A stretch of 64,000 bases of DNA, from the NCBI RefSeq assembly GCF_964204645.1, contig NC_134031.1, forward strand, positions 9,152,501 to 9,216,500. The letters run 5' to 3'. Below, one piece after another: positions 1-64,000 of the stretch; the first letter of the stretch is position 1; every line of letters begins with the position of its first letter. Both the position numbers and the translations under genes were made by a program. Source of the stretch: Tubulanus polymorphus. Taxonomy: Eukaryota; Nemertea; Palaeonemertea; Tubulaniformes; Tubulanidae. The notes under the pieces were generated by a model that searched no databases, was not told where the DNA came from, and saw only the letters and a program-made list of their open reading frames with translations.

Positions 1-2217
1 TGAATGGGAAATTTAGAGGTGCAGCACATGAGAATTGTAACTTACAAGCTAAGAAAATCTATTCCAGTTATATGTCATAATTTATCAGGTTATGATGCTC
101 ATTTATTTATTAAACATCTATGTCATAAAATAGAAGAAATCAATAATGAAATAGAAAGATTAAATTCAAATAGACCAAAAGATGTTGCTAAAATACCAAC
201 TTATAAATTTAAAATGTTACCTAAAAATCTGAAAATGATATATCTTTTCAATTCGGCTGTTTGAGATTTATAGATTCATATAGATTTTTAATTAGTTCAT
301 TAGATAATTTATCGAAATCATTAGTTAATGGTGAATTGAACATCTTAAAAGAACATTATCAAAATGATGATGATTTTCAATTAATGAGATATAAAGGCGC
401 GATTCCATATTCATTTTATAAATCGCATAATGATTTTAACATAACTGAATGATTAAAAGAACAATTCTATGATGAATTAAAAAATGAATATGTTAAAGAT
501 GGAGTTCATAATAGAAAATTGAATATTTGGAATCATTTCAAAATAGAAAATCATGGAGAATTAGTAGATTTATATTTAAAATCAGATGTATTATTATTAA
601 CTAATATATTTGAAAGGTTTAGAGATGTAAATCTGAAATATTTTGATATTGATCCATGTCATTGTTATTTATCACCAGGTTTAACTCGGGACTGTGGTTT
701 AAAATGTAAAGATATAAAAATGGATTCATTAACAAATATAGATCGATTATTATTATTTGAAAAATCTATAAGCAGAGGAGTTTCAGGTGTATTAGGTGAT
801 AGATATTTCAATGTAAATGATAATCCTGGATATAAGTTATTATGTATAGATGCAAATAATCTATATGGTCGGGCAATGATGGAACCACAACCTTATGGAA
901 TATTTCAAATAACTGAAATTTTACAGCACGAAAATGTTGATAAATTTGATTGGAAGAAAAGAATTCTAGATATTGCAGATGATTCAGATACTGGTTACTT
1001 CTTCGTTGTAGATTTAAAATACCCTGAAAATAGAAAAATTTAAATCTAGAAATCCAGCATACTGTTCCGAACATAAAACTGTTACACATGAAGAATTATC
1101 AAATTATCAAAAAAGAATTAAACCTGAAAATCATATTCATACAGAAAAGTTAATGGTTACTCAAGAAGATAAGTATAATTATGTAGTACATTATAGAATT
1201 TTAGAATTCTATTTGAATGAAGGAATGATTCTTACAAAAGTACATAGATATATTTCATTTAGTCAATCTAAATGGTTAGAAAAATATATAGATTATAATA
1301 CCAAACAGAGAACTAAAGCTTAAACTGATTTTGAGAAAGATTTTTTCAAACTAATGAATAATCCATTCTATAGTAAGACTTGTGAAAATATTAGAAATAG
1401 AAATGATATTCAGTTAGTTAGTAATGGTCATTTAGTTAGTAATGGTAAAAGAATTAGACATTTACAAACATATCCTAAGTTCATAGGTAACAGAATATTT
1501 GATGAAAATTTAGCTGCAGTTAAAATGAGAACTTCTATGAAATTTAATAAACCAATTTATGTTGGAGCATCAGTTTTAGAGATAATTACAAAATTATTAA
1601 TGTATGAATTACGACCTCATTTTGGAGAAAAGCATATAGAAATCTTATATTTTGATACAGATTCTTACATATTAAAGATAAAAACTAATAATATAACAAA
1701 TGATTTTAAAACATTAAAACATCATTCTGACTTTTAATTTTAAAAATAATTATCCTAAAATTACCCTAAAAATCATGAATTTTTTAACGATGATAATAAA
1801 AAAGTTCCTGGGTAGATTAAGGATGGATTAGGTGGTGAAGAGGTGAAGAAATGATAGAGTTCATAGGATTTCGATCTAAAATGTATAGTTATAAAACTAA
1901 AACTCATGAATCTAAAAAATTGAAAGGTATTACAAAAAGCGTTGTTGAAAAAAACATTCATTTTAAAGATTATATCAATTGCATATTTAATGAAGAAGTT
2001 AGAAAACATAAGATGAAATGTTTAAGATCTTGAGTACCACGAAATGTTTATTGAAGAGATAGAAACGGTTAGTTTGAACCCTTTCGATGATAAGAGATAT
2101 ATTTTAGACGATGGAATCCACACAGTTGCATATGGTTGCAATTTGGATGAATGCTTGAAATTTAAAAGGGATGAAGAGAAAGAGAATGAGATTATGAATA
2201 GGATTCTAACATGTTAA
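1..2217 (+). pseudogene. POLB: Polinton PolB, C-terminal two thirds (fragment A)
   Basis: Broken protein-primed family B DNA polymerase, which would copy the element's linear DNA. The window opens inside the Cys/His cluster (GAAHENCN-like). Exo II (HNLSGYDAH) follows near 76-105, then the YLKSDVLLL exonuclease segment near 570-600, palm motif A (DANNLYG) near 850, motif B (NNPFYSKTCENIRNR) near 1356-1400 and motif C (YFDTDSY) near 1648-1668. In-frame stops and frameshifts occur near 255, 450, 1040, 1321 and 1735 and again toward the 3' end, so no complete enzyme is possible. In motif B the usual YGK glycine is Ser (YSK). A stop at 2215-2217 matches the normal end seen in the other copies. The HNH gene starts 30 bases downstream. 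Confidence 0.95.
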
Positions 2218-2247
2218 TCAATTTTAATAAAAAAATATGTATAATAA

Positions 2248-3246
2248 ATGGAGTCAGAACAATCACAAACTATTAATTTTACAAATAACACCGGTGTTGT
2301 TAATATTTATGATAAGAAATGTTCAAAATGTGAATTAAGTAAGCCATTTACTGACTATTATAAAGATCAATATTCTAAAGATGGTTTACGAAATAATTGT
2401 AAAAGTTGCAAAAAAGCAAATGTTAAACAATATTATATAAATAATACTGAAAAATGTAAAGAATTGAATAAACAATGGAGAGAAAATCATCCAGATTATA
2501 TGACAGAATATATGAGAGAATGGAGGGATAATAATCGTGATCATTTTAATGAATATTATAAAGAAAGGTGTCGAACAGATTTTAATTACAAATTGAAGAA
2601 ACGTTTAAGTTCTAGATTATCAAATTTATTCAGTAAAGATAATCACTCAGAAACACTAACAAATTTATTGGATTGTTCAGATAAGTTTTAAAAATCATGG
2701 ATTATATATCAATCTGTCTATCAATATCATTCAAAACTACAAAATAAACGAAACAGAAATTAATACATGTATATTCACCTTCACAAAGTATCATTTATGT
2801 AATATAGAAAAAATATAATCAGGAACTTACTCGTTGCCTATATATGTATTACATGATGTCTTGATCAGCATGGTTAGGAGAGTGTCTACATAACGCCCAG
2901 ATTTATATATTGTAAGCCTTACATAGAGAGAAATATTGTTGACCAATGAAATGCCCAGGATTGCTGAATGCAGACTATGAATGAAACTATGAATGTCTGA
3001 ATAGCCTACTCATAAACGAGGTCAACACTGCCTATATCTAAATTTAATATGAATGATGAATATGATAAGAAATGAATTTGGAATTTGAAGAATCTAAGAC
3101 CTCTAGAAAAGATAAAAAATATGAGTAAATTTAACTAACTAGATTTACAATTATATTTGGAACAGTTGAATAAAGCAAGGAAATTTATTGATTGGTGGAA
3201 TAGTAACCCACAGAATGAACAACATGTTGAATCTTTATTAAGCAGT
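2248..3246 (+). pseudogene. HNH endonuclease gene, catalytic core replaced (fragment A)
   Basis: The N-terminal 147 codons are open (2248-2691). They carry a paired Cys zinc-binding module (CSKCELSKPF, then CKSCKK) followed by a Lys/Tyr-rich linker, as in many free-standing HNH homing-type endonucleases. The 3' part (about 3042-3240) is recognisable by WNLKNLRPLEK and by its match to the copy at 58706-59385. The stretch that should hold the HIDHV catalytic motif is replaced by about 325 bases of unrelated DNA (2716-3041), so the gene is dead. The start is ATAATAAATGG, directly after PolB. The family assignment rests on the other copy, where the HNH motif is visible. Confidence 0.75.
2716..3041. 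other. Non-Polinton DNA replacing the HNH catalytic segment
   Basis: Similarity to the intact HNH copy stops after the codons for SWII and resumes at the codons for NMNDEY. The DNA between is less AT-rich, has no long ORF and no terminal repeats that I can see. It may be an insertion with deletion of target sequence. Nature unknown. Confidence 0.6.
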
Positions 3247-3982
3247 TAGCAAAACAGCAACGCCCGATCTACGTAAAACTGCCTGCATATTAAAACATCC
3301 GTCACACGCCACATTTCGTTGAATAGAAGTAATCAATTTGAATATTGATTGATCAAACAGATGTCACCATATAGAGTGAGTGAATAGCTAGCAGTTTTAT
3401 ATAAGCACGCATACACGTAGGACGCGCACAGGATTTGGATAACATATTTCTCTCCTACGTTATAATTCGGAGTTTACAGTTCTAAATGTAACTAGTGTTT
3501 TTGGTTTTTATTAAGAAGTTGGGAAAGGGGGTTACTTGATAAGAAACCTATAAATATTTAATATATTTTTTATATATAAGTGTATTAATTTATATTTAGC
3601 AACTATAACTTCGAGTGAATTCTGTTTTACGTTAGATAGATTTCTCTTTTAGGTAACGAGATGTTTATCACAAGAAAGTGAAGAAATTATGAATGTTACA
3701 TCTAAAGAGACTGTAGTTGTTTTGTTTTACTGTATAGACTTTCAATGTTTGATTGCTAGAATTTCAGTTATGCGTACATTCGTCGTTTGGTCGTTGTTAA
3801 TGGTAACACAGCAACAGCTGTTGTATTATGCTATATTGATTCAAACATTCCACGCATACCTTACCGCTCCTCGCATGAGCGGCTTGGAATGTTTGATCGA
3901 TACAATTTGTAGAATAAATCCATGTGTTTATTATATCAACTGACGTTTTTTGTTGAATTAATTTTCAGTTTGAGGATTTAAT
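3247..3982. repeat. Interspersed repeat inserted at the HNH 3' end
   Basis: Polinton sequence stops after the HNH C-terminal codons and resumes at about 3983 with the conserved GATCCGAAATGAC HNH tail. Part of the insert (about 3325-3430, with ATATTGATTGATCAAACAG and ATAGCTAGCAGTT) is similar, in reverse orientation, to about 18705-18830 in Polinton B. It is therefore a dispersed repeat. The 84-aa ORF at 3689 has no recognisable domain and I do not call it a gene. Confidence 0.55.
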
Positions 3983-4335
3983 ATCAATGATCCGAAATGA
4001 CATATCTGGACAATTATACATTGCTCCTAATAGATTAATAAAAGTAGTGAGATATTAAATCCTAATCTAATAGAAAGTATTAAAAATTACGTATCTTTAA
4101 CTAGCTATTGAATTCTATTATATTTTTGATATATTCTTATTCAATTCTAATTAACACTAGATTAAATAGATTTTGACCAGAATTGAATAAAAATTACATA
4201 ACTTCAAAAAGATATTCAAATATAATATACATTTCTAGTTAATACTAGAATTCTTTAACTTTAACTAAATAGTATTGACCCAGAGTTACTAGTATCATTT
4301 GAAGAATAATCATAATATTTTTTTTTCTAAAATAA
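3983..4335 (+). promoter_or_regulatory. AT-rich leader upstream of the 200-aa gene (fragment A)
   Basis: Noncoding spacer rich in CTAG and GAATTC-containing short repeats (CTAGAATTCTTTAACT and variants). It is alignable to the spacer at 58403-58705, and a comparable CTAG/GAATTC repeat spacer lies at 16717-17039. Conservation of layout in three elements suggests a promoter or replication role. That role is inference. Confidence 0.4.
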
Positions 4336-4930
4336 ATGTCTAAGAAATCTAATAAGAATAATATTGATATTGAAAAAAACATTAGAATATTTAGGTATTA
4401 CTGATAATAATGATAATGTAGCAACTAAAAGTGTTAATAATATTGACATTGAATACTATTTATATTGTAAACGTCAACTTGAGTTACTTATTGCTAGCGG
4501 TTAATGCAAAGAATTCTTAAGTAAAATTATAACATCGCAAGAATAAGACTATGAACAAAGAAAAAGTAATAAAATATTTTAAAATATATGAAGAAGCTAG
4601 ATTAGCTAGAATAAATGATTCAATTTCGGATGGAATAGTAAAATGTAATTCTAAGTTATGCAACCGGGTAATACCAATTAATGATGAAAATTATATACAA
4701 ATTATTATATTAAATCATATACTGATTTAAAAAATGATTACTTAGTTATGACACAACTGCAAAAATGGGTTGGATATGCTTCATTTCAATTAGGCCGAAT
4801 AATGACATTAATTTCTGCTGGTGTAATAACATTTTCTAATATCAAACCTATAGTATATAAAGATAATAAATCAGATAATATCGAAACAGATATTAAATCA
4901 GAACAAAAATTAAGTAAAATAAATGAGTGA
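4336..4930 (+). pseudogene. Conserved 200-aa Polinton protein, broken (fragment A)
   Basis: Same family as the intact ORF at 57800-58402. It starts at a TAAATGTCTAAGAAATC context and has several frameshifts and stops up to about 4740. The last 60 codons are open (4748-4930) and include the segment WVGYASFQLG followed by a hydrophobic stretch ending GVITFSNI, a likely membrane span. Family unrecognised, function unknown. It overlaps the next gene by a few bases (ATAAATGAG), as in the other copies. Confidence 0.75.
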
Positions 4931-5028
4931 TGATATTAATAAAAAGCCTAGATCTGAAAAACAAATTAAATGGGCATGGGAATTAGGTAAAAGAGCTAAG
5001 AAAAAGAAATTAACTGATATAAATGAAT
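4925..5028 (+). pseudogene. Small membrane protein, cut by insertion of Polinton B
   Basis: Begins ATGAGTGATG and encodes the N-terminal KKPRSEKQIKWA motif shared with the ORFs at 57448-57807 and 17560-17901. The homology runs to the codons for DINE and stops exactly where Polinton B begins (AGTAATTGG at 5029). The membrane-spanning C-terminal half is missing. This marks Polinton B as nested in an older Polinton. Confidence 0.8.
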
Positions 5029-5060
5029 AGTAATTGGGAAATGTGGGTTTCATACCAGAG
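5029..5060 (+). repeat. Left terminal inverted repeat of Polinton B
   Basis: AGTAATTGGGAAATGTGGG, followed by TTTCATACCAGAG, matches the complement of 19324-19355 with few changes. A second shared block (CACTCATCACC, CACAAGTAATTT) lies just before the PolB start and before the 108-aa gene at the other end. Confidence 0.8.
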
Positions 5061-5081
5061 GTTGACACATCACTCATCACC

Positions 5082-5328
5082 GCGAGGCACTAACGAGAAC
5101 GGTCGGCAGCGTTGTGCTATTACAGTAGTACAGTGATTGTGTACCAGCTGCGCTCGGATAGTCGGTCGATGCAGCGAGGCACTGACGAGAACGGTTGGAA
5201 GCGCATTTGCTATTACAGTAGTACAGTGATTGCGCAACCAGCCATGCTCGGATAGATAGATGCAGCGAGGCACTGATGAGAACGGTTGGTAGCGTGTTTG
5301 TTATATACAGGGGGACAGTAACCGCGCC
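5082..5328 (+). repeat. Tandem repeat, about 91-bp unit, 2.7 copies
   Basis: Units begin GCGAGGCACT at 5082, 5174 and 5265, each followed by GAGAACGGT and, in the first two, CTATTACAGTAGTACAGTG. They lie inside the left end of Polinton B, between the terminal repeat and PolB, and are more GC-rich than their surroundings. The right end lacks them. Confidence 0.85.
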
Positions 5329-6581
5329 ACACTCATCACCACAAGTAATTTTTTTTCTTATAAATGGGAGACAGTGAGTACCAGACAGAAAACAATGATG
5401 TTAATAAAAATCAATATTATTGTCCATATTGTAAAAAAATTCATCAATAAATCTAAAAAATCGCGTCATGAAAAAACAGCAAATCATACAAAAAATGTTA
5501 AAGATTTTGAGACACCAGAAAATTCCAATGAAAGAAAAGAACAATTAGAAAATATGAAAAAAAATAAATGTAATATTTGTAATGTATAGCAAAAGGAATT
5601 ATAAAAGACATCTCGAATCACACAAACACAAACATAATTTAAATAAAAATATTTTAGGAACAGAATATTTTGATGATAAACCTCAACAAGTAAAAAAAAC
5701 CAGTTTCAAAAACTTAATTTCAAATAAACCTTATATGGAAAATGTTAGAAATTATATTGATTCACTAGAAATAAAATATACAATTGAAATTTTAGAAACA
5801 TTACGTAGTAAAATTGGGCATGCAGCTATTATATTTAGATTTTTTAAAGGAGCAACAATAGAAGATTATAGTAAATTTATTGAAATCGTGGAAAAAATAC
5901 TAGATTTTGTAACAGATGTTGAATATCCAAAAATTAGTATTTCTAGAAAAGTTTTATCAAATCAGAAGTAAAAATGGATTATAATATTCAAACACACTCT
6001 GAAGAAATCATTTCAAAAACACGAATAAAAGGGAAGTTAGAAAAAATACTTAATGAATTTAAACGTCATATTGAGGAAAGATATTTTGAGGGTTCTGGTT
6101 TAACATTGAAAAAAATTATATTTTTAGATTTAAATATTTATAATACAAAGAGAAATAAAACATCAAAAAGTAATACAATGTTTTAAAATGATTCAAACTT
6201 TACAACAGAAAAGGATATTAAAGCATCATCTTATATTAAGTTACCATTTACAACAAAAGCAGTAATAAATGATCGAAATGAAGATAATAAATATTTTCTA
6301 TTGTCAATTATTAGTTGTTTACACCCAACAGAAGATATTACGCATAGTTTTAGAATAACAGATTACCGGAAATATGAAACATTATATAAAATTGATCTAT
6401 ATCCAGTAACTATAAAGATGAATACTAAAATAGAAAAAGTTAATAATTTAAAAATTAATGTTTTCGAATTAATGCAATTACCAGAGACAAAAGGTGAAAA
6501 TATTAAAGATTATACATTAGAAGCTTTATATTTAACAGAATATTATGATGATGAAAATGTTATAGATTTGTTATATTACAA

Positions 6582-8089
6582 ATAAATTGCCCATGGGCAA
6601 AGTGTGGTTTACCTTGAAAGCTAGAGGTTGGTTGGAGTAAGGGCATTGCTTGAAAAATCTGTTTAATTCGTGACTTCAAAGTTCTACAAGTTTATATTGT
6701 ATTTTATCTTTTTTAAGATATATTTTGTACTCAAATAAGACCACAGATATACATTTGTTTACGGTCCACGTCCAAAATTCCGTAGGGTACAGGTAGGTGC
6801 GGCAGGGAAACTATTTAAAAAAAAAATATTTTTCACAATATGAAAAAAAAATTCAAACAACGCATCCCAAAATAATTGTCTGTTTGCCGTAACACCGACT
6901 TAACTTCTCAGGAGGAGTCGGTAGGTAGATTTTTTTTTTTTGCTAAATTTTTGGGCAAAAGAAACAAATTTATCACCTTTCTTACATGGAAACGATGTCG
7001 CAAATCTACGTTGTGCACGGAAAATTTGTCTAATAGCGTAGATTTCAAGAATTATTCTAAAATTATAACTTCTTCCAGAGCGTCATCTCCGTGTCAAAAA
7101 TGGAACAGTACATTGAATATATGCGCGCTTTTACCAGCTTCAATTTAGTCACTATTAGAATGAATGGCAGCTTATTGGAACACTGCCAGTTTCCTGGAAA
7201 ACTTAAACTAGGCCACATGTCAAGGCATGTTTTCACAGATGCACATTTGACTTCAAACATACGTAGCTCATACATCGGCAGTGGGTCGGTCGGTCGGCCG
7301 TTTTTATCAAAAATGAAATTTATTTCAATGAATCCCAGAAAAAAGTTTTCACTCGGTACCATTGAAATCGGGTCGGTGGGGTTACGGCTACAGACCATTA
7401 TTTTGGGAAGGCCTAAAAACCCATACGGTATGATGTTACATATCAGAGGTTAGCTGAATATTGAGTCTTGGAAACCTCTTCCAATGTATGGCCGCGGAAG
7501 CTTTTACCGGTACAGAATAAATCGGCTATTAGATCGTTTTAAATCCTGGAATTTACTACTACAATATTCAGACCTCGGCAGACCTCATAGTTTGCTGCTT
7601 AGTATTTTCAGGTCACAAGAAATTATTACAAATTCTATCAAACCGATCTTCTGCTACGATTATTCAGCCTATTTTCATGTCAAACGTGCACGCGTTACAG
7701 CATCACCGTTAGTGAAATTCGCACGTATACGGTACCTAGTCCAATGAAACGTACGCCATTCTATGGCTTTCCCATAATTAATTTAGTAGCAGAATTCCCC
7801 GTATATCCCAAAAACAGCCAATCCCATTCGCTCGTAGAGACGACGCCCCCAATCGATGTCATTGCAATTTTATACGCGAGAGCTAAGAATTTCCCGCCAA
7901 AAAAAGTTTTTCGTAGAATTTTAACTCAGTTGACCATGTCAGCGACGGAGGTTCGCCATGTCTTCAATCGCATCGATTCTACGTCGTATTAGCCGAGAAC
8001 CAATGAAACAAATGCTCACATAAAAATACGTTCAGCGATTTTACATGGATTGGCTCAATGCCAACATCATATCGCTGACAAAGGTAAAC
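6582..8089. mobile_element. Insertion of about 1.5 kb in Polinton B PolB
   Basis: PolB homology breaks between the codons for LLYY and NEHYMW. The insert has a different base composition and no convincing gene; ORFs inside it lack domains. GGTTTACCTT near its left end and AAGGTAAACC near its right end are a 10-bp inverted pair. It contains the MITE-like unit at 6864-7409. Whether it is one element or several is unclear. Confidence 0.6.
6864..7409. mobile_element. MITE-like element, about 37-bp imperfect inverted ends
   Basis: Left TCCCAAAATAATTGTCTG with GCCGTAAC-rich sequence after it. The complement of the right end (7371-7409) reads TTCCCAAAATAATGGTCTG followed by the same type of sequence. 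Length 546 bp, no coding capacity. This is a non-autonomous DNA transposon by structure; superfamily not determined. Confidence 0.65.
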
Positions 8090-10383
8090 CAAAAAGATGA
8101 AAATGAACATTATATGTGGTTAAAACAAATTGATTTATTCTTTAGAACAGAAAGTGATCATCATCGTAAAATTTATCTATGTAGAAAATGTTTATCTAAA
8201 TTTATGACTGAGAATGCATTATTAAAACATAAAGAATTATGTGATAATAAAGATTTTTGCAAATTAATAATGCTAACAGAAAAAGATTATAAATTGAAAT
8301 TTACTAATCGTAAATTTAAGAATATAGTGCCATTTGTAATTTATGGGGATTTTGAATCGTTGAATATAAGAATTAACTGATCAAGATAGAAAAGAAATAT
8401 ATAACAAAAAGCAATTTTCAAAATCAATGGAACTAAATGAAGATATAATTCAAGACCCACCAATTATAAATACAATTAAAAAAGTTCATGAAAGAGCTGC
8501 TGCTTATGGAATTTATATAAAATCAAATTATCCTGAATTATATGAAAGTCAATATATTTCTTTTAGAGGTGAAGATGTAGTTAATGATTTTTGTAACAAA
8601 ATAATTGAATTAGAAAGTGATTTTATTAAACAAACATAAAAGAATAGTTATGACAAAAGAAGATGAAATTGATTTTAATCAAGCAACTCATTGTTGTGAT
8701 TGTGAAAAACGTTTTTATTCATTTGATTAAAAAGTTAGAGATCATGATCATTTAAATTCAAAATATCGTGGAGCTGCTCATGAAGATTGTAATTTACGAG
8801 CTAAAAAAGTAAATTTCGTACCAATATTATTTCATAATTTATCAGGCTATGATACTCATCTATTTATAAAACAATTATCAGGAAAATTAGGCGCAATTAA
8901 TCAAGAAATAGAAGAATATAATGCTATGAATGATTTAAATGTAAAAAAAATATGATTTTAAACTATTAGCTAAAACATCTTAAAATTACATTTCATTTCA
9001 ATTTGGTTGCATTAGATTTTTAGATTCTTATAGATTTTTAGCAAGTTCATTAGATAATTTAGCAAAAAGTTTAGTTGATAAAGATTTTGTAATAACTCGA
9101 CATTATTACCCAAATGAACAAGATTTTAAATTATTGAGATATAAAGGCGCAATTCCTTATTCATTTTATAAAACACATGATGATTTTAATGTTACAGAAT
9201 TATTAAAAGAACAATTTTATGATCAATTAAAAGAGGAGTATGTGAAAGATGAAGTTTCTAATAGAACATTAAATATTTGGAATCATTTTAAGATAGAAAA
9301 TCATGGTGAATTAGTAGATTTATACTTAAAATCAGATGTTATGATATAGGCTGACATATTTGAAAAATTTAGAGAAGTTAATTTAAATCATTTTAATGTT
9401 GATCCTTGTTATTGCTACTCTAGTCCTGGTTTAACCTGGCAATGTGGTTTAAAATATACAAATGTAGAATTGGATTTATTAAAAGAACCAGACATGGTTT
9501 TATTATTTGAAAAATCAATTAGAGGTGGAATTAGCGGTGTTATGGGAGATTTTAAAGCAAATGATGAATATAGATTATTGTATATTGATGTTAATAATCT
9601 ATATGGTTGGGCAATGATGCAACCTCAACCATACAAAAATTTTATATTAACAGAAGTTGAAAATGATGATAAAACTAATTGGCAAAGCGCAATTATGAGT
9701 TTAGAAGAAGAAGCACCAATTGGTTATTTCTTTATAGTTGATTTAGAATATCCCGATTACATAAAGTTTAAAACAAGAAATTTACCTTATTGCCCTGGAC
9801 ATTTAGCTGTAGATGATAGTTATTTAAGTGAATACCAGAAAAAAAATAAAACCGAAAGATCATGTTTCTTCAGAAAAATTGATATTAACACAAAATAATA
9901 AATATAATTATATTGTCCATTATAGAATGTTAAAATTTTATCTAAAGCAAGGAATGAAATTAAAGAAAGTAAATAGATATATTGAATTAAATCAATCGAA
10001 GTGGTTAGAAAAATATATAGATTTCAATACTCAACAGAGAACAATATCTAAAACAGATTTTGAAAAAGATTTTTTTTAAATTTATGAATAATAGTTTTTA
10101 TGGAAAAACATGTGAAAATATTAGAAATAGAAATGATATTGAATTAGTAAATAATTCTGAACGATTAAGACATTTACAATCAAGTCCTAGACATTTAGGA
10201 AATACAAGATTTTGAGATTATTTAACAGCAGTAAAATTAAAAAGAACATCAATGAAATTTAATAAACCTGTATTTATTTGTTCAACTGTTTTAGAAGTAT
10301 CAAAATTATTAATGTATGATTTTTATTATAATGTTTTACAACCACATTTTGGGGAAAAGCATATTGAAATATTATATTTTGAT

Positions 10384-11422
10384 TCTGTTACAGCTGACAC
10401 CCCAATATTATTAAAATATAATGATAAAATATTGATAAGAAGAATTTCAGAAATAATTCCAAAGCAAAATGAACGTTATGTTTCATATGGTGAAAAAGAA
10501 TTAATACAAATAAATGAATTAATGGATGTTTGGGCAAGAAATGAATGGAAAGAATTAAAGAATATTAGGCATAAAACAAATAAGAAAATCTATAGAGTTA
10601 GAACTAGGATTTGTTGATGTTACAGAAGATCATAGTTTAATTAGAAAAAAATGGTGATGAAATAGAACCAACTGATGCAAAAATTGGTGATGAATTATTA
10701 CATAAAAGATTTTACCCAAGAACGAATCATATGTCATTTGATGAAATAATTGATAATATTTATAACATAGAACCTGAAACATTAGAAGAAAAAGAATATT
10801 TTATTAAAGGATTTTTATGGGTGTGTATAATTATGTTAGTCGCACTCAATATTGTTGGTATTTATGCAATCAAGACTTGAAATTATTAGAAAGAATAAAG
10901 AAATACTGTGAAGAAGTTTATTCGCAAAAAGTTTTTAAAATCATAGATGTTATGAAATCATCACAATGTTATAGAATACATGTAAATAATCCTAAAGATT
11001 TTGCTATAAAATTTAATGATGAATTCTATATTCATGCAATAGTGAAAAGTAATACTTCAACAAAAGAAAAGATAGTGCCAGATTATGTATTAAATGCAAA
11101 ATATAATTTAAGAAAATGGTTCTTTGGATTCTATGCTGCAGATGGCACTAAAAAATTTATAAAGGATAAAAAGATAACCTTTGCACAAAAAGGAAAAGTT
11201 GTTATATCAGGATTAAATCTATTATGCAATTCATTAGGTTTTAATATGAATATCGGATTGATTAAATCTAAACTAAATTGTTTTAATCTAAGGCATACAG
11301 AAAAAGAAATAACTGAGGAAGTTAAAGATTTATTTGAAACATCCAACCCAATTGACTATGTTTATGATTTATCAACTGAAGATGGCACATTTAACTGTGG
11401 ATTTCCATTAATTTGCCTCAAT
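10384..11422 (+). other. Intein with LAGLIDADG-type homing endonuclease in PolB motif C
   Basis: The insertion lies between Asp and Thr of the polymerase motif YFD-TD. The N-terminal splice block starts with Ser (SVTADTPILL), and a block B-like TEDHSL lies near 10620-10640. A first endonuclease block remains as FIKGFLWG (near 10803, damaged), and a second is WFFGFYAADG (near 11120). Splice block F is VYDLSTEDGTFNCG (near 11363), and the last residue is Asn followed by the extein Thr+1 (CLN/TD). The penultimate residue is Leu rather than the usual His. Frameshifts near 10600, 10650 and 10815 mean that it can no longer be made whole. The other PolB copies in the window lack it. Confidence 0.92.
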
Positions 11423-11935
11423 ACTGACGCCTACATACTAAAAATCAAAACAAATGACATAACAAAAGACTTTAAGAAACATTAAAACATCATTTTGACT
11501 TTAGCAATTATCCAAAAGATCATGAATTATTTAGTAATGATGATAAAGAAATTCCTGATAAGTTTAAAGATGAATTAGGGGGTGATGAAATGATTGAATT
11601 TGTTGGGGTAAGAAGTAAAATGTATAGTTATAGAACAAAAGATCACGAAGCTAAAAAGTTAAAAGGAATAACAGAGCATGTGGTTGATAAACATATAGAA
11701 TTTCAAGATTATATAAAGTGTTTATATAACTCAATTGTAATGAAACATAAAATGAATTGTTTATGATCAGAAGATCACGAGATGTACATTAATGAATTTG
11801 AAAAAAACTAGTTCGATGATAAAAGATATATTTTGGGTGATGGAATAAAAACATTACCTTATGGTTATTAAAAAATAAAATCAATATCATCATACTCGAA
11901 ATCACTACTGGTTTCTTCATTTTTTGACGCCTTAT

Positions 11936-13058
11936 AAAACGTTACCATTATGAAACCTAAACAATGTTAACCATTCAGCGTCATTTTACAAACGACAACC
12001 GTAAATCGATGTGCAAAACGTCACAGGTTTATGTGTACACATACAAGCTATTTGGCAAAATATTATTGATAAAGACGTAGAATGGCTCCCTGTGATTATA
12101 TAATGACCTCTATTTGAACGTCGAAATGTTATATTGCATTGAATATCATGATAAGAGGTATTGTAATAGTAAAGGATGTATGATTATATCAGGAGCGGCA
12201 GGCATAAATAGAAATGATAAGTAAATCGGATTATTCGGTTAAATGGCGGATGTATACACGATTTGGAAGTCTGATATAAAAGTCAGACCCTGATATGGGA
12301 ATGCTAGTGGAATAACAAAGCTATCTACGATCTGAGTAGGGCCGGCGTGGATTTCATCGGCGGCTACAAGCGGTCTATATAAAAACGTGTAAACAAATAA
12401 TTTCAATATTCAAATGTTTTAGAAAATATGTTCGATATTAGGGGTATGCAGGTTTCATGAGATTAGCAATCTATAATAGCATAGCTGTCATATACGGCTC
12501 CGCGTCAACTGATGGCATGTGTATAAGGTGAAAATTCAATTCAATACTTTATTGATCCTTATTACATTCAAATTCCGGGATGAAATTCCCAAATTCAATA
12601 AAGTTACAAATTTTAGAATAAGAAAATACAAAATACAAGACACATGGGTAATTCATACAGAATAACATGAATAAGTTATTTAAATGACGATGTCTACTTC
12701 AACCCAGACTCAAGTCTAGGATATCGAGTGACAGCCAAACCGGGACCGGGCCGGCTGGCTACACGATATGCTCGAAGTCATGATGAAGCAGACATCAGAA
12801 GAGCTCTTTCTTCAACCATGGAGGCAATGAAGTTGCAGACCAGCTTAGAGCAAAAGTGAATCGAAGTCGGTCACAAGTTGACATTTTTTTTTTAATTAGA
12901 CCAGTCGAAGACTGTATCATCTACCCAATCGCCAAATCTCACAATTCCCCAAATTTCTTAAAACTTCGATTTCAAATTTGCAATTCCACATTAGCTTATC
13001 CCAGAAATTCTACATTTTTTCGCAGGCGTCAAATAATTTATTAAAGTTAATTTTCTTG
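11936..13058 (+). repeat. Dispersed repeat R2, copy 1, about 1.1 kb
   Basis: Starts AAAACGTTACCATTATG and ends AATTTTCTTG, matching 14844-15917 in the same orientation with many substitutions and small indels. GACGCC just before it and GGCGTC near its end form a short inverted pair. No coding capacity. It lies directly after the PolB remnant. Confidence 0.85.
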
Positions 13059-14289
13059 TATTTAATTGTTTAGGTTCTTCCGTTTCATTTTTCTCTTTTA
13101 AATAAAATTCTATATTATTCCACATTTCATCTCGCTCTCTTTGTTTCTTTGTGTTTGTTAATTCATCAAATGGAATTATAATATCGAGGTTTAAAAAAAT
13201 TACAATCTTATTTAAAAAGAATTCATAATTAATTGAATCTGTTATTTTATTATCCACATAATATCTTAATAATTTTTGTGAATGTTTCTTTTATACTTTC
13301 CATATCTTCTTCTGTTAATTTAGGTTTTTCATGATAATCGTTAAATAATAGATATAAATACATTATCTTTTTTTGTGTGTTACATGTTGACGGAATAATT
13401 GTTTTTATTATATCTTTCTTAGTTATTTCACCATATTTATTTTCTATCATTTTCATTTTTTCAAACCATTGATTCTGGTGTGTGATCTTCCATAGAAAAT
13501 ATTTTGAAAATCTCATTTAGATATTTTAATTTTGGTTCTATAAGAATATCTCTAGTTTTTTCATCACCCCATAAATTTTTTTGCCATCCACATTACAAAA
13601 TATCACAGAATCTTCTTGTCTTAAGTACTCATAAATACATTGTGGGATTTTTTTTCTATCATATCTTGGTAATAGATCTTCATTAAGTTCTTGGTATTTA
13701 CTTACGTTTTCTTAATGTTTTATTGTTCTATTATGTAGATTTAAATTACTTGTTTTAATAATCAATTTACAATATTTACAATAATATGTTTTTCTTACTA
13801 ATCCATTATATTGTTTTTCAAACTTTTCAAGTGTTTCTTTATTATCTGGTAACGTTTTCTCGTATTTCATTTTTTTCCAATATATTATTTTTTCTTTCAT
13901 TGAATTCTGTTTCAAATTATTAAAAATTTTATCTATACGTGCTTTACGAAATTTATGATTCTCCCAATCTTCTATATTCGAAAAGGCTCAAAGAAATGAT
14001 CTTTTATATTATTCTTATCATAGAATAAGAAAGGTCTTTTCCAAATAATTTCAAGTTCACTTTTAACAAAATTACTATTATTTTCGTTTCTATCAACATT
14101 AACCGTTGAGTCATTAATTTTACACTTTTCTGAATGTTTTTTAACATAATTTCTTGAGAATAATTTATTACAATTCGGGCAGTTTAGTTTAGAAGGTTTG
14201 TAATTTTTATCATGTTTTTTCATATGTCGAGCCATATTACTTTTTCTTTGAAGTTCACCACAAATTTCACATTCTTTCTTCCCATCCAT
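13059..14289 (-). pseudogene. C2H2-like zinc-finger Polinton gene, broken
   Basis: Starts at 14289 in a CTAAATAAATGG context. It shows CEICGELQRKSNMARHMKKH and CPNCNKLFSRNYVKKH at the N-terminus, and a third cluster CKYCKLIIKTSNLNLH near 13720-13770. Open pieces lie at 13972-14289, 13712-13915, 13250-13516 and up to 13059, joined by frameshifts or stops. It stands head-to-head with the penton-like gene, 70 bases apart. It may be the counterpart of the zinc-finger gene at 54102-55295, but beyond the fingers I see no clear match. Role unknown, perhaps nucleic-acid binding. Confidence 0.6.
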
Positions 14290-14358
14290 TTATTTAGGAA
14301 ACATTTTCTTAAAATTAATTGTTAATGGTTCGAGGTAATTTTTTGTGTGTCATAAATA

Positions 14359-16050
14359 ATGGTTGAATTAAAAGAATATAGAATATTTGTTGATTCAAGA
14401 AGACTTACAAATTATAAATCACATAATTTACTAGTACAATTAGATAGGGAATTTAAAAATTGTGTAGATTTATAATCAGTAAATATTAGTTTATGTAACT
14501 CATTTTACAATATATCGAATAAAACAATTGAACATAGAGCCTTTTTAATTTTTAATAAAAATAAAAATGAATGGTCCTATATATATTTAAAACCAGGGTT
14601 ATATAATTTAGATACATTATCACAAGAAATTAATAGAAAAGTCTGGCACAAATTAGGTAGTAATTCCGGGTTTAATATTAGATTTTTTTAAAGTGATAGT
14701 TCTGATAAAATAAAGATACGGTTGTCTAATAGTGAAAAACATAAATTTATGGTAAAAAAACCTATAGCTAAACTGTTAGGAATTCCTCCAGATAGATCTT
14801 TTACAAATATTGATGCTACACCAAACTTAATACCTTACACGCATAAAACGTTACCATTATGAAACCTAAACAATGTTAACCATTCAGCGTCATTTTATAA
14901 ACGACAGCCGTAAATCGATGTGCAAAACGTCAGAGGTCTATGTGTACACAAACAAGCTATCTGGAAAAATAGTATTGACATAGATGTAGAATGGCTTCCT
15001 GTGATTATATAATGCCTATATTTGAACGTCGAAATGTTATATTGCATTGAATATCATTAGAAGACGTATTGTAATAGTAAAGGATGTACGATTATATCAG
15101 AAGCGGCAGGCATAAATAGAAATGATAAGTAAATCGGATTATTCGGTTAAATGGCGGATGTATACACGATTTGGAGTCTGATATAAAAGTCAGACCCTGA
15201 CGGGGGCATGCCGGTGGAATGACGAAGCTATCTATGATGTGTGTAGGGCCGGCGTGAATTTCATCAGCGGCTACAAGCGGTCAATATGAAAATGTGTAAA
15301 CATATAATTTCAATATTCAAACGTTTTAGAAAATATGTTTGATATTAGGAGTATGCAGGTTTCGTGAGATGTGTATTAGGTGACGATTCAATTCAATTCT
15401 TTATTGATCCTTATTACATTGAAATTCCGGGATAAAATTCCCAAATTCAATAAATACAAATTTTAAAATAGATTAATACAACATACATGACACACGGGTT
15501 ATCCATACAGAACAACATAAGCATGTTATTTTAAATGACAATGTCTACTTCAACCCACCCAGATTCAAGACTCTAGGATATCGAGTGACAGCCAAACCCG
15601 GGGACCGGGCCGGCTGGCTAGGCCACACGATATGCTCGAAGTCATGATGAAGCAGACATCAGAAGAGCTCTTTCTTCAACCATGGAGGCAATGGAGGAAA
15701 TGAAGTTGCAGACCAGCTTAGAGGCATAAGTAAATGAAGTCGGTCGCAAGTTCGCGATCAATTATTGAGAATTTTCAATAAAAAAATTTAAACCACAACT
15801 AGAGTCGAAGACCTGTATCGTCTACCCAATCGCCAAATCTCATCATTCCCCAAATTTCTTAAAACTTCGATATCAAATTTGCAGGCGTCAAATAATTTTC
15901 TAAAATTAATTTTCTTGTTATATTTATTGCAATTTAATTGATCCTACAAAGACATTCGAAGCAACTAAAGATTTAACTTGTAATTCTAGTATATTAAATA
16001 TTTTACCATTGAAGAATGTTAAAGAATTTGGAATTCAAATAAATTATAAT
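14359..16050 (+). pseudogene. Penton-like (minor capsid) gene of Polinton B, interrupted
   Basis: Same family as 47493-48251: starts LKEYRIFVDSRRLTNYKSHN, with KPGLYNLDTLSQEIN and MVKKPIAKLLGI blocks. Stops occur near 14474 and 14690. Repeat R2 copy 2 (14844-15917) splits the gene between the codons for LIPYTH and YIYCNL. The 3' end (to about 16050) is then joined by deletion to the integrase tail. Polinton minor capsid proteins are single-jelly-roll penton homologues; the assignment rests on family position and the GLYNL-type motif, not on structure. Confidence 0.75.
14844..15917 (+). repeat. Dispersed repeat R2, copy 2
   Basis: Second copy of the repeat at 11936-13058, inserted in the penton-like gene. 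Contains the block TTTATTGATCCTTATTACAT and the CTCGAAGTCATGATGAAGC block in the same order as copy 1. Lacks about 35 bases present near the 3' end of copy 1. No gene. Confidence 0.85.
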
Positions 16051-16107
16051 TCAACGCCAGATAAATTCAATGAATGGATATTATCAAGTAAAATTAAAAA
16101 TATATAA
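16051..16107 (+). pseudogene. INT: Integrase C-terminal tail fused to penton remnant
   Basis: Codons for KFNEWILSSKIK match the last residues of the integrase at 56329-57441, where the same motif closes the chromodomain. All the rest of the integrase is missing. The order integrase tail then ATPase start, almost touching, is the same as in element C, so a deletion joined the penton gene to the integrase end. Confidence 0.85.
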
Positions 16108-16716
16108 ATGAATAAGGAATTATTTATATTTGAGCCTTATAATATGTTAATTTCTGGCGTAACAAATTGTGGAAAAACTTATTTTATATTAAATTTATTA
16201 GAAACTGTTTATAAAAACTATATTGATAATATAGTATTATTTTGTCCAACATATGGATTTAATCAAACTTATGATAGAAATATTACTAGAAATAATAAAT
16301 TTATTATATTAGATCCTAAAACAGTAAAAGAAAATTTAGATAATTGTATTAAAATAGCAATAGATATTTATAAAGGATCAAATACATTATTCATTATAGA
16401 TGATTGCGCAAATTTACAAGATTCAAAAGTGAGAGAAAGTGAGTTATGTTATCTGGCTTTCTCTGGGAGACATTTGGGGATAACAACATGGGTTTTAAAT
16501 CAAAAATATAATTCAATTGTTAAAGACTTTAGAGAAAACATTAGATTTCTAGTTTTATTCTACAATAAAGACAGAAAATCGATGAAAATTGCACTTGAGA
16601 AAAATGATATTATTCCACATGATTTACATAATGAATATATGGATAAATTGAAAAATATTAAAAGATCAAAATTACTATTTAGATTACAACACCCATTTAA
16701 ATATGAATTTATTTAA
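16108..16716 (+). CDS. ATP: Genome-packaging ATPase (FtsK/HerA, A32-like), intact
   Basis: 202 codons, uninterrupted. Walker A GVTNCGKT at residues 17-24; Walker B LFIIDD at residues 94-99; AFSGRHLGITTWVLNQKYNS follows, the usual sensor-like region of this family (SRHxxI). Polinton ATPases of this type pump DNA into capsids. Starts in ATATAAATGAAT, directly after the integrase tail. It is the only intact ATPase in the window; the copy at 55710-56336 is frameshifted. In an otherwise decayed element, the open frame may be chance or late loss of function. Confidence 0.93.
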   Translation: MNKELFIFEPYNMLISGVTNCGKTYFILNLLETVYKNYIDNIVLFCPTYGFNQTYDRNITRNNKFIILDPKTVKENLDNCIKIAIDIYKGSNTLFIIDDCANLQDSKVRESELCYLAFSGRHLGITTWVLNQKYNSIVKDFRENIRFLVLFYNKDRKSMKIALEKNDIIPHDLHNEYMDKLKNIKRSKLLFRLQHPFKYEFI

Positions 16717-17039
16717 ATTCAACAGGTTTGTTAATCTATTACATATTTAGTTACATTCTAGTTGAATTCTAGTTATTGGTATTTGAAACAAAAATCAAAT
16801 AAAATTCAACAATATTTTAACTAGCTTGTTAATCTAGTATATTTTTAGTTACATTCTAGTTGAATTCTAGTTATTGGTAGTTGGAACAAAAATCAACCAG
16901 ATTTAACAAGAAATAAATAAAAACAACAATATTTCAACTAGCTTGTTAATCTAGTTGAATTCTAGTTACATTCTAGTTAAATTCTAGTTGCAACATCACA
17001 ACTAATTTTTTTGTTATATAAATTGGAGGTGAAAAGAAA
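16717..17039 (+). repeat. CTAGTTGAATTCTAGTT repeat spacer upstream of the 200-aa gene
   Basis: Three imperfect repeats of roughly 90-120 bases, each with AACTAGCTTGTTAATCTAG or a variant, ACATTCTAGTTGAATTCTAG and often GGAACAAAAATCAA. The CTAG/GAATTC core is palindromic. Related CTAG-rich spacers precede the same gene at 3983-4335 and 58403-58705. Possible promoter or origin; inference only. Confidence 0.6.
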
Positions 17040-17612
17040 ATAAAATCTAAAAATGGTGATGTTCCAATTGAAAAAACTTTAGATGATTTAGGAATAACAG
17101 AAAACAAATTAATTCCAGATGATGGTGCTTTAAATAATGTTACAACAAATAATAATTATGAATATTATCTTTATTGTAAACATCAATTAGAAATATTAAT
17201 AGCATCTGGAAAATGTAAAAATTTTATTGGTAAAAATTTAACTTATAATGAATTAGATACAATGAAATCAGATGAAATTATTAGATTATTTAAGATTTAT
17301 GAAACCGCGAGAACAGCTAGAATTAATGACGCGATATCAGAAAATTTAGTAAAAGGTTATAGTAAATTATCTAATTATATGCTGCCAATTCAAGATGAAA
17401 ATAGATTATATGTTGATTTGAAAAATGATTATTTAGTTATGACCGAATTAAATAAATGGATTGGATATTTATCATTTCAATTAGGTGGATTTATAACATT
17501 ATTATCAACTGGAGTTATAACATTTTCAAATATTGAAAGTAAAAATATTTCTATAATAAATGAACAAGGTGGAAGAAGTAAAGAAAAAACCGAGATCACA
17601 GAAACAAATTGA
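17040..17612 (+). CDS. Conserved 200-aa Polinton protein (Polinton B copy)
   Basis: Open from about 17040 to the stop at 17610-17612. The expected ATG (TAAATGTCxAAGAAATC in other copies) reads AATAAAATC here, so the start seems lost; the first in-frame ATG is at 17262. Shared blocks with 57800-58402: EKTLDDLGI, NNYEYYLYCKHQLE, TARINDAIS, LKNDYLVMTELNKWIGY and the hydrophobic segment ending GVITFSNI (likely membrane span). Followed by an overlapping membrane-protein gene, as in the other elements. No family recognised. Confidence 0.75.
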   Translation: MKSKNGDVPIEKTLDDLGITENKLIPDDGALNNVTTNNNYEYYLYCKHQLEILIASGKCKNFIGKNLTYNELDTMKSDEIIRLFKIYETARTARINDAISENLVKGYSKLSNYMLPIQDENRLYVDLKNDYLVMTELNKWIGYLSFQLGGFITLLSTGVITFSNIESKNISIINEQGGRSKEKTEITETN

Positions 17613-17901
17613 ATGGTCTCGGCAATTAGGAATTAAATCACAAGAATATAAAAAAGCTGTAAAAGAAAAAATAAGTAATAAAAATGGTGAAAATATTGTT
17701 ATTTCTACTCCTTCTAATGATAGAATATTTAATAAATGTCTATATTTTACAGTTGGATTTGTAATTGTATTCATTTTGATTGGGTGTAATTGGTATAAGA
17801 AATCAAATAAAATTCATGATATTAATAATTCTGAAACAACTGCTATCAAAAATGAAAATACTTCTGAAATTCCAAAATTGATAATAAAAAAAATGGATTA
17901 A
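17560..17901 (+). CDS. Small single-span membrane protein (Polinton B copy)
   Basis: 113 codons: a basic N-terminus with KKPRSQKQIEWSRQLGIKS, a polar linker, a hydrophobic span (CLYFTVGFVIVFILIGCNWY, about residues 63-82) and a polar tail ending KKMD. Same layout as 57448-57807. It overlaps the end of the 200-aa gene in a different frame, a constant arrangement in three elements. Possibly a virion or membrane-associated factor; not shown by the sequence. Confidence 0.75.
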   Translation: MNKVEEVKKKPRSQKQIEWSRQLGIKSQEYKKAVKEKISNKNGENIVISTPSNDRIFNKCLYFTVGFVIVFILIGCNWYKKSNKIHDINNSETTAIKNENTSEIPKLIIKKMD

Positions 17902-17934
17902 TATTTTAGAAAAAAAGCAAAAAAAAGTAATTGA

Positions 17935-18905
17935 ATATCTCACTACTTTTGTCTATCTATGCGGAGCAATTAAATTGTCCAGATAAGTCATTTCGGATTC
18001 TAGATATTCATTATTTTTATTAATTTATTTTGTTTTTTTAATTTGAAGTTTTTACTTGAATATTGTATTACAGTCGTTTCTTATCATTAGTTTTTTCTTA
18101 AATTGAAAGATGGCAGCACTGGGTGTGATGCTAAAATGAATATTTGAATTTGAATTTGTTAATCAATTAACATGGTAATTGATTACTAATTTGATTAAAA
18201 ATTATATCATAATTAAGTTAAAAATCCATAATTCATTTATCAGTTTTCATTCCTATATTCTTTTCATTCGGAATAATTTATAATTTCAAATTTCACATAT
18301 TTCTTTAGTAAACACCAACAACATTTACTTAGGTGTTTTAGCTAAGTATATAAGGCAATTTATTCGACCACTGGAGTGCCGCCGGGCTTGGCTTGCAGGG
18401 GCATTTCGAAAATGCACCTTTGTCCACCCTCCGTGGTTCTCCTTCAGTTTCGACTTTCGATCCTCCTTTTGGGGGTAAGGGGTTGATAGGAAATTTATTA
18501 ATATAATGTGTTTCCTGTCAACCATTGAAGGAGAATTGGTGAGGTGTGGGTCACAGGGGTGTAAGTAGAAATGCTTGGGGATAGGTATCTCGTGGCGCCT
18601 CTCAATAACGGGATGCTTATCCCCTAAAAACTCTGCGAGTCAAGTCGGGTGGTTTTGCTAAAACTTACCGTAAAAACATTGAAATATTCCTTTTAATCAC
18701 GAGAGAGAGAATGTATCCTGTCATGTGTGTGTTGTATGTACTGCGTGCTTATTATATAACTGCTAGCTATCCAATATAACAACAACGTTGAATTGCAACA
18801 CCTGTTTGATCGATCAATATTCAAATGAAGTACTACTCTCTTATGATAACATGTAACAGATGTTTGGCTGGCATGATTATAGTTGTTCGTAAAACGACTA
18901 AGGTC
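17935..18905. repeat. HNH 3' remnant plus inserted repeat with flanking direct repeats
   Basis: 17935-18020 (minus strand) resembles the end of the HNH gene and its downstream spacer (GTCCAGATAAGTCATTTCGG). The block TAGATATTCATTATTTTTATT occurs at about 17999-18019 and again at about 18920-18940, so some 900 bases between are bracketed by a direct repeat of about 34 bases. Part of the insert (18705-18830) matches the repeat at 3325-3430 in reverse. No gene; the 66-aa ORF at 18325-18525 is not convincing. Confidence 0.5.
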
Positions 18906-18943
18906 ATTTTGGATCCTAGATATTCATTATTTTTATTTTTTAT

Positions 18944-19270
18944 TTAATCAACAATTTCTAAATCATGATGACCGTCTTTATTTTTTCCATGATAGATTAT
19001 TTTAAATCCTTCTAAATCTTTTAATTCCTCTGTACTCAATGAAACCCATTTATCGGGTAAAAATACTTTAAATTCTCGCGATGTACTAACATTACAGTAA
19101 CTTAAATTCGCTGATACTTTCTCTCCATATTTAGTTTTTATCTTTTCTAATTTCAATATTTTATGTTCAATTTCTTTTGTAACATCAATTAACTTTTTTA
19201 TTTCAAATTGTTTTTTTGCTGGTTTTATTCTGTTATTTATTGTTGCTAAGAATGCTTTCCTATCTCCCAT
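18944..19270 (-). CDS. 108-aa Polinton protein, homologue of the 117-aa gene
   Basis: Starts at 19270 in CTAATAAATGGGAG, right next to the right end of Polinton B. It shares with the 117-aa proteins (35796, 47122) the blocks TKYGEKV, FLPDKW-SLSTEEL and YHGKNKDGHHDLEI near the C-terminus. Small, mixed alpha/beta-looking, with no membrane span. An early DNA-binding role (for example an OB-fold single-strand binder) would fit the position, but I recognise no family; treat it as hypothetical. Confidence 0.75.
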   Translation of the reverse strand: MGDRKAFLATINNRIKPAKKQFEIKKLIDVTKEIEHKILKLEKIKTKYGEKVSANLSYCNVSTSREFKVFLPDKWVSLSTEELKDLEGFKIIYHGKNKDGHHDLEIVD

Positions 19271-19323
19271 TTATTAGGAAAACAAATTACTTGTGGTGAT
19301 GAGTGGTGTTTAGTACTCTAGTA

Positions 19324-19355
19324 CTCTGGTATGAAACCCACATCTTCCAATTACT
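19324..19355 (-). repeat. Right terminal inverted repeat of Polinton B
   Basis: CTCTGGTATGAAACCCACAT then CTTCCAATTACT, the complement of the left end at 5029-5060. Ends in ACT, consistent with an AGT...ACT Polinton terminus. Confidence 0.8.
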
Positions 19356-19359
19356 GTCC

Positions 19360-19445
19360 TGTCCTGTGGCAGGGTGGATAAGGTGTTTGACTCACAACTG
19401 AGAGATTGAGTGTTCGAATCCTAGTGATACCATGCATTCAGGCAG
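19360..19445 (+). repeat. tRNA-derived SINE-like sequence (A box and B box)
   Basis: TGGCAGGGTGG (19367-19377) fits a pol III A box and GTTCGAATCC (19412-19421) is a consensus B box, about 35 bases apart. The T stem and acceptor stem do not pair, so this is not a working tRNA gene. A SINE head is the best fit. It starts within 12 bases of the right end of Polinton B. Confidence 0.55.
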
Positions 19446-21439
19446 GACACATATCAGTACAGTGCCGGTGCGCAACAATCCTTTTATTAATGAAACAACA
19501 TGGTGGATGATTGAAATCATTTTCGGCTTAGATTTATCGCGAGTTTTAGGACTTTAATGAATTACACGAAACCATGATTTCTAAAATGAGTCAATTGATT
19601 ATTCTATTCGTAAATGAATTTACGTTGGCTACATTTCCTGAAGATTGGACAGAAATTGTAGGACTTTTCACACGGAATTTTACTTCCGCGTTCAGTTGAC
19701 GACTCGGATCGATGACAACGACAGCGGAGTTTATGTATTTTAAGGTGAGAATCCGTTTACCAGGGAATGTATTAAATGATTTCTTTGATAATATGAGTAT
19801 GGTAGCAAATGAGTACTCGGTGAAGCAATGATCATTGTTGGCTACTTACTTAATGCCTAGCTTTTTTGGGGGATGCGCCTAGAATAGATTTAGGCCCTAA
19901 ATATAGTGGGTAGAGCCAGTCAGTGGAATGCCTTAATAGCAGCTAGTTATGGCTGGTTTACACTGAATGTGCACGACAATTTATTTTGATTACTTTCTTT
20001 CCAGCTATTATTCGTGGAATGAACTGGTCACTACGGTCTTCAATTCCTTTGCGGATTCTTGCAGGAATATTAAACCACAGTGCGCAAATGCATGTTTCAA
20101 ATAAGGCTTTTTCGACATTGACAGCCAAAGACGTAACTTAACATTTTTTTGTAATGCAATATTTGGATTAGTAATCAGTCGTGCTAACGTAGGCCTACAT
20201 GCAGAATTGGATTCATTGTTATTATGGGATGATAATTCATGGGCGTCACGAGTCCTGTGACATACCCTTGATATGAAACTTGTTTCAATGTTAATCATAG
20301 ACTTGTTTTGGAGTAAACTGAATAGCCCTTAAAATACCAATGCCACGTGGCTTGGCGTCTATGCTCTACGAGACTGTGTAATAGATTTTCACAACAAAAT
20401 CATGATTTAAATTAGTCTCATAAGATATCTGTATTTTATTTCGCTCCTTAACTAAGTACTTCGTACATTTGATTGCTTAATTACAGATGGAAAGAGGTCA
20501 GATGGCATGAAAATCGACTGTGGCTGACTAATTGGCGCGAGTAACCAAAATGCTTCAATCATCAGGGGTAGACTAATTAGCCGAATATGAATGAAAACTT
20601 TACCTTGATGATCATTAGTTGATTATTGCTGTAATTATTTGCCTGGATATATCCTACATTTCAAAATCTGTCTAATAATGCCCCAGTACGACAGAGTTTA
20701 CACACTGAAACACGCTGGGCTGTGTAAGTGTAATTTGGATAAGTCCACAATATAACGACCGCCCTGCCCCGCTGCAACTGAAACGTCAACGAGTTAGACT
20801 GTATTGCTTTGATGACAAACTGACTCCTACGCAAGATGACCATCCAAATCAAATGTAAACTAAGAAAGAAAACAACAAAACTAGTTGCGTTGGTCGACAA
20901 AAATAAATCAATAGTTTATTACAATACTTCAATTTCAAAAAAAGGATAGGAAAAAGTGAACAATAAGTGTGTTTGCCATGCGTCTTTAAATATTTCCCAA
21001 GAATATTTCTTTTTCTGGCCACCACCTGCCTCGACGTCAGACTTTTTCGAGATGATTTCGCTGAAAGTACGAAACAAGACAAAATTTATGGATGGGAATC
21101 ATACATGCTACAAATCACTTTTACTGCGAACATTGGAATGAGCTTAAGCAATTTTCTAGGAGGAAAAATTGAGTCAAATGATGTTTCAAAATCTGAACGG
21201 GAAAAGTTTTACTGAATTTTATGGCTAATGGCAAGTACATATTTATACATTGAATTAATAAGGTAAATATCTGTATAAAAGGTTGTATAGCAACTTGAAT
21301 TGAAGGATTAATGCAATAGGTCTCTTAAAGACGAATGAGCCATACTTATTAGACTGGTCATGTGAATCAACATCAAATTTAGAACTATCATCCATTTTTA
21401 GTTTTCAATCAAAGACCAACCTATGAAATAAAGAACATA
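19446..21439. other. No gene recognised
   Basis: About 2 kb of mixed-composition DNA. ORFs here are short (60-96 codons), overlap on both strands and show no domain or codon bias. No terminal repeats seen. Confidence 0.5.
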
Positions 21440-21985
21440 TTTTTCTGAACCTGGAATAAATTAAAATAAATCTGAGGAATTCACCAAATTTCTGTATCGA
21501 ACCCCTAATATATAGCCTATAGATTGATACTTACATACGACAAATTGATAAAGAAGCTTCATTTGACAGTATACAAACTCGCAGACAAACTCCCAAAATG
21601 AATCATGTCCTATTCATGATAAACACATAGAATCAAACAAAATACAACTACAAAATTCACAATACAGATTTCGGTTTCGAATCCTTCAAATAGCTGTTTA
21701 CTTACATGAAACGAATTATCAAACTACTTCTGCCGACAGCATACCAACTCGCTGACAAACCCCCAAAGTGAACCGTGTCATGATAAACTTCTGGAATTAA
21801 ACGTAATAAAGAATGTACAAAATTTACAAAATGTCGGTTTCGAATCCCTCAAATAGCCTTACACTTACAAATGGTGGATTATCAAACAACTATGAACTCC
21901 CACAACGCCACATGTCTTTAATAATCTACAGTAAACCTGGAATTAAATGAAATAAATCTTAAAATTCCGATTTGAACCCAACGTA
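21440..21985 (+). repeat. Degenerate tandem repeat, period about 165 bp
   Basis: About three units, marked by TTACATACG (21533), TTACATGAA (21703) and TTACAAATGG (21864), each followed by ATYATCAAAC-type sequence, CTCCCA and later TTTCGAATCC with TCAAATAGC. The units contain a B-box-like GTTTCGAATCC. The units are well diverged, so this is an old array. Confidence 0.6.
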
Positions 21986-22680
21986 GGCCCTATCTTTACT
22001 TGTAGGCCTAAGATCTTGAAATAGGATAAATAATGTTATGATGAAAGAGGCATAATGGTTCGGAAAAAATTGAATTCAATATGGCTCTTGGCCCGGCAAG
22101 TTTGCTTTTGAAATATCCTTTTGATTAGGCTTAGTTACACATTTTAAAAGCAAATGACATTTTGCATCAAACTAAAGGCGGCTTTTTTGAGAAAAAGATT
22201 CTTTTGAGTCGTAAAATTTATAGCCTAGAACCAATTTCTTCGTCAAAGCGTGATGCACAATTTTGACTGGGTCTTTTTTCCACGTGGTAGTGTACAGCAA
22301 ATTTGAATAGGCCTAAATAATAGAATTATCTTAGGTTTCACGATAAAGATGCAGCATTAACTTAGATTAATGCTTATCTTTTACAATTAGGCTTATATTT
22401 CAAAGGAAAACGCCCAAAGTTGGTCGAACAGGGGTTAGGCATTGATGGTAGAGGGGCTGTGTGTGTGCTGAAACTGAGATAAAAATGCACGGGAACGAGT
22501 TTGTCGAGTGGAGCTTATTATTCCATCAGGGATAGTGCACTATGGTCGTGTTATATATCAAAATGTTCCTTGTTAGTTCCGCTGCATCGCTAAAAACAAA
22601 TTGAGATAGGTTTCCCCGTATTTTTTTACATATTACATCACTTACAACAACAGCGCTTACAACGATAAACGTCCGTCGCC
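21986..22680. other. No gene recognised
   Basis: Moderately AT-rich, with no open frame of note, no clear repeat and no RNA gene. Confidence 0.5.
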
Positions 22681-22764
22681 GAAAAATTCGGGTCTGACTA
22701 TTTCAGATGGCTGGGAGTCACCTTCATTTCGGTCAACGAATTATACATTTAGACTTCACCTACG
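22681..22764 (+). repeat. Inverted repeat arm, partner at 24471-24555
   Basis: 84 bases with TTTCAGATGGCTGGGAGTCA and AACGAATTATACATTTAGAC, nearly identical to the complement of 24471-24555. The two arms bracket about 1.7 kb that holds the candidate exon and the (TA)n tract. Confidence 0.85.
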
Positions 22765-22772
22765 TACCTAAA

Positions 22773-22929
22773 ATGGCGGACGATTCAACTTCATCTTCCG
22801 ATCCGTCTTATTCTTGTCATGATTGTCATGATTTTATGGAAGTGTCAGCACTCATCAATGAACACGAATTGAAGTCAAGAACTACGTGGTGCGTATGGTG
22901 GAAGGACAAGTTATCTGAATATAGTGGTG
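22773..22929 (+). CDS. Candidate first exon of an unknown gene
   Basis: ATG in a strong context (AAAATGGCGG) opens 52 codons beginning MADDSTSSSDPSY, with two CHDCHD-type Cys/His pairs and a Trp-rich segment (TTWCVWWKDKL). It stops at a fair splice donor (GGTATGT). No second exon was found by eye. It lies inside the 22681/24555 inverted pair, so it may belong to a transposon rather than the host. Weak call. Confidence 0.3.
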
Positions 22930-23719
22930 GTATGTTTATCTTTTACCGTAATTTTAATGTCTCTCTACCCTCTAGTCTTGTTTTCTGTTCTATCTATCTA
23001 GACCTATAGTACAGTATAATAACTTATACGCTGATGAGTGTTGTGTTAAGAAAACACTTGTCGTGTTGACATATGGCCTCGCACATAGCATATATACACG
23101 AGTACGAATAAGCCTTCCTGTATGTACTGTTTTTCGATATGATCGTATGCCTATAGGCTAATACATGCAGGCGCGCGTCACCGGAATTACAGATATTATT
23201 GGGGCAAACCACTTCAATTTATTTCAGCGAAATCACATATTCCGACATAAGCAAGGCTATTTTGAATGAAATATGAAGCAAAGAGACCAGAAATTCAATC
23301 CGAGCTAAATGAATCCGAGACTGATATGGATCCGACATAGGCGGAGTCTACTGTAGTATTTACTTTCGAAACTCTTCTATCACTGAACTGCTTTTAATGT
23401 AGTAAGTATTTTATGTTCATACAGTCTGAAAGTCCGTCTGGACTTTCTGACTGCATACTTAATACCAAAACATATTTTTGGTGGGTGTGCAACATGCTTT
23501 TGTCTCTTTCACTTATTGCTTTTTGACTTAATGTTTTTGTCTAATACTCCATATAACATGTATATTTTTGATAAAGGTTATTGGGATCATTACACAGCAC
23601 AAATGTGGTGTCGATTAGTTCACATAAAAAATATGCTAATTATTTGAATATAGGAACATTTAAAGTTGTGGAAAATTTTTGTCCATTGTAAATGTGTGGA
23701 CTCATTGGCATATATATAC
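22930..23719. other. No gene recognised; one small hairpin
   Basis: Nothing coding is convincing. At 23422-23453 CAGTCTGAAAGTCC pairs with GGACTTTCTGACTG across a 4-base loop with one mismatch pair. Confidence 0.45.
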
Positions 23720-23720
23720 C

Positions 23721-24470
<750 letters not shown>

Positions 24471-24555
24471 CGTAGGTGAAGTCTAAATGTATAATTCGTT
24501 GACCGAAATGAAGGTGACTCCCAGCCATCTGAAATAGTCAGACCCGAAAAATTCG
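24471..24555 (-). repeat. Inverted repeat arm, partner at 22681-22764
   Basis: Complement of the left arm; GACTCCCAGCCATCTGAAAT and GTCTAAATGTATAATTCG are shared. Beyond the arms the sequences differ. Confidence 0.85.
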
Positions 24556-24716
24556 GAATGACAAAAACTTCCGCATTGAGAGCGCCACCGGCACCGCACC
24601 AATTTAAATTCAATTATATGGATCGGAAACCCTCATGCGATGCACTCTATGATCTTTAGAACCTGTCTCTGGAGACTGGGAATAAGACATTTCTCTAAGG
24701 TCTGAGAATAATCGGG

Positions 24717-26419
24717 TAAGCGATTTTTTCTACCGGCCACAGTTAGGTTTCGCACTGCGCATGTTCTGAATATACCGGAAGTAAACAAACCGTGACGTAC
24801 GCGGAAGGAAAGCACATGGCTAGTCAAAAGTCAATTACATTGTCAATAGGCATACGTTATTCTGCGATGATAAAATCGAAATTTTAAGGTTAAAATCTGA
24901 AAAGATTTCCGATCCGTTTCCTTCTATGACAGGTTGTAAATATTGAGACAAAAAATAAAATGAAATTCAGCATATAGAATGAATTTAATGTGTTTATTTC
25001 TTATCATGAATTTAAGTGTTTATTTCTTTACTTAGTACAGTACTGCTTGCAGAAAATACATTTCAAATCAAAATTTAGAATTATCTTTCGGTTTAAAGTA
25101 TGAGGTAGACACACCACATGGTACCATCGATAGCAATAGTTGCATTCCTCCTAGAAAAGAAATAACAGAACTGTATATTGATATTGATTAATGTTCATTT
25201 ATACTGGCACTAAAATTAAAAAGGATTGCATTATAATGAACTTTGAATTTAATAACTATAAGGTCGAGGGCCTACCTGATTCATTAACTAGTGCAGCGGC
25301 TGATGTCCAACGATGTGAATTTGCATTTACTGTTGAAATATGGGTCGTGTCAGTACCTTGAAGAACACTGCCAGCATACTGTTGAATACACATATGTAAT
25401 TGAATGAGATTTGTTAAACAATAATCAATAATATTGAAATTAAACAAATCAATCCTACCAAAATAGTCAACAAGCCACAACTATGCCCATCAAGTTGTTT
25501 CTGGTGAGGCGGTTCGATTATGGACCATTCAATATCATCAATGTCATGTCTACCAAGGGCTGTGGCTCAGTAAGTCAAGTAAGACCTTACATTGAGATGA
25601 GAAATAGTTTGGAAATTATACATAATACATTGACATCGATAGAGAATAACGCAGTTTTCATAATAATTTCTTACTTAATATTCTTCAGTGCTTGAGCTTT
25701 TTTAAAATCAGATGCTCCAAACGGATCAAGGTAGACGATTTCATAGTTTTTGGGCTTGATCATCTAATATGAATAAAAAAATGCATTATTTCTAAATACT
25801 TAATATTTGACAAATAAATACCGAAATTATCAAATAATTATAATTGTACTTACAACCAGAACCCAATGATCACTATCCTTGTTGTAGCCGCCAATGATCA
25901 TATATTTGTTTTCAAAATTTATCTAGTAATCAAATAGATTTTATGAGGAGTCTCAAGAGTAAATGAAAAACGAGAAAAGTTATCAAAGTACTACATACTT
26001 TCTTGAATAGACTATATTTGTATCGTGATTTGTTTCCTGCGACAATCGGGGTTATTATATAAGAATCAATAACCGTACAGTCATACATACTTTTTTCAGC
26101 TTCAAGGGCTAGGGCCATGTTTAGGAATTTAATTTCAAGGACCGCAATCCCTCATCGGTCAAGAGATGACTACCAGATTTGGCAACTACTGTTCTGAGTA
26201 TTGGATCTTCCTGTTTGTCCAAAATACATCTGACATGAAAAAACATCATTTGTGGCACACGTATTTCATGTAGAAGAAAGAGAGAAAAAGAATTAATTTC
26301 AATTGTGACTTACATGTGCTGAACTTTACTTCCGCGTACGTCACGGTTTGTTTACTTCCGGTATATTCAGAACATGCGCAGTGCGAAACCTAACTGTGGG
26401 CGGTAGAAAAAATCGCTTA
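24717..26419. mobile_element. 1.7-kb element with 91-bp inverted ends and a Ulp1-type gene
   Basis: 24717-24807 (TAAGCGATTTTTTCTACCGG to TACGCGGAAG) and 26329-26419 are complementary with about one mismatch. The interior carries a spliced minus-strand gene with a C48/Ulp1-like protease signature (25085-26118). No transposase is visible. Target duplications are not clear: the flanks read TCGGG and GCCTA. Either a DNA transposon that carries only a protease gene or a deleted member of a larger family. Confidence 0.65.
25085..26118 (-). CDS. Spliced Ulp1/C48-like cysteine protease gene in a transposon
   Basis: Exons can be read on the minus strand with good splice sites. One ends at GTATGT near 25997 and encodes EKSMYDCTVIDSYIITPIV. 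One (about 25853-25922) ends in SDHWVLV followed by GTAAGT and carries the catalytic His. One (about 25674-25763) follows an AG and encodes EIVYLDPFGASDF, with the catalytic Asp, then GTAAGA. One near 25463-25545 has KQLDGHSCGLLTIL, with Gln six residues before the Cys as in Ulp1 proteases. A further exon near 25085-25148 has ECNYCYRWYHVVC, half of a PHD-like zinc finger. Exon ends are my reading; the start at 26118 is only the first ATG. No transposase domain is seen. Confidence 0.7.
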
Positions 26420-28008
26420 GCCTACCGAATAATCGACCCTCAATGCTAGTCTGAATACCAGTCGTTGTTAGGTTCCCTACAACGTCTGACGCTAAAGTAT
26501 CATATAGACGTTAACTCCTGTTAATTGCAATGCAACAACTAATTTTAGTGTCAAATCAAACCTTTGTACTAAAATAAATTAATTTGTTACCTTGTTGACT
26601 TTGAAAACGTGTTTTATAACAAAATTGTTTGGCTCGATGGGGTTTCAAGTGGTGGCTTTTGTCAGTTGAATACGTCCGACAAATAACAAACTACCGGATA
26701 TCAAATTGATGTTTCTTTATTCAACGGATTTAGGACGATTCAAATCTGTAAACAGATAATACATACTTATAATATCTGAGCTATTGCTAGATTGCGCAAT
26801 ACAAAATAAACCTTTATCTTGAATCATAATATTTCGCCTTAATTTCTTGGAATTACTTATCTATAACACTGATTTATGTTATACTCTTATACTACGGAAT
26901 ATTCTCTTATGTTATTACACCATAATCTACTAAATTAACACTGCACATAGTATAAAATACTCACTGAGTATGCCAGTGATTTACTATTTCTCTTTATCAT
27001 GTTGCAATATCTTCACGTGATTTCAGAATTATAAAACTAGTACATGAAACGCTGATAGCTTTCTCAACCTTCTGAGAACACAAAATGAAAACTCAAAACC
27101 CGAAAAGTTACCGATTCACTCTCCCGGCCGCGAGACGCGGAACATTATTCTACAAAATTACCAAATACATACATAAATTCTGATTCAATGAATCTTAAGC
27201 CTTTATAGTAATCAATCTTAATTTTAGTTAATATCCAGGAAGAAAGACACTCTAAATATTTGGATGGATATATGAAAGCTGTGGGTACTGGAGTGTGTAA
27301 TGGGTAGTGTAGTGTGATCTGTGTGCATTTGTGGCCAGCACACAGATCACATTGTTCAATGGGGTTTGGTCCAGGACTCGTGAGATTTTCAACAACACGG
27401 AAGTAACGTGTAATAAATGATGACTTGAATTGCATGACTACCTACCACCCCTCATTATTGTTGGAAAACTAAACGTTCGGCACTGACTAAAAATTAGTAG
27501 TATCATTTAAGAAATGGCCAGAATTTTAACTTAGATTCTATCTCATTTTTATTTTTACAATTGCGATTGGTATAATTCTTTTTAAGCGGCGGTTTAGGCT
27601 TCATGTTTCCTCTGGAATTCACTGCAAATAGTTATGGAACTACGCACATTTCAGTGTTTTTGGCAGCTGTACACTCAATCGGCACCGTTCGTGACTAGCT
27701 TCACTGCGGAATTATCATTAATTAACATCGCCATCTCACATCATCAACTTATATTGTGCCTTATAACCCTAACAGCCGAAATAATTGAAATGCACACATG
27801 ATTTCTATCATTGAAAATTGAGAGAGTGGCCATGTTTGTGTTTGCTGCTTCGCGTAAATCCCGCGCGGTGGCGGGGAGTGGGGCCGATACGTCTAGTACA
27901 GAATATTTCAGATTTACAATAACAATATAGGTATTTCAATCTCATGTTCAATTAAATGCACATTTAAATCTCATGTATACACATCTTGATACGACATTTC
28001 ACTACTAA
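26420..28008. other. No gene recognised
   Basis: AT-rich noncoding DNA. A 96-codon ORF at 27145-27435 (-) has no domain. No repeats stand out apart from two close CACACAGATCACA-type words near 27310-27350. Confidence 0.45.
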
Positions 28009-31000
28009 TTATTGTTCCTCCACGGGAAGTAATACAGCTATTCTAGTGATTGCACGCTGATACGATCCGGTCGCTGTTTTTACTTCTACATTTCGAATAA
28101 GTCCATCATCGCTCGGAAATACATGTGATATTCGACCCTTACACCATTTACTACGGATCGGATTCGGTTCATGGAGTAACACGATATCCCCCACTTTCAC
28201 ATCACGTTTCGCGGTATAATCCATTTCCTCCGTGGAGCAAGATGAGGAAACACGTCTCGATACCATTTTTTCCACAACGCATCAACGATTTTTTGACAAT
28301 ATTCTACGCGATGTCTCGGATTTCGCGTCTCGGCAAATGGACCATGCGGTACGTCATCGGATGCTCTGCCCAACAAAATTCCGTTCGGACAAATGTAACT
28401 GCCATCATTTGGATCACTGGACTTCACTCCAATCGGCCGTTCGTTAACGAGATTTGCTACTTCAAATATAATAGTTTGAAGTTCAAACGGCGCATGTACT
28501 TGTTCTCCAATCACAATTTTCAAATTCCTTTTAACGGATTTCACCAACGCTTCAGCGCAACCGTTCTGATGCGGCCCTAACGGTGTAATGAACTGCCACG
28601 AGATTTCGCGATTTGCGCACCAGACCCGAATTTCCTTCTGTGCAGCTACTAGTTGAGACCCATTGTGACTCAACATCGATTCCGGTTTTCCTCTTACAGA
28701 TAGAAAACGTCGAAAGGTTTGAATAAATTCCTGTGCTGAGTATCAAGCGCGATATCGCAATACACTGCACGAGTCGCGAGACAGGTGAAAATAACACCCC
28801 AAACTTTCATTGTTGTCATTCGCTTGATTCGGACGTTAAACGGTCCAAAAAGATCGCATGCGGTGTGTTGAAACGGAGGGCTCGGATTCAGACGAATACT
28901 CGGAAGGTCAGCCATGTGCTGATCCTCCACTTTTGCACACATTTCACGACAAAATAAACAACTGCGCACTACCGATTTAGCTAACCGATTCAATCCGATT
29001 ATCCAGAATCCTCGTCGCACCTTCGCGGTAGTCGCTGCAACTCCAGGATGACCACATCGATGCTGATGTTCCACGATAAGTTTCGATATGAAATGATCCT
29101 TTGGTAATAGAACGCGATGTTTCTGATCATAAGCTACATCAGCGTTTCCAAGTCGACCTCCCACTCGGATAATCCCTGCAGAATCTACAAACGGCGATAA
29201 TTTCCGAAATTCCACTTCATATTTCCGATTTCTAACTTCGGTTTGTGACAATTTCACGATTGTGCTTTTCGCGCACTTTAATTCGGCTGCAGTAACTTCT
29301 CCCGTTTGAATTTGTTCTTTCTTATTCCGAACTCTCGCCTGCGAATTTTTCACAAATCGAAGAACCATTGCAGCGAGGCGTATCAGACGATTCAACGTGC
29401 TAACTTTCTGCAACGCACTTATCTCGAATCTTGGTTTTGTGACCATAACGCACCCTAGTTTTTGTTCGGAATCATTTATCTCGGTTGTTTCGGTAGGATA
29501 CGACACTGGCCATACATCTTTCGGTTGACGCATAAATTCTGGCCCACAAACCCAGCGAACATCTTAACCGGATTCATTGATTCCACGGCTAATATCATCG
29601 GCCACATTCTCAGTCGACGGACAATGGCCGTAATAACTACGCTCAGTTTTAGACAGAATTTCTCCGACCCTATTCGCAACAAATGTTTTATACACCCGCG
29701 AGTCATTCTGAATCCACGAGTAAGCAATCATCGAATCAGTGAAAATGTGAACATTCTTGATCTCAAGTCTCGATTCAACCTTGATAGTCTCATTAATTCT
29801 ACAGCCCAATACCAATGATTGTAGTTCTTTTCGTGGATGACTTATCGTATCGACTTTACCAACGCAAACTTTATCCCCACCTTTCCATCTCCACATATCC
29901 AACGTTAATATGCAACACTCCCGAAAGCGACATTTGATGCATCACAGACAATGACAAGGTATGAATCTGACGCATTTGCCGGAGTTAGACATCGATCAAA
30001 CTTCCGTGTTCCCAGCTTACGAATTTCCTCGATCCATCTTAACCATTTGTCTTGCATCTTCTCTGGTATCGGTTGATCCCAATCAAGATTTTCTCGCCAT
30101 AATTCCTGCAATCCGATTTTCCGTTTAACAATGGCAGGCGCACCAAATCCGAATACATCATAAATTCCTGATATAATCGCTGTTATACATCGTTTTGTGA
30201 GAGGTAGAGTGACACTGGATGGTATGGACATATGAATTGAGATCTTATCCTCGTCTCGATACCAAATGACTCCGAGCACTTTCTCAACGTTGTCTTCATT
30301 GTTGTCTTCATCCTCCCCGGCCCGATAATTGTGCATTCGAGTACCAATGCTTGATCTGGAAATGTCCCGATTCCAAAATTTGATCGATCTCACATCTTCG
30401 TTTTTCTAAATCGAAAACGGTATTCACACTATCTGCGATGTCATCCGTATATCGACATTGCTTAATCGTTGCGACGGCATCTGGATACTGTGTTTTATAT
30501 TGATCCGCAGTCATATCCATTGCAATATTTGTGAGAGCTGGTGACGATACATCTCCAAATGTTAAGACCATTTTGACGTAAATATCTGGATCACGATTCG
30601 ACTCATAATTTCGCCATAAGAATCGATGCGTTTGAGTATCGATACCTGGGCTAACGAGAACTTGATGGTACATCTTTTTGACATCTCCGACCAATACATA
30701 CTCTCTTTCACGCCAGCGAATTAACACTCCGCGTAAATTGTTGAGATGATCACCGCATTTACTCAAATAATCATTGATCACATGACCTTTATAGTTCTCA
30801 GCTTGATTGAAAACCATACGACACGGATGAGTTGGTTTATCTGGTCGCACTACTGCATGGTGACTCATATAATGAACAGGCCCACGATAATTTTCGATTT
30901 CTTCTGCCGTGATTTTCTTTGCCGAACCCGAATTCACTAATTGCTCAACTTGCTCATTATAAATCTCAGCCAATTTCGGGGATTTCTGCAATCGTTGTTC

Positions 31001-31226
31001 CGCGCAATTTCGCAAACGCTTGATAATAATTATCTGGTAGCTGATTTGGATCCTTTTTCCACGGTAACGGAATTTGCCACCGATTTCCGATTCGAATAGC
31101 GGACGAACGAATCTCTAATTCTTCTTTCCCTTCGATCGCAGTTTTGATTTTTTCGCCCAGTTGTCTTTCTTGACAGCACCAGTTCAAACAAACGCCCATT
31201 TCTTCGGTTTCCCAGAATCTCGACAT
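28009..31226 (-). pseudogene. BEL/Pao retrotransposon pol remnant
   Basis: In reading order from 31226: the pre-RT region (RFWETEEMG, LPDNYYQAFAKL); reverse transcriptase with RMVFNQAENYKG, VGDVKKMYHQVLV, FGDVSSPALT and the catalytic box RYTDDIADS (30966-30308); a connection (IYDVFGFGAPAIVKRK); RNase H (IVCDASNVAFG, then HIFTDSMIAYSWI, NVADDISRG; 29905-29564); integrase zinc finger (HQHRCGHPG with CLFCREMC); catalytic core start (ACDLFGPF; near 28870); GPHQNGCAEALVKSVKR (near 28570); and a C-terminal GDIVLLHEPNPIRS-W-KGR domain (28275-28009). At least five frameshifts. The second integrase Asp is His (SHNGSQL). No gag, protease or LTR found. The upstream side stops at about 31250, near Polinton end sequence. 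Confidence 0.9.
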
Positions 31227-31317
31227 ATCTGTAGGGTCGTGTCATTTAGTCAAAATTACTTTTCCCGGACTACAACGTTTATCTTCTTTATCAGAACGAC
31301 CGAGCGAAAAATAAAAA

Positions 31318-31477
31318 ATGAAAAATAATTCTCGCACACTCGAATTTTTTTTCATTTTTTATGAGTTTCATTCCTAATTCAAATAGAAATTATTATTATT
31401 TTCATATTTTTCATTTTTTACTCACTAGCCCTTTCAACCTTTGATATGAAAGCCTATTACCCCTATTACTCTTAAAA
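31318..31477 (+). repeat. Degenerate Polinton end of remnant D
   Basis: CTTTGATATGAAAGCCTATT then ACCCCTATTACT (31437-31477) matches the inner half of the 189-bp palindromic ends at 38405, 41325 and 60745. The outer half is eroded; only CGCACACTC and a TTCATTTTTT-type tract remain. Confidence 0.7.
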
Positions 31478-31732
31478 TATTCATTTACATGGATAAAATA
31501 TAAATGAATCACATATATAAGTAATTAGAAAAGTAGGCTTTCAAGCCAGAGTACGAGAGTACGAGCTCTTATAGAATAGATATATAGATATATTTTAAAC
31601 ATATTTCAATATTTATATTTGTATGAGTTAGATTTTTAAACATTAAAAGTGTTAGTAAAGTGTGGTTGAAATAATTCATATTTAAATCATTGAACTTCTA
31701 AAATCAATTTTTAAAAAAAATTTAGTATTAAA
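31478..31732 (+). promoter_or_regulatory. Leader between Polinton end and PolB (remnant D)
   Basis: AT-rich, with ATATTCATTTACATGGATAA, GAGCTCTTATAGAATAGATA and a TGTGGTTGAAATAATTCATA block. The same blocks lie in the same order before PolB at 38594-38826 and in the truncated leader at 60567-60744. It likely holds the PolB promoter; no experiment or motif proves that. Confidence 0.55.
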
Positions 31733-34700
31733 ATGGAAGCAAATAAGTACTACTGTTCAACATGTAAAATCAACATAGATAAATCTCTAACAGCAAGACA
31801 CAATAAAACTAAAACACATTTAGAGAATAAATTGAAATTAGAATATGAAGATGATATATTAGAAACTAAATTAGATAAATTAAAGAATGAAAAAGAAACA
31901 TACAAAAGTGGTACATGTAATCAATCATTCAGTGATAAAAGATATTATAATGAACATTTAAAATCTAAAAGTCATATTAGAAATATGAATAATGATATTT
32001 TAGGTGAAGATTATTTTGATCATGATAAGAAACATAAGACAATTAAAAGAATAAGAAATAAATTAAACAATAAAAGACCATACATGGAAGATGTAAGAAA
32101 TTATATTAATTCATTAGATAATAAAAAAGATATAGAAATAACTGAAGCATTTAAAAGTGATATTGGTCCAGCAGCTATTGAGTTTAAATTTCATAAAGGA
32201 AAAACATTAGAAGAAAATAAAAAACATTTAGAAAATATGAAAGATATAATAAAAATAATTACAGATGTTGAATACCCTAAAATTAGTATATCTTCTAAAT
32301 TAAAGTTTATAAAATCTGAAGATAAACCAATATATAATATAAATTCTCATTCACAACATATTATATCTAAACAACATATAGATGATAAATTAGATAAATG
32401 TTATAATGAAGTAAAAACTAAAATGGAAGAGAAATATTTTGAAGGATCAGGTTTAATATTTGATGAAATAATATTTATGACTTTACATGTTTATAACACA
32501 GAATATAATAAGTTAACTATATCAAAACCAATTGATGAAATAATGTATCATATTATAAAGAACCAGATATTGAAGCATCGAGTTATATTAAACTTCCATT
32601 TAAAACTAATGCTGTAATAAATGTACAAAATTTTGATGATTAATGTTTTCTATGGACAATTATAAGTTGCTTACATCCAACAGAAGATATTACACATAGT
32701 TTTAGATTAACACATTATAAACCATTTGAAAATAATTATAAGATATATAATTATCCTGTTAGAATTAAAAATATCCCAAAAATAGAAAGAGATAATAATT
32801 TAAGAATAAATGTATTTGATTTAATCAAATTACCAAATACAAAAGGTAACAATATAAAACATTATACATTAGAATCTTTGTATTTATCAAACGATTATGA
32901 TTCAAATGGTGTTATAGATATATTATATAATGAGAATCATTATATGTGGATTAAACAAATAGATTCATTCTTTAGAACAGAAAGTGATCACCATAATAAA
33001 ATATATCTATGTAGAAAATGTTTACATAAATTCAGTAATGAAAGTACATTATTAAATCATAAACAATTATGTGAAAATCATGATTATTGTAAATTAGTTT
33101 TACAAAATGAAAAAGATAAAATATTAGAATTCAAAAAATATGATTACAAAAATAAAGTACCATTTGTAATATATGGAGATTTGAATCATTAAATAAAGAA
33201 CTAACTGATCAAGATAGAAAAGAAATACATTATAAAAGAGAGAAATTAAATTCTAATGAAAATGATTTTTCAGATGAACCACCAAAAACAAATACTATTA
33301 AAAAGATTCATCAATCAGCTGCAGCTTTCGGATTATATATATAATCTGATTATCCAGAACTAATTGAAAGTGAATATTATCATTACAGAAATGAAAATGT
33401 TATCAATCATTTTTGTGACTTATTAATTGAATATGAAATAAGATTTAGTAAATTATTGAATACAAATAAAGAAAGTATAATGACAGAAGAAGATAAAGAA
33501 GCATTTGAGTTTGCAGATAAATGTTATTATTGTGAAAAGATATTTAATTATAAAGATAAAAAAGTAAGAGACCATGATCATTTGAACGGAAAGTTTAGAG
33601 GCGCTGCGCATGAGAATTGTAATTTGCAAGCAAAGAAAATTAATTTTGTACCAGTTATATTTCATAATCTATCAGGATATGATGCACATTTATTCATCAA
33701 ACAGTTATGCCATAAAATAGAAGAAATCAATAATGAAATAGAAAGATTAAATTCAAATAGATCAAAAGATAAAATACCAACTTATAAATTTAAAATGTTA
33801 GCTAGAACATCTGAGAATTATATATCATTCCAATTTGGGTGTTTAAGATTTATAGATTCATATAGATTTTTAAATAGTCCATTAGATAACTTATCAAAAT
33901 CATTAGTTGATGATGAATTAAAAATATTAAAGCAACACTATCCAAATAATGATGATTTCCAATTAATGAGATATAAAGGAGCAATTCCATATTCTTTCTA
34001 TAAAAATCATAATGATCTTAACATAACTGAATTATTAAAAGAACAATTCTATGATGAATTAAAAAATGAATATGTTAAAGATGAAGTATATAATAGAACA
34101 TTGAATATTTGGAATCATTTTGGAATGAAAAATCATGGACAATTAGTAGATTTATATTTAAAATCAGATGTATTATTATTATCGGATATATTCGAAAGGT
34201 TTAGAGATGTAAACTTAAAATATTTTTTAACATTGATCCTTGTCATTGTTATTCATCACCAGGTTTAACATGGGATTGTGGTTTAAAATTTACAGATATA
34301 AAAATGGATTTGTTAACAAATATATATCAATTATTATTATTTGAAAAATCTATAAGAGGAGGAGTTTCAGGTGTATTAGGCGATAGATATTTCAATGTAA
34401 ATGATAATCCTGGATATAAGTTATTATATATAGATGCAAATAATTTGTATGGTTGGGCAATGATGGAACCACAACCTTATGGAGTATTTGAAATAAGTGA
34501 AGTTTTACAACATGAAAATAATGACAAATTTGATTGGAAGAAAAGGATTCTAGATATTGCAGATGATTCAGATACTGGTTACTTTTTTGTTGTAGATTTA
34601 GAATATCCTGAACATATTAAATTTAAATCTAGAAATCTAGCATACTGTCCCGAACACAAAACTGTAACGCATGAAGAATTATCAAATTATCAAAAAAGAA

Positions 34701-35766
34701 TTAAACCCGAAAATCATATTCATACAGAAAAGTTAATGGTAACTCAGGAAGATAAATATAATTATGTAGTACATTATAGAATGTTAAAGTTTTATCTAAA
34801 ACAAGGAATGATCCTAAAAAAGTACATAGATATATTTCATTCAGTCAATCTAAATGGTTAGAAAAATATATATATTTTAACACCAAACAGAGAACTAAAG
34901 CTAATACTGATTTCGAGAAAGATTTCTTCAAGTTAATGAATAATGCATTCTATGGTAAGACTTGTGAAAATATTAGAAATAGAAATGATATTGAGTTAGT
35001 TAGTAATGGCAAAAGGATAAGGCATTCACAAACATACCCTAAATTTATAGGTAACAGAATATTTGATGAAAATTTAGCCGCAGTTAAAATGAGAAGAACA
35101 TCTATGAAATTTAATAAACCAATTCATGTTGGAGCATCAGTTTTAGAAATATCAGAATTATTAATGTATGAATTCTATAAAAATGTGTTACAACCTCATT
35201 TTGGAGAAAAACATATAGAAATCTTATATTTTGATACTGACAGTTACATATTAAAGATAAAAACTAATAACATAACAGATGATTTAAAAACATTAAAACA
35301 TCATTTTGATTTCAGTAATTATCCTAAAGATCATGAATTGTTTAGCAATGATAATAAAAAAGTTCCTGGTAAATTCAAAGATGAATTAGGTGGTGAAGAA
35401 ATGATAGAGTTCATAGGAATTAGATCTAAAATGTATAGTTATAAAACCAAAACTCATGAATCAAAGAAATTGAAAGGAATAACCAAAAGTGTGGTAGAAA
35501 AGAATATTCATTTCAAAGATTACATCAATTGTATATTCAATGAAGAAGTTAGAAAACATAAGATGAAATGTTTAAGATCAGAAGATCACGAGATGTTTAT
35601 TGAAGAAATTGAAAAGGTTAGTTTGAATCCATTTGATGATAAAAGATATATTTTAGATGATGGAATTCATACAGTTGCATATGGTTGCAATTTAGATGAA
35701 TACTTAGAATTTAAAAGAGAAGAAACAAAAGAGAACGAGATAATGAAAAGAATTCTAACGTGTTAA
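31733..35766 (+). pseudogene. POLB: Polinton PolB, full length but broken (remnant D)
   Basis: Best full-length guide to the polymerase, about 1,345 codons if unbroken. N-terminal C2H2-like fingers (YYCSTCKINIDKSLTARH, then a second whose first Cys is Ser here: KSGTCNQSF). A later YLCRKCLHKFS finger. Exo I YGD(F)ES near 33172; Cys/His cluster KVRDHDHLNGKFRGAAH near 33560; Exo II HNLSGYDAH near 33664; YLKSDVLLLSD near 34156; motif A DANNLYGWAMM at 34433; motif B NNAFYGKTCENIRNR at 34939; motif C YFDTDSY at 35227-35247. No intein. Breaks: frameshift near 32540, stop at 32641, base loss near 33182, stop near 33343, frameshifts near 34225 and 34820. The 117-aa gene follows after 29 bases. Confidence 0.96.
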
Positions 35767-35795
35767 TCAAATTTTAATAAAAATATGTATTATAA

Positions 35796-36149
35796 ATGGA
35801 GAGTAAACAAGCAAACAGTGAGAACAACAAATTATTTCTAGATAGAATAAAAGATACTTCAAATGTCAAATCAGTAGATTATAAATTTAAGAAGTTAAAA
35901 GAATTAATAATCCATAAGAAATATCTAATTACAAATATTGATACAGTTACTAACAAATATGGAGATAAATTAGTTATACACTTAGAATATGAAGGATTAA
36001 AAGGAAATACATATAAATTCAGAACATATTTACCAGATAGATTTCATAGATTATCAAGTGAAGATCTAGAAGAATTATGTTCTGGAGATTTCTATTTCGT
36101 ATACAAAGGTAAGAATGAAAAGGGGCACCATGAAATAAATTTCGAATAA
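35796..36149 (+). CDS. 117-aa conserved Polinton protein (remnant D)
   Basis: Intact, starting MESKQANSENNKLFLDRI. Conserved C-terminal half with YKFRTYLPDRFHRLSSEDL and FVYKGKNEKGHHEI, shared with the 108-aa protein at the right end of Polinton B. No Cys cluster and no membrane span. It begins in TATTATAAATGG, 29 bases after the PolB stop, on the same strand. An identical protein is encoded at 43774-44127 in the inverted copy. No named family is recognised; a nucleic-acid-binding accessory factor is a guess. Confidence 0.8.
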   Translation: MESKQANSENNKLFLDRIKDTSNVKSVDYKFKKLKELIIHKKYLITNIDTVTNKYGDKLVIHLEYEGLKGNTYKFRTYLPDRFHRLSSEDLEELCSGDFYFVYKGKNEKGHHEINFE

Positions 36150-38398
36150 GAAAATATGTAAAGATATAGCTGCAAAGGAGCGATGTAAAGCCATTCAGAA
36201 TGATGGGAATTGTAGTAAATTGAAATATCGATACATAGAATAAAATGCATTGACAGATTCGAACCTAATATGCAACCACTGTGTAAACGTCAAATATGAT
36301 TCAGGACGTACAATCACAAATATTAATATATTTGACCAGGCATTTATTTTGGCATTCAAACATCATGATACTGTATTATCACCATCCTTAAAAATGGATC
36401 TGTCCTATTAAGAACTCATCTTAAGCACCTGCTGAGCCGATAGATTGAGTGAATTCACAGATAAGAACGTATCATGATTTAGAATAGATTTAATAAGTAA
36501 ATGTTTTTATTGAAATATTTGAATAAATACATATATTGTAGTGTAGATTCAATCAATAACTTATGAATTGATTTGGTCTGGGTTTCCGGCTGATGTTGAT
36601 TTTGGCTTTTATGGATTACAAATTCTATAGTGATAAACAATTGATACCTGCAACATGTGTGTAAATCAAACCTATTCCACAAGTTCTAATAAATGGGAGA
36701 GTCACTCTTGATCTGAGTTATTAGAACTAGGGGTCCAAGACACCATGCCCACTTGGGAAGTGGTTCAAAATGCTCAACAATCTAACAATTCAGGTATCAA
36801 AGGTATAAAACATCCCTTTTCAAAGAATACCCATCACAAACTGCAATGAGAAATGGCAAACTCAGAATTCGGGCCAAAATTGACATTTTTGGACACTAAA
36901 AAAGGTCATAGGACGGCCATCTTGAGTCCGTATCCCAATTTTTGTTATGCTAATGGGCCCAGGGGACATTCACATATATCCGAAAGATCAAGGTAATTGA
37001 TCAAAGCATCTTCAAAATTTCCCTCAAAAAGTTCAAAAATGTGTAAAAAGTGTTGATTTTGGCGAATAACAATGGCTGCCAGTCGGCCATCTTGATTCTG
37101 ACAGGGCCAGTTTTTGGGCTGAAGATGTGTCTAGGGTAGATACATGTGTAACCCAAATATCAAGACATTACATTGAAGCGTCTTCAAAACTTCCTAAAAT
37201 AACTGATTTCCGTCTACGGACGGATGGACGACGGGCGAAAAGTGAACGCAATAGCCCGCTGGGACTAAAGTCCCAAGTGGGCTTAAAATAATGTTCATTT
37301 AGTTATAGAAATTCATTGCCTTTTTGGAGTTTCTGTAATAATATTTGTTCTGCCCTAATTTTTATTACTGCATGAACCAATGATATGCTTTGTAAATATG
37401 ATGTAATAAAATAAATTTGAATTAAAAATTTGAACATGAGAATCAAGCATAACTTGTGTTTTTTCAACTTGTCTTACTTGTCTTTTGTTAACAGTTCCAG
37501 AGTTTCAATTACAATCAAATCCAAATTGGCTAAAAAGTACATAGGACTAGATGAAATGAACCGTTAGTTACTGCAAACCTATTCCAGTGTTATGTCGATC
37601 GTGTTGAATCACTTTCCTTGAGTTAAAAGAATCAGATCTTCTATGGTACAACATCGGTCGAAGAGAGATATCTTGGTGTTGACGGTCCTTGACCATCTAA
37701 CTTCATGCGTTTGACATTGGAATCGGCATCATACCCATTTGAACTGCAAAATATTCATACAACATGAAAACCTACAGTACATGTATACAGTAATCAAACT
37801 TTCACCGATGTTGGATATTTGAATGAACATTAGGTTTATTTCAGTATTCTATAGCAGGAAATAATAAGCCCAATCAATAGGCCCTATTCCCATTGGAACA
37901 ATTGTATAATGCGTACAGCTGTACCGTACACTTATCAGTCAAGAATGGAGAAATCGGTATACCAAACCTACGAACAGCAAAATGTACAGGCCTACAATGA
38001 TTTCTGGTATACAAGCCGTGACCACATGAACGTTTTGGTTTGACTAATAATGTCAGCAGGTCAGAGAAGGCCTGGCAAAACTTAATCACATGGCTCAAAT
38101 CAATTAGCCTTTCTGCGTGTTAATATTTCACTGTATTGTTTTAAAAATAGGCCTATCGAGTGAATTAGTACATAGACTGAATTAGACTTTAGGCTAGTCC
38201 TGACCAAATCCTATCCATGTTATAATGGCACCAGTTAGGCCCTATAGTAACATCACTGGAGGGCCGACAAGAGGGAAAAAGTTGTGTTTGTAGTACATAG
38301 GCATGGTAGGCTTGTCGTACTCACGTAATACTTAAAACGCTGTTGTTACCTGTACGTGACTGTACGGTGATTTCTACAGGTTAGCCGTATGTGAGTAC
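36150..38398. other. Flanking DNA between Polintons D and C, no gene
   Basis: Similarity to the Polinton late region stops at 36150 (compare 47476), then non-element DNA. It contains the MITE-like unit 36747-37282. The ORFs here (for example 36479-36682 and 37874-38098) are repeated identically in the inverted copy only because the DNA is duplicated. Confidence 0.6.
36747..37282. mobile_element. MITE-like element with GCCCACTTGGGA ends
   Basis: GCCCACTTGGGA at 36747 and its complement TCCCAAGTGGGC at 37271-37282 bound 536 bp. CTGGGACTAAAGTCCCAAG near the right end is a further palindrome. Two GGCCATCTTGA words lie in the middle. Noncoding. A second copy lies at 42641-43176 inside the right arm. 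Confidence 0.65.
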
Positions 38399-38404
38399 GT
38401 TGAC
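38399..38404. repeat. Target-site duplication GTTGAC, left of Polinton C
   Basis: GTTGAC directly before AGTAATAGGG. The same six bases follow the right end at 60936-60941. Six-base duplications are the norm for Polintons. Confidence 0.85.
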
Positions 38405-38593
38405 AGTAATAGGGATAATAGGCTTTCATACCAAAGGTCGAAAGGTCGAGCTCGTAAAAAATGGAAATAACAATAATTTACAGTTGAATTAGTCGCGCAC
38501 ACTCCTAATTCAACTGTAAATTATTATTATTTTCATTTTTTTACTCACTCGCCCCTTCAACCTTTGATATGAAAGCCTATTATCCCTATTACT
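38405..38593 (+). repeat. Palindromic terminal repeat of Polinton C, left
   Basis: 189 bp that is itself a long imperfect palindrome: AGTAATAGGGATAATAGGC at one side and GCCTATTATCCCTATTACT at the other, with TTTACAGTTGAATTAG and CTAATTCAACTGTAAA flanking a 12-base centre. Copies at 41325-41513 (-) and 60745-60935 (-), and an eroded one at 31318-31477. Confidence 0.9.
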
Positions 38594-38826
38594 CTTAAAA
38601 TATTCATATATATGAATAAAATATAAATGAATAACATATATAAGTAACGAGTAATTAACGAGCTCTTATAGAATAGATATAAAAGTATATATTTACAACA
38701 TTATTTCAATATTCATATTTGTGTGAGTTAGTTAAACATTAAAATGTTAGTAAAGTGTGATTGAAATAATTCATATATAAATCATTGAACTTCTAAAATC
38801 AATTTAAAAAAAAATTTGATATTAAA
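38594..38826 (+). promoter_or_regulatory. Leader of PolB in Polinton C
   Basis: AT-rich spacer between the terminal palindrome and the PolB ATG at 38827. Most of it is repeated at the right end (60567-60744) in inverted orientation, so the terminal inverted repeat is at least about 365 bp long. Promoter role inferred from position. Confidence 0.55.
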
Positions 38827-39937
38827 ATGGAAGCAAATAAGTACTACTGTCCAACATGTAATATCAATATAGATAAATCCCAAAAAGCAAGACACAATAA
38901 AACTAAAACACATTGAGAATAAATTGAAATTAGAATATGAAGATGATATATTAGAAACTAAATTAGATGAATTAAAGAATGAAAAAGAAACATACAAATG
39001 TGATACATGTAATCAATCATTCAGTGATAAAAGATATTATAATGAACATTTAGAATCTAAAAGTCATATTAGAAATAAGAATAATGATATTTTAGATGAA
39101 GATTATTTTGATAAAGATAATGATAAGAAACAGAAGACAATTAAAAGCATAAAAAATAAATTAAACAATAAAAGACCATACATGGAAGATGTAAGAAAAT
39201 ATATTAATTCGTTGGATAATAAAAAAGATATAGAGATAACCGAAGCATTTAAAAGTGATATTGGTCCAGCAGCTATCGAGTTTAAATTTCATAAAGGAAA
39301 AACATTAGAAGAAAATAAAAAACATTTAGAAAATATGAAAAATATTATAAAAATAATTACTGATGTTGAATATCCTAAAATTAGTATATCAGTTAAAGTA
39401 AAGTTTATAAAATCTGAAGATAAACCAATATATAATATAAATTCTCATTCACAACATATAATATCTAAACAACATATAGATGATAAATTAGATAAATGTT
39501 ATAATGAAGTAAAAACTAAAATAGAAGAGAAATATTTTGAAGGATCTGGTTTAATATTTGATGAAATAATATTTATGACTTTACATGTTTATAACACAAA
39601 ATATAATAAGTTAACTAAATCAAAACCAATTGATGAAAATAATGTATCATATTATAAAGAACCAGATATTGAAGCATCGAGTTATATTAAACTACCATTT
39701 AAAACTAATGCTGTTATAAATGTACAAAATGAAGATGATAAATGTTTTCTATGGGCTATAATAAGTTGTTTACATCCAACAGAAGATATTACACATAGTT
39801 TTAGATTAACTCATTATAAACCATTTGAAAATAATTATAAGATAGATAAGTATCCTGTTAGAATTAAAAACATCCCAAAAATAGAAAGAGATAATAATAT
39901 AAAGATAAATGTATTTGATTTAATCAAATTACCAAAT
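38827..39937 (+). pseudogene. POLB: PolB N-terminal part (Polinton C, left)
   Basis: Begins MEANKYYCPTCNINIDKSQ, frameshifts near 38914 (one base lost), then stays open from 38924. The second finger is complete here (YKCDTCNQSFSDKRYYNEH). CFLWAIISCLHPTEDITHSF lies near 39740. Homology ends at the codons for KLPN, where the inverted duplication begins; the following codons to 40003 are junction sequence. The tail of this gene may be 46855-47092. Confidence 0.92.
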
Positions 39938-40136
39938 ATTACTTATTATGTAAACATTTTCTACATAGATATATTTTATTATGGTGATCACTTTCTGTTC
40001 TAAAGAATAAATCTATTTGTTTAATCCACATATAATGATTCTCATAATATAGTATATCTATAACATCGTTTGAATCATAATCTTTTGATAGATATAAAGG
40101 TTCTAATGTATAATGTTTTATATTGTTACCTTTTGT
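39938..40136 (-). pseudogene. POLB: Spacer of the inverted duplication; PolB on the minus strand
   Basis: 39945-40136 reads on the minus strand as the PolB continuation (ENHYMWIKQIDLFFRTESD region) that is missing from the left arm. The junction 39938-39948 (ATTACTTATTA) is not PolB-like. So the copied segment was longer than what is left on the left arm. Confidence 0.85.
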
Positions 40137-41090
40137 ATTTGGTAATTTGATTAAATCAAATACATTTATCTTTATAATATAAAGTCTATTTTTATAATGA
40201 GTTAATCTAAAACTATGTGTAATATCTTCTGTTGGATGTAAACAACTTATTATAGCCCATAGAAAACATTTATCATCTTCATTTTGTACATTTATAACAG
40301 CATTAGTTTTAAATGGTAGTTTAATATAACTCGATGCTTCAATATCTGGTTCTTTATAATATGATACATTATTTTCATCAATTGGTTTTGATTTAGTTAA
40401 CTTATTATATTTTTATAACATTTATCTAATTTATCATCTATATGTTGTTTAGATATTATATGTTGTGAATGAGAATTTATATTATATATTGGTTTATCTT
40501 CAGATTTTATAAACTTTACTTTAACTGATATACTAATTTTAGGATATTCAACATCAGTAATTATTTTTATAATATTTTTCATATTTTCTAAATGTTTTTT
40601 ATTTTCTTCTAATGTTTTTCCTTTATGAAATTTAAACTCGATAGCTGCTGGACCAATATCACTTTTAAATGCTTCGGTTATCTCTATATCTTTTTTATTA
40701 TCCAATGAATTAATATATTTTCTTACATCTTCCATGTATGGTCTTTTATTGTTTAATTTATTTTTTATGCTTTTAATTGTCTTCTGTTTCTTATCATTAT
40801 CTTTATCAAAATAATCTTCATCTAAAATATCATTATTCTTATTTCTAATATGACTTTTAGATTTTAAATGTTCATTATAATATCTTTTATCACTGAATGA
40901 TTGATTACATGTATCACATTTGTATGTTTCTTTTTCATTCTTTAATTCATCTAATTTAGTTTCTAATATATCATCTTCATATTCTAATTTCAATTTATTC
41001 TCAATGTGTTTTAGTTTTATTGTGTCTTGCTTTTTGGGATTTATCTATATTGATATTACATGTTGGACAGTAGTACTTATTTGCTTCCAT
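40137..41090 (-). pseudogene. POLB: PolB N-terminal part in the right arm
   Basis: Starts at 41090 and is open over 40397-40993 after the same early frameshift as at 38914. A deletion near 40410 and another near 40180 remove codons that are present in the left arm. Copy of 38827-39937. Confidence 0.9.
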
Positions 41091-41324
41091 TTTAATATCA
41101 AATTTTTTTTTTAAATTGATTTTAGAAGTTCAATGATTTATATATGAATTATTTCAATCACACTTTACTAACATTTTAATGTTTAACTAACTCACACAAA
41201 TATGAATATTGAAATAATGTTGTAAATATATACTTTTATATCTATTCTATAAGAGCTCGTTAATTACTCGTTACTTATATATGTTATTCATTTATATTTT
41301 ATTCATATATATGAATATTTTAAG

Positions 41325-41513
41325 AGTAATAGGGATAATAGGCTTTCATATCAAAGGTTGAAGGGGCGAGTGAGTAAAAAAATGAAAATAATAATAATTT
41401 ACAGTTGAATTAGGAGTGTGCGCGACTAATTCAACTGTAAATTATTGTTATTTCCATTTTTTACGAGCTCGACCTTTCGACCTTTGGTATGAAAGCCTAT
41501 TATCCCTATTACT
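41325..41513 (-). repeat. Palindromic Polinton end inside the right arm
   Basis: Copy of 38405-38593 in inverse orientation, followed by GTCAAC, the complement of the left target-site copy. It is a by-product of the duplication and not a separate insertion. Confidence 0.9.
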
Positions 41514-43773
41514 GTCAACGTACTCACATACGGCTAACCTGTAGAAATCACCGTACAGTCACGTACAGGTAACAACAGCGTTTTAAGTATTACGTGAGTA
41601 CGACAAGCCTACCATGCCTATGTACTACAAACACAACTTTTTCCCTCTTGTCGGCCCTCCAGTGATGTTACTATAGGGCCTAACTGGTGCCATTATAACA
41701 TGGATAGGATTTGGTCAGGACTAGCCTAAAGTCTAATTCAGTCTATGTACTAATTCACTCGATAGGCCTATTTTTAAAACAATACAGTGAAATATTAACA
41801 CGCAGAAAGGCTAATTGATTTGAGCCATGTGATTAAGTTTTGCCAGGCCTTCTCTGACCTGCTGACATTATTAGTCAAACCAAAACGTTCATGTGGTCAC
41901 GGCTTGTATACCAGAAATCATTGTAGGCCTGTACATTTTGCTGTTCGTAGGTTTGGTATACCGATTTCTCCATTCTTAACTGATAAGTGTACGGTACAGC
42001 TGTACGCATTATACAATTGTTCCAATGGGAATAGGGCCTATTGATTGGGCTTATTATTTCCTGCTATAGAATACTGAAATAAACCTAATGTTCATTCAAA
42101 TATCCAACATCGATGAAAGTTTGATTACTGTATACATGTACTGTAGGTTTTCATGTTGTATTAATATTTTGCAGTTCAAATGGGTATGATGCCGATTCCA
42201 ATGTCAAACGCATGAAGTTAGATGGTCAAGGACCGTCAACACCAAGATATCTCTCTTCGACCGATGTTGTACCATAGAAGATCTGATTCTTTTAACTCAA
42301 GGAAAGTGATTCAACACGATCGACATAACACTGGAATAGGTTTGCAGTAACTAACGGTTCATTTCATCTAGTCCTATGTACTTTTTAGCCAATTTGGATT
42401 TGATTGTAATTGAAACTCTGGAACTGTTAACAAAAGACAAGTAAGACAAGTTGAAAAAACACAAGTTATGCTTGATTCTCATGTTCAAATTTTTAATTCA
42501 AATTTATTTTATTACATCATATTTACAAAGCATATCATTGGTTCATGCAGTAATAAAAATTAGGGCAGAACAAATATTATTACAGAAACTCCAAAAAGGC
42601 AATGAATTTCATTTCTATAACTAAATGAACATTATTTTAAGCCCACTTGGGACTTTAGTCCCAGCGGGCTATTGCGTTCACTTTTCGCCCGTCGTCCATC
42701 CGTCCGTAGACGGAAATCAGTTATTTTAGGAAGTTTTGAAGACGCTTCAATGTAATGTCTTGATATTTGGGTTACACATGTATCTACCCTAGACACATCT
42801 TCAGCCCAAAAACTGGCCCTGTCAGAATCAAGATGGCCGACTGGCAGCCATTGTTATTCGCCAAAATCAACACTTTTTACACATTTTTGAACTTTTTGAG
42901 GGAAATTTTGAAGATGCTTTGATCAATTACCTTGATCTTTCGGATATATGTGAATGTCCCCTGGGCCCATTAGCATAACAAAAATTGGGATACGGACTCA
43001 AGATGGCCGTCCTATGACCTTTTTTAGTGTCCAAAAATGTCAATTTTGGCCCGAATTCTGAGTTTGCCATTTCTCATTGCAGTTTGTGATGGGTATTCAT
43101 TGAAAAGGGATGTTTTATACCTTTGATACCTGAATTGTTAGATTGTTGAGCATTTTGAACCACTTCCCAAGTGGGCATGGTGTCTTGGACCCCTAGTTCT
43201 AATAACTCAGATCAAGAGTGACTCTCCCATTTATTAGAACTTGTGGAATAGGTTTGATTTACACACATGTTGCAGGTATCAATTGTTTATCACTATAGAA
43301 TTTGTAATCCATAAAAGCCAAAATCAACATCAGCCGGAAACCCAGACCAAATCAATTCATAAGTTATTGATTGAATCTACACTACAATATATGTATTTAT
43401 TCAAATATTTCAATAAAAACATTTACTTATTAAATCTATTCTAAATCATGATACGTTCTTATCTGTGAATTCACTCAATCTATCGGCTCAGCAGGTGCTT
43501 AAGATGAGTTCTTAATAGGACAGATCCATTTTTAAGGATGGTGATAATACAGTATCATGATGTTTGAATGCCAAAATAAATGCCTGGTCAAATATATTAA
43601 TATTTGTGATTGTACGTCCTGAATCATATTTGACGTTTACACAGTGGTTGCATATTAGGTTCGAATCTGTCAATGCATTTTATTCTATGTATCGATATTT
43701 CAATTTACTACAATTCCCATCATTCTGAATGGCTTTACATCGCTCCTTTGCAGCTATATCTTTACATATTTTC
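41514..43773. other. Copied flanking DNA in the right arm, no gene
   Basis: Complement of 36150-38404, including the MITE-like unit (42641-43176). Nearly identical to it; small changes, for example GATGAAAG near 42112 against CACCGATG-type sequence at 37803. Confidence 0.85.
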
Positions 43774-44127
43774 TTATTCGAAATTTATTTCATGGTGCCC
43801 CTTTTCATTCTTACCTTTGTATACGAAATAGAAATCTCCAGAACATAATTCTTCTAGATCTTCACTTGATAATCTATGAAATCTATCTGGTAAATATGTT
43901 CTGAATTTATATGTATTTCCTTTTAATCCTTCATATTCTAAGTGTATAACTAATTTATCTCCATATTTGTTAGTAACTGTATCAATATTTGTAATTAGAT
44001 ATTTCTTATGGATTATTAATTCTTTTAACTTCTTAAATTTATAATCTACTGATTTGACATTTGAAGTATCTTTTATTCTATCTAGAAATAATTTGTTGTT
44101 CTCACTGTTTGCTTGTTTACTCTCCAT
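43774..44127 (-). CDS. 117-aa conserved Polinton protein (right arm copy)
   Basis: Protein identical to that at 35796-36149. See that entry for motifs. It starts at 44127 in TATTATAAATGG, after the PolB copy on the same strand. Confidence 0.8.
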   Translation of the reverse strand: MESKQANSENNKLFLDRIKDTSNVKSVDYKFKKLKELIIHKKYLITNIDTVTNKYGDKLVIHLEYEGLKGNTYKFRTYLPDRFHRLSSEDLEELCSGDFYFVYKGKNEKGHHEINFE

Positions 44128-44156
44128 TTATAATACATATTTTTATTAAAATTTGA

Positions 44157-46197
44157 TTAACACGTTAGAATTCTTTTCATTATCTCGTTCTCTTTTGTTT
44201 CTTCTCTTTTAAATTCTAAGTATTCATCTAAATTGCAACCATATGCAACTGTATGAATTCCATCATCTAAAATATATCTTTTATCATCAAATGGATTCAA
44301 ACTAACCTTTTCAATTTCTTCAATAAACATCTCGTGATCTTCTGATCTTAAACATTTCATCTTATGTTTTCTAACTTCTTCATTGAATATACAATTGATG
44401 TAATCTTTGAAATGAATATTCTTTTCTACCACACTTTTGGTTATTCCTTTCAATTTCTTTGATTCATGAGTTTTGGTTTTATAACTATACATTTTAGATC
44501 TAATTCCTATGAACTCTATCATTTCTTCACCACCTAATTCATCTTTGAATTTACCAGGAACTTTTTTATTATCATTGCTAAACAATTCATGATCTTTAGG
44601 ATAATTACTGAAATCAAAATGATGTTTTAATGTTTTTAAGTCATCTGTTATGTTATTAGTTTTTATCTTTAATATGTAACTGTCAGTATCAAAATATAAG
44701 ATTTCTATATGTTTTTCTCCAAAATGAGGTTGTAACACATTTTTATAGAATTCATACATTAATAATTCTGATATTTCTAAAACTGATGCTCCAACATGAA
44801 TTGGTTTATTAAATTTCATAGATGTTCTTCTCATTTTAACTGCGGCTAAATTTTCATCAAATATTCTGTTACCTATAAATTTAGGGTATGTTTGTGAATG
44901 CCTTATCCTTTTGCCATTACTAACTAACTCAATATCATTTCTATTTCTAATATTTTCACAGTCTTACCATAGAATGCATTATTCATTAACTTGAAGAAAT
45001 CTTTCTCGAAATCAGTATTAGCTTTAGTTCTCTGTTTGGTGTTAAAATATATATATTTTTCTAACCATTTAGATTGACTGAATGAAATATATCTATGTAC
45101 TTTTTTAGGATCATTCCTTGTTTTAGATAAAACTTTAACATTCTATAATGTACTACATAATTATATTTATCTTCCTGAGTTACCATTAACTTTTCTGTAT
45201 GAATATGATTTTCGGGTTTAATTCTTTTTTGATAATTTGATAATTCTTCATGCGTTACAGTTTTGTGTTCGGGACAGTATGCTAGATTTCTAGATTTAAA
45301 TTTAATATGTTCAGGATATTCTAAATCTACAACAAAAAAGTAACCAGTATCTGAATCATCTGCAATATCTAGAATCCTTTTCTTCCAATCAAATTTGTCA
45401 TTATTTTCATGTTGTAAAACTTCACTTATTTCAAATACTCCATAAGGTTGTGGTTCCATCATTGCCCAACCATACAAATTATTTACATCTATATATAATA
45501 ACTTATATCCAGGATTATCATTTACATTGAAATATCTATCGCCTAATACACCTGAAACTCCTCCTCTTATAGATTTTTCAAATAATAATAATTGATATAT
45601 ATTTGTTAACAAATCCATTTTTATATCTGTAAATTTTAAACCACAATCCCATGTTAAACCTGGTGATGAATAACAATGACAAGGATCAATGTTAAAAAAT
45701 ATTTTAAGTTTACATCTCTAAACCTTTCGAATATATCCGATAATAATAATACATCTGATTTTAAATATAAATCTACTAATTGTCCATGATTTTTCATTCC
45801 AAAATGATTCCAAATATTCAATGTTCTATTATATACTTCATCTTTAACATATTCATTTTTTAATTCATCATAGAATTGTTCTTTTAATAATTCAGTTATG
45901 TTAAGATCATTATGATTTTTATAGAAAGAATATGGAATTGCTCCTTTATATCTCATTAATTGGAAATCATCATTATTTGGATAGTGTTGCTTTAATATTT
46001 TTAATTCATCATCAACTAATGATTTTGATAAGTTATCTAATGAACTATTTAAAAATCTATATGAATCTATAAATCTTAAACACCCAAATTGGAATGATAT
46101 ATAATTCTCAGATGTTCTAGCTAACATTTTAAATTTATAAGTTGGTATTTTATCTTTTGATCTATTTGAATTTAATCTTTCTATTTCATTATTGATT
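44157..46197 (-). pseudogene. POLB: PolB C-terminal part in the right arm
   Basis: Copy of 33726-35766, broken at the same sites (frameshifts near 45065 and 45700) and at one more near 44960, where a base is missing in the ENIRNR segment. Motif A reads DVNNLYGW instead of DANNLYGW. The duplicate frameshifts show that the gene was dead before it was copied. Confidence 0.93.
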
Positions 46198-46769
46198 CTG
46201 TAAAACTTCAGTTAATTCAAATACTCCATAAGGTTGTGGTTCCATCATTGCCCAACCATACAAATTATTTGCATCTATATATAATAACTTATATCCAGGG
46301 TTATCATTTACATTGAAATATCTATCACCTAATGCACCTGAAACTCCTCCTCTTATAGATTTTTCAAATAATAATAATTGATCTATATTTGTTAACAAAT
46401 CCATTTTTATATCTGTAAATTTTAATCCACAATCCCATGTTAAACCTGGTGATGAATAACAATGACAAGGATCAATATTGAAATATTTTAGGTTTACATC
46501 TCTAAACCTTTCGAATATATCCGATAATAATAATACATCTGATTTTAAATATAAATCTACTAATTGCCCATGATTTTCTATTTTGAAATGATTCCAAATA
46601 TTCAATGTTCTATTATATACTTCATCTTTAACATATTCATTTTTTAATTCATCATAGAATTGTTCTTTTAATAATTAAGTTATATTAAAATCATTATGTG
46701 ATTTATAAAATGAATATGGAATTGCTCCTTTATATCTCATTAATTGAAAATCATCATTATTCGGGTAGT
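46198..46769 (-). pseudogene. POLB: Extra PolB middle fragment
   Basis: Minus-strand codons from HYPNNDDFQL to FELTEVLQ, including YLKSDVLLLSD and DANNLYGWAMM. It overlaps in content with the adjoining fragment (46197 down), so it is a separate partial copy, not a continuation. It has residue and base differences from both arms and so comes from a third PolB source. One stop near 46677. Confidence 0.9.
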
Positions 46770-46854
46770 GAGGAGAGAATCCCACAATGATAAACTTCGA
46801 GATAGTAGTTTATTCAACGTTTCGACTATATCCTAATAGTCATCTTCAGGAATA
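46770..46854 (-). ncRNA. Hammerhead-ribozyme-like core, possible Penelope-like remnant
   Basis: On the minus strand (46850-46818): CTGAAGA (fits CUGANGA), then GACTAT and ATAGTC that pair over a 6-base loop (stem II), then GAAAC. That is the conserved half of a hammerhead ribozyme in the right order and spacing. Stems I and III and the cleavage site are not convincing. Such cores with the GAAACG word are known from Penelope-like retroelement ends. It sits between two PolB fragments. Confidence 0.45.
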
Positions 46855-47092
46855 ATGTATATTCAATGTAGAAGTTAGAAAACATAAGATGAGATGTTTA
46901 AGATCTGAAGATCATGAAATGTTTATTGAAGAAATTGAAAAGGTTAGTTTGAATCCATTTGATGATAAAATATATATTTTAGATGATGGAATTCATACAG
47001 TTGCTTATGGTTGTAATTTAGATGAATACTTAAAATTTAAAAGAGAAGAAACAAAAGAGAACGAGATAATGAAAAGAATTCTAACGTGTTAA
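46855..47092 (+). pseudogene. POLB: PolB C-terminal tail (Polinton C, left)
   Basis: Codons for VRKHKMRCLRSEDHEMFIE and on to the normal stop at 47092, with a TAG in place of a Glu codon near 46872. It precedes the 117-aa gene by 29 bases, as at 35766 and 44157. Confidence 0.92.
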
Positions 47093-47121
47093 TCAAATTT
47101 TAATAAAAATATGTATTATAA

Positions 47122-47475
47122 ATGGAGAGTAAACAAACACACAGTGAGAACAACAAATTATTTCTAGATAGAATTAAAGATATCAAAAATGTAAAATCTG
47201 TAGATTATAAATTCAAAAAGTTAACAGAATTAACAATTCATAAGAAATATCTAATTACAAATATTGATACAGTTACTAATAACTATGGAGATAAATTAGT
47301 TATACACTTAGAATATGAAGGATTAAAAGGAAATACATATAAATTCAGAACATATTTACCGGATAGATTTCATAGATTATCAAGTGAAGATCTAGAAGAA
47401 TTATGTTCTGGAGATTTCTATTTCGTATACAAAGGTAAGAATGAAAAAGGGCACCATGAAATAGATTTCGAATAA
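47122..47475 (+). CDS. 117-aa conserved Polinton protein (Polinton C)
   Basis: Intact and close to the copies at 35796 and 43774, with several changes (for example KLTELTIHKKY against KLKELIIHKKY). It starts in TATTATAAATGG. The penton-like gene follows after 17 bases on the same strand, so it heads the late gene row in this element. Confidence 0.82.
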   Translation: MESKQTHSENNKLFLDRIKDIKNVKSVDYKFKKLTELTIHKKYLITNIDTVTNNYGDKLVIHLEYEGLKGNTYKFRTYLPDRFHRLSSEDLEELCSGDFYFVYKGKNEKGHHEIDFE

Positions 47476-47492
47476 GAAAATATGTAAAACAA

Positions 47493-48251
47493 ATGGCGGA
47501 ATTAAAAGAATACAGAATATTTGTTGATTCAAGAAAGCTTACTAATTATAAATCTCATAATTTACTAGTTCAATTAGATAGGGAATATAAAAATTGTGTA
47601 GATTTAAAATTAGTTAATTTAAGTTTATGTAAATCTTTTTATAATATAACGAATAAAACTATTGAAGATAATGCTGTTTTAATTCATATTAGAAATGTAG
47701 ATAAATGGTTTAATCTAATTTTAAAACCAGGATTATATAATTTAGAAACATTAGCTCAAGAAATTAATCGTAGAGCACGGTTGAAAATTAGAAGAGAAGA
47801 TAAATTTTTAATTAGATTTATAAAAAGTGATAGCACAAATAAAATTAAAATAAAGGTATATGATGAAAGTCAACATGCATTTATGGTAAAAAAACCTATA
47901 GCTAAACTGTTAGGAATTGCACCAGATACTGTTACAGGAAACGTAGATGGTAATTCAAATATAATACCTTTTACACACTTTTATATTTATTGCAATTTAA
48001 TCGAGCCTACAAAAACATTCGAAGCAACTAAAGATACAATTTGTAATTCTAGTATATTAAATATTTTACCATTAAAAAATGTTAGACAATTTGGAACGCA
48101 AATAAATCATGATTTAACAGAATGTGATTTCAAACCTTGTATTCCACATTTCAATAATTTCAAATTAGAAATAAGAAATCATAATGGATATTTAATTGAT
48201 TTGAATAACTTTCCTGTAATTTATGAATTAGTTATAAGATGTAGAGAGTAA
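47493..48251 (+). CDS. Penton-like minor capsid protein, intact
   Basis: 252 codons. Opens with LKEYRIFVDSRKLTNYKSHN; mid-protein LKPGLYNLETLAQEIN and MVKKPIAKLLGIAPDTVTG; end LDLN-FPVIYELVIRC-type beta-rich sequence. This layout (short N-terminal strand, GxYxxxxLxxxIN, jelly-roll-like strands, no membrane span) is that of the single-jelly-roll minor capsid protein of Polintons, which would form the vertices. Homologues here: 14359-16050 and 62135-62886. The start ACAAATGGCGG lacks the TATAAATG context of its neighbours. Assignment by family pattern, not by search. Confidence 0.75.
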   Translation: MAELKEYRIFVDSRKLTNYKSHNLLVQLDREYKNCVDLKLVNLSLCKSFYNITNKTIEDNAVLIHIRNVDKWFNLILKPGLYNLETLAQEINRRARLKIRREDKFLIRFIKSDSTNKIKIKVYDESQHAFMVKKPIAKLLGIAPDTVTGNVDGNSNIIPFTHFYIYCNLIEPTKTFEATKDTICNSSILNILPLKNVRQFGTQINHDLTECDFKPCIPHFNNFKLEIRNHNGYLIDLNNFPVIYELVIRCRE

Positions 48252-48267
48252 TTTTTTCACTATATAA

Positions 48268-48624
48268 ATGAATATAACTGTTGGACCGAGCATATGTTTT
48301 GGATTTGATTTTAAACGTGAGAAAGAAATGAAATTTAACATTAATGATGTAATTACACACATCAAAAATATTACATTTTCTAATGAAACAACATTTGAGT
48401 ATGAAACAACAATAGATAAAGAAACTTTAAATGTAGAAAAGATTACTAATTTAATTAGAGAATCTTTAAGATTTTATGAATTAGATGAAGATTTTATCAT
48501 CGATGATATTAAAAAAATAATAATTGAAATATATACAAATGAAACTAGTAATGAAATAAATGTTGAATTAATCATAAATAAGATAACTAAATATTTTGAT
48601 GATAGTAATTCTTTTTATAAATAA
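48268..48624 (+). CDS. 118-aa late protein, unknown
   Basis: Intact; begins MNITVGPSICFGFDFKREKE. The rest is acidic/charged and predicted mostly helical (ESLRFYELDEDFIIDDIKKI). Starts in CACTATATAAATG behind a T6 run. A close homologue lies at 62903-63262 in the same place relative to the penton-like gene. No family recognised. Confidence 0.8.
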   Translation: MNITVGPSICFGFDFKREKEMKFNINDVITHIKNITFSNETTFEYETTIDKETLNVEKITNLIRESLRFYELDEDFIIDDIKKIIIEIYTNETSNEINVELIINKITKYFDDSNSFYK

Positions 48625-48846
48625 ATGAGTGATAATAAGTGGATAATAACTGGTTAATATAATGGAGCATTATTATCTGTTGGAACTGTTGGTTATACAA
48701 TGGTATTAAAAGAAGTATTTAAAATGGGAAGTGTTAATGTTGATAGATTTGATATAAATGATATTTTAAAATTAACATTGGCAGTTACTTTATCTAATTT
48801 AACTATTGATTATTTGGAAAAACAAAAATATATTCCTCCCATATAA
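48625..48846 (+). pseudogene. Small membrane protein, one nonsense codon
   Basis: 74 codons, ATG in ATAAATAAATGAG just at the end of the previous gene. Codon 11 is TAA where the copy at 63259 has TTA. Otherwise open: ALLSVGTVGYTMVLKEVF (hydrophobic) and LKLTLAVTLSNLTIDYLEKQ. Probably one or two membrane segments. Function unknown. Confidence 0.7.
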
Positions 48847-48870
48847 ATGCATAATTATTTTACTAAATAA

Positions 48871-49293
48871 ATGGCTTCTGCAGTTATAACTATTATAGGA
48901 TCGGCAATTGTTAACGCTTTAGCATTTACTGGTGGCGGATATTTATTTAAACATATTGATAAAAATGGTTCATTAACAGAACAAAAAAGACATAACTTAG
49001 CATTAGTGAAATATAATAAAGCAGCAGAAGAATATAGAGAAAAGAGGCAAAACTATATGGATTATATTAACAAGGAATTATATGATCAGAAGATTTCACA
49101 TAGAGATTTTCAATCAGTTGATGATGCAATGAGTTTATATAACGCGGTAAGCAATAAAGAAACATTACATCTATACAAACCTAAATTATCAGATTATTAT
49201 ACCCCAAGTAAAGAACAGAAGAAATATGAAATAATATGGGTTTTAGGTGGAACAGTTATTGTTATATTTGTAGCGTATAAGTTTACTAATTAG
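48871..49293 (+). CDS. 140-aa two-span membrane protein
   Basis: Hydrophobic N-terminus with small residues (ASAVITIIGSAIVNALAFTGG), a charged central coiled-coil-like region (NKAAEEYREKRQNYMDYIN), and a C-terminal span (IIWVLGGTVIVIFVAYKF). Close homologue at 63503-63931. Starts in ACTAAATAAATGG. The layout suggests a protein sitting in or on a membrane inside the virion; that is inference. Confidence 0.8.
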   Translation: MASAVITIIGSAIVNALAFTGGGYLFKHIDKNGSLTEQKRHNLALVKYNKAAEEYREKRQNYMDYINKELYDQKISHRDFQSVDDAMSLYNAVSNKETLHLYKPKLSDYYTPSKEQKKYEIIWVLGGTVIVIFVAYKFTN

Positions 49294-49314
49294 TAATTGT
49301 TCTTTGCTAAATAA

Positions 49315-49749
49315 ATGGAAGATAAAGTTGATAATATTGATATTATTCCTCATGATATAAATAAAACTAAATTAAAAACATATTTAGAAAAACAAATATA
49401 AGAATTTGAAAGTGACTTAAAAGTTAAAAAGAAAAAACATTTAAAATCTAAAATTATATATTACTTGATTATAAGTGGTTCGGTTACAATTAGTTCTGTA
49501 ATAACATTTCTAGCAATATTTTCACCATTAACACCTTTAGCTATATCAATTGGTGTATTAGGATTAAGTTCAAGTGTTTTAACTGGTATAAGTTCAAAAT
49601 AAAATATAAAAAGTAATAAAGAAAAAATTGAAACTAATATAAAAGAAATTAATAAATTAAAGAATACACTAGATTATATAATAAGTTTAAATGGCCATAT
49701 AACAGTTGAAGAACAAGATAAACTATTAAAAGAATTAATAAATTATTAA
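49315..49749 (+). pseudogene. Membrane protein of about 144 codons with two stops
   Basis: Begins MEDKVDNIDIIPHDINKTKL. In-frame TAA codons at about codons 29 and 96. A central hydrophobic hairpin (SSVITFLAIFSPLTPLAISI and onward) suggests two spans, followed by a coiled-coil-like Lys/Glu tail. The homologue starting at 63948 leaves the window. Confidence 0.7.
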
Positions 49750-49765
49750 TTTTTTAATTATATAA

Positions 49766-51090
49766 ATGGCAGATAGTTTTCCAAAAGCTTTCCAATATAA
49801 CAAATCAATTAAATATAATATTCCAGCAATAGATTTTGATAAAGATATTACATATAGAAATGAAGTTTTAAATTCATTAATTGATTTATATATTTATGTT
49901 ACTGAAAGTAATAATTTTCATGTAAAGATGGAAAATATATTTCATGTGTATACAATTAATTTTAAAAATTTAAATGAGGCAAAACAATGGTTATTAAAAT
50001 CTAATATGAAGTATTTGCAGAACCAATTAAATTTGCTGTTTATTGTGCAACAACAGGATGTGGAATTAGTTGGAATGATCTTTTAAACAAACCAAGTTTA
50101 CCATTGATGTTATCACTTTTTAGATTTCATACATATTTTCAAATAAAATTAATATTAGATGAATTAGAATGTCCTTTACCAGGTTCAAAATATTTTAAAG
50201 AATTGAATAATAATATTAATTTTTCTAAGTTCTATAAAATATGTAATGAATTTAATATCAATTCAAATAAAGATTTTAGAGCAAAAATTGGAACAATGGG
50301 TGGATTAGAAATATTATATACTAAAGAATTTGGAAAAATAATGACAAATTCTGATATAAGATCACTAAATTGGAATGAATTACCAAAATATTATAATAAT
50401 ATACAACAACAAAACAATAATGGTTGGGTTAATTTCATTTTAGAAAATAGTGAAGGTTTTACTAAAGCTGGTATACAAAGAATAAATCAATCTATTAGAA
50501 CTTATTTAATTTGTATTTTAGGCGCGCAAGTTGAAACAAGATCCCCAATAATTGGAAATGATAACACTTCATTCGATGCGCAGAAACAATTTAAAGTATT
50601 ATTTGAAGATTCAATTCATAATGATAAAAATAGATCGATTCCGGAAAATATTGTAAGATATCAAAATTATTTAGATAAATCACATATTAGATTAAATTAT
50701 TGTATAGGTCCTAATCTATTTATTATTTCTAATGATTTAGTATTAAAGATGGGAAACATAATTGGTTACAATAATCTAATTAAAACTGCAACAATAAATA
50801 ATTCATTTGGGTTAAATGATATAAATAAAAAGATTATTACTGCTCCAAAATTAATGGAAGGTGAACAAAATAAAAAACACATTCAATCAACTGAAACTAA
50901 AACTAAGAATATTAAATTAAATAATGATTCTAAAATATAAGATTACAATACATCAGAAGATATTAAAACTGATATTATTCAACATGATATAATTAAACTA
51001 AATGATGATAATAAATCCCATGAAAATACTAAATTAGCTTTAACTTGTATAGGAATTGTAATCGGAGGAATATTATATTTTAAATTTTAA
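49766..51090 (+). pseudogene. Conserved late Polinton protein, frameshifted, C-terminal span
   Basis: Starts in AATTATATAAATGGC after a T6 run. Open to about 50009, where a frame change occurs; the frame continues through ATTGCGISWNDLL and is then open to 50940. Conserved-looking core: SEGFTKAGIQRINQSIRTYL and ILGAQVETRSPIIGN, then FDAQKQFKVLFED. A TAA at 50938-50940 separates a further 50 codons in the same frame ending with a hydrophobic span (ALTCIGIVIGGILYF) at 51090, so the gene was once longer. I do not recognise the family. Confidence 0.7.
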
Positions 51091-51105
51091 TTTTTTATTA
51101 TATAA

Positions 51106-52802
51106 ATGGAAGAAGATATTCCAATGGATACTTTTGGTGACGCCCCCGGTATAAGTGATGAACCACAACCTGATTTTAATGAAACTAATATTGATAATGA
51201 TGATGAATCAGCATATAATACTCATTTAGGTGAAGATGATTCTAGTGGGCCTATATTATATGATTATGATGAATTTAAATATGATACTGTAACAAGTGAA
51301 AAATTAATAGATTATTTAGAATCCCTCGATAAGATAATAATTAAAACTAGGCCAGATAGAAAAGATTTAATTAATAGATCAGTAAGAACAGAAAACCCTG
51401 AATTGAAAAAACAATTATTATACATAAAACATAGTGTAACAAATACAGTTATTGAAGAATTATTACCAAAAAATGTAACATATAACATTGAACCAGAAGA
51501 TATTGCAATACAAATTGTAGAAGATGATCCATTTTTCATGAATAATTTAGAATTTAAAGATGATTCATGGTTTTATAAAGTTGAATTAAATAACGAAACT
51601 GTATCAATTCAATTATCTAAAATGGGACAAGAAGATCTGTACCATCCTGAAATGCGTGCAGGATCTTCAATTGAACGTTCAAAAGGTGGTAGAGAATTTC
51701 TCAGAATTATATGGAATGCACTCGATAGAATAAATGAAGAAGAACCAATTCCTAAAATTGATATTAACAAATATTCACCATTTAAAAATCCAAATTTAAA
51801 TCCTCCTGATGTTGATCCAGAAATGGAAGAGTATGGAGATCGATTAGATAAATTAAGATCTTCAACACCCGAAACATCGAGAAGAGATATTCAACAAATT
51901 GATAATAATTCAAGTCAATTAGTAAAACATTTTGATAGCATGTTAGATACAATTCATTCATTTGAAGAAGAGATGAATAGTGCTTCAGATACACCCGGTG
52001 CTGAAACTGGAATAAATCGAATACAATCTTTACTAGAAAAAGGATTATTTGATTTAACTGATGATGAATTAGAAGCATTTCCTGAACAAGCACGTAGAGA
52101 AATTAAAGGTATGCAAGAATCAGCTGATAAAATTGCGCATGAAAAAAGTAAAAGAGATATTAAAATTAGATTTTTAGAAAAAGATAGAACTGATAAAATT
52201 AAAGAAATAGAACAACTAAAATTAGATAGAGATAATAAAGTTGCAAAAGAAATGCATATTTAGAAAAAGAAAAAGATGATTTAGAATATAACATAGAATT
52301 ACAGAAAAAAGAAATTAAATTATTATTAAAATCATATGATTATAATATTAATAGATTAAAAGTTATTTTTAAAGAGTTAATAATAAAACCAGATTCTAAA
52401 ATATCATTGAAAGATAGAATAAAATTATTATTTAAGTTAGAAGGTATAACAATTCTTTCAATTCTAACAGCTGTAACTATGTTATTTACAACAATTGGTT
52501 TAGCAATATCAAATGCTTTGAAATCTACTCCTACTCCCAATAAACCGGATAAACCCCCGAATGATAATAATTCTATACAAGATAAAGTTAAAGATGGTTT
52601 AAAGAAATTAGCAAAATATTTATGGGAACTATCTAAAAAATCTGCTGCAGCATTACCAGGAGTTATTGCATCAATTGTTGGTTTTATATTGAAATCTGCA
52701 GGAAACATTATTAACTTTGCTGCTGAACATATTATTTTATTTTTAATTACAGTTGTAAGTGCTATTATTTTTGGGTTAGTAAACATGATAAAAAATAAAT
52801 AA
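51106..52802 (+). pseudogene. Large coiled-coil late protein with C-terminal membrane spans
   Basis: About 565 codons with one frameshift near 52252. The N-terminus is very acidic (EEDIPMDTFGDAPGISDEPQ). The middle is helical and charged, with a long coiled-coil (about 52100-52330, KIKEIEQLKLDRDNK). The C-terminus has hydrophobic segments (ILSILTAVTMLFTTIGLAIS; LPGVIASIVGFILKSAG; HIILFLITVVSAIIFGLVNM). Starts in ATTATATAAATGG behind a T6 run. Located directly before the major capsid gene; it may be an internal scaffold or membrane-linked virion protein. Family not recognised. Confidence 0.7.
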
Positions 52803-52822
52803 TTAATTTTTTTGTTAAATAA

Positions 52823-54069
52823 ATGAGTGGGAGTTATATCAATCCTTCTAAGAATCATAGAATGTCTAATGCTATTAAAGCAGAAAGATCACATCATATA
52901 ATTACTCATAACCCTTCTAATATTAATCCTGATGAAACTTTATATATTAGAATCCCTCGATTAACACAAAATACTTTTTATGTTCCAAATAGTATTTATT
53001 TGTCAGCCGATATAAAAGTAATTGGTCATGATAATAATTATGTTGTTGATAATGTTGGAAGATATTTGATCAAAGAATTAACTATAAAGATTGGTCCAGA
53101 AACAGTTTTCTCATTAGATGATTATAATTTATTTATGCATTTTAAGGATTTATGGTTAACTAAAGAAAATAGAAATAATATGATATTTCAAGGCATCCAA
53201 TCAGAAAACCAAAATAAATTAAGATCAGGACTTAATGACGCAATAGTAACTCGTACCGCAGATAATTTGATAAAAAAGATTTATGGAAGCAAATATAAAA
53301 TTCCATAGACTTTGAATTGATAAATTATAATGTGCCTTTATATAAATACGCAATTCAAGAAGATGTTATATTCGAAATAACATTTGCTCCTGTAAATGAA
53401 ATTGTATTATCTAGCGTTGTTAAAGATATGGGTTATAAATTATCGAATATATGTTTAGAATATGACACAGTAACTGATGAAAATATTTCAAGTATAATTC
53501 AAACTCAATACAATCAAGGATTTTCATTATTATATGATTATATTGATAAATTTAAAACTGTAACTATTAATGCAAATGATGAAATAATTAATGAGAATAT
53601 TAACTTCCCAAGAAGATCTATTAAAGGTATATTAATATTTTTTACCATTGCAACATATTCTAATGTTGCAATACAGGTTGATAAGTATTATAATCCTGAA
53701 ATAACAAAAGTAGAAATAACTATCGAAGGAAAAGCAAATAAAATATTTTGTCAAGGAATGAGAATGATAGATCAATGGCCAGAAATTAGAAAACATTTTA
53801 TGAATGAAAAAGTGAAATCATCTGAAAATTGTAATATTAATCAAATTGATTATTATACCGGTAATAAATATGCATTGTGGTTAGATTTTAGAACAGCAGA
53901 GGATAATTCATTACATGGTTCTGGGAAAAAACTACAAAACACTAAAGATGGAATACAATTATTCATGACAAAGAAAAAAGGAAGTCTAAATTTCAAAATG
54001 CACATTTATATTATATCTGACGCGCAATTAAATATTGTAAATTCACAATTAGATAGTGTTATGTATTAA
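52823..54069 (+). pseudogene. Major capsid protein (double jelly roll), one frameshift
   Basis: Two open parts, 52823-53308 and 53317-54069, in different frames, together about 415 codons, a usual size for Polinton capsid proteins. Part 1: RIPRLTQNTFYVPNSIYLSA (beta-rich N-terminal strand set) and LIKELTIKIG. Part 2: the motif YALWLDFRTAEDNSLHGSGK, close to the L-D-R-S-x-D-x-x-x-H-G-S-G signature of Polinton major capsid proteins. Starts in GTTAAATAAATGAG behind a T7 run. Family call rests on this signature and position. Confidence 0.82.
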
Positions 54070-54101
54070 AATTTTAACTTTAATAAATATTTATATAATA
54101 A

Positions 54102-55295
54102 ATGGAAGGAGGTAAAGTAAATAAACATATTCCATACATCGATACACATGAAAATAATGATGGTTTATATTATGTAATACCTTGTAATATAGCTTTGATA
54201 TTTGATCCTATTTTCAAAATTTATAAAACTAAACTAATAGAAATCGATAATAATAAAAGTGAAGTTGTTGATAATTTAAGTAATGTAATACCATCTACAT
54301 CTAATAATGTAATACCTACTACATCTAATAATGTAATACCTACTACATCTAATAATGTAATACCTACTACATCAAATAATGTAATACCTTCTACATATAA
54401 TAATGATAAGATTGAACCTGATATCAAAACCAAAAAGACAAATGAAAAATATTGTGATGTATGTAAGAAATATATATCATATAAAAATTGGGCATCACAT
54501 AAGAAATCAAATAAACATATAGAAAAAGAAAATAATAATAATGATAATAATATATCTGATAATAATATAATAGATAATATCATAGATAATGTTAATACAA
54601 TTGAAACAAATGATACCATAGATAATATAACAGATAATGTTGATACAATTGAAACTAATGATAATGAAACAATTGATGATTCTAAAAAACATTGTAACAT
54701 TTGTGATTTAGATATTTCTAAAAGTAATTTTTCTAAACATAAAAAATCTCAAGCGCATATCGAAAATGAAAGGAAGTTAGAAGAACATGAAAAGAAATTA
54801 GAAGAAATAGAAAGAAATAAAATGTGCCAATATTGTAATAAGAAATTTGAACCTGTTGATGAAAATACTCATTATAAATCAAAGTTACATCTAATTAATG
54901 TTTATAAAATGGTGAGTATTATACCATTGTTAAATAACCCAAATAAATATATCAGATATTTTAATCCTAAAACTAACCAATATTATATATTCTATAAGTT
55001 GTTATTTGATAAATTATTAGCTTATGCAGGAGATAATCCTAAACAAATATATAAATTATTATATTTAAGAAAAATAGATTTAAGTTATCTGACAAATAAT
55101 TTTGGACATCATTTTGATTTTGATTATGATGATTTTGATGAATACTTAGAAAAATTAAGAGAAAAAGCAAATTTACCTACTAATAATTATGTTAAGATGG
55201 CTCAATTAAAATTAATAAATCTATCTAAGACTTTTGGTGAATTAGATATAAACAGAGATGATTTTATAAATATATTAGAAACAAAATTAGAATAA
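54102..55295 (+). CDS. 397-aa zinc-finger protein with NNVIPTTS repeats
   Basis: Intact. After an N-terminal block (HIPYIDTHENNDGLYYVIPC) come five repeats of 8 residues (NNVIPTTS; 24-bp units, about 54283-54402). Then three C2H2-like fingers: YCDVCKKYISYKNWASHKK, HCNICDLDISKSNFSKHKK and MCQYCNKKFEPVDENTHYK, separated by Asn/Asp/Ile-rich low-complexity stretches. The C-terminal third has a folded look (KYIRYFNPKTNQYYIFYKLL). The fingers resemble those at the PolB N-terminus. Possibly binds element DNA in the particle; not shown. Confidence 0.78.
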   Translation: MEGGKVNKHIPYIDTHENNDGLYYVIPCNIALIFDPIFKIYKTKLIEIDNNKSEVVDNLSNVIPSTSNNVIPTTSNNVIPTTSNNVIPTTSNNVIPSTYNNDKIEPDIKTKKTNEKYCDVCKKYISYKNWASHKKSNKHIEKENNNNDNNISDNNIIDNIIDNVNTIETNDTIDNITDNVDTIETNDNETIDDSKKHCNICDLDISKSNFSKHKKSQAHIENERKLEEHEKKLEEIERNKMCQYCNKKFEPVDENTHYKSKLHLINVYKMVSIIPLLNNPNKYIRYFNPKTNQYYIFYKLLFDKLLAYAGDNPKQIYKLLYLRKIDLSYLTNNFGHHFDFDYDDFDEYLEKLREKANLPTNNYVKMAQLKLINLSKTFGELDINRDDFINILETKLE

Positions 55296-55324
55296 TTATT
55301 ATAAAACTAATTTATATAACTATA

Positions 55325-55398
55325 TACTAGACGTACGAGTAAGAATCCAAGAATCCAAGAATCCAAGAAATCTTACTTTCTTACTCGTACGTCTAGTA
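55325..55398. terminator. Hairpin 1 between converging gene blocks
   Basis: A 21-bp perfect stem (55325-55345 with 55378-55398, core CTAGACGTACGAGTAAGAA) closes a loop with three AAGAATCC-type repeats. It stands just after the zinc-finger gene and before the ATPase end. A two-way transcription end signal would fit, but is not proven. Confidence 0.5.
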
Positions 55399-55573
55399 CA
55401 TAGATATATATATAATAGTTTTCATAAAAATCAAAAACATAAAATTATTAATCTAAGTATAGAAATAGTTATAATATAATCTATTTTTATTATTATTAAG
55501 AGAAAACATATAATTTATTCATTTTTATAATTTAAATTTAGAATGATTATTATAAAACTAATTTATATATCTA

Positions 55574-55665
55574 TATACTAGACGTACGTAAGAATTCTTA
55601 CCAAGATTCTTACTTTCTTACTTTCTTGGCAAGAATCTTACTTTCTTACTCGTACGTCTAGTACA
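55574..55665. terminator. Hairpin 2 between converging gene blocks
   Basis: CTATATACTAGACGTACG pairs with CGTACGTCTAGTACATAG; inside, ACCAAGATTCTTACTTTC and TTGGCAAGAATCTTA repeat the theme. With the same flanks (ATTATAAAACTAATTTATAT) as hairpin 1, it is a tandem copy of it, 250 bases on. Confidence 0.5.
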
Positions 55666-55709
55666 TAGATATATAAATTAGTTTCTATAATATTCCAAAT
55701 TATAAATAG

Positions 55710-56336
55710 TTATTTTATAAATTTATATTCATATGGAAATTGTAATCTCAGTAATAATTTTGAACCTTTATTATTCTTTAATTAATTCATATATTCATCA
55801 TGTAATTCAGTAGGTATAATTTGATTTTCTTCCAATGATTGTTGCATAGATTTTTTATCTTTATTGTAGAATAAAACTAGAAATCTTATATTCTCCCTAA
55901 AGTCTTTAACAATTGAATTATATTTTTTATTTAAAAAACCCATGTTGTTATCCCGAAATGTCTCCCAGAGAAAGCTAAATGACATAACTCACTTTCTCTC
56001 ACTTTTGAATCATGTAAATTTGCGCAATCATCTATAATGAATAATGTATTTGATCCTTTATAAGTATCAATTGCTATTTTTATACAATTATCTAAATTTT
56101 CTTTTACTATTTTAGGATCTGATATAATAAACTTTTTCATCTTAACTATATCTCTATTATATGTTTTATTCATTTCATAAGTAGGACAGAATAATATTAT
56201 ATTATCAAAATGATTCTTATAAATAGTTTCTAACAAATCGCGGGTATTGTAACTCTATGAAATGTGTTTTACCACAATTGGTTACTCCAGTTATTAACAT
56301 ATTATGCGGTTCGAATATGAATAAATCTTTATTCAT
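55710..56336 (-). pseudogene. ATP: Packaging ATPase of Polinton C, frameshifted
   Basis: Walker A GVTNCGKT near 56275-56300 and Walker B LFIIDDCAN near 56030. About 20 extra bases (56235-56255 region) break the frame after the P-loop, another frame change lies near 55935, and an in-frame TAA sits at 55782, ahead of the homologous end KFIK at about 55710. The start (56336) overlaps the integrase stop by 8 bases (AATGAATAA). Compare the intact homologue at 16108-16716. Confidence 0.9.
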
Positions 56337-57441
56337 TTATTCTTTTAATTTTACTAGATAAAATCCATTCATTAAACTTATCACCGTATCCTTTATATTT
56401 CACCAAAGAATACTTTTTTCCTTCAAGAGTTTTTGTTTTCAATACTTTTTCTATTTTGTATTCTATTTCATCTGGATTTGGTACAAGTGATAATTCTTGT
56501 TCATAGAAATAACCTAATATTTCTTCATCTTTTAGATCTTCTAATTTATAAACAAATGGTTTAGTTAATATTATCTTTTTAATCTTGAATATTTCTTCAG
56601 TAAAATTTGGGGTATAACCTTTATAAAATGTTTTTCTATATTTAGATATTCTTACGTGTTGTCCAATTTTAAATTTAGGTTCTCCAAAATCATGTGTAAC
56701 AAATGCGCCATATAAATTATTCCAAACTATTTCCGAATTATCTTCTTTTCTAGCTAGTATAGGTTTCATATTTATAGAACTATGTTTAGAATTATTATAA
56801 CCTTTCACTAAATCATCTAACACATCGATATATTTATATGTTTCATTAGCAGTAAAATATTTCCACATTCTAGTTTTCAATGTTTTATTAAATCTTTCTA
56901 TAATAGATGCTTTTTTATCTGAATGTGTTGAAAAATAATCTACATCGTTATCAGACAATAGTTTTTTAAAATGTTTATTATAAAATTCCTTACCTTCATC
57001 AAATTGTATCTCATCTGGAATAGCTTCTTTAAATATTGATTTAAAAGCATTTGTTACTTCTATACCAGTTTTATTTTTGATTGGAATTGACCATGCGTAT
57101 CTACTGAATATGTCTATAACATTTAATATCCAGAAATATCCTTTGTCGTATTCTTCTAAGTTCTTCATGTCAATTAAATCTGCTTGCCATTGTTGATCGA
57201 TATATGAAACCATAACTTTTTTTGTTAAATAAGTTTTATCCATTTTCTTGTGGATTTGATATGTTGGTTGATTTTGTAACCATGATTTCAATTCACTATA
57301 TTTTATACCACCGTGTGGGTGCCGTACGGCACCATTTTCATTATCAGATTTAATTTTATTCCATAATTCTGAAACGTTAGAATATGATACTTCACTTTCT
57401 GGGTTATAATATAAATCTCTTAGATATTGTTCTTTTTTCAT
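56329..57441 (-). CDS. INT: Retroviral-like DDE integrase with chromodomain, intact
   Basis: 370 codons. DDE catalytic core: Asp88 in WQADLIDM, Asp148 in FDEGKEF, Glu182 in SIIERFNKT (33 residues between the last two). NYNNSKHSSIN-type sequence closes the core. The C-terminal residues from about 326 (YKIEKVLKTKTLEGKKYSLV, then KGYGDKFNEWI) form a chromodomain. Polinton integrases of this type insert the element and yield 6-bp duplications, as seen here. The start ATG at 57441 lies in AAGATGAAAA, without the TAAATG context. It is the longest intact gene of a known enzyme in the window. Confidence 0.95.
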   Translation of the reverse strand: MKKEQYLRDLYYNPESEVSYSNVSELWNKIKSDNENGAVRHPHGGIKYSELKSWLQNQPTYQIHKKMDKTYLTKKVMVSYIDQQWQADLIDMKNLEEYDKGYFWILNVIDIFSRYAWSIPIKNKTGIEVTNAFKSIFKEAIPDEIQFDEGKEFYNKHFKKLLSDNDVDYFSTHSDKKASIIERFNKTLKTRMWKYFTANETYKYIDVLDDLVKGYNNSKHSSINMKPILARKEDNSEIVWNNLYGAFVTHDFGEPKFKIGQHVRISKYRKTFYKGYTPNFTEEIFKIKKIILTKPFVYKLEDLKDEEILGYFYEQELSLVPNPDEIEYKIEKVLKTKTLEGKKYSLVKYKGYGDKFNEWILSSKIKRINE

Positions 57442-57447
57442 CTTATT

Positions 57448-57807
57448 TTAATCCATTAATAATAATTTAGATTTAGTTTCAATGGCTTTATGATTTGATT
57501 TATTTTCTGGTATAATAGGTTTATTGTCATTGGAATCATCTTTATCATCAGATTTGAATTTTGATTTATATATTACGCCAGATAATATAATAACTGTTAC
57601 TAATCCAATTGTAATATATAAGTGATTATTACTTCCAGCATTAGAAGAATCAGATGGATTATTATTTAAATCAATATCAGGTGATTCATTTATATCAGTT
57701 AATTTCTTTTTCGTAGCTTTTTTTAATTCTGAAGATCTTTTACCTAATTCTCTTGCCCATATAATTTGTTTCTCGGATCTAGGCTTCTTCTTAACGCTAT
57801 CACTCAT
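57448..57807 (-). CDS. 119-aa single-span membrane protein
   Basis: Intact: KKKPRSEKQIIWARELGKRS at the N-terminus, a polar Asn/Ser linker, a hydrophobic span (HLYITIGLVTVIILSGVIY, about residues 65-83), and an acidic then basic tail. Starts in ATAAATGAG and overlaps the 200-aa gene by 8 bases. Homologues at 4925 (cut) and 17560. Unknown function. Confidence 0.8.
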   Translation of the reverse strand: MSDSVKKKPRSEKQIIWARELGKRSSELKKATKKKLTDINESPDIDLNNNPSDSSNAGSNNHLYITIGLVTVIILSGVIYKSKFKSDDKDDSNDNKPIIPENKSNHKAIETKSKLLLMD

Positions 57808-58402
57808 TTATTTTAGTTAATTTTTGTTCTGATTCATTTTCTGTTTCGACGTTTGGTTGTAGTACATCTGTTTCGTTCTTACCTGATTTATATTCCATAG
57901 GCTTGATGTTCGAAAATGTAATGACACCAGTAGAAATTAATGTCATAACCGATCCTAATTGAAATGAAGCATATCCAACCCATTTTTGTAATTCAGTCAT
58001 AACTAAATAGTCATTTTTCAAATCACTATATAATTTATTTTCATCATCAATTGGTATTAACTGGTTACATAACTTAGAATAACATTTGACAATACCATCT
58101 GAAATAGAATCATTTATTCGGGCTAATCTTGCCTCTTCATAAATCTTAAAATATTTTATTACTTTATCTGGTTTCATAGAGTCTAGTTCTTGAAAAGTAA
58201 TGATTCTATTTAAAAACTCTTTAGATTTTCCACCAGCAATCAATAGTTCAAGATGATGCTTACAATTTAAATAGTATTCATAATCTATATTACAATTAAC
58301 TTGAGCACAATTAGTTACAACTGTATCTTTATTATCACTTATACCCAAATCATCTAATGTTTTTTCAATATCAATACTATTCTTATTAGATTTCTTTGAC
58401 AT
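57800..58402 (-). CDS. 200-aa conserved Polinton protein, intact
   Basis: Best copy of the family. Begins MSKKSNKNSIDIEKTLDDLG; middle NIDYEYYLNCKHHLELLIAG; then ARLARINDSISDGIVKCYSK and LKNDYLVMTELQKWVGY; a hydrophobic segment (SFQLGSVMTLISTGVITFSN, about residues 147-166) and a polar tail. Probably one membrane span. It starts in TAATATAAATGTC. In all three elements it is followed by the small membrane protein with overlapping ends, so the two may work as a pair. Family unrecognised. Confidence 0.82.
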   Translation of the reverse strand: MSKKSNKNSIDIEKTLDDLGISDNKDTVVTNCAQVNCNIDYEYYLNCKHHLELLIAGGKSKEFLNRIITFQELDSMKPDKVIKYFKIYEEARLARINDSISDGIVKCYSKLCNQLIPIDDENKLYSDLKNDYLVMTELQKWVGYASFQLGSVMTLISTGVITFSNIKPMEYKSGKNETDVLQPNVETENESEQKLTKINE

Positions 58403-58705
58403 TTATATTAGAGAAAAAAAGCAAAAAAAATATAAGTATTCTTCAAATGATACTAGATAGTTAAAGTTAAAGAATTCTAGTATTGACTACTGATACTAGC
58501 TATTTGAATTTAAAGAATTTCTATTTGAATCTATTCAAAATATAAAGTATTCTCTTTTTGAAAAGAAAATATTAAAAATATAATAGAATTCACTAGTTAG
58601 TTGAAGTTATTGTTTTTTAAATACTTTTTATTTAAATTAGGATTTAGATTATCTCACTACTTTTGTTTATCTATTAGGAGCACTAATTATAACTGTCCAG
58701 ATAAG
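58403..58705 (-). promoter_or_regulatory. CTAG/GAATTC-rich spacer upstream of the 200-aa gene
   Basis: Contains TACTAGAATTCTTTAACTT-type and CTAGTTAGTTGAAGTT words in several orientations and a TTTTTTTGCTTTTTTC tract before the start. Counterparts at 3983-4335 and 16717-17039. Promoter or replication role inferred only. Confidence 0.45.
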
Positions 58706-59385
58706 TCATTTCGGATCCTTGATATCAAATTCCTCAACGTATTGTTTATTATTTGGATCATTGTTCCATTGATCAATAAATTTCTTTGCCTTTGTTAACT
58801 GTTCTAAATATAACTGTAAATCTAGTTTAATAGATTTAATTATGTTTTCCTTCTTTTCAAGAGGTCTTAAATTCTTCCAATTCCAAATAAGTTTTTTATT
58901 GTATTCATCATTCATGTTAAATATAGAAATCGGCAACACGTGATCAATATGGTAATAATCCCCATAATTATCTATATTCATTTTATCATCGAATTGAAAT
59001 ATAATCCATGATTTGAGAAATTCATCTGATCAACCCAATAGATTAGATAGTGTTTCTGAATGTGTTTCTTTGTTGAATAATTGTGTTAATCTAGATCTTA
59101 AGCATTGTTTCAATCTAAAATTAAGATCTGTTTGATATCTTTCTCTCATATATTCTGCCATATAATAATTATAGTGTTCTATATTATCTTCTCGGTATTG
59201 TTTGGTATATAGTTTAAAACAATTTTTTTTCAGCAATATTGAAAACCATCTTTGCTAATCTTACGCTTACTAAATTCTGTTAAAGCTAATTTATCTAATT
59301 CACATTTAGAACACTTCTTGTAGTATATATTTATAACACCAGTGTTATTTGTAATATTGATAGTTTGTGGTTGTTCTGGTTCCAT
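58706..59385 (-). pseudogene. HNH endonuclease (Polinton C), frameshifted
   Basis: N-terminal Cys pair (KKCSKCELDKLA) and start TATAATAAATGG at 59385. The C-terminal domain 58706-58981 is open and shows HIDHVLPISIF and LIWNWKNLRPLEKKENIIKS, the H-N-H pattern with the usual NLRPL block. A frameshift near 59235 and a stop near 59028 break it. Such genes are usually homing or mobile endonucleases. It follows a PolB tail, as in fragment A. Confidence 0.85.
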
Positions 59386-59470
59386 TTATTATACGTATTT
59401 TTTTACTAAATTGGTTAATATTTTAGAATCCTCTTCCATTTCTTCGACCAACGTCATCCTTTTTCATTCC
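59386..59470 (-). pseudogene. POLB: PolB C-terminal tail on the right side of Polinton C
   Basis: Minus-strand sequence AGGATTCTAAAATATTAACC, followed by AAAAAATACGTATAATAAATGG, aligns base by base with the end of PolB and its spacer in fragment A (2200-2250). Only about 80 bases remain. This places a second PolB, in inverse orientation, at the right end of the element. Confidence 0.75.
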
Positions 59471-59548
59471 TCGCTGCTTTTGATAAGTCAGTTTCGATTC
59501 CTTGATATCTAAATCATACCAGTTACAATACCCGCGTCACATGCGGGC

Positions 59549-59884
59549 ATACAGGAGCGTTTTTGCTTAATGCGCATGCGTTAATCATAATTATATATTC
59601 ATTCTGTAAATTCTGTAAAATAGAAACGACCGACATAAAATATCAAAACGTGTTCGCATTAGGCAAAACTGCTCTTATAGGAACGTTTTTGCTTAATGCG
59701 CATGCGTTAATCATAATAATATATTCATTCTGTAAAATAGAAACAACTGAACATATAAAATTCAAACGCATGTGCACTAGGCAAAACCGCTCTTATAGGA
59801 GCGTTTTTGATCAATGCGCATGCGCTAATCCTAATTATATATTCATTCTGAATAGAAACGACTGAACATTAAAATTCACCAATC
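59549..59884 (+). repeat. Tandem repeat, about 120-bp unit, 2.7 copies
   Basis: Units start AGGAGCGTTTTTGCTTAATG (59550), AGGAACGTTTTTGC (59677) and AGGAGCGTTTTTGATC (59797). Each has the palindrome ATGCGCATGCG, ATATATTCATTCTG and (in two) GGCAAAACYGCTCTTAT. It lies in the foreign block that replaces the right PolB. Confidence 0.9.
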
Positions 59885-60566
59885 AGATTTACACAATACA
59901 TTATACAAGTTGTTCGGCCGTTTCTTCCAATACATCATTTGATTTCTATAAATACAATTTATAATTACAAACATTTTTTCAATTGCTGGTCAATATTTAA
60001 CTACATCAACAAATGTTAAACTTAATCATTGGAGTCTTAATGTTTTTGAAATTCTTATATAGTTTCTTCGTCGATCTTTTGGTGATTCTATTGGTTTGAT
60101 ATCCATTGCTGTTGATTCCTCAGTCAGAAAGAGTATCTTGAGTTTCTCTATCGCTTCTTGATGCGTATGACGTTTTATTAATCTAAAAGATATTAGCGGT
60201 AACTCTAGCTATCTAAAAGATATACTAAATACACTTAAATATATCTGAAGGTTTCATATTTAATAGCCCTAATAACTACAAAAAACAGTACTTACATTTA
60301 GATTTATAATTGTAAACTATAAACTCCTAATTTCGTTTCGAGAGATAGAATATCCTGAGCACAATGTTACAGCGCCTGTTCATTTCTTGCCACGTCATCT
60401 GGTTCCGGTTCTAGAGTGTTCTCTACACGTTTGCAATAATGATTCATATGTCTCGGCGTCATAGTAACAGCTGTGACAGCTGTGAATTTATAGATTTATT
60501 CAATCGTTCATTACATGAAATGTATATAGGCTCAAATAGAATCATGTTCTAGTATAAACAGCTATG
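59885..60566. other. No gene recognised; foreign to the Polinton
   Basis: Moderate composition, no open frame, no end repeats. With the tandem repeat it forms a block of about 1.1 kb between the PolB tail (59470) and the leader (60567). Confidence 0.5.
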
Positions 60567-60744
60567 CATTATTTCAATCACACTTTACTAACACTTTTAA
60601 TGTTTAACTAACTCACACAAATATGAATATTGAAATAATGTTGTAAATATATACTTTTATATCTATTCTGTAAGAGCTCGTTAATTACTCGTTACTTATA
60701 TATGTTATTCATTTATATTTTATTCATATATATGAATATTTTAA
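60567..60744 (-). repeat. PolB leader at the right end of Polinton C (truncated)
   Basis: Minus-strand copy of the leader at 38594-38770, cut about 60 bases before where the PolB ATG would be. With the terminal palindrome it forms a terminal inverted repeat of about 365 bp shared with the left end. Confidence 0.85.
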
Positions 60745-60935
60745 GAGTAATAGGGATAATAGGCTTTCATATCAAAGGTTGAAGGGGCGAGTGAGTAAAA
60801 AAATGAAAATAATAATAATTTACAGTTGAATTAGGAGTGTGCGCGACTAATTCAACTGTAAATTATTGTTATTTCCATTTTTTTACGAGCTCGACCTTTC
60901 GACCTTTGGTATGAAAGCCTATTATCCCTATTACT
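60745..60935 (-). repeat. Palindromic terminal repeat of Polinton C, right
   Basis: 191-bp copy of 38405-38593 in inverse orientation, ending CCCTATTACT, then GTTGAC. Confidence 0.92.
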
Positions 60936-60941
60936 GTTGAC
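60936..60941. repeat. Target-site duplication GTTGAC, right of Polinton C
   Basis: Same six bases in the same orientation as 38399-38404. Confidence 0.85.
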
Positions 60942-62099
60942 GCTCAGACTTGCAATATTGGGATTCGAAACCAAACGAAAAAAAAAATCCAGTTGAAGTC
61001 CGGTGATTTACCATGCTGTGCCACAGAACGTAACCGCAGGGTGGATGAAATTTGATTTACAAATAGCCTAGCCTCACCTAACCCAAACTCTATTCTTTCA
61101 CGCATGCGCGTACTCACGTACGGCGTTTTTAGGGAACTCACGAACGGTTAACCTGTGGATATCACCGTACAGTCACGTACGGGTAACAACTTCGTATATA
61201 CTTAAAATGGTATTGGCTACTAGGAACTCACGTACGGCGTTAGTAGGGAACTCACGTACAGTCACGTACGGGTAACAACTATGTACTTAAAATGCTATTG
61301 GGTCCTATATAATAGGCCTATATATAGACAAATAAATACCGGTAGGTAGGCTTTCTTGCCAGCTTAGCTTCCATACTTCACAACCGAACCAACTGACCAA
61401 CCAGTATATTTATTCCCAGTACGCACCAACCGGCACAAGCCTAACACTGTTTGTCAACTGTGTGTACCGTAGTAGGCTATCGATAATCACCTGATACTTT
61501 TCTGTCGTTTGTTTTCTCTCTGAGTCGAACGTAATTCCTAATTCTAGTAGCCCTCCGCGACTCAACGACCTTGATTTAAACTTGATCAATTCAAAAATCT
61601 GTTTATTGACGCTTTTGGTTACATGAACTGATCAGCAATATACTTAAATGAAATAACCGGAATAACAAGAAATCAAAAATATTAAAGAGGTAACAAACAA
61701 ATTCGCGTAAACCTGTCAGACACGCGAACGCCGGACTCGTAAACTCTTGGACTCGGACCCGCTGAGCAATAAATTCATAAAATTGACTTTGAAATTGATT
61801 GTGGAGAAGAGAGGGAATTATTCGATAGCTCTTCCTCGAAAAGAAGAGAGAAATTTCTGAAAGAAAACACAACATGGCTACTAATTGAACGGAGCCAAAT
61901 TTCCGATGTTTACGGCTCGACAGTGCCTTTATAACGTGGATTTATCAACATTCCCATGCAGTATCTGGAGATTGAAGTGGGCTGAAGGATATCATGCGGA
62001 TTGTATCGGCGACAGCGGTAAGGTAAGGAAGCCTTTACACTTTTAACAAAAACTGTGTGGAAAAGGGAAAAAAATAATAATAATCACGCGAATTTCAAT
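60942..62099. other. Flanking DNA with short direct repeats, no gene
   Basis: 61100-61290 holds two imperfect copies of a unit of about 100 bases with GGAACTCACG, ACCGTACAGTCACGTACGGG and TAACAACT. Related sequence lies (inverted) at 38315-38400, left of Polinton C. The rest shows no ORF with a domain. Confidence 0.6.
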
Positions 62100-62129
62100 A
62101 GGGTTTTCTGTGAAGAAACAGAAAACCCT
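62100..62129. repeat. Perfect 12-bp stem hairpin before Polinton E late genes
   Basis: AGGGTTTTCTGT, GAAGAA loop, ACAGAAAACCCT. It ends 5 bases before the penton-like ATG. Similar hairpins occur at ends of some rolling-circle elements, but no Helitron end (CTRR after a gap) is clear here. Confidence 0.7.
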
Positions 62130-62134
62130 AATAA

Positions 62135-62886
62135 ATGACGGAATTAAAAGAATACAGAATATTTGTTGATTCAAGAAGACTTACAAATTATAAATCACAT
62201 AATTTACTAGTACAATTAGATAGAGAATTCAAGAATTGTGTAGATTCAAAATTAGTAAATAAAAGTATTCTTTTTATAATATAACGAATAAAACTATTGA
62301 AGATAATACTTTTTTAATTCATATTAGAAATGTAAATAAATGGTTTCACCTAATTTTAAAACCAGATTTATATAATTTAGAAACATTAGCTCAAGAAATT
62401 AATAGAAGAGCACGGTTGAAAATTAGAAGTGTAGATAAATTTTTTATTAGATTTATAAAAAGTGATAGCACAAATAAAATTAAAATAAAGGTATATGATG
62501 AAAGTCAACATGCATTTATGGTAAAAAAACCTATAGCTAAACTGTTAAGAATTGTACCAGATACTGTTACAGGAAACGTAGATGGTATTTCAAATTTAAT
62601 GATTTTTACACACTTTTATATTTATTGCAATTTAATTGATCCTACAAAAACATTTGAAGCAACTAAAGATACAATTTGTAATTCTAGCATATTAAATATT
62701 TTACCATTAAAAAATATTAAACAATTTGGAACGCAAATAAATTATAATTTAGCTGAATGTGATTTTAAACCTTGTATTCCTAAATTTAATAATTTTAAAT
62801 TAGAAATAAGAAATCACAATGGATATTTAATTGATTTGAATAACTTTCCTGTAATTTATGAATTCGTTATAAGATGTAGAGAGTAA
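62135..62886 (+). pseudogene. Penton-like minor capsid gene, Polinton E
   Basis: Starts ATGACGGAATTAAAAG in a CTAATAAATG context. The first 43 codons match 47493, a loss of bases near 62262 shifts the frame, and from about 62270 the product again follows the intact homologue to the stop. Blocks MVKKPIAKLL and LDLNNFPVIYEF are kept. Nothing of PolB or the 117-aa gene precedes it, so this copy starts abruptly at the gene start. Confidence 0.8.
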
Positions 62887-62902
62887 TTTTTTCACTATAT
62901 AA

Positions 62903-63262
62903 ATGAATATAACTGTTGGACCGAGTATATGTTTTGGGTTTGATTTTAAACGTGAGAAAGAAATTAAATTTAACATTACTTATGTAATTATACATATTAA
63001 AAATATTGCATTTTCAAATGAAACAACATTTGAGTATGAAAAAACAATAGATAAAGAAACTTTAAATGTAGAAAAGATTACTAATTTAATTAGAGAATCT
63101 TTAAGATTTTATGAATTAGATGAAGATTTTATCATCGATGATATTAAAAAAATAATAATTGAAATATATACAAATGAAACTAGTAATGAAATAAATGTTG
63201 AATTAATCATCACTAAGATAACTAAATATTTTGAAGATGGTAATTTTTTGATAAATAAATGA
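62903..63262 (+). CDS. 119-aa late protein, Polinton E
   Basis: Intact homologue of 48268-48624 (MNITVGPSICFGFDFKREKE shared). The C-terminus differs by a small change (EDGNFLINK). Starts in CACTATATAAATG after a T6 run. Overlaps the next ATG (AATAAATGAG). Confidence 0.8.
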   Translation: MNITVGPSICFGFDFKREKEIKFNITYVIIHIKNIAFSNETTFEYEKTIDKETLNVEKITNLIRESLRFYELDEDFIIDDIKKIIIEIYTNETSNEINVELIITKITKYFEDGNFLINK

Positions 63263-63478
63263 GTGATAATAAGTGGATAATAACTGGATTATATAATGGA
63301 GCATTACTATCAGTTGGAACTGTTGGTTATTCAATGGTATTAAAAAAAGTATTTAAAATGGGAAGTGTTAATGTTGATAGATTTGATATAAATGATTTTA
63401 AAATTAACATTAGCAGTTACTTAATCTAATTTAACTATTGATTATTTGGAAAAACAAAAATATATTCCTCCCATATAA
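63259..63478 (+). pseudogene. Small membrane protein, Polinton E, frameshifted
   Basis: Homologue of 48625-48846. Codon 11 is Leu here, so the stop in the C copy is a later change. Two bases are missing near 63397 (AATGATTTTAAAATT), which shifts the frame. Confidence 0.7.
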
Positions 63479-63502
63479 ATGCGTAATTATTTTACTAAAT
63501 AA

Positions 63503-63931
63503 ATGGCTTCTGCAGTTGTAACTATTATAGGATCGGCAATTGTTAACGCTTTAGCATTTACTGGTGGCGGTTATTTATCTAAGCATATTGATAAAAATGG
63601 ATCATTAACAGAACAAAAAAGACATAACTTAGCATTAGAAAAATACAATAAAGCAGCAGAAGAATATAGAGAAAAGAGACAAAACTATATGGATTATATT
63701 AACAAAGAATTATATGATCAGAAGATTTCACATAGAGATTTTCAATCAGTTGATGATGCAATGAGTTTATATAACGCGGTAACCAAAAAAGAAAAATTAC
63801 ATCTATGCAAACCTAAATTATCAGATTATTATACCCCAAGTAAAGAACAACAAAAATATGAAATAATATGGATTTTAGGCGGAACAGTTATTGTTATATT
63901 TGTAGCGTATAGATTTACTAATTACATGTAG
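63503..63931 (+). CDS. 142-aa two-span membrane protein, Polinton E
   Basis: Intact homologue of 48871-49293, with the same N- and C-terminal hydrophobic segments (ASAVVTIIGSAIVNALAFTG; IIWILGGTVIVIFVAYRF). Ends two codons later than the C copy. Confidence 0.8.
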   Translation: MASAVVTIIGSAIVNALAFTGGGYLSKHIDKNGSLTEQKRHNLALEKYNKAAEEYREKRQNYMDYINKELYDQKISHRDFQSVDDAMSLYNAVTKKEKLHLCKPKLSDYYTPSKEQQKYEIIWILGGTVIVIFVAYRFTNYM

Positions 63932-63947
63932 TAATTGTTTTAAATAA

Positions 63948-64000
63948 ATGGATGATAATATTGATATTATTCCTCATGATATAAATAAAACTAAATTAAA
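63948..64000 (+). CDS. Start of membrane protein gene, runs off the window
   Basis: ATGGATGATAATATTG in a TAAATAAATGG context. Encodes DDNIDIIPHDINKTKL, as at 49315. Cut by the window edge. Confidence 0.75.
   Translation, partial: MDDNIDIIPHDINKTKL

Follow-up and report, generated by a model that had tools for sequence, protein, structure and literature searches.

The window, that is, the whole stretch of 64,000 nucleotides analysed here, is located on contig C7 and contains a decayed Polinton DNA polymerase gene (PolB), the motif C of which is split by an insert. Its features are as follows.

8024-11766, forward strand: decayed Polinton PolB carrying the intein, with several stops and frame breaks (open reading frame pieces)
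10384-11422, forward strand: intein splitting PolB motif C after the Asp of YFD and before the Thr of TDA; Ser codon at 10384, Asn codon ending at 11422
10384-10413, forward strand: intein block A, SVTADTPILL, with Ser1 (sequence reading)
10619-10639, forward strand: block B, VTEDHSL, with the T and H of TxxH, in a frame different from that of block A
10800-10823, forward strand: remains of LAGLIDADG block 1; residues ~148-153 are absent in this copy
11117-11146, forward strand: LAGLIDADG block 2, WFFGFYAADG; whole copies have one residue more in this block
11360-11422, forward strand: blocks F and G, VYDLSTEDGTFNCGFPLICLN; the final Asn is 11420-11422
11423-11431, forward strand: extein codons +1 to +3 (ACTGACGCC, TDA), hypervariable across copies
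16108-16716, forward strand: Polinton packaging ATPase (Pox_A32; PF04665, 7.6e-14)
28197-31114, reverse strand: BEL/Pao retroelement (Peptidase_A17, 3.1e-22; RVT_1; integrase zinc domain)
33345-35766, forward strand: second Polinton PolB copy, in pieces and intein-free, with an Endonuclease VII-like domain
35224-35244, forward strand: motif C without an intein, LYFDTDS, in a further Polinton PolB (pattern match)
52823-53308, forward strand: capsid protein piece (Capsid_N; PF16903, 0.001, below cut-off)
56329-57447, reverse strand: Polinton integrase (rve PF00665, 2.8e-9; Chromo PF00385, 5.1e-4, below cut-off)

Anatomy and decay of the insert in the window

A Polinton gene set was detected in the window, namely PolB, rve integrase, A32-like ATPase and capsid, with the PolB and capsid models below their cut-offs; the genes are scattered over several copies and may not belong to one element with the intein-bearing PolB. 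The first-pass annotation had named a Polinton PolB as the host, in agreement with this gene content. The DNA_pol_B_2 model (PF03175) matched the decayed PolB at 1.2e-5 (9350-9895) and 0.012 (8984-9346), both below its cut-off. The same annotation had placed the insert between Asp and Thr of motif C at 10384-11422, and both the coordinates and the Ser and Asn ends are right. It had also counted four intein-free PolB copies in the window, but the exact pattern gave three (1657 and 35236 on the forward strand and 44687 on the reverse strand).

An Endonuclease VII-type domain (PF02945, 1e-5) was observed at 33345-34268, in the N-terminal half of the intein-free PolB, and may be a further case of a nuclease inserted in Polinton PolB. 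The window further contains a near-perfect Polinton palindrome at 33725-46197 (inverted arms of 1238, 2350, 1510 and 721 nt, 98-100% complementary) and a long (AT)n simple repeat at 23700-23840.

The first piece of the window insert was matched by the intein_Nterm model (TIGR01445) at 2.6e-5, with 25.1 bits against a cut-off of 24.5. The LAGLIDADG_3 model gave 0.078 on the window copy, below its cut-off, as was a chance-looking Staphylokinase match (0.0011). No match was detected in the Pfam search of the 77-aa first piece, nor in the PDB sequence search with the 225-residue piece at E up to 1.

When the window copy was aligned to nine whole copies from elsewhere in the genome, residues 1-77, 73-91, 89-147 and 154-355 were found in frames 1, 2, 3 and 2, respectively, giving three frame breaks. 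MGDGSA (residues ~148-153), the core of LAGLIDADG block 1, is absent together with its catalytic Asp. Because of the three frame breaks and the loss of this core, the window copy is not active as it stands. To judge from its reading frames, it is a dead relic of an intein, as had been proposed. Of the two LAGLIDADG-like blocks described earlier, both hold for the family, whereas in the window copy only half of the description stands since the core of the first block is gone. Similarly, the term 'remnant' fits the window copy but understates the family, of which whole copies exist elsewhere and which looks mobile.

The intein family across the genome

The 267.8-Mb genome (77 contigs) was searched with the last 225-residue piece of the insert. 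The best 150 of 567 candidate places were scored, all at E < 1e-109, and for 11 of the 150 the surrounding open frame is 1686-1690 aa long. By exact pattern (YFD, one codon for Ser, Thr or Cys, then VTA), 278 occupied motif C sites were detected genome-wide, with 0 in the reversed control. The empty-site pattern (L-YFDTD) gave 562 sites, with 8 in the control. Both are exact-pattern counts, which diverged copies escape and which include a few chance matches; 100 places of each were listed. The pattern YFDTDA alone gave 14 places, only 7 of which are in PolB, and one (L023) of the 30 places fetched with the longer L-YFDTD pattern is not PolB. Among the matches listed, on contigs C1-C4, intein copies lie mostly mid-contig on large contigs (on C1, at 12.6-22.4 of 32 Mb), as if Polintons with the intein were stored centrally on large contigs.

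We sampled 48 loci, composed of the first 40 of the 278 by coordinate, all from contigs C1 and C2, and the eight best search matches, including the window copy; thus the sample is not genome-wide. One open frame runs through the whole intein to the Asn-Thr junction in 9 of the 48 loci (355 aa, or 352 aa in L069), although the exteins are not whole in every one of these nine. In the other 39 loci, the reading is broken before the C-junction of the intein. Elsewhere in the genome, the family looks alive; our confidence that it is active at present is moderate.

Several features of the sampled copies are those of an intein. Position 1 is Ser in 48 of 48 loci, including the window copy, while the search pattern permitted Cys and Thr as well. 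T83 and H86 of block B are invariant in the nine whole copies, and so are D150 and D262, the two catalytic Asp residues of the LAGLIDADG blocks. The C-terminal Asn is followed by Thr in all nine; this conservation is partly by construction, since the junction search, which yielded the nine whole copies and 38 junctions, demanded Asn-Thr-Asp, and 10 of the 48 loci gave no such junction. In the profile search, Hint and LAGLIDADG models matched all nine whole copies, and in the fold comparison the AlphaFold model of the intein resembled full-length inteins. The dN/dS ratio of the intein was ~0.23 in six whole copies (flanks, 0.07 and 0.15), and that of the endonuclease part was 0.25 in the nine. 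The whole copies are under purifying selection. On the strength of its blocks and predicted fold, we classify the insert with high confidence as a PolB pol-c intein, placed between the D and the T of motif C; its nearest kin are other polymerase inteins.

His is usual, though not universal, as the penultimate residue of inteins, and is common in block F. In this family the C-junction was located in 38 of 48 loci, and penultimate His was found in none. The residue before the last Asn is Lys, Val, Phe, Leu or Gln across the 38 junctions, and Val, Lys or Phe in the whole copies; block F likewise lacks its usual His. Thus, the penultimate Leu of the window copy, which had been read as a sign of death, does not bear that meaning. 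Penultimate Lys is also found in the relative P0005 and in P0021, which is of the PF00136 type. Some inteins without penultimate His are active. The selection on the whole copies suggests that this intein may be functional without it, and the reference list of PMC8529194 includes a title on an active DnaE intein lacking this residue.

Flanks, junction and spread of the intein

An extein tree was built from 76 of 85 copies, nine being dropped for decay or gaps. Two lineages were obtained, A with 39 occupied and 5 empty copies and B with 30 empty and 2 occupied copies, and a single clade of all occupied copies was rejected. These proportions are not genome-wide, because the empty copies were the first 30 of the L-YFDTD listing plus the YFDTDA places.

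Within lineage A, the five empty copies were compared with 32 occupied ones in 60-nt windows (seven decayed or odd copies of the 39 were omitted). From -1020 to -360, empty and occupied copies differ by 0.3-3.2% per window, except for one distal window at 6.0%, in which the occupied copies differ among themselves by 5.2%. In the ~360 bp to the left of the site, the difference rises to 8-12%. From +1 to +126 it is 17, 9 and 11%, and beyond that no excess over the occupied-occupied difference was seen. Among the occupied copies themselves, the near flanks are 2-4.5% apart on the left and 3-10% apart on the right. The near and distal flanks of lineage A give conflicting trees. For a set of 33 occupied and 5 empty copies, the intein state changes five times on the distal flank but once on the near flank (support 100/99); when only well-supported branches of the distal tree are used, 2-3 changes are forced. 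In L089, the distance to lineage A is 0.145 for the intein and 0.278 for the extein, and in L068 the values are 0.202 and 0.297.

This co-conversion-like pattern is the footprint expected of an intein that moves with its near flanks by conversion, and from it we have good confidence that the intein spread by homing, although ordinary conversion between repeats could be behind part of it. The following mechanism is proposed. Translated within the Polinton polymerase, the intein is predicted to excise itself, joining Asp to Thr of YFD-TD and thereby giving a working polymerase. The LAGLIDADG domain is predicted to cut the intein-free PolB of related Polintons at the motif C site, and repair templated by an occupied copy would then copy the intein and its near flanks into the cut PolB. 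We give a probability of roughly 0.85 to the reading that the insert is a PolB pol-c intein that has spread in one Polinton PolB lineage and occurs also in a second, the window copy being dead.

Among the alternatives, the one that survives best, though we consider it unlikely, is that the intein was once mobile and is now a passive passenger of Polinton transposition, so that the discord between the flanks reflects ordinary gene conversion, which is common between repeats. The broken intein in 39 of 48 copies and the dead window copy are in line with this. So are the overall distances: across all pairs of 46 occupied copies, the means are alike (intein, 0.144; extein, 0.160), and dS in the six whole copies is no lower for the intein (0.22) than for the upstream extein (0.18), which is unlike what homing alone would predict. 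Against it speak the two catalytic Asp residues, both retained in 9 of 9 whole copies, and the endonuclease dN/dS of 0.25. Moreover, the insertion site is the centre of the discord, the left edge of which is sharp, and the intein occurs in two PolB lineages.

Slightly less probable again is loss, in which conversion from empty donors would have removed the intein from what are now the empty copies of lineage A. Change counts on a tree carry no direction and are as compatible with loss as with gain by conversion from occupied copies. Nevertheless, the occupied left near flanks are homogeneous (2-4.5%), whereas those of the five empty copies are diverse (6-12% apart) and are not those of lineage B (10-33% away). 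Gain from one donor type fits this contrast better, and it is the direction that we infer.

A native insertion of the polymerase family, for which the open frame and purifying selection in whole copies might speak, is refuted by the Hint match with its splice blocks and by the empty sites (562 by pattern, and five copies within lineage A itself). We likewise reject contamination or an assembly artefact (giant-virus or symbiont DNA), even with a comparable intein in Mimivirus PolB, since diverged copies are found at hundreds of places, on contigs as long as 32 Mb, and the window holds a BEL/Pao retroelement, a type that to our knowledge is confined to animals. This retroelement suggests an animal host, which is the probable one; three matches to PF02949, the family of insect odorant receptors, are no more than suggestive.

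Around the C-junction, ~18 bp are hypervariable. The 9 bp after the intein take 12 forms in 31 occupied copies outside lineage B whose frames are open past the junction, and they are the most variable of 86 three-codon windows in these copies (summed pairwise differences of 2.37; median, 0.33). Among the 27 empty copies that fall outside lineage A, the same 9 bp again rank first of 86, though by a narrower margin (2.01; median, 0.52; next separate window, 1.69). The variation is partly synonymous (ACT/ACC/ACG and GAC/GAT). Intein codons 353 and 354 are more variable than the 9 bp, while the last Asn codon (AAT), TAC at +4 and ATA at +5 are constant in the 31 copies kept of 38; Asn itself was demanded by the search, which permitted the codon AAC. 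This hypervariability may stem from escape from cutting, from tiny conversion tracts or from repair at cut sites.

The endonuclease also varies. In the nine whole inteins, variable residues are enriched in the predicted DNA-reading strands (20 of 70 versus 31 of 285 residues, p 0.0005), and within the endonuclease alone the comparison is 20 of 70 versus 14 of 141 (p 0.001); the strand limits come from the model topology and were set after the variable positions had been seen. These variable residues come in blocks shuffled among copies. The endonuclease type (QC or AV strand), assignable in 32 of 48 loci, tends to go with the ACTGAC flank (10 of 11 versus 8 of 21, Fisher 0.0075), but only two pairs on supported branches are independent, and shared ancestry may account for the link. 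A tentative reading, to which we give rather less than even odds, is an arms race between the intein endonuclease and its Polinton targets in an animal genome: PolB would recode the 9 bp at the cut site, partly synonymously, the endonuclease would alter its DNA-reading strands in blocks, and a splicing domain without penultimate His would free codons. With its hundreds of alleles, some occupied and some empty, this single genome is a natural experiment in which homing, co-conversion and target escape are measurable.

Relatives and known systems

Fifty proteins matched the intein at E 0.01 or better, and the sequences of 20 of them were inspected. Polinton-like PolB flanks were found in P0001, P0006, P0009, P0011, P0015 and P0023; P0002 and P0004 have little flank, with termini as in the Polinton-flanked relatives. 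Of these eight, seven extend to the C-end, and all seven terminate in HN. That intein-bearing Polintons are uncommon, as the first-pass annotation had hinted, gains no support here: this same arrangement is seen in proteins from other sources. The clusters of P0001 and P0002 hold 41 and 55 member sequences and end in the canonical VHN, and the PolB flanks of P0001 are of Polinton type, so that intein expansions seem to exist in further sources. The closest relatives are P0003, P0005 and P0008 (66-73% identity over 45-58%). P0021 and others carry PF00136 (DNA_pol_B); the PF00136 relatives show 26-51% identity, mostly across less than half of the intein. P0047, a protein without a polymerase domain call, has a related intein, likewise at a D/TD motif (WMD/...LHN/TD). 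In a quick tree of 26 rows with several long branches, the Polinton-type rows lie on one side of a branch with support of 85, which is not strong.

Scans of IMG/VR with A1 and P0002 as queries gave no relative. Of the six best viral fold matches, five carry names, all of them large-virus DNA polymerases (phycodnavirus, Pandoraviruses, Marseillevirus and Megavirus), and the sixth has none. Together with the Hint and LAGLIDADG matches and the fold resemblance, these polymerases support the viral-type kinship that had been claimed for the intein. An origin from large-virus polymerases is plausible, and one shared motif ties these polymerases to those of Polintons. An endonuclease within an intein within a Polinton would make a third layer of parasite.

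According to passages of PMC5784728 and PMC8529194, metazoan genomes contain no inteins, and on this ground both argue for intein inhibitors as drugs. The 278 intein junctions in integrated virus-like elements of what is probably an animal genome would change that statement. Nuclease inserts in Polinton-like elements are already known. In the open-licence literature, we found no report of a full Hint-LAGLIDADG intein at Polinton PolB motif C in hundreds of copies and with a homing footprint. The intein belongs to a known kind; what is unexpected is its host gene and, probably, its host as well.

Jeong 2023 reportedly describes HNH and VSR domains inserted in nematode Polinton pPolB; those are nuclease inserts in a Polinton PolB, as here. 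PMC11071308, which cites Jeong 2023, refers in part of its text to diverse homing-endonuclease domains within Polinton pPolB and suspects intein invasions, and a passage of PMC10583447 places homing-endonuclease domains, LAGLIDADG included, in mitochondrial linear plasmids.

P0001, P0002, P0004, P0009, P0011, P0015 and P0023 are like the present intein in site type and flanks (41-51% identity). However, these seven keep the penultimate His (VHN, AHN or IHN) that the intein of this genome lacks, and at +1 they carry Thr (five of them), Ala (P0001) or Ser (P0023). In the PDB comparison, the top Z was obtained with the archaeal Pol-2 intein PI-PkoII (2cw7), which shares the LAGLIDADG domain but is archaeal and 537 aa long; we take it to be a polymerase intein ending in His-Asn. 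According to a part of PMC549080, the Mimivirus PolB intein lies at a YGD/TDS site with Ser1, an Asn end, Thr+1 and LAGLIDADG motifs. This and other large-virus PolB pol-c inteins have the same site, ends, Thr+1 and LAGLIDADG motifs as the intein described here, whereas the latter resides in a Polinton PolB of the PF03175 type.
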